Below, piece after piece: positions 1 through 35,756 of a stretch of DNA of 35,756 bases (position 1 is the first letter of the stretch; each line of letters opens with the position of its first letter). The notes under the pieces are model-generated. The model had not been told where the DNA came from. It worked only from the letters and a program-made list of their open reading frames with translations, and made no database searches. The stretch comes from Bacteroidota bacterium (GTDB lineage: Bacteria; Bacteroidota; Ignavibacteria; UBA10030; UBA8401). A program made the position numbers and the translations under genes. The stretch is taken from NCBI GenBank assembly GCA_019455105.1, contig JACFMZ010000018.1, positions 1 through 35,756 on the forward strand, in the 5' to 3' direction.

Positions 1-1109
1 TGCGTGCCGGGTAAAATGGTAACACCTTTTCGTAAATACGCAGGGCTGTCGAACTTTTGAAGATCGCGGTAGCCGCTGGGAATATGGTCAACAATTCCGC
101 GCGGACGCGGTGGCGGCGCTGTTCGTTCTGTATGTTGATTGCCGGTCGGTTTTTTGTTAAATCCGGTAGCAATAACCGTAACCATAATTTCATCGGTCAT
201 ATCTTCATCAATCACAACGCCGGCAATTACTTCAACTTCTTCGCCAGCGGCTTCATGAATAATACCGGTTGCTTCATCAACTTCATGCAGCGATAAATTT
301 GCGCCGCCGGTGATATTCACCAGAAGTTTTTGCGCACCGGAAATTGAAACACCTTCAAGCAGCGGTGAAGAAATAGCATAATTTGCTGCTGCTTCTGCGC
401 GGTTTTCTCCTGAAGCAACGCCGGAGCCCATCAGCGCATCTCCCATTTCACGCATTACTCTCCGCACATCGGCAAAGTCAACATTAATTAATCCGGGTAC
501 GGTGATAATATCAGAAATGCCGCGCGTGGCATTGTATAACACGGCATTAACAATTTCAAACGCTTCCGTAATCGGTGTTGCTTTCTCTACCACCGACAAT
601 AGACGCTGATTCGGAATAACAATTAATGTATCCACCTGCTTTTTTAATTCTTCAATTCCATATTCTGCCTGCGCCGTCCGCTTTTTCGATTCATGATTGA
701 ACGGTTTGGTTACAATACCAACAACCAACGCGCCTTGACTTTTTGCAATGTTGGCAACAATCGGCGCTGCGCCTGTTCCTGTTCCGCCTCCCATTCCTGC
801 CGTAATGAATACCATATCGCTGTTTGCTAAAGCGCGCGCAATTTCTTCTTTATCTTCTTCCGCCGCACGCTGTCCGATGGAAGGATCGGCGCCGGCACCG
901 AGACCTTTGGTAAGATTTTTTCCGATGCGGACTTTTGTTTCGGAATTATTTCGTTCCAAAGCTTGTGAATCGGTATTTATGGCAATAAAATCTACTCCAT
1001 TAAGTCCCCGTTTAATCATACTATGAACTGCATTTCCGCCTCCGCCGCCGACACCAACAATTCGGATTTTCGCACCTCCGTCAACCGGTTTATCAAATTC
1101 TATGGGCAT
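1..1109 (-). CDS. ftsZ: Cell division protein FtsZ (C-terminus cut by window edge)
   Basis: Tubulin-like GTPase that polymerises into the cytoplasmic Z ring and recruits the divisome. Translating the minus strand from the ATG at 1109 gives 369 residues without a stop. Visible are a glycine-rich N-terminal nucleotide-binding stretch (residues ~18-25), the tubulin signature GGGTGTG (107-113) and the T7-loop NVDFAD (209-214), which activates GTP hydrolysis in the neighbouring subunit. A low-complexity linker near residues 330-340 is followed by DSPAYLRKG, close to the end of the family, so only a short tail should be missing. The start is supported by AAGGAG five bases upstream. It is the last visible gene of the dcw cluster, 61 bases after ftsA. 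Identification is secure from motifs. Confidence 0.97.
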   Translation of the reverse strand, partial: MPIEFDKPVDGGAKIRIVGVGGGGGNAVHSMIKRGLNGVDFIAINTDSQALERNNSETKVRIGKNLTKGLGAGADPSIGQRAAEEDKEEIARALANSDMVFITAGMGGGTGTGAAPIVANIAKSQGALVVGIVTKPFNHESKKRTAQAEYGIEELKKQVDTLIVIPNQRLLSVVEKATPITEAFEIVNAVLYNATRGISDIITVPGLINVDFADVRRVMREMGDALMGSGVASGENRAEAAANYAISSPLLEGVSISGAQKLLVNITGGANLSLHEVDEATGIIHEAAGEEVEVIAGVVIDEDMTDEIMVTVIATGFNKKPTGNQHTERTAPPPRPRGIVDHIPSGYRDLQKFDSPAYLRKGVTILPGT

Positions 1110-1170
1110 AGTCGCTCCTTCTGTATTGTTTATGGTTTTGTGTTAATTTTTATTTCTAAAACTTTTTGAA

Positions 1171-2427
1171 CTAAAATTCTTTGAACCAATCTTTCATTTT
1201 TGTAAAGACACTTTTTACTCCGCCGGAAAGTTTTTTTTCCGTCTCGCCGATATTTCCGGTGATACCGCGCTGCTGTTTTTTTATCGCGTTCAACACCAGC
1301 CCGACTCCGGTAGCATACATTGGGTTTTCAATTTCTCTTACAAACCCGCCTTTAAATCCCCGCGGAATTCCCATCTTCACCGGCATGCCGAGAATTTCGC
1401 GCGTTAAGTCGGCGGCGCCTTTAATAAGCGAGCCTCCGCCGGTGAGCACAATACCTGCCGATAAATGTTTTTGATACGCAGAGCGTTTAATTTCCAACGC
1501 AACAATTTCTAAAATTTCTTCCATGCGGGGCTGAATAATCTGGCAGAGCATCCGCTGTTCAATGACCATCGGTTCGCGGCCGCCGATTCCCGGCAGCGTA
1601 ATCGGTTCGTTATCGGCAAGCGCCGGCAGATACGCATGACCGTATTGCAGTTTAATTTGTTCTGCCTGAGCGGCTAAAATTCCTAATCCGCGCCGAATAT
1701 CATCCGTAACTTTATTTCCGGCAATGCCGATAACGGCGGTATGCCGAATGGTATGATCGGAAAAGATGGCAAGGTCTGCCGTTCCGCCGCCGATATCAAG
1801 AAGGGCAACGCCGACTTCTTTTTCTTCATGTTCCAGCACGGCATTGGCGGAAGCAAATGGTTCCAGAACAATATCGCTGACGTTGACTTTTGCGCGCTGA
1901 ATGCATTTAATAATATTCTGAACGGCGGAAACCAGCCCGGTTACGATATGCACCGTGGCTTCCATGCGCAGCCCCGAAACTCCCACCGGGTCATAAATAC
2001 CGTCCTGCCCGTCAACAATAAATTCCTGCGGAATAACGTGAAGAATTTTTCTGTCCGGCGGAAGGAGAATTTTTTTCGTGTCTTCAATAAGGCGGTTCAC
2101 ATCGCCTTGCTTTATCGACTGATCGGCGCCGCTGATTGTTACAACGCCGCGGTTCTGAAAACTTTGAATATGATCGCCGGCAATTCCCGCCACCACATTT
2201 TGAATTTTCACGCCCGACTGTTGCTCGGCATCATAAATTGCGGCAGAAATGGAAGCGGCGGCTTTGTCGATATGCGTAATTACGCCGCGCGTTAATCCTT
2301 CCGATTTGCTTTTTCCGATACCGAGAATGTTAATTTCATTGTTTGCGCCGACGGAGGCAACAACGGCGCAGACTTTTGTCGTTCCAATATCAAGTCCGAC
2401 GTAAATATTTTCCATAGTATTACTCAT
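1171..2427 (-). CDS. ftsA: Cell division protein FtsA
   Basis: Actin-fold ATPase that tethers FtsZ filaments to the inner membrane and links them to later divisome proteins. The 418-residue product starts with the actin-type phosphate-1 loop GLDIGTTKVC (11-20). It carries the second phosphate loop LLDIGGGTADLAIF in the middle and an adenosine-binding VLTGGGSLIKG late in the chain. It ends in the amphipathic helix MKDWFKEF, the expected membrane-targeting sequence. The ATG overlaps the ftsQ stop as ATGA. An in-frame ATG four codons downstream (MENIYVGLD) is an alternative start. Length and motif order are normal for the family. Confidence 0.97.
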   Translation of the reverse strand: MSNTMENIYVGLDIGTTKVCAVVASVGANNEINILGIGKSKSEGLTRGVITHIDKAAASISAAIYDAEQQSGVKIQNVVAGIAGDHIQSFQNRGVVTISGADQSIKQGDVNRLIEDTKKILLPPDRKILHVIPQEFIVDGQDGIYDPVGVSGLRMEATVHIVTGLVSAVQNIIKCIQRAKVNVSDIVLEPFASANAVLEHEEKEVGVALLDIGGGTADLAIFSDHTIRHTAVIGIAGNKVTDDIRRGLGILAAQAEQIKLQYGHAYLPALADNEPITLPGIGGREPMVIEQRMLCQIIQPRMEEILEIVALEIKRSAYQKHLSAGIVLTGGGSLIKGAADLTREILGMPVKMGIPRGFKGGFVREIENPMYATGVGLVLNAIKKQQRGITGNIGETEKKLSGGVKSVFTKMKDWFKEF

Positions 2428-3221
2428 AACGATGAATTATAATTTGATAGAATAACCTGCTCTTCATACCGAAGATCGATATAACGAATATTTTTTGTCT
2501 CCATTCTGCTGACTACCTGTTTCCAAAATTCGTTCAGCTTTGCCATTTTCTTCACAACATCTCCCTGTCCGAAAATAATCGGCACAGCGCTTTCAAAAGA
2601 GTACAAAATAATATCATGCCCTTTACGTAAATGTATTTCCGAAATGCGGTGATACAGTTCTTCATTAATCAGATACGAAGCGCGGATAATTTCCAGCGCC
2701 GTTTGAATATCTGTATTGGTAATTTTCATTCCGGGCTTTAACTCAGAAGCCGTATCAACTCCGCTGATAACAGGAATATCGTATGTTTCCTGCGTTACGG
2801 AATACGGAAGAATAACTCCTTCATTATCTACGTAATACGTTTTGTCCTGATTTTTTACAACCAGAATTGCCGAGGGCTGGCGCTCTTCAATAAGAACGCG
2901 CAGCGACGAAGGAGCATCCCGTTTTACCGTAACGTTTTTGACATACGCATTATTTAAAATATTTTTTCGTATCACGGCTAAATCAATATCATACATCATG
3001 GCATGAGCCGGAAGCTGCATAATTTGCAAAACATCTTCGCGGGAAAGAATTGCCGTTCCGTCAATAATAATTTGACGCACCGGCACATGGTCTTCCCAAT
3101 TTGTTTTGAAGAAAAAAAACAAAAGAAGCATACCAACCAGCGCGGCAAAGGAAAGATAGACGCGCTTTCCATGACGCTCTTCTTCGGGTTCAATAGTTAT
3201 CGTTTCATGTTCGTTCTGCAT
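2424..3221 (-). CDS. ftsQ: Cell division protein FtsQ/DivIB
   Basis: Bitopic divisome protein that bridges cytoplasmic and periplasmic assembly with FtsL and FtsB partners. The 265-residue product has a charged cytoplasmic tail (1-20), one transmembrane helix (~22-40) and a periplasmic POTRA-type region from about residue 47 (VPVRQIIIDG...LSREDVLQIM). A beta domain ending near IRYIDLRYEEQVIL follows. FtsQ is poorly conserved, so the call rests on this architecture plus its place between murC (9 bases upstream) and ftsA (4-base overlap). The POTRA-like segment and the IRYIDLRY ending are typical of the family. Confidence 0.93.
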   Translation of the reverse strand: MQNEHETITIEPEEERHGKRVYLSFAALVGMLLLFFFFKTNWEDHVPVRQIIIDGTAILSREDVLQIMQLPAHAMMYDIDLAVIRKNILNNAYVKNVTVKRDAPSSLRVLIEERQPSAILVVKNQDKTYYVDNEGVILPYSVTQETYDIPVISGVDTASELKPGMKITNTDIQTALEIIRASYLINEELYHRISEIHLRKGHDIILYSFESAVPIIFGQGDVVKKMAKLNEFWKQVVSRMETKNIRYIDLRYEEQVILSNYNSSL

Positions 3222-3230
3222 TGCCTGTGT

Positions 3231-4610
3231 TTATGCCTGTAGTTCTTTTAAAAATTGTTCGCCGAATTTCCAGATATCGCCCGCGCCCATGGTAATAACA
3301 ATATCGCCGGACTTGGTAATTTTTTTCAAATACGCCGGAACATCTTCTTTCTTCTGCACGTAATGAACATTCTTATGCCCGTACTGTTTTGCCGCCTGCA
3401 CAATCAGTTCGCCGGTAACGCCTTGAATCGGTTCTTCGCGCGCCGGATAGATATCCGTAACAACCAAAACATCGGCAAGCAAAAATGCTTTTCCGAACTC
3501 TTCGTAAAAATCTCTTGTGCGGGAATACAAATGCGGTTGAAACACACAGACAACGCGCTTTCTCCATCCGGATTTTACGCCGCTTAATATTGCGCGGCAT
3601 TCCGTCGGGTGATGCGCATAATCATCATACACCGCAATGCCCTTCGCTTCTCCTTTTTTCTCCCAGCGCCGGTACACGCCGGAAAATTTTTCTATGCCCG
3701 CTTTTGCTTTTTTAAAAGGAACACCAAGTTCCAGCCCGACGGCGATTGCGGCAAGAGCGTTCTGCACATTATGTTTTCCGGGAATTTGCAGCGTTACTGT
3801 GCCGAGTTCTTCATAACCGCGGACAACGGTGAATGTTGTTGTATTTTCTTTATGAAGAATATCCACTGCCTGCAAATCTGCCTGCGGCGTTAATCCGTAC
3901 GAAATAATTTTTTTCTTCCGCAGTTGGGGAATAATATCCTGCAGCGCCGGCTCATCCAAGCAGAGCACAACAAAACCGTAAAACGGAACCTTATTTGCAA
4001 ACTGAATAAACGCTCCTTTAATATCTTCCAAATCGCGGTAGCAGTCGAGATGATCGGTTTCCAGCGTTGTCAGCACGGCAACAGTCGGCGTAATGGAAAG
4101 AAACGAGCGGTCAAATTCATCCGCTTCAACCACAATAAATTCACCTTTTCCCAAACGAGCATTGGTTCCGCCGAGTCCGCTCAATTTTCCGCCGACAATA
4201 ACCGTCGGGTCAAGCCCTCCTTCCATTAATACCAGAGAGACCATGGAGGTAGTGGTGGTTTTTCCATGTGTGCCGGCAATACCGACGCCGTATTTTAAGC
4301 GCATCACTTCGGCAAGCATTTCAGCGCGGCGCACAATCGGAATTTTTCTGCGCAGGGCTTCCTGCACTTCCGGATTTTCTGAAATAACCGCCGATGAATA
4401 CACAACCGTATCAACATCATCGGCAATATTTTCCGCTTTATGTCCTTCGTAAATAACGGCGCCGAGCTGTTGAAGCCGCTCCGTAACATCGCTGAGCGAG
4501 CGATCCGACCCGCTGATATGAAATCCCTGATCGAGCAGAATTTCCGCAATGCCGCTCATGCCGATTCCGCCGATACCTACAAAGTGTAATTTTTTAATTG
4601 ATGAAAACAT
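3231..4610 (-). CDS. murC: UDP-N-acetylmuramate--L-alanine ligase MurC
   Basis: Cytoplasmic ATP-dependent ligase that adds L-alanine to UDP-MurNAc, the first peptide step of peptidoglycan precursor synthesis. The 459-residue protein shows the N-terminal UDP-binding GIGGIGMSGIAEIL, the ATP P-loop GTHGKTTTT (113-120), the central-domain EADEFDRSFL and C-terminal DDYAHHPTE, all diagnostic of MurC rather than MurD/E/F. The ATG at 4610 gives the expected family N-terminus. No murB or ddl follows, unlike many dcw clusters. Upstream neighbours are two non-canonical genes rather than murG directly. Confidence 0.98.
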   Translation of the reverse strand: MFSSIKKLHFVGIGGIGMSGIAEILLDQGFHISGSDRSLSDVTERLQQLGAVIYEGHKAENIADDVDTVVYSSAVISENPEVQEALRRKIPIVRRAEMLAEVMRLKYGVGIAGTHGKTTTTSMVSLVLMEGGLDPTVIVGGKLSGLGGTNARLGKGEFIVVEADEFDRSFLSITPTVAVLTTLETDHLDCYRDLEDIKGAFIQFANKVPFYGFVVLCLDEPALQDIIPQLRKKKIISYGLTPQADLQAVDILHKENTTTFTVVRGYEELGTVTLQIPGKHNVQNALAAIAVGLELGVPFKKAKAGIEKFSGVYRRWEKKGEAKGIAVYDDYAHHPTECRAILSGVKSGWRKRVVCVFQPHLYSRTRDFYEEFGKAFLLADVLVVTDIYPAREEPIQGVTGELIVQAAKQYGHKNVHYVQKKEDVPAYLKKITKSGDIVITMGAGDIWKFGEQFLKELQA

Positions 4611-4615
4611 ATTCG

Positions 4616-5104
4616 TTATTTTTTTGTCTTTAATTGAAACCGACGGCGGCGCTTCGGAACCTGCGCGGCAATCTGTTCCATCAGTTTTACTAATTCTCTA
4701 TCCCGTTCGTATCTGCCCACGCGAAGCCGGAATGTTCTTCTTCTTCCTTTCGGCTTAATCATCACAATTTGGTGTCTGCCGGCTGTTTGTACGCCCCGCT
4801 CTTTGCCGATATACATCCACTCAATTTCTGAAATTTTTATTTCGTGATGCGCAAAGCGATGCCGGAAATGAATCGCCTCATCGGTGATAATTATTTTTCT
4901 GTTCCGAAACCGGTTGAGCAGCAGCAGCACAAAGGACATGGCAACAAAAAATACAATGATATATAAAAGCGAATCTTCCAGCACCACCGTCATGCTGTTC
5001 TTAAAAAACGATGCGCGTATGCCGATATAGAGTATCAGCGTTACGAGATAAATGAGCGCCTGCTGATAATAAAAATCTAATTTATATTTAAATTCGTGTG
5101 TCAC
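4616..5104 (-). CDS. Two-helix membrane protein with PH-like cytoplasmic domain
   Basis: I do not recognise a named family. The 162-residue product has two hydrophobic helices (~16-33 and ~45-63). A basic, soluble C-terminal part follows: beta-rich segments such as RKIIITDEAIHFRHRF and a strongly basic tail (PKRRRRFQLKTKK). Two helices followed by a turn-rich beta segment beginning 'I-x-I-T-D-E' resemble bacterial PH (bPH2/YdbS-like) membrane proteins, but this is inference. The start is GTG, overlapping the TAG stop of the upstream gene (TAGTG), so the two are probably translationally coupled. It ends 5 bases before murC. Its place inside the dcw operon suggests an envelope or division role that the sequence cannot prove. 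Confidence 0.8.
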   Translation of the reverse strand: MTHEFKYKLDFYYQQALIYLVTLILYIGIRASFFKNSMTVVLEDSLLYIIVFFVAMSFVLLLLNRFRNRKIIITDEAIHFRHRFAHHEIKISEIEWMYIGKERGVQTAGRHQIVMIKPKGRRRTFRLRVGRYERDRELVKLMEQIAAQVPKRRRRFQLKTKK

Positions 5105-5718
5105 TACAATACTTGTTGGCCGTTTTTATAAACCTCTTCCGATGTTACATTGCCGAGACTGTCCCACTTCTTCCACATGCCGTTTAATTTGCCGTTAAAA
5201 TATTCCGCCTGATATTGAATTTTTCCGTTCGGATAAAAAACAATTTCGGTAGTTTTCGTCTGGTCGTTCACAATAAACATTGTCGGTCTTCCGTCTTCAT
5301 CGTAATATTCCCATTGACGGATTTGCGTCCCTTCTTTCTTTTTTAAATGCCCGTTCTCATAATATTCTTCTTCATAGTATTGAATCTGACCGTTTTCAAC
5401 CCACTGCTCAATCTGATTTTTTTTATTTCCGTTAGGGAAGTAACTGATATATTGATAAGATTTTCCGGATGAATCCGTCACATAATATTCAGATTTCTTT
5501 ACACCATTTCTGTAAAATCCAAGCGCTTTTACGGTTTTACCGTTTCGGAAATATCGCTCAACCGAAATATCGCCGTAGGCAACCGAGCGCTCGGTCTCGA
5601 GCGAAATTGTATTCTTCATATGATTTCTCTGGCTGATATTCCGAACAAAAAGAAAACCGCCGACAACCGTGAGAAATATTATTATTAACAACAAAACAGA
5701 TGTTATGTGTAACTTCAT
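5104..5718 (-). CDS. Membrane-anchored MORN-like (YwqK-type) repeat protein
   Basis: The 204-residue product has one N-terminal transmembrane helix (~7-25) and no lipobox cysteine, so it is probably anchored with its C-terminal part in the periplasm. The rest is a run of about eight short degenerate repeats of the form Y-x-x-N-G-x, for example FYRNGVKKSEYY, YFPNGNKKNQIEQW, FYPNGKIQYQAEYF and VYKNGQQVL. This is the MORN-variant pattern of proteins often labelled 'YwqK family antitoxin'. The label comes from homologues, and nothing here shows a toxin. A clear GGAGG four bases upstream supports the ATG. It opens the second half of the cluster after a 180-base spacer and overlaps the next gene by one base. 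Confidence 0.82.
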   Translation of the reverse strand: MKLHITSVLLLIIIFLTVVGGFLFVRNISQRNHMKNTISLETERSVAYGDISVERYFRNGKTVKALGFYRNGVKKSEYYVTDSSGKSYQYISYFPNGNKKNQIEQWVENGQIQYYEEEYYENGHLKKKEGTQIRQWEYYDEDGRPTMFIVNDQTKTTEIVFYPNGKIQYQAEYFNGKLNGMWKKWDSLGNVTSEEVYKNGQQVL

Positions 5719-5803
5719 GATTCCTCCCTATAGTATGACAACCTCTCAAAAATATTTATTTTATTTCGACACTCTGAGTTCCCCGATTAACCCTGTGTCG
5801 TCT

Positions 5804-5833
5804 GTTAAAACATGCAGTGTGCTACTGTTTAAC
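5804..5833. repeat. Imperfect inverted repeat in the murG/MORN-gene spacer
   Basis: GTTAAA (5804-5809) pairs with TTTAAC (5828-5833), and CAGT (5815-5818) pairs with ACTG (5824-5827) around a 5-base loop. A 5-base bulge lies on one side. It sits in the 180-base spacer that separates murG from the two non-canonical genes. It could be a leader hairpin or protein site, and chance is possible for a structure this short. Confidence 0.35.
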
Positions 5834-5860
5834 GAAGCTTTATTCAAACTCTTTCGCATA

Positions 5861-5897
5861 AAGAAAATATTTTCTGCCGAGTGAAAAATATTTTCTT
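5861..5897 (-). terminator. AT-rich inverted repeat immediately after murG
   Basis: Two perfect 13-base arms, AAGAAAATATTTT (5861-5873) and AAAATATTTTCTT (5885-5897), flank an 11-base loop and end one base from the murG stop codon. The stem is almost all A/T and no clear T-run follows on the transcript strand. It is a weak terminator or mRNA 3'-end/processing hairpin at best. It marks a possible break or attenuation point between the murG half and the murC half of the cluster. Confidence 0.45.
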
Positions 5898-5898
5898 T

Positions 5899-6993
5899 TC
5901 AATTCTTTATCATAGAAAGAATTTTTTCTGCAATTTCTTTGCCGGCATTCGGTCTCCCTAATTCTTTGCTCTTCTCGCTCATTCTCTCCAGCGCTTGGTC
6001 GTCGGAAATTAACTGCTGAACGGTGTTGAGTAATTTGCCGTCTAACTCTTTGTCGTCAATCAAAACTGCGGCGCCGCTTTCCACCATTGTCTTTGCATTT
6101 AAGAACTGATGATTTGCCGCCGCATGCGGATACGGAATAAGAATTGCCGGTTTACCGACCCGTGTTAATTCCGCCAGTGTTGTTGCACCGGCGCGGCTGA
6201 TGACAACATCCGATGCCGCATACGAAAATTCCATGTGCTCGATATACTTCATAAGTTTAATATTCGGATGATGCTGCACCATCGGCAGCGACGACCAATC
6301 GCTTTCTCCCGTCTGCCAAATCACCTGAATGTCGTTTTCCACTGCCCATGAAACTATTTTCGGCATTGCTTTATTAATTGACTGCGCGCCTAAACTTCCG
6401 CCGAAAGCAAACAATGTTTTTTTTGCCGGAGAAAGCTGCAGTTCAGCGCAGGCTCTCTCTCGTGTTATGCTGCTCAAAATTTCCCGCGTCGGATTTCCAA
6501 GAAGTTCTGTCGTTGAGGTTTTCTTCAGCCATTGTTTCGTAATTTCAAAGGTGATAAAAACCTTGTTGACTCTTCCCGCCAGCAGGCGCGTTGTTACGCC
6601 GGGAAAACTATTGCTCTCATGAATCGCCGTCGGAATTCCGAGAAACGACGCTGCAAATAATACCGGTCCGCAGACGTAACCCCCGGTTCCAATTACCGCC
6701 TGAGGTTTAACTTTTCGTATGAGAAAGAACGACTGCAACAACGAAACAATCACTTTCAGCGGAAAAAGAATATTCCTGAGTTTCATTCTTCGGTGAAAAC
6801 CACTGATCCAAAGAGGATAAAATTCATATCCTTTTTGCGGAACAACCCTCGCTTCAATTTTTTTCTTTGTTCCGGCAAACACAAAACGCGTTTGGGGCTT
6901 TATGTGTTGTATCTCTTCGGCAATTGCTATTGCAGGATACAAATGCCCGCCTGTTCCGCCTCCCGCAAATAAAATTGTCAAAGGACGGCTCAT
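5899..6993 (-). CDS. murG: UDP-GlcNAc:lipid I GlcNAc transferase MurG
   Basis: Peripheral membrane glycosyltransferase (GT28) that converts lipid I to lipid II on the cytoplasmic face. The 364-residue chain carries the N-terminal loop GGGTGGHLYPA (11-21), a middle GSLGAQSINKAMP and the donor-binding segment VISRAGATTLAELTRVGKPAILIPYP. These are the standard MurG signatures, at normal length. It starts one base after the ftsW stop. The nearest downstream gene is 180 bases away, the largest gap within the cluster. Confidence 0.98.
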   Translation of the reverse strand: MSRPLTILFAGGGTGGHLYPAIAIAEEIQHIKPQTRFVFAGTKKKIEARVVPQKGYEFYPLWISGFHRRMKLRNILFPLKVIVSLLQSFFLIRKVKPQAVIGTGGYVCGPVLFAASFLGIPTAIHESNSFPGVTTRLLAGRVNKVFITFEITKQWLKKTSTTELLGNPTREILSSITRERACAELQLSPAKKTLFAFGGSLGAQSINKAMPKIVSWAVENDIQVIWQTGESDWSSLPMVQHHPNIKLMKYIEHMEFSYAASDVVISRAGATTLAELTRVGKPAILIPYPHAAANHQFLNAKTMVESGAAVLIDDKELDGKLLNTVQQLISDDQALERMSEKSKELGRPNAGKEIAEKILSMIKN

Positions 6994-6994
6994 G

Positions 6995-8176
6995 CTAATA
7001 CACTCTGCCGACTGCCGGTTCTTGTTCTACGGAAACAACAGCCGGCTGCTCGCTTATGCGCGGGTGTAAATCGGTCTGCGAAGAAATATTCAACAGTACG
7101 CCGATAGCATAACAGGATGAAATAATTGCTGTTCCTCCGTAACTTACAAAAGGCATCGGCACGCCGGTTGTCGGCACAAGCCCGAGTGTTACCAGCGTAT
7201 TTGCCAGTGCATACAACACAATTGTTGTTGTTATTCCGATAGCTAAAAATTTTCCAAAATCATCCGGAGCGTATTTTGCAATCCGCAGCCCGCGTGATAA
7301 AATGAGCAGAAAAATCAGCAAGAACAGTACCGTGCCGATAATTCCGTACTCTTCGCCCACAATGGAAAAAATAAAATCACCGTACGATTCCGGAAGAAAC
7401 AAATCTCGCTGTTTGCTCATTCCCATTCCGACGCCGAAAATTCCACCGTTGCCGAATCCGATAATTCCCTGCAGAAGCTGATAATTATCTTTTGCGGCAA
7501 TGCCTGAATCATCATTGGCAAACCCGATATACGAAAGAATTCGTTTCATCCGGTACGGCGCGCTGATCATATACACCACCAGTGCCGGAAGCAGCGCCGA
7601 AAGCGAAAGCAGCACATGCTTTAACCGCGCTCCGCCGATAAAAATCATTAACATACCGAGCACGCAAATTATTGCTCCGGTAGAAAAATTCGGCTGAATC
7701 ATTACCAGCACAACAACAAGCCCAACCCAGAAAAGAAGCGGAACAAATCCTTTTTTAAAATCTTGCAGTTTCGTTCCTTTCGAAGAAAGTAATGTTGCCA
7801 GGTGAAAGATTAACGCAAACTTTGCTACTTCGGAAGGCTGTAAATTGACTCCGCCTGTTGAAATCCATCGCACGGCTCCTTTTGCTTCACTGCCGGCTAT
7901 GCGTGTAACAATAAGCAGCACAACCGCGCCGAGTAAAACCCAGAGTGTCAACGGTTTATATTTCCGATAATCAATATTGATGGCAAAAAACATTACCACA
8001 AAACCAATCAGCACTTTCACGATATGTTTGTTCACAAGCCCTGCCGCCGACCGGATATGCGGATTATTTAACGCCCATGATGATGAGGCGGAATACACCA
8101 CAACAATACTCGAGACAAGTAAGAACAACACCACAATTAGAATCATTCTGTCAATATGATTTTTTCGCGACGCCAT
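6995..8176 (-). CDS. ftsW: Lipid II polymerase FtsW (SEDS family)
   Basis: Polytopic inner-membrane SEDS glycosyltransferase that polymerises lipid II at the septum with FtsI. The 393 residues contain about ten hydrophobic helices. Family landmarks include LQPSEVAKFALI in the first half, GFGNGGIFGVGMGMSKQRD and FLPESYGDFIFSIVGEE in the large periplasmic region, and GVPMPFVSYGG near the C-terminus. RodA shares the fold, but the position between murD and murG in a dcw cluster favours FtsW. Its ATG overlaps the murD stop (TAATG). Confidence 0.96.
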   Translation of the reverse strand: MASRKNHIDRMILIVVLFLLVSSIVVVYSASSSWALNNPHIRSAAGLVNKHIVKVLIGFVVMFFAINIDYRKYKPLTLWVLLGAVVLLIVTRIAGSEAKGAVRWISTGGVNLQPSEVAKFALIFHLATLLSSKGTKLQDFKKGFVPLLFWVGLVVVLVMIQPNFSTGAIICVLGMLMIFIGGARLKHVLLSLSALLPALVVYMISAPYRMKRILSYIGFANDDSGIAAKDNYQLLQGIIGFGNGGIFGVGMGMSKQRDLFLPESYGDFIFSIVGEEYGIIGTVLFLLIFLLILSRGLRIAKYAPDDFGKFLAIGITTTIVLYALANTLVTLGLVPTTGVPMPFVSYGGTAIISSCYAIGVLLNISSQTDLHPRISEQPAVVSVEQEPAVGRVY

Positions 8177-9561
8177 TATAATTGCCCGACTAATTGTTTA
8201 AAAATATTGCCGCGCTCTTCATAATCCGTAAACCAATCGTACGATGTGCAGGCGGGAGCCAGCAGAACAATATCTCCGCGCTGCGCTGACTGCGTTGCGA
8301 TATCAATTGTTTTTTTCATTGATTCAATATTCGGTATTGCCGTTCCCATGGTTTCAACTTTTACAGTCTTCACTTTGTCGGAAAAATTCTTCACAATCGT
8401 ATCGGCGGAATAACCGGTGGCAATAAGCGCTTTCACTTTTTGTTTTACCAAATCATAAATGGTTGAATAATCATTCCCTTTATCTTTTCCCCCCATAATC
8501 AACACAATCGGTTTTTTGTAACTTTTCAAAGCCATTTCTACCGCTTCCACCGTTGTGGCTTTGGAATTGTTGATATAGATAATCCCGTTCACCTCGCGGA
8601 CAAATTCCTGGCGGTGTTCAACGCCGGTAAAACTTTTTAACGTCGCCTGAATTGATGGAAGCGAAATTCCCGATAACCGCGCGGCAAGAGAAGCCGCCAT
8701 GGCATTCTGCACGTTGTGTTCGCCTTTAATAAAAATTTCGTCCGTAGAAATCACTGTTTCTTCAGTTCCGTTAATTTTTAGTTTTACGCTGTTCCGTTCC
8801 AGAAATGAGCCGTTCTCAACAGCATGCTTCAAGCTAAAATTGTACGCTTTCGATTGGTATTGCGTTGCTGTTTTTTTTGTCCACGCATCTTCCGCATTCA
8901 TTATTAAGAGATCATCGTGTTGTTGATTCTTAAAAATCCGGCACTTTGAAAGTGCATATTTCTCCATGGAATGTTCGTATCGGTCCATATGATTTTGCGT
9001 AATATTTAAGATGACAGCAATCTTCGGACGAAACGAATCAATAAAGTCCAATTGAAAACTGCTTACTTCCAAAACAACAACAGTCTCCTCATCAACATCC
9101 ATAACGAGGGATGAGAACGCCGTTCCAATGTTACCCGCAACAATGTGTTTTTTCTTTGCATCGCTGAACATCCTTCCTAACAACGTGGTGGTTGTTGTTT
9201 TTCCGTTACTGCCGGTAATGGCAATAATGGGACCTTTACAAAACCAGCTTGCTGCTTCAATTTCAGCTACAACATTTATTCCGCGCCGCTTTGCTTCCAA
9301 GACAACCGGTGCGTTGGAGGGGACACCGGGACTTATTACCATTAAAGAACAATTGTACACTCGTTCGCTGTGTCCGCCGAACTCACATTCAATATTTTGC
9401 TGCTGCAATTCGGCAATATGTTGTTTCGTGCGGTCGCTGTTTCCAAAATCGCTGACAAAAACTTTTGCTCCTTTATGTTTCAACAGCAGTGCAACGGCAA
9501 CACCGCTTCGTTCCGCACCGATAATAGAAATTGATTTTCCGGCAACATCCGCAGCGTTCAC
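8176..9561 (-). CDS. murD: UDP-N-acetylmuramoyl-L-alanine--D-glutamate ligase MurD
   Basis: Cytoplasmic ligase adding D-glutamate to UDP-MurNAc-L-Ala. The 461-residue protein has the N-terminal nucleotide-fold IIGAERSGVAVALLL, the P-loop ITGSNGKTTTT (115-125), LEVSSFQLD and the C-terminal LLAPACTSYDWFTDYEERG, which is characteristic of MurD. The start is GTG, preceded by GGTGAG, four bases after the mraY stop. The N-terminal dinucleotide-like loop is slightly atypical (GAERSG), but the rest is canonical. Confidence 0.97.
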   Translation of the reverse strand: MNAADVAGKSISIIGAERSGVAVALLLKHKGAKVFVSDFGNSDRTKQHIAELQQQNIECEFGGHSERVYNCSLMVISPGVPSNAPVVLEAKRRGINVVAEIEAASWFCKGPIIAITGSNGKTTTTTLLGRMFSDAKKKHIVAGNIGTAFSSLVMDVDEETVVVLEVSSFQLDFIDSFRPKIAVILNITQNHMDRYEHSMEKYALSKCRIFKNQQHDDLLIMNAEDAWTKKTATQYQSKAYNFSLKHAVENGSFLERNSVKLKINGTEETVISTDEIFIKGEHNVQNAMAASLAARLSGISLPSIQATLKSFTGVEHRQEFVREVNGIIYINNSKATTVEAVEMALKSYKKPIVLIMGGKDKGNDYSTIYDLVKQKVKALIATGYSADTIVKNFSDKVKTVKVETMGTAIPNIESMKKTIDIATQSAQRGDIVLLAPACTSYDWFTDYEERGNIFKQLVGQL

Positions 9562-9565
9562 ACAC

Positions 9566-10681
9566 TCACCGCACTTTGAATGTTGTTAAACTTAAAATCA
9601 TCAGCAAAATGGCGATAATATAAAACCGCATCACAATTTTCGGTTCAGACCACCCGGCTAATTCAAAATGATGATGAAGCGGCGCCATTTTAAAAACGCG
9701 TTTCCCCGTGCCGTACTTTTTCTTAGTGTATTTGAAATAGAGCCGCTGAATAATCACCGAGACTGTTTCCATAAAAAATACGCCGCCGAGAATCGGAAGA
9801 ATTAATTCTTTCTTTGCCATAACCGTTAACGCGCCGATTGCTCCGCCCAGCGCCAGCGATCCGGTATCTCCCATAAAAATTTGCGCGGGGTACGAATTAT
9901 ACCACAAAAAGCCAAGCGCCGCACCGACCATGGCAATACAAAAAACAATCAGCTCGCCGTTCCCCCGCAGATAAATAATATTCAGGTAACGGCTGAATTC
10001 AATATTTCCGGAAACATAAACAATTAAACCAAGCGTGAACGCAACAATTCCCGACGTCCCGATTGCCAGCCCGTCAAGTCCGTCCGTTAAGTTCACCGCG
10101 TTTGAAGTTGCGGTAATAATAAAAATCACCAGCGGGATATAAAATATTCCGAAATTGAATTCTACATTTTTTAAAAACGGAATTGTCGTTGTTGTATTAG
10201 CATGAATTGCGCGCAGCTCCGGCATTGAGAATAACACGTATCCTAAAATAACGCCGACCGTTATCTGCCCGATAATTTTATACCAACCGACAAGACCTTC
10301 TTTTTTCTTCTTCACAATTTTTAAATAATCATCCATGAAGCCGACGAAGCCGAGCCCTGCCGTAACCACTATAATTAATAACACGTAGGTATTCGTTAAA
10401 TCCGCCCATAAGAGTGTCGGAATTAAAATTGCGGAGAGCACAATAATGCCCCCCATCATCGGCGTTCCGGCTTTCAGTTTATGTTTTTCCGGCGCCCCTT
10501 CGCGGTACGTGGTAACGATTCCTTTATTTTTTAACATCGTAATCACTTTCCCGCCGAGAATAAAACTGATGAACAACGCCGTAATTGCCGCCGCCGCCGC
10601 GCGAAAGGTTAAATACTTTACCACGCCGAATCCCGGCGGATGATAAAGCTGATCAATCCAATATAAAAGATGATACAACAT
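9566..10681 (-). CDS. mraY: Phospho-N-acetylmuramoyl-pentapeptide-transferase MraY
   Basis: Integral membrane enzyme that transfers phospho-MurNAc-pentapeptide to undecaprenyl phosphate, giving lipid I. The 371-residue polytopic protein shows KLKAGTPMMGG near the N-terminus, the catalytic-loop aspartates in GFMDDYLKI, NLTDGLDGLAIG, FMGDTGSLALGG and the histidine cluster PLHHHFELAGW. All are diagnostic of MraY rather than WecA. Six bases separate it from the murF stop. Confidence 0.98.
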   Translation of the reverse strand: MLYHLLYWIDQLYHPPGFGVVKYLTFRAAAAAITALFISFILGGKVITMLKNKGIVTTYREGAPEKHKLKAGTPMMGGIIVLSAILIPTLLWADLTNTYVLLIIVVTAGLGFVGFMDDYLKIVKKKKEGLVGWYKIIGQITVGVILGYVLFSMPELRAIHANTTTTIPFLKNVEFNFGIFYIPLVIFIITATSNAVNLTDGLDGLAIGTSGIVAFTLGLIVYVSGNIEFSRYLNIIYLRGNGELIVFCIAMVGAALGFLWYNSYPAQIFMGDTGSLALGGAIGALTVMAKKELILPILGGVFFMETVSVIIQRLYFKYTKKKYGTGKRVFKMAPLHHHFELAGWSEPKIVMRFYIIAILLMILSLTTFKVR

Positions 10682-10687
10682 GCGATG

Positions 10688-12082
10688 TTAGAGATTTTGC
10701 ATAGTTAATTGAAGCACGACTTCTTCCATTTTCATTCCGCGCGAGCCTTTTATTAAAAGCACATCAAAATTTTTCACCACTCGTTGAAGCTCTACCAATA
10801 ATTCCGTTTTTGTTTGAAAATGCATTTTATGAATTCCGGTAAACGCTTCATGGGTATACACCGACAAATGACCGAATGTGAACAGCCATTCAAAACCCAT
10901 TTCCGATGCCAGTACGCCGATATTTGTATGTTCCCGCTTTGATGCTTCGCCGAGTTCCTTCATATCGGCAAGCACAACAATTTTTTTTCCGTTCGCCTTA
11001 AACGCTGCCAGCGTTTGCAGCGCCGCCAGCACCGAATCCGGATTTGAATTATACGTATCATTCAAAATAGTATAACCGCCGTGAGTAAGAATCTGCATTC
11101 GCTTATTTGCAGAAGTAAAATTCTGCAGTGCTTCCGAAATTTTTTTCGGCGGCACTTTTGCTTTTAAACCAACCGCACTGGCTGCCAGTGCATTCACAAC
11201 ATTATGCTTCCCCGGTGCTTGAAGCGTAACCGGAAATTTTTTCTTTTTATATTCAATAAGAAAATTCGACTGACCCTTTTCATTCACCGTGATCTTTTTG
11301 GCGCGAATTTCTGCTTTTACCGTTGTTCCGTAGCTGAGAAATTTTTTTGAATATTTCTTTTCTTTCTCCAGATACGGATCGTCGCTGTTAATAAACACAA
11401 ATCCTTTATTCTTTCGCACCCAGCGGAACAATACTGTCTCTTCCTGCGCCACGCCGTCGAGATCTTTGAAAAATTCAAGATGCTCTTTGCCGATATTGGT
11501 CAGCAGCGCGTGTGTCGGCTCCAGAATTTCACACAAGTATTGCAATTCGCCGAAATGATTAGTGCCGACTTCAACAACGGCAAATTCATCATCGGGCTGC
11601 AAGCGAAACAATGTCTGCGGTACGCCGATGTGATTGTTCAGATTTCCTTCCGTAGCGAGAGTTTTATATTTTTTCCTCAGCACCGCCGTTATCATTTCTT
11701 TTGTTGTCGTTTTACCGTTACTGCCGCCGATAGCAAGAACCGGAATGGTAAATTTTCTCCGGTAAAGACGCGCCAGATCTCCATACGCCCGCGTTGTTTC
11801 GGGAACCGCCGCCGTCATACATTTCAAAGAACGAACATATTCTACATTCTTTTCTCCCCACGTTTTTTCAACAACTATAACAGAAGGTTTTTTTTCAACA
11901 ATCTCTTTTATAAAATTATGCGCATCAAATGTTTCACCGTGCAGTGCAAAAAAAATATTTCCTTCTTGTAGAGAACGTGAATCGGTTGAAACGCCGGTAA
12001 TTTTTTTCCCCTTCAAAGTTTCCGGACAAAACAGCTCAACATTAGTCAGCTTTTGAAAATCTCGAAGCGTAATACGTTTCAT
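10688..12082 (-). CDS. murF: UDP-MurNAc-tripeptide--D-Ala-D-Ala ligase MurF
   Basis: Cytoplasmic ligase completing the UDP-MurNAc-pentapeptide by adding D-Ala-D-Ala. The 464 residues include STDSRSLQEGNIFFAL in the UDP-binding N-domain, the P-loop GGSNGKTTTKEM (119-130), TNIGKEHLEFF and the C-terminal NDTYNSNPDSVLAAL and LADMKELGE, which distinguish MurF from MurE. Its ATG overlaps the murE stop (ATGA). Keeping murF in the cluster is a useful lineage hint, because many Bacteroidota clusters lack it here. Confidence 0.97.
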   Translation of the reverse strand: MKRITLRDFQKLTNVELFCPETLKGKKITGVSTDSRSLQEGNIFFALHGETFDAHNFIKEIVEKKPSVIVVEKTWGEKNVEYVRSLKCMTAAVPETTRAYGDLARLYRRKFTIPVLAIGGSNGKTTTKEMITAVLRKKYKTLATEGNLNNHIGVPQTLFRLQPDDEFAVVEVGTNHFGELQYLCEILEPTHALLTNIGKEHLEFFKDLDGVAQEETVLFRWVRKNKGFVFINSDDPYLEKEKKYSKKFLSYGTTVKAEIRAKKITVNEKGQSNFLIEYKKKKFPVTLQAPGKHNVVNALAASAVGLKAKVPPKKISEALQNFTSANKRMQILTHGGYTILNDTYNSNPDSVLAALQTLAAFKANGKKIVVLADMKELGEASKREHTNIGVLASEMGFEWLFTFGHLSVYTHEAFTGIHKMHFQTKTELLVELQRVVKNFDVLLIKGSRGMKMEEVVLQLTMQNL

Positions 12083-13566
12083 TGCTGCATATACTTTCGC
12101 ACTTCTTCACAATCATCAAAATGCTGTTTCTTATTACCGATAATCTGATACTTTTCATGTCCTTTTCCGGCAATTAAAACAATATCTCCGTCTTTTGCCG
12201 CCTGCAATCCTCGTACAATAGCTTTTGCGCGGTCAGGTTCACAAACAGCTTTCTCTTTATCGCTGACACCTGCCAAAATATCTTCGATAATGGCTTTCGG
12301 ATCTTCCATACGCGGATTATCTGAAGTAATAATTATTTTGTCGCTGAGTTTTTCCGCAATCGTTCCCATCAAAGGTCTTTTAGTTTTGTCGCGGTTGCCG
12401 CCGGCGCCGAACACGGTTATTACGGAGCGTCGTTTATCACCGGGTAACGTGTCACGAATTGTCTGGAGGCAATTTTCTAATGCGTCGGGCGTGTGGGCAT
12501 AATCAATAATTGCCGTCCATCCGTGCAGCGATTGAATCTGCTCAAATCTTCCCGGTGCCGTTCGTAAATTTTTGAAAACTTTTTCGGAGACCGTTATTCC
12601 AAGCGCGTTTACGGCTGAATACGCAGCAAGAAAATTATATATATTAAATTTTCCGACTAAAGAAGTTTGCACTTCTGTTTTGTTAATGGTTGCCGAAAAT
12701 CCTGCAACGCTTAAGGAAACATGTTCCGCCTTTGCATCGGAAGCATTGTGTATGGAATACGATACAACCGGCGCTTTAATGCCTTCAACAATCTTCTTTC
12801 CATATTCCGAATCACCATTCACAACGGCGACGGCTTTTTCTGTCAGCGAATCAAAGAGAATTTTTTTCGCTTTAAAATATTCTTCCATCGTTCCATGATA
12901 ATCAAGATGATCCTGTGTTAGATTGGTGAAGACCGCAACGGCAAACGGAATGCCGAAAACACGATACTGGAGAAGCGCATGCGAAGAAACTTCCATAACG
13001 ACATGCGTACATCCTTGTTCGCGCATATGAGCAAATAATTGATGCAGTTCAAGCGATTCCGGCGTAGTATGAGTCGCCGGAATTATTTCGTTGCCGACTT
13101 CATACTCAACCGTACCGATTAACCCGACAACATATTCCGGGCGTGATTCAATCATTTGCTTAATTAAAAATGTTGTTGTGGTTTTTCCATTTGTTCCCGT
13201 TACGCCGATAATCGTCATCTGCCGGGCCGGATTGCCGTAATAATTTGCGGAAATCACCGCCAGCGCTTTTCTTGTGTTTGGAACAACAACTTTAACAACG
13301 CCTGTATGCATACATAACGCATCGGGAATTGCATTATCATCTTCAATAACAATGACTTTTGCGCCTTGTGCAATTGCGGAAGAAAGGAATTTATGTCCGT
13401 CGCTTTCGGCGCCTCGAACGGCAACAAACATATTTTCCTTTTCTACTTTTCGAGAATCATATTGAACACCGCTTACCTTTACATCGTGCGTTACAACCAT
13501 TTTCCCGTACAATGTTTGGAAAATTTTTGTTACCGTCACCCCTTGTAAAATTTCAGAAAGTGTCAT
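12079..13566 (-). CDS. murE: UDP-MurNAc-L-Ala-D-Glu--meso-diaminopimelate ligase MurE
   Basis: Cytoplasmic ligase adding the third amino acid to the stem peptide. The 495-residue protein has YDSRKVEKENMFVAVRG, the P-loop GVTGTNGKTTTT (121-132), HTTPESLELH and DYAHTPDALENCL. The substrate motif is DNPR (416-419), which in characterised MurE enzymes selects meso-diaminopimelate over lysine, so the organism should have mDAP-type peptidoglycan. The gene follows ftsI after a 70-base gap and overlaps murF by four bases. Confidence 0.98.
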   Translation of the reverse strand: MTLSEILQGVTVTKIFQTLYGKMVVTHDVKVSGVQYDSRKVEKENMFVAVRGAESDGHKFLSSAIAQGAKVIVIEDDNAIPDALCMHTGVVKVVVPNTRKALAVISANYYGNPARQMTIIGVTGTNGKTTTTFLIKQMIESRPEYVVGLIGTVEYEVGNEIIPATHTTPESLELHQLFAHMREQGCTHVVMEVSSHALLQYRVFGIPFAVAVFTNLTQDHLDYHGTMEEYFKAKKILFDSLTEKAVAVVNGDSEYGKKIVEGIKAPVVSYSIHNASDAKAEHVSLSVAGFSATINKTEVQTSLVGKFNIYNFLAAYSAVNALGITVSEKVFKNLRTAPGRFEQIQSLHGWTAIIDYAHTPDALENCLQTIRDTLPGDKRRSVITVFGAGGNRDKTKRPLMGTIAEKLSDKIIITSDNPRMEDPKAIIEDILAGVSDKEKAVCEPDRAKAIVRGLQAAKDGDIVLIAGKGHEKYQIIGNKKQHFDDCEEVRKYMQQ

Positions 13567-13609
13567 TTCTTACTCTCAATTAAAAATAATGTAGTACGGC
13601 TTTCTCTTT

Positions 13610-13635
13610 AAAAACGCGCTTGCTGTTAAACAGCA
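13610..13635 (-). terminator. Weak terminator/attenuator-like hairpin between ftsI and murE
   Basis: TGCTG and CAGCA (13621-13635) form a short hairpin two bases after the ftsI stop. On the transcript strand a run of five T (13614-13610) follows six bases later. The stem is short and the T-run is displaced, so at most partial termination is expected. This 70-base gap is one of the few non-overlapping junctions in the upstream half of the cluster. Confidence 0.3.
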
Positions 13636-13636
13636 T

Positions 13637-15805
13637 TCAATATAATTGTGCCGCCGTTAAAGCTTTCGGTTCGCACATAATGGTAACTCTCGCACCAACC
13701 TTCACCGCTGTTCCTGAACCGGGAAATTGATTAACAACAACACCGCTCCCGATAATCGTTACGCCTAAATGATTTGCCGCAAGATTATTCGATGCGCGGC
13801 GAACGCTCATTCCGTGAACATCCGGTACCTTCTGCATTCCTGCCAGCAGCGGTGTTTCTTCATCCATCATAATGTTAATATAGGTTCCGCGTTCAACAAT
13901 ACTTTCTGCGGCAGGATATTGGCGCATTACTTCGTCTCCCTTGCCGTAAATTTTTGTCTGAAATCCGTGTTGCTGTAAAATTCTTACTGCATCGTTCACT
14001 GTTCTTCCGCAAATATCAGGAACAACCTCAATGCTCTTGTCTTCTTTGTTTGTTGTTTCCTGCAACGGTGTTGTAACCGTTTTTGCAATCAGACCGTTGT
14101 TATTGATTATTCGTTCCGTAATAGCTTTAAAAATCGGTGCGCTGGCAACAGCTCCGGTATAACCAACTTTCGGTTTTTCCGTCATAACTAAACAGACAAG
14201 CTCCGGTTTCTCCGCCGGAAAAAATCCGACAAACGATGCATTATAACTTCCGCTCTCGTATTTCCCGTCAACATACTTTCGCGATGTACCGGTTTTTCCT
14301 GCAATGGTAACGGTCGGAAGTTTTACCACGCCGCCGGTTCCGAATTCTACCACGCTTTCAAGCATCGTCTTTACCTGCTGTGCCGTTTCGCGTGATGTAA
14401 CGCGGCGGATTTTTGTCGGCTCATGAACAAACACTTCATTTCCCAGCGGATCAATTTCTCGTTTTACGATGTACGGCTTCATTAACATACCGTCGTTTGC
14501 AATGGCGGCATACGCGGCGGCAATTTGCAGCGGCGTTACGCCGACTTCGTATCCATAAGCAATGGTATTTAATGTTGTGCCGGACCATTCAACCGGTTTT
14601 TTAAGCTGACCGTTTATCTCCGCCGGCAGTTCAATGCCGGTAGTCATTCCGAAACCGAAATTTCGCGCCTCGTTATAAAGATTTTCCGGGCCGATAAGAT
14701 TGCTCACTTTTGCCATAACAATATTGCTGGAATACGCCATAGCTTCCATGAACGTAATATCTTTCATGGGATGGGTATCGGAAATTGTGCGCATTTTATT
14801 TCCGGCTAACTGCACTTTATACGATCCGTTTTCCGCATAAAATTTTTTGTCGAGCGTCGTTACATTATTTTGCAGCGCCGCAGACGCAGTAACAATTTTA
14901 AAAACCGAACCGGGTTCGTACATATCCGAGACAACTCTGTTGCGTAACAGATCTACGCTTTTGATTTCATTCAAATTCACCGGCGGGTAATTTGCCAGCG
15001 CAAGAATTTCTCCGGTCTGCGGCTGAAGTATCACCACCAATCCCGCTTCTGCCTGTGTGCGCTGAATTCCTCTCTTCAATTCTTCTTCAGCAATTGATTG
15101 ATAAGTCAGGTCGATGGTTAATTCCAGCGAATTCCCGTTCACCGGATCTTCACGCGGATAATCCGTTGAAGGACGCGCTCTGTTTTTTCCGTCTTTTTGC
15201 AACACCACATAACCGTCAACGCCGCGAAGTTCTTTGTCGAATTGCTGTTCAATACCGCTGACACCGACATATTCGGCATTAATGGTGCCGAGCACCTGCC
15301 CGAGCCGCTCATTGTAATGATAGAGCCGAACCGGTTCATTTGATTTAACAACACCAACCAAACTGTCCACCGGAATTTTTTCTGCTTCATCCGGGCGCAT
15401 TGCTTTTTCAAGAACAACATAGCGCTTCGAACTCTGTAATTTTTCTAAATATTCTTTTATCGGTTTTCCGGTAATCTTAGAAAATCGCTCGGCAATTTTC
15501 CGCGCGTATTGTCCGCTGAACTTCGGATTGGCAGAAAACGAAACAAATTGTGAATTTGAAACAAGCAGATTCCCGTTCCTGTCGTAAATATTTCCACGCT
15601 GTGCATGCAAAGGAACGCGTACTTCATACTGCTTCTTGGCAATATCTTGGTACTTCGAAGCATCAAGAATCTGAATTTGCACCAAGCGAACTGCCGCACC
15701 GATAAAAACAAAAATAAAAATCACCTTCACCCACAATAAGCGATGCGTATAATCCTTTAACTCAGGCACTATCACTTCATTTTTTTTATGAAAGAAATTC
15801 CACAT
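13637..15805 (-). CDS. ftsI: Septal transpeptidase FtsI/PBP2B-like with two PASTA domains
   Basis: Class B penicillin-binding protein that cross-links septal peptidoglycan and partners FtsW. The 722-residue chain has one N-terminal membrane anchor (~28-45) and a PBP-dimer pedestal with RGNIYDRNG (70-78). The transpeptidase domain carries SVFK with nucleophile Ser300, SSN (359-361) and KTGTS (504-508). Two PASTA repeats follow at ~594-648 (VPDICGRTVNDAVRIL) and ~659-712 (VPDVHGMSVRRASNNL). PASTA repeats bind peptidoglycan-like ligands in Gram-positive relatives, and their presence in an mDAP, FtsQ/A-type cluster is noteworthy. The ATG lies two bases after the ftsL stop. Confidence 0.95.
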   Translation of the reverse strand: MWNFFHKKNEVIVPELKDYTHRLLWVKVIFIFVFIGAAVRLVQIQILDASKYQDIAKKQYEVRVPLHAQRGNIYDRNGNLLVSNSQFVSFSANPKFSGQYARKIAERFSKITGKPIKEYLEKLQSSKRYVVLEKAMRPDEAEKIPVDSLVGVVKSNEPVRLYHYNERLGQVLGTINAEYVGVSGIEQQFDKELRGVDGYVVLQKDGKNRARPSTDYPREDPVNGNSLELTIDLTYQSIAEEELKRGIQRTQAEAGLVVILQPQTGEILALANYPPVNLNEIKSVDLLRNRVVSDMYEPGSVFKIVTASAALQNNVTTLDKKFYAENGSYKVQLAGNKMRTISDTHPMKDITFMEAMAYSSNIVMAKVSNLIGPENLYNEARNFGFGMTTGIELPAEINGQLKKPVEWSGTTLNTIAYGYEVGVTPLQIAAAYAAIANDGMLMKPYIVKREIDPLGNEVFVHEPTKIRRVTSRETAQQVKTMLESVVEFGTGGVVKLPTVTIAGKTGTSRKYVDGKYESGSYNASFVGFFPAEKPELVCLVMTEKPKVGYTGAVASAPIFKAITERIINNNGLIAKTVTTPLQETTNKEDKSIEVVPDICGRTVNDAVRILQQHGFQTKIYGKGDEVMRQYPAAESIVERGTYINIMMDEETPLLAGMQKVPDVHGMSVRRASNNLAANHLGVTIIGSGVVVNQFPGSGTAVKVGARVTIMCEPKALTAAQLY

Positions 15806-15807
15806 GC

Positions 15808-16272
15808 TTATTGTTCACGGAGTTGTTCTTGAACCGATTGAATGTTTTCCTGCGGAACGATAAAGAACACCGGCTGCTCTTTCGGATTCATCATTCCTAA
15901 TTTTGATTGAGCAATTAAGCTGATTCGTTCGAGACTCTCTTTCCGGGCAACTTCGGATTTGAGGACTTCATTAATACTTAAAATGGAAACATATTTTGCA
16001 TTTAAATCGCTTACTTCGCGGACCAGTGAATTCACCATAATAACATTGTGAGTGTATAAAACGGCAATTACCGCCAAGCCGATTAACGAGAGAACGATAT
16101 TTGAAGTTTTTGTTTTTGACTTAACAATTCTTCTTCCGGCACGCGGCACGGCATATCCGGGAAATACTGCCTGCGGGTCGGCTGACATTGTTATCGCGCT
16201 GTCATAAATTTGCCGGTCGCCAAAATTTGGTAATTGAATGCGCTCAAGAGGTTCGTTAATATTTTTTGCCAT
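15808..16272 (-). CDS. ftsL: Cell division protein FtsL
   Basis: Small bitopic divisome protein that pairs with FtsB/FtsQ through a periplasmic coiled coil and helps activate FtsW/FtsI. The product has a ~55-residue cytoplasmic tail, a transmembrane helix around IVLSLIGLAVIAVLYTHNVI and a short coiled coil (REVSDLNAKYVSILSINEVL). It then shows the FtsL-typical LERISLIAQSKLGMMNPKE. I chose the ATG at 16272 (154 residues). An in-frame TTG two codons upstream would overlap the rsmH stop but is a weaker start. FtsL is poorly conserved, and position between rsmH and ftsI is a large part of the evidence. Confidence 0.9.
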   Translation of the reverse strand: MAKNINEPLERIQLPNFGDRQIYDSAITMSADPQAVFPGYAVPRAGRRIVKSKTKTSNIVLSLIGLAVIAVLYTHNVIMVNSLVREVSDLNAKYVSILSINEVLKSEVARKESLERISLIAQSKLGMMNPKEQPVFFIVPQENIQSVQEQLREQ

Positions 16273-16274
16273 TT

Positions 16275-17207
16275 TCAAATCTTTTCTGCGGCGCGTAATT
16301 TTGCACTTCGGGCACGCGGATTTCTCTCAATTTCTTCCGCCGTTGCCGTTATTGGTTTTCTCGTCAAAACCTTCAACGCCGGCTGCAGAGCGATATCGGG
16401 AATTAATTTATCTCCCGACGGAATTCGCGTTGATGCCTGCGATTGAAAAAATTGCTTAACAATGCGATCTTCTAATGAATGGTAAGAGATCACCACTATT
16501 CTTCCTCCGACGGTAAGCCCATTTACTGCATCCTGCAAAATACTTTTCAGCCGCTCCAGTTCATTGTTCACTTCAATGCGAATTGCCTGAAAAACCCGCG
16601 CCAATGATTTAACCGCAAATTTTCCGCCGACACTCTGTTCAACAATAGCGGCAAGTTCACCGGTTGTTTCTATCGATTTCAATTCGCGCTTTCGAACAAT
16701 CAGCCGTGCAATTTTCCGTGATAGTTTTTCTTCGCCAAAATGAAAAAATATATCGGCTAACGCTTTTTCATCATACGAATTGACAACACTGGCGGCATCC
16801 AATGCCTGTCTCTTATCCATGCGCATATCAAGTTTTTCGTTCCCGCGGAACGAAAATCCCTTCACGGCTTCATCCAGTTGAAACGACGACACACCAAGAT
16901 CAAGCAGCAATCCGTGAATTATTGAAATATGCTGCTCGCGAAGTATGGCGGCGATATGTTCTGTATTGTTGTGCACCAAAATATTTTTTTTCTTTACGTG
17001 TTGTAACCGATCCGTTGCAGCGCTGATGGCATCGGCGTCGGCATCGATTCCAATCAACATTCCGTGCGCCGATAATTGTTCACAAATTTTTTCTGCATGT
17101 CCGCCGCCGCCGAGCGTTCCGTCAACATAAATTCCATCCGGTGTTGTCAGCAAATATTCAAGAACTTCATTCAGCATTACCGGAACATGATATAACGCCG
17201 GCTGCAT
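16275..17207 (-). CDS. rsmH: 16S rRNA (cytosine-1402-N4)-methyltransferase RsmH (MraW)
   Basis: SAM-dependent methyltransferase that modifies C1402 in the decoding centre of 16S rRNA. The 310-residue chain begins with YHVPVMLNEVLEYL and the SAM-binding loop VDGTLGGGGHAEKI. It continues with LLDLGVSSFQLDE, FSFRGNEKLDMRMD and the C-terminal ISYHSLEDRIVKQFF, all family signatures. Its ATG overlaps the mraZ stop (TAATG). The mraZ-rsmH pairing at the head of dcw clusters is almost universal. Confidence 0.98.
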   Translation of the reverse strand: MQPALYHVPVMLNEVLEYLLTTPDGIYVDGTLGGGGHAEKICEQLSAHGMLIGIDADADAISAATDRLQHVKKKNILVHNNTEHIAAILREQHISIIHGLLLDLGVSSFQLDEAVKGFSFRGNEKLDMRMDKRQALDAASVVNSYDEKALADIFFHFGEEKLSRKIARLIVRKRELKSIETTGELAAIVEQSVGGKFAVKSLARVFQAIRIEVNNELERLKSILQDAVNGLTVGGRIVVISYHSLEDRIVKQFFQSQASTRIPSGDKLIPDIALQPALKVLTRKPITATAEEIERNPRARSAKLRAAEKI

Positions 17208-17656
17208 TATTCTTTCTTTTCAAAAACTTTGGAGGCGACTGTTAAATAATCTTCCTGCTGGCTTTCGAGATATTTTTTATATTCATCCGGATTCCACACT
17301 TCAATACGATCAAACGCTCCGAGAATAAAAACATCATTTTCAATTTTTGCATACTGTAGTAATTCTTTCGGAAGAATAATTCTCGACTGTCCGTCAAGTT
17401 CCGCATCGGCGGCAAACTGCAGCAGCATACGCGTAAAGTAGCGGTGCTGCGGATCGGTCTGTTGAAGTTTTCCAATTTCATTTTCCCGCTTCATCCATTC
17501 GTCCTGCGGATACACAAAAATACACGATTCAAAACCGCGGGTAATCACAAAGGAATTATTCGCTTCGGGCGAGAGATTTTTTCTCATCTTTGCCGGAATA
17601 TTAATACGTCCTTTGCTGTCAACGGTATAGGTAAATGAACCCTTAAATGACGACAT
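17207..17656 (-). CDS. mraZ: Transcriptional regulator MraZ
   Basis: DNA-binding repressor of the AbrB/SpoVT fold that in characterised bacteria controls its own operon by binding repeated TGGG-type boxes. The 149-residue protein has two copies of the fold. The first contains DSKGRINIPAKMR (~13-25), and the second contains DGQSRIILPKELL, the typical DxxGR and slightly diverged second motif. The start is ATG. No convincing Shine-Dalgarno precedes it, only an A/T-rich leader. About 100 bases upstream lie boxes matching the family's operator. Confidence 0.97.
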   Translation of the reverse strand: MSSFKGSFTYTVDSKGRINIPAKMRKNLSPEANNSFVITRGFESCIFVYPQDEWMKRENEIGKLQQTDPQHRYFTRMLLQFAADAELDGQSRIILPKELLQYAKIENDVFILGAFDRIEVWNPDEYKKYLESQQEDYLTVASKVFEKKE

Positions 17657-17756
17657 AATTTTTACAGGAAAACGAAAATGTTAAATTATTGTGATTTTAT
17701 AAAAATTAAAAACTACTTAAAATCAGTAAAAATCGATAAAATAGCGTAAATTTCTA

Positions 17757-17781
17757 CCCACTTTTACCCACAATTTCACAC
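17757..17781 (-). promoter_or_regulatory. Candidate MraZ operator: three boxes at 10-base period
   Basis: On the minus strand GTGTG, GTGGG and GTGGG begin at 17781, 17771 and 17761, exactly ten bases apart and each followed by five A/T-rich bases. Published MraZ operators are direct TGGG-containing repeats with the same 10-base period upstream of mraZ. The first copy is degenerate. The boxes start at the edge of the candidate -10 element, a good position for repression of the dcw operon by MraZ. Confidence 0.75.
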
Positions 17782-17810
17782 TAAGTTACGGAATTTCAAT
17801 CTAAAGTCAA
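17781..17810 (-). promoter_or_regulatory. Candidate mraZ/dcw promoter
   Basis: Minus-strand TTGACT (17810-17805) and TAACTTAG (17788-17781) are separated by 16 bases. Read with the Bacteroidota pattern (TTG, 19 bases, TAnnTTTG) it matches at all but one defined position. As a sigma-70 promoter the -10 is poor. It lies about 125 bases upstream of mraZ and abuts the candidate MraZ boxes, which supports a regulated start of the operon. Sequence inspection only. Confidence 0.5.
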
Positions 17811-17823
17811 GTTATTTCTAAGT

Positions 17824-17862
17824 AAATATTGAAAAGAATTATACACACTGGTTTCAATATTT
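17824..17862. repeat. 11-base inverted repeat between HAD gene and mraZ
   Basis: AAATATTGAAA (17824-17834) and TTTCAATATTT (17852-17862) are perfect complements around a 17-base loop. They lie about 88 bases past the HAD gene stop and just upstream of the candidate dcw promoter. No T-run follows on the transcript strand, so it is not a classical terminator. The loop contains TTATACACA (17839-17847), which fits the DnaA-box pattern TTATNCACA. The rest of the 293-base intergenic stretch (17657-17949) holds the promoter and MraZ boxes and no gene I can support. Confidence 0.4.
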
Positions 17863-17949
17863 TTAAGGGGCGGGATTTTGTGATATGCTTGAAATACAAT
17901 TAACCGAATAGAATAGATTTTTTGTCAGCCATAATATTACCGCAAACAA

Positions 17950-18552
17950 TTATAGAATGGAAAGAATATTAAATTCTTTTGAAAGCTGTTCAACAGAAGT
18001 ATAGACAATGCCGTTCATTCCGCAGGAGAGCGCCCCTTCAATATTCTCTTTTACATCATCAATAAATAGTATTTCGGAAGGCTGAACTGCTAATGCTTCA
18101 ATCACTTTTTCATAGACAATCTTTGCCGGCTTCATTGCTCCAATTTGAAACGATGTAAACTTTTGCGGAAATAATTGAAGCAAAGGAGCAATGGTTAAAG
18201 ATTTTTCCCAGTGTGCCTCGCTGGTATTGCTGAGAACGGCAATGCGATATTTTTTTTGTACTTCTTGAATGAACGGCAGGATTGTGGAATTTTCGCTGAC
18301 AATTATTGCATTGTATGCATCAAGCAACTGCGATGTTGAATACGCTGAGTGAAAAACGTGATACAGCTTTTCTAAAAACTCATCAGTAGAAATTTTTCCG
18401 CATTCATAGAGATACTCTAAGTGCATTGCCGGTTTGGTAAATGGCTCGCGCTGTTCTTTTGTTACAAGCCCGAGTGCATTCGGAAACGCGTCGAAATCTA
18501 TATTCACAAGAACTCGCCCCATATCGAAAAGTATAACTTTAAAGTTTTTCAT
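17950..18552 (-). CDS. HAD-superfamily phosphatase, YihX-like
   Basis: Predicted cytoplasmic haloacid-dehalogenase-fold hydrolase of the subgroup that includes E. coli YihX (alpha-D-glucose-1-phosphate phosphatase); the actual substrate is unknown. The 200 residues show motif I as FDMGRVLVNIDF, where the second Asp of the usual DxD is Gly as in YihX-type proteins. Motif II is VLSNTSEAHW, a Lys lies in GAMKPAKIVYEKV, and motif IV is LFIDDVKENIEGA. The ATG at 18552 overlaps the mfd stop (TGATG). A TTG one codon earlier is a less likely start. It appears co-transcribed with mfd, with no obvious functional link. Confidence 0.85.
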   Translation of the reverse strand: MKNFKVILFDMGRVLVNIDFDAFPNALGLVTKEQREPFTKPAMHLEYLYECGKISTDEFLEKLYHVFHSAYSTSQLLDAYNAIIVSENSTILPFIQEVQKKYRIAVLSNTSEAHWEKSLTIAPLLQLFPQKFTSFQIGAMKPAKIVYEKVIEALAVQPSEILFIDDVKENIEGALSCGMNGIVYTSVEQLSKEFNILSIL

Positions 18553-21500
18553 CAATGAATGTTATTAATAATTTTTATTGCTTCGTCAACTCGTTCTATT
18601 CCGTCATCCGAGCGAAGCGATGTGTGCAGCAAAAGATTTTTCCCTTCCTGTTTGAAATGAAGCTGAATATTTTTTAATGAAGAAACAGCCGACATAATTT
18701 TTTGAAATTCTCCTCCTTCGTAAAACTGCATGTCGTCTTCGGCAGGAAGATATAACCGAAGCGTTCGTTTATGTATTTCCACTTTGCGGATAAACGTTGT
18801 TTGCTGCGCCGCAACACGCAGCAGACCCGCCTTAAACAAATTCTCTACTTCTTCCATCGGCGATCCGAAACGATCGGAAAGTTCAGCCCGCAGTTCGTTC
18901 ACTTCGTGTTCGGTTTTTGTTTTATAGAGTCTGCGATAAACATCAAGGCGTTCGGTATCGCTCTCAATATAGAGATCCGGAATCAGCGCTTCGATATCAA
19001 GTTCAATCTGTGTTTCAATTGAACGGCGCGTTTCAAGAATTTCTTTTGAAAAAAGATTGGAAAATTCCTGCTCCTTCAATTCCGCCACCGCTTCTTCAAG
19101 AATTTTCGTGTACATTTCAAACCCCATTTCCATAATAAAACCGCTCTGCTCGGCGCCAAGCATATTTCCGGCACCGCGAATTTCCAGATCACGCATAGCA
19201 AGATTAAATCCCGACCCGAGTTCCGTAAATTCTTCTATTGCCTGCAGGCGGCGTAGTGTCTGCGCCGGCAGACTGCTGACCGGCGGAACAAGAAGATAGG
19301 CGAATGCCTGAACATTTGAACGGCCGACTCTTCCGCGAAGCTGATATAATTCCGCTAAACCGAATTTGTCCGCACGGTTGATAATTATGGTATTAACGCT
19401 CGGAATATCAACACCCGACTCAATAATTTTTGTCGTCACAAGAACATCAAATTTCTTCTGAAGGAAATCAATCATAATAGTTTCCAATTCGTGTCCCTTC
19501 ATCTGCCCGTGTGCCGTTCGAAATTTTGCTTCAGGAATATACGTCTGCAGCGTTGAAGTAAACTGGTCGAGATTGTGCACGCGATCATTTACCACAAAAA
19601 TCTGACCCCCGCGCCGCAATTCACGAAGCACAGCTTCGCGAATAATTTTTTTATCAAACGTTGCAATTTCTGTGTGAATAGGAAGCCGGTTGCGCGGAGG
19701 CGTATTAATAATGGAAAGATCGCGCGCACCGAGCAGTGAAAAATGCAGCGTTCGCGGAATCGGTGTTGCCGTCAGCGTCAGCGTATCAACGGAAACCCGC
19801 ATGGATCGGAGTTTTTCTTTTGCCGAAACGCCGAAGCGTTGTTCTTCATCAATAATCAACAGCCCGAGATCTTTAAATGTAACATCTTTTGAAAGAAGCC
19901 GGTGCGTTCCGATAATAATATCCACATTTCCTTCGGCGAGTTTGTGCAGCGTCTCTTTAATTTCTTTTGAAGATTTAAATCGGGAAAGAAGCGCAATGCG
20001 CACCGGATATCTGCCGAGGCGGTCGGAAAACGTATTGAAATGCTGCTGTGCGAGAATTGTTGTCGGCACTAAAACCGCCGCCTGTTTATTATCCATTACC
20101 GCTTTAAATGCTGCGCGCACGGCTATTTCTGTTTTGCCGAATCCCACATCGCCGCATACCAGACGATCCATTGGAGCAGCAGCTTCCATATCGGTTTTTA
20201 CTTCCGTTGTTGCCCGAAGCTGATCCGGCGTGTCTTCATACATAAACGAAGCTTCCATTTCCTTCTGCCAGTGCGTATCGGGAGAAAAAGTGTAAGCGGG
20301 TTCATGTTTCCTCTTTGCATAGAGCGTAATAAGATCGCGCGCAATATCTTTAATGCGTTTTTTTGTGCGTGCCTTTAATCTGTCCCATTCCGGTGACCCG
20401 AGTTTGGAAAGTTTCGGTTCGTGTCCTTCCGATGAAGAATATTTTTGAATGCGCGTAATATAATTAAGGTTGACAAAGAGATTTCCTTTTTCCGCATATT
20501 CCAATCTTGCCACTTCTTGTTCAATACCGCCGACCACAATCTTTTCCAGCCGGAGAAATCTTCCGATACCATAATCAACATGCGTTACGTAATCGCCCCG
20601 CCGCAGCGTTGTTAATTCTTTTTGTGAAATTCCTTTGAATCGTTTTCTCTTTTTTTCTCCGCGTGCTTTTATGCGTCCAAAAATTTCATGTTCGGTAAAC
20701 ACTGCAACCTTTGCCGAATCATAAACAAAGCCGGAATGAAATGATTCAATCGTGTAGAACACAAGGATATTGTCTTCCATTTTTTCTTCCGGAAGTTCAA
20801 GCAGAGCCGCATGAGCTGGAGAAGACGGCGCTGTTTGGACAGAATTTCTTTCTTCTTCAATTAATTCTTGAATTCTCTTCAGCTCATCCTGCTTATCGGA
20901 AGTGATAACAATATCGTATCCTTTCAGCGCAAGCCGGGTAATTGTTTCAAGCAATATTTTGATACTGCCGTTTACGCTCGGCTGAGTCTGCGCTTTGAAA
21001 TCGATTGCTTCGGCTGCGGTAAGAAGCGAATGAATAAAGCGGGGATATTGTTTGAGCTGTTCTTGTATCTGTTCATAAGAAAAATCGGTGTGAATAAGTT
21101 CCGTTTGTAGATCAACAAACACTTTTTCCAGCAGCGCGGTATCTTCCAGAAACAGTACTGCTGTTTCCGAAAGATATGAAAGGAGTGATGTATTCTTCGT
21201 TGATTCATCGGATGCTGCATCTGAAGAATTCTTTTTTACGATATCGGGAACAATACTGACCGACTGCAGCTCCCTGATTGACCGCTGCGATAAAACATCA
21301 AACTCACGAATTGATTCAATCGTATCTCCCCAGAATTCCATACGAACGGGATGTTCACCGATGAACGGAAAAATATCAAGAATTCCTCCGCGCACAGCAA
21401 AATCGCCGTAGGTTTCAACAATCGGTTTTCGTTCAAAGCCGTGATTCTGCAATTGCTGAATTAATTTTTGAAAATCATATTCTGTATTTGCCGAAAGCTC

Positions 21501-21914
21501 TATAATTGCTTTGGCAAATTCGCTTCGTTCAGGAACGCCGTACGCAAGAGCGGAAATGTGCGTAATGTAAACGCCGGGTTTCTTTGCACCAAGCGCTTTC
21601 ATCATCTCAATTTGGGAAAGAGGGGAATTCATATCTAGCGATTGCGACGAGCGGCGGGTTTCGGCGGTGCAGAGTTTTACATTGCTCTCGCCGATTAACG
21701 CAACACAGTCATCGCGAAGCTTTTCCGCGCGGTCTTCATCATCAAGCACAACAAACAACTGGTCGTTGGTTGAAAGAAACACCGCGGTAACAACAAACGA
21801 CCATAATGAACCGGCAAGACCATGAAGCGTAACGGCAGAATTGTTCGCCGGAATTGCTGACAGCAGACACTCAAGCGGTTCTGATGCGTATATTTTTTTC
21901 TTAAAATCTTTCAT
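18552..21914 (-). CDS. mfd: Transcription-repair coupling factor Mfd
   Basis: DNA translocase that removes RNA polymerase stalled at lesions and recruits UvrA for strand-specific repair. The 1120-residue protein has the expected order. A UvrB-like N-terminal region comes first (GDFAVRGGILDIFPF). The RNA-polymerase-interacting domain follows (RRGDYVTHVDYGIGRFLRLE). The helicase motor then carries Walker A GDVGFGKTE (~587-595), DEEQRFGV, TATPIPRTL and QLRGRVGRS. The C-terminal domain comes last (PDLYIESDTERLDVYRRLY). Length is normal. A conspicuous inverted repeat lies 13 bases upstream of the ATG. Confidence 0.98.
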   Translation of the reverse strand: MKDFKKKIYASEPLECLLSAIPANNSAVTLHGLAGSLWSFVVTAVFLSTNDQLFVVLDDEDRAEKLRDDCVALIGESNVKLCTAETRRSSQSLDMNSPLSQIEMMKALGAKKPGVYITHISALAYGVPERSEFAKAIIELSANTEYDFQKLIQQLQNHGFERKPIVETYGDFAVRGGILDIFPFIGEHPVRMEFWGDTIESIREFDVLSQRSIRELQSVSIVPDIVKKNSSDAASDESTKNTSLLSYLSETAVLFLEDTALLEKVFVDLQTELIHTDFSYEQIQEQLKQYPRFIHSLLTAAEAIDFKAQTQPSVNGSIKILLETITRLALKGYDIVITSDKQDELKRIQELIEEERNSVQTAPSSPAHAALLELPEEKMEDNILVFYTIESFHSGFVYDSAKVAVFTEHEIFGRIKARGEKKRKRFKGISQKELTTLRRGDYVTHVDYGIGRFLRLEKIVVGGIEQEVARLEYAEKGNLFVNLNYITRIQKYSSSEGHEPKLSKLGSPEWDRLKARTKKRIKDIARDLITLYAKRKHEPAYTFSPDTHWQKEMEASFMYEDTPDQLRATTEVKTDMEAAAPMDRLVCGDVGFGKTEIAVRAAFKAVMDNKQAAVLVPTTILAQQHFNTFSDRLGRYPVRIALLSRFKSSKEIKETLHKLAEGNVDIIIGTHRLLSKDVTFKDLGLLIIDEEQRFGVSAKEKLRSMRVSVDTLTLTATPIPRTLHFSLLGARDLSIINTPPRNRLPIHTEIATFDKKIIREAVLRELRRGGQIFVVNDRVHNLDQFTSTLQTYIPEAKFRTAHGQMKGHELETIMIDFLQKKFDVLVTTKIIESGVDIPSVNTIIINRADKFGLAELYQLRGRVGRSNVQAFAYLLVPPVSSLPAQTLRRLQAIEEFTELGSGFNLAMRDLEIRGAGNMLGAEQSGFIMEMGFEMYTKILEEAVAELKEQEFSNLFSKEILETRRSIETQIELDIEALIPDLYIESDTERLDVYRRLYKTKTEHEVNELRAELSDRFGSPMEEVENLFKAGLLRVAAQQTTFIRKVEIHKRTLRLYLPAEDDMQFYEGGEFQKIMSAVSSLKNIQLHFKQEGKNLLLHTSLRSDDGIERVDEAIKIINNIH

Positions 21915-21925
21915 TTTTAAAATAG

Positions 21926-21971
21926 TTCTACCCTTGCAGGATATTTTTCCGTTTTTTCTGCAGGGGTAGGA
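21926..21971. repeat. Long inverted repeat in the mfd / ATP-grasp divergent spacer
   Basis: CTACCCTTGCAG (21928-21939) and CTGCAGGGGTAG (21958-21969) are complementary at 11 of 12 positions. A further pair forms at 21926/21971, and the loop is 18 bases and T-rich. As RNA the plus-strand copy would form an uninterrupted helix using one G-U pair. It begins 12 bases from the mfd start codon and overlaps the likely 5' leader of mfd, so it could be an operator dyad or a leader hairpin. No T-run follows on either side, which argues against a terminator. The rest of the spacer shows no clear promoter. Confidence 0.6.
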
Positions 21972-22084
21972 TAAATTACACAGGAAAAATTTTATAAAAA
22001 AGAAAATTCAGTATTTCGCCTTGTTTCACTCTTCATTTGGTTTTATTTTCCTATATCGTAACAACATTCATTCTTCATTATTTT

Positions 22085-22993
22085 ATGAAACCACGCTTTG
22101 ATGTTGTCTTATTAACGGAATCGCGTTATCTTGCTCCGCAGGAATGCACCCCGTACGTTTTGAATGTGCTGAAAGAAGATGAACTGGTTCAGTCTGCACT
22201 GGAAAAACTCGGCTTACGCACTACACGGATAAATTGGGCAGATAAAAATTTTGATTGGACTTCAACTCGCGCTGCCTTGTTTCGAACAACCTGGAATTAT
22301 TTCAATTATTTTTCTGAATTTACTCAATGGCTGAATGTTGTTTCCGGAAAGACCCGCCTTATTAATGCTGTGGAACTTATTCAATGGAATATGGATAAGC
22401 ATTATCTGCGAGACCTTGAAGCAAAAGGCATTTCCATTCCGCCGACAATTTTTATTGAACCGCAGGAACGGACGACATTAAAAAAATTACAAGCGCGAAC
22501 CGGATGGAAAGAATTTATTTTAAAACCTGCCGTTGCCGGAGGTGCGCGCCACACCTACCGGCTGAGAGAAGATACACTTCAGGAATATGAACAGGAATTT
22601 CAAACGTTGCTTCGCAGCGAAGCAATGCTCATTCAGCCGTTCCTGAACAATGTGCTTACACAGGGAGAATATTCATTTATTGTTATCAACGGAAAATATA
22701 CTCACGCTGTTTTGAAAACTGCCAAACAGGGAGATTTTCGAGTGCAGGATGATCACGGCGGAACAGTTCAAGCGTATGAAGCAACGGATTCAGAAAAACA
22801 GTTTGCGGAAAATGTTGCCGCTTCTTGCGCTTCACTTCCGCTCTATGCCCGCGTTGATGTGATAAACGATAACGAAGGAAAACCGGCAGTTACCGAATTA
22901 GAAATTATTGAACCGGAATTGTGGTTTCGATTTTATCCTGAAGCCGCCACAGTGCTGGCTGAAGCCGTAAAAGACGTATTGAAAAAAAACTAA
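22085..22993 (+). CDS. ATP-grasp domain protein of unknown substrate
   Basis: Probable ATP-dependent carboxylate-amine/thiol ligase with a RimK/glutathione-synthetase-like ATP-grasp fold. Similar proteins are often named after the cycloserine ligase DcsG. The 302-residue product from the ATG at 22085 opens with FDVVLLTESRYL. It shows NMDKHYLRDLEAKGISIPPT, the ATP lysine region EFILKPAVAGGARHTYR, LIQPFLNN, GEYSFIVINGKYTHAVLKT and the metal-binding LEIIEPELWF. An in-frame ATG 16 codons upstream would add a hydrophobic, unconserved-looking stretch. It is the only plus-strand gene in the window. It diverges from mfd and overlaps the convergent acyl-CoA synthetase by 4 bases. Confidence 0.85.
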   Translation: MKPRFDVVLLTESRYLAPQECTPYVLNVLKEDELVQSALEKLGLRTTRINWADKNFDWTSTRAALFRTTWNYFNYFSEFTQWLNVVSGKTRLINAVELIQWNMDKHYLRDLEAKGISIPPTIFIEPQERTTLKKLQARTGWKEFILKPAVAGGARHTYRLREDTLQEYEQEFQTLLRSEAMLIQPFLNNVLTQGEYSFIVINGKYTHAVLKTAKQGDFRVQDDHGGTVQAYEATDSEKQFAENVAASCASLPLYARVDVINDNEGKPAVTELEIIEPELWFRFYPEAATVLAEAVKDVLKKN

Positions 22994-24681
22994 ATATATA
23001 AATGACGTTTAATTTTTTGTGTCGGTGTTTTTTCAAACGGCTCCCGTTGTTCTATCAATTGAGAAAGACGTGAAAAAGAAGAGAGTTTTTCATTCGTCTG
23101 CACTTTTAACTCTTCCAAAATACGGGAAATCTTTTCCTGCGCTTTCAATTCAGTGGAATGCGCCGCCGGAAGCATTTCATCAATCTTATCGTAATCCAAA
23201 AATACTCGAGCAACAAGTTTCTTTTGCTGCTGAAAAACAATTGATTCAAGTATCAGTTCATGCTCGTTGATAACGGATTCAATCTCTTCCGGGTAAATAT
23301 TTTTTCCGTTCGGTCCAAGAATCATATTTTTCGATCTGCCTTTAATGAAGACGTATCCGTCGTTGTCAATAATGCCGAGATCGCCGGTGCGAAGCCAGCC
23401 GTCTTGCGTAAACGCTTCCTGTGTTCGCTCCGTATCTTTGTAATATCCCTTCATCACCATCGGACCTTTCACGAGAATTTCACCTTCACCGGTTTCCGGG
23501 TCCGGGAGATCTATGCGCAGCAATGTCTCCGGCAGTGCTTTTCCTGTTGCTCGAAACTTCGTCATCTGCGGATTTGATCCTGCGATGAGCGGCGATGTTT
23601 CTGTTAACCCATAGCCAATAGCGTACGGAAAACGCGCTTCCCGTAAGAACATTTCAACATCCGGAGCGAGCGGTGCGCCGCCGATACAAAACATCTGCAG
23701 TTCGCCGCCGAATGTTTTCAGCATTTTTTTTCCGGCAATACCGTGAATGCGTTTTCGAACAAAAGAAATCTTTTGCATAGTCCGTTTTACGAATGTATTG
23801 GTCAACTGTGGTACAATGCTGGTTTTATAAATTTTTTCTATCACCAGCGGAACGGAAAGCATAATAGTCGGTTTTACTTTTTTCATTGCGGGCAGCAGTA
23901 CGCCTGCGGTCGGCAGTTTATCCAGATAATAGACCGATGCGCCGACCGATAATGCCGTTACCAATCCGAGCGTACATTCATACGTATGAGCAAGGGGAAG
24001 AATAGAAAGCAATCGATCGCTCTGCGAAATAGAAACAATGCTCACCGTTCCCAGCGCATCGGAAACGATATTTCCGTGTGTCAGCATTACGCCTTTGGAA
24101 TGTCCGGTCGTTCCCGATGTGTACACAATTGCCGCAAGATCATTCGGGCGAATTTCATTTTGAGATTTTCTTAAAAATTTTAATGCCGCTTCTTTGAATG
24201 AAGAAATATTTTTTGCTCCCCGTTCGAGAATTGATGTCAGAGATTTTTTCTCTTCATTCGGCAACAGAACAGAAAAATCATCGAGAAGGATTACTGAGGA
24301 CAGCGCCGGATATTCTTCCCGTTCAATCCGCTGGCAATGTTTTTGTGAAACAAAAATTGCTTTACTTTCCGAATGGCGAAGGATATGGCGTACTTCATTT
24401 GAATGAAAATCAGGAAGAATCGGCACCACCACTGCGCCCATTGCCGTAACGGCAAAATACGCCGCTCCCCAATGCGGATGGTTTTCACCGAGCAGCGCAA
24501 CACGATCGCCGGCGGAAATTCCGTTTTGACGAAGTACCTCTCCAATCGTCGAAACCAGCACAAAAAGTTCTGAATACGTTAGAGATGTTCCGCCAATCAT
24601 TGAGAGAGCTGTTTTATCGCCGAACTGGGCAGCGGAGCGTTCTAGTAAAGCGCGAATTGTTCGTTGAGTAAGTTGTTCCAT
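22990..24681 (-). CDS. Long-chain fatty-acid--CoA ligase (AMP-forming)
   Basis: Member of the ANL adenylate-forming superfamily that activates fatty acids to acyl-CoA through an acyl-AMP intermediate, usually membrane-associated. The 563-residue protein has LTYSELFVLVS near the N-terminus, the P-loop-like YTSGTTGHSKGVMLTHGNI, the A5 region GYGLTETSPLIAG, and DGWLRTGDLG followed by GRSKNMILGPNGKNIYPEEIE. The extended GPNGKNIYPEEIE form is typical of bacterial long-chain acyl-CoA synthetases. I placed the start at the ATG at 24681; a TTG seven codons upstream is less likely. The gap 24682-24923 upstream contains no gene I can support. Confidence 0.92.
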   Translation of the reverse strand: MEQLTQRTIRALLERSAAQFGDKTALSMIGGTSLTYSELFVLVSTIGEVLRQNGISAGDRVALLGENHPHWGAAYFAVTAMGAVVVPILPDFHSNEVRHILRHSESKAIFVSQKHCQRIEREEYPALSSVILLDDFSVLLPNEEKKSLTSILERGAKNISSFKEAALKFLRKSQNEIRPNDLAAIVYTSGTTGHSKGVMLTHGNIVSDALGTVSIVSISQSDRLLSILPLAHTYECTLGLVTALSVGASVYYLDKLPTAGVLLPAMKKVKPTIMLSVPLVIEKIYKTSIVPQLTNTFVKRTMQKISFVRKRIHGIAGKKMLKTFGGELQMFCIGGAPLAPDVEMFLREARFPYAIGYGLTETSPLIAGSNPQMTKFRATGKALPETLLRIDLPDPETGEGEILVKGPMVMKGYYKDTERTQEAFTQDGWLRTGDLGIIDNDGYVFIKGRSKNMILGPNGKNIYPEEIESVINEHELILESIVFQQQKKLVARVFLDYDKIDEMLPAAHSTELKAQEKISRILEELKVQTNEKLSSFSRLSQLIEQREPFEKTPTQKIKRHLYI

Positions 24682-24923
24682 GGTGTTCACTACGTTAAAC
24701 AAAAATGTTTGTATCTTTGCGTATCATCAATAATGTCTCTGTTTGAATTGCAGAATAGATCCTATGCGGAGCGCAGAGATGAATTTTGCAGAATTGTGCA
24801 GAACCACACTGAAAGTTAATTCAACTTCAGCCGAAATGAAATATTTATTTTTAAAAATATTGAGAAATCTCTGTTGGCAAGAACGACCGGCTGCCGGAAA
24901 AAACAAAAATTGTTTGTCTCTGC

Positions 24924-25562
24924 TTAGAATATTTCATTTTTTGAAATAAACTTCCATTCTCCCTGTTTGAGTGTTCCGATTGTGAGCTTTCCAATTGCCA
25001 CACGTATCAATCTCAATGTCGGATGTCCTGCGGCGGCAGTCATTTTTCTTACCTGTCTGTTTCTTCCTTCCCGAAGCGTTATTTCAATCCACGCCGTCGG
25101 AACATTTTTCCGAAACCGAATCGGCACAGTGCGCTCAGGAAGTTTCGGCTCTTCAGCAAGAATATTTACTTCTGCCGGTTTTGTTTTTTTCCCTTCAATA
25201 AAAATTCCCGTGCGGAGCTTTTTCAATGCTTCGCTGCTCGGAATTCTTTCAACCTGAACAAGATATGTTTTGGAATGGTCAAAGCGGGGATCGGTCAGAC
25301 GGTGTTTCACTTCATTATCGTTGGTTAACAGCAGCAGTCCTTCGCTGTCATAATCCAATCTGCCGACGGGGTAAACTCCTTCAGGAAAATTAAAGTTTTT
25401 CAGCGATTGTTTTCCGCCTTCCGAAGTAAACTGAGAAAGAACATTAAACGGTTTGTTGAAAAGAATATATTGCCGCGAAAGCGGAATTGTTTTTAAGCGG
25501 GAAGTTGTTTGCAGAGATATTATTTTATCTCCCCTTCTCTTCTTACTGCTCAAGGGCTTCAT
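24924..25562 (-). CDS. 23S rRNA pseudouridine synthase, RluE-like (RsuA family)
   Basis: Isomerises uridine to pseudouridine in ribosomal RNA. The 212-residue protein lacks the S4 domain of RsuA/RluB and begins almost directly with YILFNKPFNVLSQF. The catalytic-Asp motif is VGRLDYDSEGLLLLTND, and the RsuA-family LREGRNRQVRKMTAAAGHPTLRLIRV follows near the end. Absence of S4 and overall size fit RluE (E. coli U2457), so the target site is an inference from the family. The start lies 20 bases inside the preceding DUF2461 gene. No other plausible start precedes the conserved region. Confidence 0.9.
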   Translation of the reverse strand: MKPLSSKKRRGDKIISLQTTSRLKTIPLSRQYILFNKPFNVLSQFTSEGGKQSLKNFNFPEGVYPVGRLDYDSEGLLLLTNDNEVKHRLTDPRFDHSKTYLVQVERIPSSEALKKLRTGIFIEGKKTKPAEVNILAEEPKLPERTVPIRFRKNVPTAWIEITLREGRNRQVRKMTAAAGHPTLRLIRVAIGKLTIGTLKQGEWKFISKNEIF

Positions 25563-26250
25563 TCAAAAAATTAATAAAGGGAGACATTTCGCGAAATACT
25601 TCTTCGGCTTTGTTGAGAAAGTTTTTTTTAAAACACGCCGTTTCCGGCAATTCAACGCCGACAAAAAATTGTTTCAGCTTTAAATATTCCGCTAACGGGT
25701 GGTCGCTGGTAAATCCCTGCGGAATACGCTGAAGTGTTTTCCCTTCAATGGCTCCGAACATTTTTTTGAAAGATTTTTTTGTCAGTATCTCAAGAAATTC
25801 TTTTGAACGGCTGTCAATCGCTTTTCTGATTTTTTTTAATTGACCGCTTTCGGGCATATAAATTCCTCCGCCCAAAAATACTTCTCCCGGTTCAATACTC
25901 ATATAATATCCCGAGCCGAGAAATCCTTTTGGGTTACCACGCATAACAAAATGCGCAGCAATGTGTGTTTTATACGGCGCTTTATTTTTACTGAACCGAA
26001 CATCGCGATAGATGCGGAAAACTGAATGCTTCGGGTGAACATCATACTGCGGTGCAAATTCCGAAAAAAACGGCTTCAGTGAATTCACAAAGCACTGCAT
26101 CGGAAATTTCAGCAGTTCTTCGTATTCCTGTTTATGCTTCGCATACCATTCCCGATTGTTATTTTTCTTTAAGCGTTCTAAAAATTTTATTCCTTCGTTG
26201 GGGAAACCGTTAAACGGCGGGAAGATTTGTTCATCAAGGTCGAGTATCAT
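25543..26250 (-). CDS. DUF2461 (TIGR02453) family protein
   Basis: Conserved protein of unknown function. The 235-residue chain matches the family layout: FPNEGIKFLERLKKNNNREWY at the N-terminus, then PKHSVFRIYRDVRFSKNKAPYKTH, GYYMSIEPGEVFLGGGIYMPE in the centre and GFTSDHPLAEYLKLKQFFV towards the end. No signal peptide or membrane helix is seen, so it is probably cytoplasmic. It sits 17 bases after the histidine-kinase-like gene and overlaps the RluE-like gene by 20 bases, so it is likely co-transcribed with both. Confidence 0.9.
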   Translation of the reverse strand: MILDLDEQIFPPFNGFPNEGIKFLERLKKNNNREWYAKHKQEYEELLKFPMQCFVNSLKPFFSEFAPQYDVHPKHSVFRIYRDVRFSKNKAPYKTHIAAHFVMRGNPKGFLGSGYYMSIEPGEVFLGGGIYMPESGQLKKIRKAIDSRSKEFLEILTKKSFKKMFGAIEGKTLQRIPQGFTSDHPLAEYLKLKQFFVGVELPETACFKKNFLNKAEEVFREMSPFINFLNEALEQ

Positions 26251-26267
26251 TTTTTCCGTTTGTTAAT

Positions 26268-28349
26268 TTAAGATTCGGCAACAGGAAGCGTAACGGTTAC
26301 TTTTGTTCCCTTATGAAGTGTGCTTTCAATGGTAAGAGTTCCGTTATGAATCTGCACACATTGTTGAACAATCGTCAGCCCTAATCCGGTTCCGAACATA
26401 TTGCCGACATTTGAACCGCGAAAAAATGTTTTAAATAAATGGGCTTGATCGAGCGCAGGAATTCCGATTCCGTGATCTTCCACAATGAGAACGCAGGAAT
26501 TTTCTTTGCGCTCCGCGTGAAGAATTACATCGCTTCCGTTCGGTGAATATTTAAAAGCGTTGGAGAGAAGATTATATAATATTGTCTGTATCAATTCGCC
26601 GTCCAGCCGCACGGCATTCAGAACGCCTTGTTCAATAAATAAAAAGCGGTGCTGCGATTCCAAATCGTGCTGCACTTGTTTGGCAACAGCCTGCGAAAGT
26701 TCTTCTAAATTTATTATTGTCGGAGAAAAGGAAATATTCCCGGCGGCAGCTTTTGTTGTAAAGACTACATCATGAAGCAGATCTTTCATTTCTTTCAGCG
26801 ATTCGTTGATGCGGTAAAACGCCTGATATCTCCGCTCGCTGCTCCATTTATCGATAAACCGCTCCAGCAGTTCGGTGTTCGACGCAATGGTAACTAATGA
26901 TGTGCGAAGCTGATTGGTCACCATCGCAATAAATCGTGATTTGAGTTCGTGTAATTCATTTTCACGTTCCGTGGCAATGCGCAAATGGTTCTCAGCTTCA
27001 ATCTCTTTTGTCTTATCAAGAAAAAAACCGATATGACGCATGGAAGAAGAACTCGGCACCGAGACAATTTCAAAATAGACCGGAATTGATTCTCCGCCGG
27101 CAGAATGAATTACCGCATCTCCGCGAAATTGTTCCGCTTTGTTTTCTTGATTTTTCCACTGCTCAAGAAAAAATTCTCTTTCATTCTCGGAAAAGAATAT
27201 TGAAAAACTTTCTCCCAGCAGCGATGATTTTTGCGAATCATGAAGCAGACAGAGCGTATCATTAATATCCAAAACAGCTCCCGTATCATCCAGCAGGCAG
27301 CAACCAATCGGCACATGAGCAATAACATTTTGAATTGAGCGATCTAACTGTTCCAATTGCGTGTGAAGCGTTGCCGTACTTGCGCGTAATTCTTCCGTGC
27401 GGGCGCGTTCGGCTTCGTAGCGGTTTTGCGTTGCATTGTTCTTTTGCTCTAATTCTTTAATCACTCCGTACAGCCGCTCTTTACTTTCCTGCAGCGCTGA
27501 TTCTGTGGTCTGGTGCTTGGTGTGCTCTTCCGAAAGTTGTTCGCGAAGCGTTTGAAGTTCGGCATGAAGAGCCGTAATGGTATTTTGAAAATTCTCCGAT
27601 GATTGTTCGGCGCCTAAACGTCCGGCCATTTCGGTATTATAGGTCATCGTCAGATGGTCAATCGTTCCCTGCAGTTCGGAATTTTTTTTCTGCAGCTGCT
27701 GAATTGTGCCGTACAATTCTTCAATGGTCTTCTGTAATTCGGTTGATGCCGTTTCGTTGTTTTCGGTTAACGCGCGCAGTGAACTTAATAATTGTTCGCC
27801 GGAACGGTCTTTTTCGTTTAATTGCTGATTGAGTGCTGCAATCGTTTCTTTCTGCTCGGCGGCAAATAATTCCATTGTTTCAATTTTTGCACGGAGCTGT
27901 TCTTCCGTATTGTGAAGAGCTGTTTCTGATGAGCGGCGCGCAGAAAGTTCACTTTCCCATTTCTGTGTTACCGCTTCGTTTTCCTGCTGTAATTTTAGAA
28001 TTTGTTCCTGTAATAACTGCTTCTGTTTTTCCTGTTCTTGAGTTTGATTTTTTAGTTCATCAAAAATTTTTTTTCGGGCTTCATCGGCAAGCTTCCCGGA
28101 CTCACGTTCCTGGTGAAGACGCTGCAGTTCTTGACGAAGATCTGTTATTTGTTTTTCCTGCTGCGAAAACAAATCGGATTTTTTTTTCTCTTCTTGTTCC
28201 AGCCGATCTATTTTTTGCAGCTGTGCAACAGTTCCTTTTTGACTTTCCGCTATCGCATTCCGAAAAGCGTTCAACTTGTTCGTCATTACCGTGATAATGA
28301 CAAGAAGAATAATAACGGCGAGAATAAGACTTAACGAAGTAATATCCAT
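26268..28349 (-). CDS. Coiled-coil PAS histidine-kinase-like protein lacking the phospho-His
   Basis: The 693 residues comprise one N-terminal membrane helix (~5-23), a long Gln/Glu-rich coiled coil (~30-335), a PAS domain (~340-455), a HisKA-like dimerisation segment and a HATPase domain (~575-690). ATP-binding boxes look intact: N box LLSNAFKYSPNG, G1 EDHGIGI, F-box LFKTFFRG and G2 GTGLGL. The H box reads FIAMVTNQLRTSL, so the usual phospho-accepting His of SHELRTPL is Asn479, with Glu to Gln and Pro to Ser changes beside it. Autophosphorylation on the canonical site is therefore not expected. There is no periplasmic sensor domain, so sensing would be cytoplasmic, and no response regulator is adjacent. 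Its N-terminal two thirds is paralogous to the upstream gene. Confidence 0.9.
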   Translation of the reverse strand: MDITSLSLILAVIILLVIITVMTNKLNAFRNAIAESQKGTVAQLQKIDRLEQEEKKKSDLFSQQEKQITDLRQELQRLHQERESGKLADEARKKIFDELKNQTQEQEKQKQLLQEQILKLQQENEAVTQKWESELSARRSSETALHNTEEQLRAKIETMELFAAEQKETIAALNQQLNEKDRSGEQLLSSLRALTENNETASTELQKTIEELYGTIQQLQKKNSELQGTIDHLTMTYNTEMAGRLGAEQSSENFQNTITALHAELQTLREQLSEEHTKHQTTESALQESKERLYGVIKELEQKNNATQNRYEAERARTEELRASTATLHTQLEQLDRSIQNVIAHVPIGCCLLDDTGAVLDINDTLCLLHDSQKSSLLGESFSIFFSENEREFFLEQWKNQENKAEQFRGDAVIHSAGGESIPVYFEIVSVPSSSSMRHIGFFLDKTKEIEAENHLRIATERENELHELKSRFIAMVTNQLRTSLVTIASNTELLERFIDKWSSERRYQAFYRINESLKEMKDLLHDVVFTTKAAAGNISFSPTIINLEELSQAVAKQVQHDLESQHRFLFIEQGVLNAVRLDGELIQTILYNLLSNAFKYSPNGSDVILHAERKENSCVLIVEDHGIGIPALDQAHLFKTFFRGSNVGNMFGTGLGLTIVQQCVQIHNGTLTIESTLHKGTKVTVTLPVAES

Positions 28350-28412
28350 AATTTCTTATAACGGAAACTTTCTGTTGATGAGTACGCTGTTATGCCGATA
28401 GTGTAGGGTACC

Positions 28413-28431
28413 GCAATTTTTTGAAAATTGC
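28413..28431. repeat. Short perfect hairpin between the two coiled-coil PAS genes
   Basis: GCAATTTT (28413-28420) and AAAATTGC (28424-28431) pair perfectly around a 3-base loop, 40 bases past the stop of the upstream paralogue and 64 bases before the kinase-like gene. No T-run follows on the transcript strand. It may be a weak processing or attenuation hairpin within the pair. The remaining spacer (28350-28470) shows no gene. Confidence 0.35.
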
Positions 28432-28470
28432 AATTGAAGTATTGCTCGGCGGGCGTTATTGTAAAACGCT

Positions 28471-29814
28471 TTATGCAGCGGGAACTTCCTGCGGTTCTAA
28501 AAGATAGGCAATATAAAACGGCTCATTCCATGCGGTGGGAATTAAGGACAACGTAAAATAAACAAGAAGTTTTGAACCGTCATTAATTGTTATAGAAATA
28601 TTTCCCTGAAAATAATCTTCTTTGGATTCAAAGGCGTTCCATTGATTCATAATAAACGACCGTTCCTCCGGAGAAAAAAGTGCGCCGAAATCTTTTCCTA
28701 TTAATGCGGCTTCCAGAGAACCGAAAAATTTTCCGAAGTGTTCATTGGCGGCGAGAATTGTTCCTTTGTTATTTAACAAAAATGCCATTACGGGCGCCTT
28801 ATACAGAACCGTTTTTACCATTTTTGTAAAAGAATCTTCCATATCTTCTGTGCCGGGCTGAGCCGAACGATTTTTTTTCTTCTCTTCAAGTAATTCTTTT
28901 TCCAAGAGAAGAAGTTTCTTTTGAAGATCATTGATATTTGCCGTAAGACTTTTTTCTACATCCTCACGATTTCGTAATTGCTGCAATTCTTCATTCTGAC
29001 CGTCAATAATTTGTTTTAATGTTTCAATGGTCGTTTGAAGTTTCTCTTCGCTCTCTTTTCCTTTTTCAATGAGATTTTTCTGTGCAGCATGTTCAACTTC
29101 CAATTGCCGTTCGAGAATTTTCACGGAATATTCCAGTTCGCTCATGGATTGCTGCAAAGCAACGCTGGACATATCCTTTGAAGCGAATGAAGAAGCTAAT
29201 TCCAGTTCCCGTTTTTGCAATGCCGCTTCGGCAGCATGAAGCTGATCGGTTTTCTTTTTCACCTCATCGCGCAGCACGGCAATCTGCTGTTCGTTCATGT
29301 TTTTCTTTTGATGCAGCAGGGAAACAGAATCATTCTGCTCGCGGATAATTTTCTGCAGCGACGATATTTTGGCTTGAAATTGTTCTAACGATTGGAACGG
29401 AAGATTTGACTGCAGTGCTGCGGTTTCTTGTTCTTTTTTTAATTCTTCCTGCAGTTCAACAACCTGTTTTTTACTTTCTGCTAATTCATTATTAACAACG
29501 GAAAGTGTTTCCTGCAGTTTACGGATCTGCGCACGAAAATGGTCAGATGTTTTCTGATCTTCCGTTTGCGACTGCCGGTCGGCGTTTAATTCTCTTAAAA
29601 GTCCTTCTATGGTAGTTTCTTTTTCCGAGCTTTGCTGTGTCAGTTCGGAAATCTTCACCTGCTGTTTGGAAACTTCCAGATTCGCCTTCATTAAATGCTG
29701 CTGAAGATCGGCACGTTCTTTTTCCGCGGCAAGATTTTTTGTTACCAGCCGGTACAGCCAAAAGGTCAGCACTGCAACACCGGGAAGCCACCAATATTGA
29801 AACAGATATTCCAT
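28471..29814 (-). CDS. Membrane-anchored coiled-coil PAS protein, paralogue of adjacent kinase-like protein
   Basis: The 447-residue protein has one N-terminal transmembrane helix (~8-23), a coiled coil of roughly 310 residues rich in Gln, Glu and Lys, and a single PAS domain (~338-440), after which it stops. The PAS shares a clear pattern with the neighbour: LFSPEERSFIMNQW here against FFSENEREFFLEQW there, both followed by a conserved Lys, a Phe-x-Gly and a VYF beta strand. The anchor-to-PAS spacing is the same in both proteins. No catalytic or output domain is present. It could dimerise with the kinase-like protein or act as a scaffold; the function is unknown. Confidence 0.85.
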   Translation of the reverse strand: MEYLFQYWWLPGVAVLTFWLYRLVTKNLAAEKERADLQQHLMKANLEVSKQQVKISELTQQSSEKETTIEGLLRELNADRQSQTEDQKTSDHFRAQIRKLQETLSVVNNELAESKKQVVELQEELKKEQETAALQSNLPFQSLEQFQAKISSLQKIIREQNDSVSLLHQKKNMNEQQIAVLRDEVKKKTDQLHAAEAALQKRELELASSFASKDMSSVALQQSMSELEYSVKILERQLEVEHAAQKNLIEKGKESEEKLQTTIETLKQIIDGQNEELQQLRNREDVEKSLTANINDLQKKLLLLEKELLEEKKKNRSAQPGTEDMEDSFTKMVKTVLYKAPVMAFLLNNKGTILAANEHFGKFFGSLEAALIGKDFGALFSPEERSFIMNQWNAFESKEDYFQGNISITINDGSKLLVYFTLSLIPTAWNEPFYIAYLLEPQEVPAA

Positions 29815-30027
29815 TGATAATTATTCTCACCCAATTAAAAACTTCAACGAGAGAGCACAGTAAATTTTCTCTTTCACGTAATTGTATAATCTGACAATGT
29901 TCCGGTACAACGGTAACGGAATTAATTGAAAATAGCAACGGCTGATGGTGTTATAAATTACTAATACCTTTTTCTCGTTTCAGAATATCTCAAAGAACTT
30001 CAGCCTAAGCCATACGCATGACATTGA

Positions 30028-31104
30028 TTAATGGTGTACATACAAATCCGCTATGGCATGCCCTTCATCCATCGGGTCGCCTTCATCTCTGTTGGTGAGA
30101 ATAATAATAACAAGATGCTGATCCGGATAGACCTGCACTTCATTGCGAAATCCTCTGGTGCTGCCGCCGTGGCGCGGATGCGTGATGCCTTTATATTCCT
30201 CAAAATGCCAGCCGAAACCATAATCAATTTCTTTTCCGTCGGTTGTTGCAGCTTTCGTCCACGCGCGCTGCTGTGTTTCTTTCGGAATAAGTGTATTGGC
30301 AAAAAGCGCCGTGTACCATTTTGCTAATTCTTCCACATTGGAATAAATGCCGCCGTCGCCGAGCACAGCACTGGTATTGCTTTGGTCGGCAAATTTCCAG
30401 GTATTATCTTCCTTCGCATAACCATAGGCACGGTTTTCAACTGTAGAAATTCCGTTTTCAAACGCAACCGTTGTCGGCATGCCGACAACATCAAAAATAT
30501 GATGCTTGAGAAAATCCGCAAAGCGTTCGCCGCTTACTTTTTCCACGATAAGCGCCAGCAGCGAATAGCCGGAATTACTGTACCGATACTGTGAACCGAC
30601 CGGGAAATAGGTGGAGTCAACCGTGCGGACTAATTTCAGCACATCATCATCATGCACTTGAACAGTCTGCGAATCGGGAATAAGCGATTCATAATCCACA
30701 ATACCGGAAGTGTGTGTTAATAAATTTTTTACCGTTACAGAATCTCCCCACCGCGGAAGTTTTGGGAAAAATTTTGAAAGTTTATCGTCGTAAGAAAGTT
30801 TGCCTTGTTCTGCCAGCATCATAATACACATGGCGGTAAATTGTTTTGTCATAGAAGCAAGCCGGAAATTTGTTGCGGGAGTAACGGCGCGCTGCTCTTC
30901 CAGATTTGCCAGCCCGTACGACTTTTTAAACAAAATAGAATCGTTTTGCATCACCAAAACACTCGCGCCCGGTCCGTTCGGCGTGGAAAATTTTTTCATA
31001 ATTGAATCGATGCGCTGTTCCGGCGTAGCGCAGGAAGAAAGAGTGAGCGCCGAAAGGATTCCAAAGAGAACGGCGAAGGCGAAGGTTTGCAATTTGTTGT
31101 TCAT
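30028..31104 (-). CDS. Beta-lactamase-fold serine hydrolase lipoprotein
   Basis: Exported serine hydrolase of the class C beta-lactamase / PBP4* / esterase family; substrate unknown. From the ATG at 31104 the 358-residue product has a lipoprotein signal with lipobox LSSC, catalytic SMTK (SxxK) in LASMTKQFT, the Tyr motif YSNSGYSLLALIVEKVSGE and a C-terminal HGG (HPRHGGSTRGF). A good AAGGAG eight bases upstream fixes this start. The frame stays open 70 codons further upstream, but that part overlaps apaG and has no signal-peptide character. It lies 13 bases after apaG. The 213 bases between its stop and the upstream end of the PAS protein (29815-30027) show no gene. Confidence 0.9.
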   Translation of the reverse strand: MNNKLQTFAFAVLFGILSALTLSSCATPEQRIDSIMKKFSTPNGPGASVLVMQNDSILFKKSYGLANLEEQRAVTPATNFRLASMTKQFTAMCIMMLAEQGKLSYDDKLSKFFPKLPRWGDSVTVKNLLTHTSGIVDYESLIPDSQTVQVHDDDVLKLVRTVDSTYFPVGSQYRYSNSGYSLLALIVEKVSGERFADFLKHHIFDVVGMPTTVAFENGISTVENRAYGYAKEDNTWKFADQSNTSAVLGDGGIYSNVEELAKWYTALFANTLIPKETQQRAWTKAATTDGKEIDYGFGWHFEEYKGITHPRHGGSTRGFRNEVQVYPDQHLVIIILTNRDEGDPMDEGHAIADLYVHH

Positions 31105-31117
31105 TAGGGTTACTCCT

Positions 31118-31495
31118 TTAATTAGAAAATGCACGTAATGTAAAACGGGGGATTTTAATTTCAAGGTGAGTTCCATCCGCGCGCTGTACGGTATACGTTC
31201 CTTCCATAAAACCTTCCAAGGTTTCCAAAATACAAAAGCTGTTGTATTCATGTGCCTGATTTGGAAAAATAACCGGCTGTTTCCCGACAATTCCTTCTCC
31301 TTCAACTTCTTCAATTTTTCCCGTGCCGTGGCTGATAATCCAATGACGGCGCAGCACTTGAATCCGTTCCGTGCCGTTATTTTCTATTCGTATGAAATAG
31401 GCAAACATAAATTTCCGTTCAAACACGTTTGATTCTGTTTGCAGAAACAGGGGGCGGACGCTGACCGTAATATGTTCGGTTGTTTCGCTGTACAC
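31118..31495 (-). CDS. apaG: ApaG family protein
   Basis: Small beta-sandwich (DUF525) protein. In enterobacteria apaG sits with apaH and affects magnesium/cobalt phenotypes, but the molecular role is unclear. The 125 residues include FAYFIRIENNGTERIQVLRRHWIISHG, the signature GEGIVGKQPVIFPNQAHEY and GFMEGTYTV. The start is GTG with no strong Shine-Dalgarno; the next Met would truncate the first strands. It lies between a membrane protein gene and the serine hydrolase gene, and no apaH or ksgA is nearby. Confidence 0.93.
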   Translation of the reverse strand: MYSETTEHITVSVRPLFLQTESNVFERKFMFAYFIRIENNGTERIQVLRRHWIISHGTGKIEEVEGEGIVGKQPVIFPNQAHEYNSFCILETLEGFMEGTYTVQRADGTHLEIKIPRFTLRAFSN

Positions 31496-31551
31496 TATTT
31501 ACTTTTTATTAGAAAATCTGAATTTGAATTGAAGAAAATTTTTTCCATTCA

Positions 31552-31923
31552 TTATTTCTTTGAGGAAAAAATTCCGAAGACCCAGGTGTAAAGAATAATC
31601 GCCAAACCGCCGAAAAGCAATTCCCACTGATGAATCCATGAACCCGCTGCCATAATAATAAAACCAATAAATCGGATGAGGTCAATAGATTTTGAATAAA
31701 TGCGCTGATAATATTTTCCGAACGAAGAATTTTTAAGTTTTTCTAAGTCCCCAAAACGCGTAACAAAAAGAGAAACTACCAACGAAGGAACAAACATCAT
31801 AGCAATGCCGAGCAGCATCTGCTGATTCCAGAAACAGTAGCAGGCATACAGCCCGCTTCCCCAGTCCGTAATTAACCGAAGCGGATGAATTTGCTGGTAT
31901 AATGCTTTTTCTTTAAAATTCAT
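31552..31923 (-). CDS. Small integral membrane protein, unknown
   Basis: I do not recognise the family. The 123-residue product has about three to four hydrophobic helices (~20-33, 37-55, 82-96 and 99-117) joined by a basic cytoplasmic-looking loop (FGDLEKLKNSSFGKYYQRIYSK). No signal peptide or catalytic motif is visible. It begins 12 bases after the glycosyltransferase stop and is followed 56 bases later by apaG, so co-transcription is likely. A role with the glycosyltransferase is possible but unproven. Confidence 0.7.
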   Translation of the reverse strand: MNFKEKALYQQIHPLRLITDWGSGLYACYCFWNQQMLLGIAMMFVPSLVVSLFVTRFGDLEKLKNSSFGKYYQRIYSKSIDLIRFIGFIIMAAGSWIHQWELLFGGLAIILYTWVFGIFSSKK

Positions 31924-31935
31924 AATAGCTCTCTC

Positions 31936-33066
31936 TTAAACCGTTACTAAAAATTCTGCGGTTTCTTTTATTCCGCTGCGAATGTTCATTCGTTCAATAT
32001 TTTGCTGAACGGTCTGCCGAAGGTTGTCATCTTCAATTAAATTTTTAATAATCGCCGGCAGCCGGTTAATATTCGGCTCAAAAATTCCCAGCCGGTTATC
32101 ACGAACAAATTCCATGTTGCCGAGCTCTTGTTCCCACAGATAATCTATAATAACGGGAATTTTTTTCAACATTAAAATTTCCATTATTGTTGAAGCACCG
32201 CATTTGGTAATAACAATATCCGAAACATTCAGCAGTTCATACACAAAGCTCACAAACCCGAATACTTTCAGAAAGGGAAAACTCTGCTGTAATTTTACAG
32301 CATCATTATACAGCTTTTTATTTCTTCCGGCAACAAGTACAAGGTTCACATCAAGGTTTGCCTGAAGCAGTTTTTCAACAATTTTTTCCCCGCGCCGTAT
32401 TCCGTCTCCGCCGCCGATGATAAGAACGGTTTTCTTTTTCGGGTCAAAACCAAATTGAGATTGGTGAAACTGAATTTCATCGGCAGAAAGGGAACGGGAA
32501 AATTTTTCATTAACAATAAACGGAAAGACATGAAGTTTTTCGGGATCTTCTTTTTTTCGTAAACACGCTTGCTTCAGCCGCTCGCTGAACAACACAAAAT
32601 TCTGTCCCTTCTGTTTAAACCAAAGCGGATGCGCCGTAAACGGATCGGTAATTACCGTTACGACGGGTATATGGATATTTAATGAACGAAGAACTTGATA
32701 AACCGGTTTGATGAGAAAGAAATGAAAAATAATTATTTTATCGGGGCGGTGTGTTTCAACGGCTTTTTTCATTTCATTTTTAAGATGAAGAGTTGCCATG
32801 AACACATTAAACAAACCAATCGGCGGAAATTTATTTGTTGCGTAGAGAAATTCATAAAACCATTTTGCCTTCGCCTGAAGAATGCGATATCCGTCTTCAA
32901 TAATATAGCGGGCATAACCGAGCGAGTTTTCCAAACCGTCAATTAACACCGGTTCAATTTCCGGATGCGATGAAGTGAAATATTGTGCCAGTGCGCGCGC
33001 CGGAGCAAAATGTCCGCCGCCGGTACGCAAATAGCATAAAAGATATGTTTTCTTTTCGTTACTCAT
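31936..33066 (-). CDS. GT28 glycosyltransferase, MGDG-synthase/MurG-like
   Basis: Predicted UDP-sugar glycosyltransferase of the GT-B fold related to MurG and to diacylglycerol glycosyltransferases, acting on the cytoplasmic membrane face. The 376 residues have the N-terminal nucleophile-free loop LRTGGGHFAPARALAQYF (compare MurG GGTGGH). They continue with VVTVITDPFTAHPLWF, LIIGGGDGIRRGEKIVEKLL and the donor-binding VITKCGASTIMEILMLKKIPV. The ITDPFTAHPLWF segment is characteristic of the MGDG-synthase side of the family. A glycolipid product is therefore inferred, and sugar and lipid are unknown. It appears to head a run with a small membrane protein, apaG and the serine hydrolase. Confidence 0.85.
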   Translation of the reverse strand: MSNEKKTYLLCYLRTGGGHFAPARALAQYFTSSHPEIEPVLIDGLENSLGYARYIIEDGYRILQAKAKWFYEFLYATNKFPPIGLFNVFMATLHLKNEMKKAVETHRPDKIIIFHFFLIKPVYQVLRSLNIHIPVVTVITDPFTAHPLWFKQKGQNFVLFSERLKQACLRKKEDPEKLHVFPFIVNEKFSRSLSADEIQFHQSQFGFDPKKKTVLIIGGGDGIRRGEKIVEKLLQANLDVNLVLVAGRNKKLYNDAVKLQQSFPFLKVFGFVSFVYELLNVSDIVITKCGASTIMEILMLKKIPVIIDYLWEQELGNMEFVRDNRLGIFEPNINRLPAIIKNLIEDDNLRQTVQQNIERMNIRSGIKETAEFLVTV

Positions 33067-33196
33067 TTACGGTTGAATCTATGGAATAATCGCCGATCGG
33101 TATGCGCTTCCCGCTTTCTGGAATAAGATACAAAAATATTTTTGATAGATAAGGAACAGCCGAAAAGATTACGGAAAATTAATAATAGAAAGAGTG

Positions 33197-33230
33197 AAAA
33201 TGCTTCAGTTGTTTTTCAAAACAGCATTTT
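33197..33230 (-). terminator. Hairpin overlapping the end of the DUF2156 gene
   Basis: AAAATGCT (33197-33204) pairs with AGCATTTT (33223-33230), and GTTTT (33211-33215) pairs with AAAAC (33218-33222). A 6-base bulge lies on one arm. The structure spans the stop codon at 33216-33218. Only four T follow before the sequence becomes mixed, so termination would be partial. The downstream 130 bases before the glycosyltransferase gene contain no gene. Confidence 0.35.
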
Positions 33231-34253
33231 TCTTATTCCTTTCATCACAAAGCGAAACGGAGACATGCCGGAAAATGCCGTAGCGATGGCGTAGAGCGTT
33301 GCCGGCGTCGGCGTTGCTTCATTGGTAATAGCGTACACCGGCTCCCACATTTGAGGAAAAAATTTTGCTTTAAAAGAATCCAAGCCGTTGAAATTATAAA
33401 AATATTTTCCGTACGCTTTTGCGGCACGCAGAACAGTTTTCAGCCAGAGCGGATGATGAATGGTTGAATGATAATGTTCCGAGAGAGGCGAAAGCCCCAG
33501 CGTAACGAGCGATGCGGATAATGTATTGAGATGAACAATCAGTTTTTCCAGCAGAAGTTCCGCCGTGCCGTTCGGCGCGCGCCTGCCTCGAACAATCTGC
33601 TCAATCAGCCAGCCGTTGCGCAGCGGAATGGGCGAGGCGATGCAAAAGCCGGCTGCCTGATTTTCAAAAACTGCTACGGCAACAATTCTATCTTCCAACC
33701 GTTCAAGTGTAAACGGTTCAACAAGAAAATGCATCGGAGGAAGATGGCGGGCAGCGAGCCATTCATGAAGAGATTGAACAAGCTGCGGATGATTTACCGC
33801 TTTTGTACTTTCCCACAATTCAACAGTTACGCCTTTATTCAGCGCGCGCGAAAGCTGCGCACGCAGAGATGGTTTCGCATACACATTGTCAATCCATTGC
33901 TGCGGATGCCACACCGGCTGCGCGCCTAACAATACGGTGGAAGCGGGAAGATGTTTGGAAAGAATTGCCGCAATCCGTTCCTGCGCGCTGAAGTAACAAA
34001 CTTTTTTCTTTTTTGCCGCAGCATACGCGGTAAATTCCAGCACGCTGAATTCCAAATCTTCATCCGCGCAGTTGGGCGCACCGGCGGCGATAAGATGCGT
34101 GGAGGTTTCCACATAGCCGATAACCGAGCGGTGTGTGGAAGAAAACCACCAGAGAATTCCGGGATTTAATATCTGATACGAAATGGTATTCCATCCGAAT
34201 TGAAGAACAAGTTCGCGGGCGCGCCGATACTCTTCTGTTGTATTGTTTACCAT
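33216..34253 (-). CDS. DUF2156 protein (phosphatidylglycerol lysyltransferase C-terminal-like)
   Basis: Soluble protein resembling the catalytic tandem-GNAT domain of MprF-type aminoacyl-phosphatidylglycerol synthases (DUF2156), without the flippase membrane domain. The 345 residues include LNPGILWWFSSTHRSVIGYVE, FSAQERIAAIL, a central WLAARHLPPMHFLVEPFTLERLEDR, then AVFENQAAGFCIASPIPLRNGWLIEQI, and the late GLDSFKAKFFPQMWEPVYAI. These follow the family order. I chose the ATG at 34253, which overlaps the NUDIX gene by 7 bases. A longer frame to 34334 would run deep into the NUDIX gene. Substrate is unknown and aminoacyl-tRNA use is only a family possibility. Confidence 0.82.
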   Translation of the reverse strand: MVNNTTEEYRRARELVLQFGWNTISYQILNPGILWWFSSTHRSVIGYVETSTHLIAAGAPNCADEDLEFSVLEFTAYAAAKKKKVCYFSAQERIAAILSKHLPASTVLLGAQPVWHPQQWIDNVYAKPSLRAQLSRALNKGVTVELWESTKAVNHPQLVQSLHEWLAARHLPPMHFLVEPFTLERLEDRIVAVAVFENQAAGFCIASPIPLRNGWLIEQIVRGRRAPNGTAELLLEKLIVHLNTLSASLVTLGLSPLSEHYHSTIHHPLWLKTVLRAAKAYGKYFYNFNGLDSFKAKFFPQMWEPVYAITNEATPTPATLYAIATAFSGMSPFRFVMKGIRKMLF

Positions 34254-34792
34254 GTTCTTGAAGAAAGTTTGCGAACCATCCGCAGCACCGATTCTTCCGT
34301 TGTGTAGTGTTGAATTTCGGAAAGAGAAACCCATGCAAGATTTTTTGATTCCGAAGAAATTTTTAGAGGCTGCCGTTCATCGGCTTCAAACAGAAAACGA
34401 ATATCATAATGAAAATGTGCCGGCTCGTTTGTTCGTTCGGGAATTTCATGAATATCAACATCAAAAATTTCATCGGTTACAGAAACAATTTGTTTCATTC
34501 CGGATTCTTCCAGCGCTTCACGCAGCGCCACCCGCAATATATCCGCATCTCCATCCGAATGACCGCCGGGCTGGAGCCATTTATTTAATTTTGCATGATG
34601 TGTCAGTAAGGTTTTTGTCCGCATTGCATTTACAATACATGACGAACCGGTAATATGGCCAATCTGCAGCGACCGTTCAAAGCAGGCGGGATGAGTTTCA
34701 ATAAATGAAATAATTTTTTCCGCCATGGATGTTTCATGAGCATCAAACGGCGAATAGGTTTTTAATTTACGAAGCAGTTCGTTTCTCTGCAT
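34247..34792 (-). CDS. NUDIX hydrolase
   Basis: Predicted pyrophosphohydrolase of nucleoside-diphosphate-linked compounds; substrate unknown. The 181-residue chain has an N-terminal helical extension, then WLQPGGHSDGDADILRVALREALEESG. This is the NUDIX box G-x5-E-x7-RE-U-x-EE-x-G-U, except that the first Glu is Ala with Asp next to it, as in the GGHxDGD subgroup of the family. The metal-binding REALEES core is intact. It ends in NLAWVSLSEIQHY. It sits 6 bases after the small exported protein gene and overlaps the DUF2156 gene by 7 bases. Confidence 0.92.
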   Translation of the reverse strand: MQRNELLRKLKTYSPFDAHETSMAEKIISFIETHPACFERSLQIGHITGSSCIVNAMRTKTLLTHHAKLNKWLQPGGHSDGDADILRVALREALEESGMKQIVSVTDEIFDVDIHEIPERTNEPAHFHYDIRFLFEADERQPLKISSESKNLAWVSLSEIQHYTTEESVLRMVRKLSSRTW

Positions 34793-34798
34793 CGTCGG

Positions 34799-35224
34799 TT
34801 AATTTTGATAGACAGAAAAAAGATTATACACGCTTATTGTTGCGCTGAAAGACTGCAAAGATCCGTTCACATGAAAATAATTTGAAAAATACGGAGACTG
34901 AACGTTGTATTTGCTGAATTGTTCAAACTGCTGGTTGTACGAATATGCCGCCGAAACCGTAAGGAAAGAAAATATCGGAAGTTTGACGAGTGCGTGAATG
35001 CCGAACGCCAGGGGGTTTTCAATCGTTCCTTTATTTACCGATGAAATAATCTGCGACGGCATTTGATATTGCTCGGGATAAAAAACATTTGTGGTGGCGG
35101 AATACTGAGAACTTCCCCACAGCCATGAAGGCGTAATGTGCAGCGAAACATTTTTTCCGTCGGGATTTTGACTGACCGCCGCGGAAACCAGCAGCAGCGC
35201 CAACCAGATAATTTTTGTTTTCAT
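34799..35224 (-). CDS. Small exported protein, possible outer-membrane beta protein
   Basis: I do not recognise the family. The 141-residue product has an N-terminal signal peptide (IIWLALLLVSAAVSQ, cleavage probable near residue 18). A Tyr/Ser/Asn-rich chain of alternating hydrophobic and polar residues follows, for example FLTVSAAYSYNQQFEQF and FSATISVYNLF, ending in an aromatic-rich strand (YNLFSVYQN). This suggests beta structure in the periplasm or outer membrane, but the chain is short for a full barrel. It lies between the D-2-hydroxyacid dehydrogenase (13 bases) and NUDIX (6 bases) genes. Confidence 0.7.
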   Translation of the reverse strand: MKTKIIWLALLLVSAAVSQNPDGKNVSLHITPSWLWGSSQYSATTNVFYPEQYQMPSQIISSVNKGTIENPLAFGIHALVKLPIFSFLTVSAAYSYNQQFEQFSKYNVQSPYFSNYFHVNGSLQSFSATISVYNLFSVYQN

Positions 35225-35237
35225 AATTTTCTCAACA

Positions 35238-35756
35238 TTATTTGTTCACAACATTTACGGGCGCGCCGTTTAAAAATGCTTTTAAATTTTCAATTGCCGC
35301 CGTAATTAACCGCTCGCGCGCGGCTAATGCCGCCCAGGCAATATGCGGCGTAATAACACAATTTTTTGCCGAAAGAAGAGGATTCGTAAGAGGCGGCGGT
35401 TCTTTTGAAAGAACATCAAGTCCGGCGCCGGCAATTTTTTCCTGATTGAGCGCATCTGCCAATGCCTGCTCATCAATAACGCCGCCGCGGCTGGTGTTGA
35501 TAAGAAAAGCAGATGGTTTCATCTGCGAAAGTGTCTTTTCGTTTACAAGATTTTTTGTTGCTTCGGTTAACGGGCAATGAATGGAAACAACATCGCTCTT
35601 TCGGAACACTTCTTCCTGAGATACAAAAGAAATTTTATTTTCAGAATACGACATCCACTGCTGATATTTTTCGGGCGTTCGCGTTGAAACCAAAACCTGC
35701 ATGCCGAACGCAAAAGCAATTTTTGCCGCCGCCTGTCCGATATTTCCAAAACCAAT
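35238..35756 (-). CDS. D-2-hydroxyacid dehydrogenase, glycerate-dehydrogenase-like (N-terminus cut)
   Basis: NAD-dependent D-2-hydroxyacid dehydrogenase. The N-terminus lies beyond the right edge, and the frame is open to the last base. Visible are the Rossmann loop GFGNIGQAAAKIAFAFGM, DVVSIHCPLTEATKNLVN, the signature INTSRGGVIDEQALADAL, AGAGLDVLSKEPPP and the catalytic-His region NCVITPHIAWAALAARERL. The PHIAWA form and compact C-terminus resemble glycerate/hydroxypyruvate reductases (HprA-like), but substrate cannot be assigned. About 172 residues are present, and roughly half the usual length is missing. Confidence 0.9.
   Translation of the reverse strand: MGFGNIGQAAAKIAFAFGMQVLVSTRTPEKYQQWMSYSENKISFVSQEEVFRKSDVVSIHCPLTEATKNLVNEKTLSQMKPSAFLINTSRGGVIDEQALADALNQEKIAGAGLDVLSKEPPPLTNPLLSAKNCVITPHIAWAALAARERLITAAIENLKAFLNGAPVNVVNK

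Follow-up and report, generated by a model that had tools for sequence, protein, structure and literature searches.

Tandem coil-PAS paralogues in a Bacteroidota genome: a family-conserved pseudo-histidine-kinase and its duplicate truncated after the PAS domain

Pseudokinases related to the histidine kinases are already known, DivL and RocA being cases of the sort described in this report. DivL of Caulobacter shows no activity as a kinase or a phosphatase, and its effect on the kinase CckA is allosteric (PMC4211667), and RocA of group A Streptococcus is a membrane relative of the histidine kinases, described as a pseudokinase that modulates its partner kinase CovS (PMC7028121). In the RetS/GacS system of Pseudomonas, one sensor kinase restrains the other by direct contact, and the original proposal was of a heterodimer incapable of autophosphorylation (PMC5992135). 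Also, a dependence on heptad length in the PAS-coil linkers of sensor kinases has been reviewed (PMC6798134). Below, we describe a pair of adjacent genes whose products, referred to here as the long protein and the short protein, can be compared with each of these systems.

Anatomy and origin of the gene pair

The window that we analysed is a stretch of 35,756 nt from a Bacteroidota bacterium, and the features of interest within it are collected in Table 1. A preliminary description of this DNA had proposed 2 genes encoding tandem paralogues with clearly related PAS domains, each with a membrane helix and a coiled coil, one of which continues into a degenerate kinase core whereas the other stops. 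With some corrections, these points were borne out by the observations that follow. The short gene lies upstream of the long gene on the minus strand and is separated from it by 121 bp. A repeat search found no tandem repeats. No kinase-core coding remnant could be read in the gap between the genes. The gap contains one weak promoter-like match, and the frequency of such matches in the region is not above chance; co-transcription of the 2 genes is neither shown nor excluded.

Table 1. Positions of features in the window, and of genes at related loci that are mentioned in the text
Feature	Residues	Nucleotides	Strand	Remarks
Pseudo-histidine-kinase (long) gene		26268..28349	-	693 aa
Long protein, TM helix	about 3-21	in gene 26268..28349	-
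Long protein, coil	about 22-338
Long protein, PAS	339-445
Long gene, PAS start, IQNVIAHVP	339-347	27309..27335	-	coordinates converted from residue numbers
Long gene, degenerate H-box FIAMVTNQLRTSL	473-485	26895..26933	-	coordinates converted from residue numbers
Long protein, HATPase_c	583-691			N, G1, F, G2 motifs retained
Intergenic gap		28350..28470	-	121 bp
Truncated paralogue (short) gene		28471..29814	-	447 aa
Short protein, N-terminal TM helix	about 5-23	in gene 28471..29814	-
Short protein, coil	about 24-332			contains Pro139, Pro320-Gly321
Short protein, PAS	333-440			protein ends just past last PAS strand
Short gene, PAS start, VKTVLYKAP	333-341	28792..28818	-	coordinates converted from residue numbers
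Gene matching LPG_synthase_C		33216-34334	-
Canonical HisKA kinase		1-1868		L042
Canonical HisKA kinase		about 13600-15090		L045
Canonical HisKA kinase		about 2074-3640		L046
Canonical HisKA kinase		6094-8340		L047
Canonical HisKA kinase		847-3034		L048
SnoaL-like / DCC-type		7674-8551		L043
SnoaL-like / DCC-type		9394-10308		L044
SnoaL-like / DCC-type		10713-11150		L046
SnoaL-like / DCC-type		14628-15588		L047

As far as the end of the PAS domain, the 2 proteins share one architecture, consisting of an N-terminal hydrophobic helix, a coil and the PAS domain. The membrane helix stands out plainly in the long protein (Kyte-Doolittle 3.0) and is weaker in the short protein, where it contains Trp and Pro (1.26 over 17 residues). 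The heptad pattern was significant in both coils (z of 7.4 and 7.8 against shuffled sequences). In comparisons with Pfam, the long protein matched HATPase_c (E 1.9e-26) and PAS, with HisKA falling slightly below the cut-off, and the short protein matched PAS above the gathering score (E 1.5e-07) and otherwise gave weak coiled-coil matches. Foldseek matches in the PDB to the PAS domains of Ec DOS and FixL support a PAS fold in the short protein.

The kinase core of the long protein is of the HisKA/HATPase_c type, and its H-box includes the sequence TNQLRTS, with Asn in place of the phospho-acceptor His by which an active HisKA kinase is recognised and Gln in place of the Glu of canonical kinases. 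The N, G1 and G2 nucleotide-binding motifs are present in its HATPase_c domain, and N597, D625, G627, G629 and GTGLGL showed no variation across the orthologue alignment. Since the His and the neighbouring Glu are gone and the nucleotide site is kept, the long protein probably acts allosterically and not by phosphotransfer. A scan of genome contigs with the long protein as query recovered general kinases only.

BLASTP aligned the short and long proteins over coil and PAS with an E value of 8e-20, and the closest relative of the short protein among 98 genomes of the order, its own included, was the neighbouring long protein. In trees of the PAS domain, the short protein grouped with the kinase of its own genome (support 96/96 without outgroups and 94/58 with them), on a very long branch, a placement that indicates duplication in this lineage, or else an older duplication at the base of the group, followed by loss in its other members. 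The pair is thus a genuine tandem duplication with matched anatomy. The short protein retains 11 of 11 family-invariant PAS residues, as against 17 of 83 at other positions, and its reading frame is open over 447 codons at ~23-29 percent identity, with a coding-like GC content by codon position. It has lost D445 and T447, the D-x-T output linker that follows the PAS domain in the kinases of this group, and most of the ALQESKxxLY motif, which is retained in all of the kinase orthologues.

Distribution among relatives

Of the 21 other genomes that represent the family, 11 carry a syntenic orthologue of the long gene, and none was found at that level in the rest of the order. Their conserved neighbourhood comprises MGDG-synthase-like, beta-lactamase-like, kinase, DUF2461 and pseudouridine synthase genes, the last four in conserved order. 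At the H-box position, 10 members of the 12-member orthologue group have Asn, one (G012) has Asp, and only one (G008) has His. In G008, the Glu adjoining this His has itself become His, and the protein branches within a group whose remaining members lack the His, which may therefore be a reversion. Related kinases of other architecture in the same family have canonical H-boxes. The loss of the phospho-acceptor, conserved as it is across the orthologues, is consequently old, and a syntenic group of 12 genomes, 11 of them without the His, shows that selection has kept the kinase-like fold despite that loss.

Several relatives carry a canonical HisKA kinase gene ~9-12 kb from the pseudokinase gene (Table 1); in L042, L047 and L048 at least, a gene for an OmpR-type regulator comes after it. 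The corresponding place in the window is occupied, with respect to some of these relatives, by a gene with a match to LPG_synthase_C, the domain found at the C-terminus of phosphatidylglycerol lysyltransferase. We considered the kinase-regulator pair as a partner of the pseudokinase and dropped it, because the genome under study has no clear orthologue of the pair; the best match there was at 33 percent and covered the kinase core only.

The short gene was found in none of the 97 other genomes of the order, nor was any second coil-PAS gene found there, so that the co-occurrence of both genes in relatives, which the preliminary description had suggested looking for, was not observed. In all 8 relatives with a readable flank (8/8), the kinase orthologue stands without a short gene beside it and small unrelated genes lie upstream; in the remaining 3 of the 11 relatives, a contig end lies upstream of the kinase. 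The genus is represented by one genome in our sample, and the short gene is known from that genome alone. A search of plasmids with the short protein gave no match. The position of the short gene is taken in most relatives by a gene for a small, secreted-looking SnoaL-like protein, often together with one for a DCC-type thiol oxidoreductase-like protein (Table 1), both names being given from the appearance of the sequence.

Rod length, register and the possible role of the short protein

The preliminary description placed the start of the PAS domain at about residue 338-340 in both proteins, which was close; the exact homologous starts are residue 333 in the short protein and 339 in the long protein, a difference of 6 residues. 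Compared with 339 in the long protein, the starts in its orthologues, counted from the Met adjoining the TM helix, are at 277, 346, 353, 372, 396, 410, 414, 424 and 424, two further orthologues being cut by contig ends. This range shows that the rod is not a fixed ruler in the family. Of 27 cross-clade orthologue pairs, none came within 6 residues of each other in PAS start and the closest differed by 7, although this comparison was post hoc and the short and long genes are duplicates. Also, the conserved ALQESKxxLY stretch appears to be present twice, in diverged form, in the long coil (residues 140-165 and 278-301), which suggests that the rod grows by duplication of internal segments. A signalling rod of 250-400 residues that varies by tens of residues between species speaks against a ruler of fixed reach.

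The preliminary description had further proposed a pressure to keep the 2 rods matched, and had named single orthologues with very different coil lengths as one observation that would refute it. Such orthologues were observed, the kinase standing alone in 8/8 readable flanks and the PAS starts running from 277 to 424; a general pressure of this kind is thus not supported, and a conserved paired ruler is not upheld. A matched-rod system is unsupported across the relatives and is conceivable solely as a feature of the lineage under study. The proposed reach of ~45 nm as one coiled coil is unlikely for the short rod, which contains Pro139 and Pro320-Gly321 and is modelled as four helices with breaks at residues 83-89, 137-142, 212-216 and 317-323, a model of low confidence from a two-row alignment. 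The structure models, built from one or two sequences, are weak (mean pLDDT 66.8 and 46.8).

We used simple dynamic programming to assign heptads; by this assignment the phase shifts three times along the long coil (at 134, 208 and 297) and seven times along the short coil. With the coils anchored at the PAS domain, 196 of the 309 residues share the same phase, as against a mean of 42 under a random-stutter null (p about 0.002, a rough value from a simple register model), and 56 of 88 core positions match, as against 1-41 between the short coil and other orthologues. Whole-heptad shifts of the anchoring scored about equally (42-59), and the test is consequently better evidence of a common phase than of one particular alignment. 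Along the exact PAS-anchored diagonal, residues 143-211 of the short protein and 149-217 of the long protein are identical at 18 of 69 positions (z 4.1), a mid-rod likeness that points to inheritance. Outside this stretch the coil alignment is ambiguous, and towards its C-terminus, where the Pro-Gly lies, the short rod is out of phase with the long rod. A 28-residue deletion offset by a 28-residue insertion in the coil was considered and dropped, as the family profile aligns the stretch otherwise, with low posterior support.

The explanation that we favour, and that we judge to stand about evenly between right and wrong, is that a conserved pseudo-histidine-kinase gene was duplicated in tandem in this lineage, and that the copy, the short gene, was truncated after the PAS domain and retained as a modulator. 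The long protein is a family-conserved, membrane-tethered coil-PAS pseudo-histidine-kinase, which probably serves other signalling proteins as a dimeric scaffold or as a partner and does not itself phosphorylate; by analogy with DivL, a dimeric, non-phosphorylating regulator is its most likely identity. The short gene is a duplicate of the long gene that, within our sample, is confined to this lineage; the whole region beyond its PAS domain was lost, and rapid divergence followed. The short protein has kept the anchor, the rod phase and the invariant PAS residues but not the output linker, and we infer from this that it most likely modulates the long one through coil and PAS. Possibly, it does so in mixed dimers with one output arm missing, which the geometry would allow, or as a homodimer in competition with the long protein for a PAS ligand or partner.

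A stronger proposal, which takes up the heterodimer suggested in the preliminary description, is that the rods are equal because the 2 proteins lie parallel and in register, paired all the way from the membrane to the PAS domain, with one kinase-like arm per dimer; this is possible, though in our view rather unlikely. The genes are adjacent on the same strand, every invariant PAS residue survives in the short protein, and the 6-residue difference in length goes with a common phase (196/309) above that of any other orthologue; yet common descent predicts the same phase, and duplicates are expected to share heptad phase and length in any case. Relatives that keep the long gene without the short one, and in which the PAS domain begins anywhere between residues 277 and 424, do not fit such pairing, nor do the Pro residues and predicted breaks of the short rod, and a crude charge-pairing score favours homodimers (6 and 12) over the mixed pair (5). 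An obligate mixed dimer of the pseudokinase with its truncated copy, in which a rod of >300 residues reaches from the membrane to the PAS domain and bears a single kinase-like arm, and whose phase and length were kept while identity fell below 30 percent, we regard as decidedly unlikely.

The higher of the 2 homodimer scores, 12, belongs to the short protein, and this value, the fast divergence of its coil and PAS (the long branch) and the loss of most of ALQESKxxLY would agree with a neofunctionalised, membrane-tethered PAS receptor that works as an independent homodimer with no contact to the pseudokinase. We hold this, too, rather unlikely, given the adjacency of the genes and the rod phase retained with the neighbour; moreover, such a receptor has no output domain and would need another partner anyway. 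That the short gene is a decaying, truncated copy, with equal rods as a leftover, is improbable despite its presence in one genome only, clean truncation, lost PAS linker and very long branch, for an intact frame of 447 codons at <30 percent identity with 11/11 invariant PAS positions is unlike long neutral decay.

Comparison with described systems

DivL resembles the long protein in combining a PAS domain with a HisKA-type core that lacks the phospho-acceptor His, and a search with the long protein's sequence matched, among others, the DivL structure 4q20. They differ in that DivL has Tyr at the His position where the long protein has Asn, and in that DivL binds the ATP analogue TNP-ATP weakly whereas the long protein retains the ATP motifs; also, the partner of DivL is CckA, and no CckA-like partner was identified for the long protein. 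A tandem paralogue of DivL in truncated form is not known to us. RocA, like the long protein, is a membrane pseudokinase of histidine-kinase kin, and has to our knowledge neither a 300-residue cytoplasmic coil nor a tandem coil-PAS copy.

With its old, conserved loss of the His and its kept nucleotide site, the long gene is a good test case for the roles of dead kinases, and the truncated twin, in its one lineage, offers a natural test of whether a coil and a PAS domain suffice to modulate the long protein. The RetS/GacS system differs from the present pair in that both of its partners are full kinases, whereas the short protein lacks the kinase core entirely. As to the PAS-coil linkers mentioned above, the rod under study differs in being N-terminal to the PAS domain, >250 residues long and free in length between species; it resembles them in that the coils relevant to register adjoin the PAS domain, as does the conserved part of the rod in the long-protein family.
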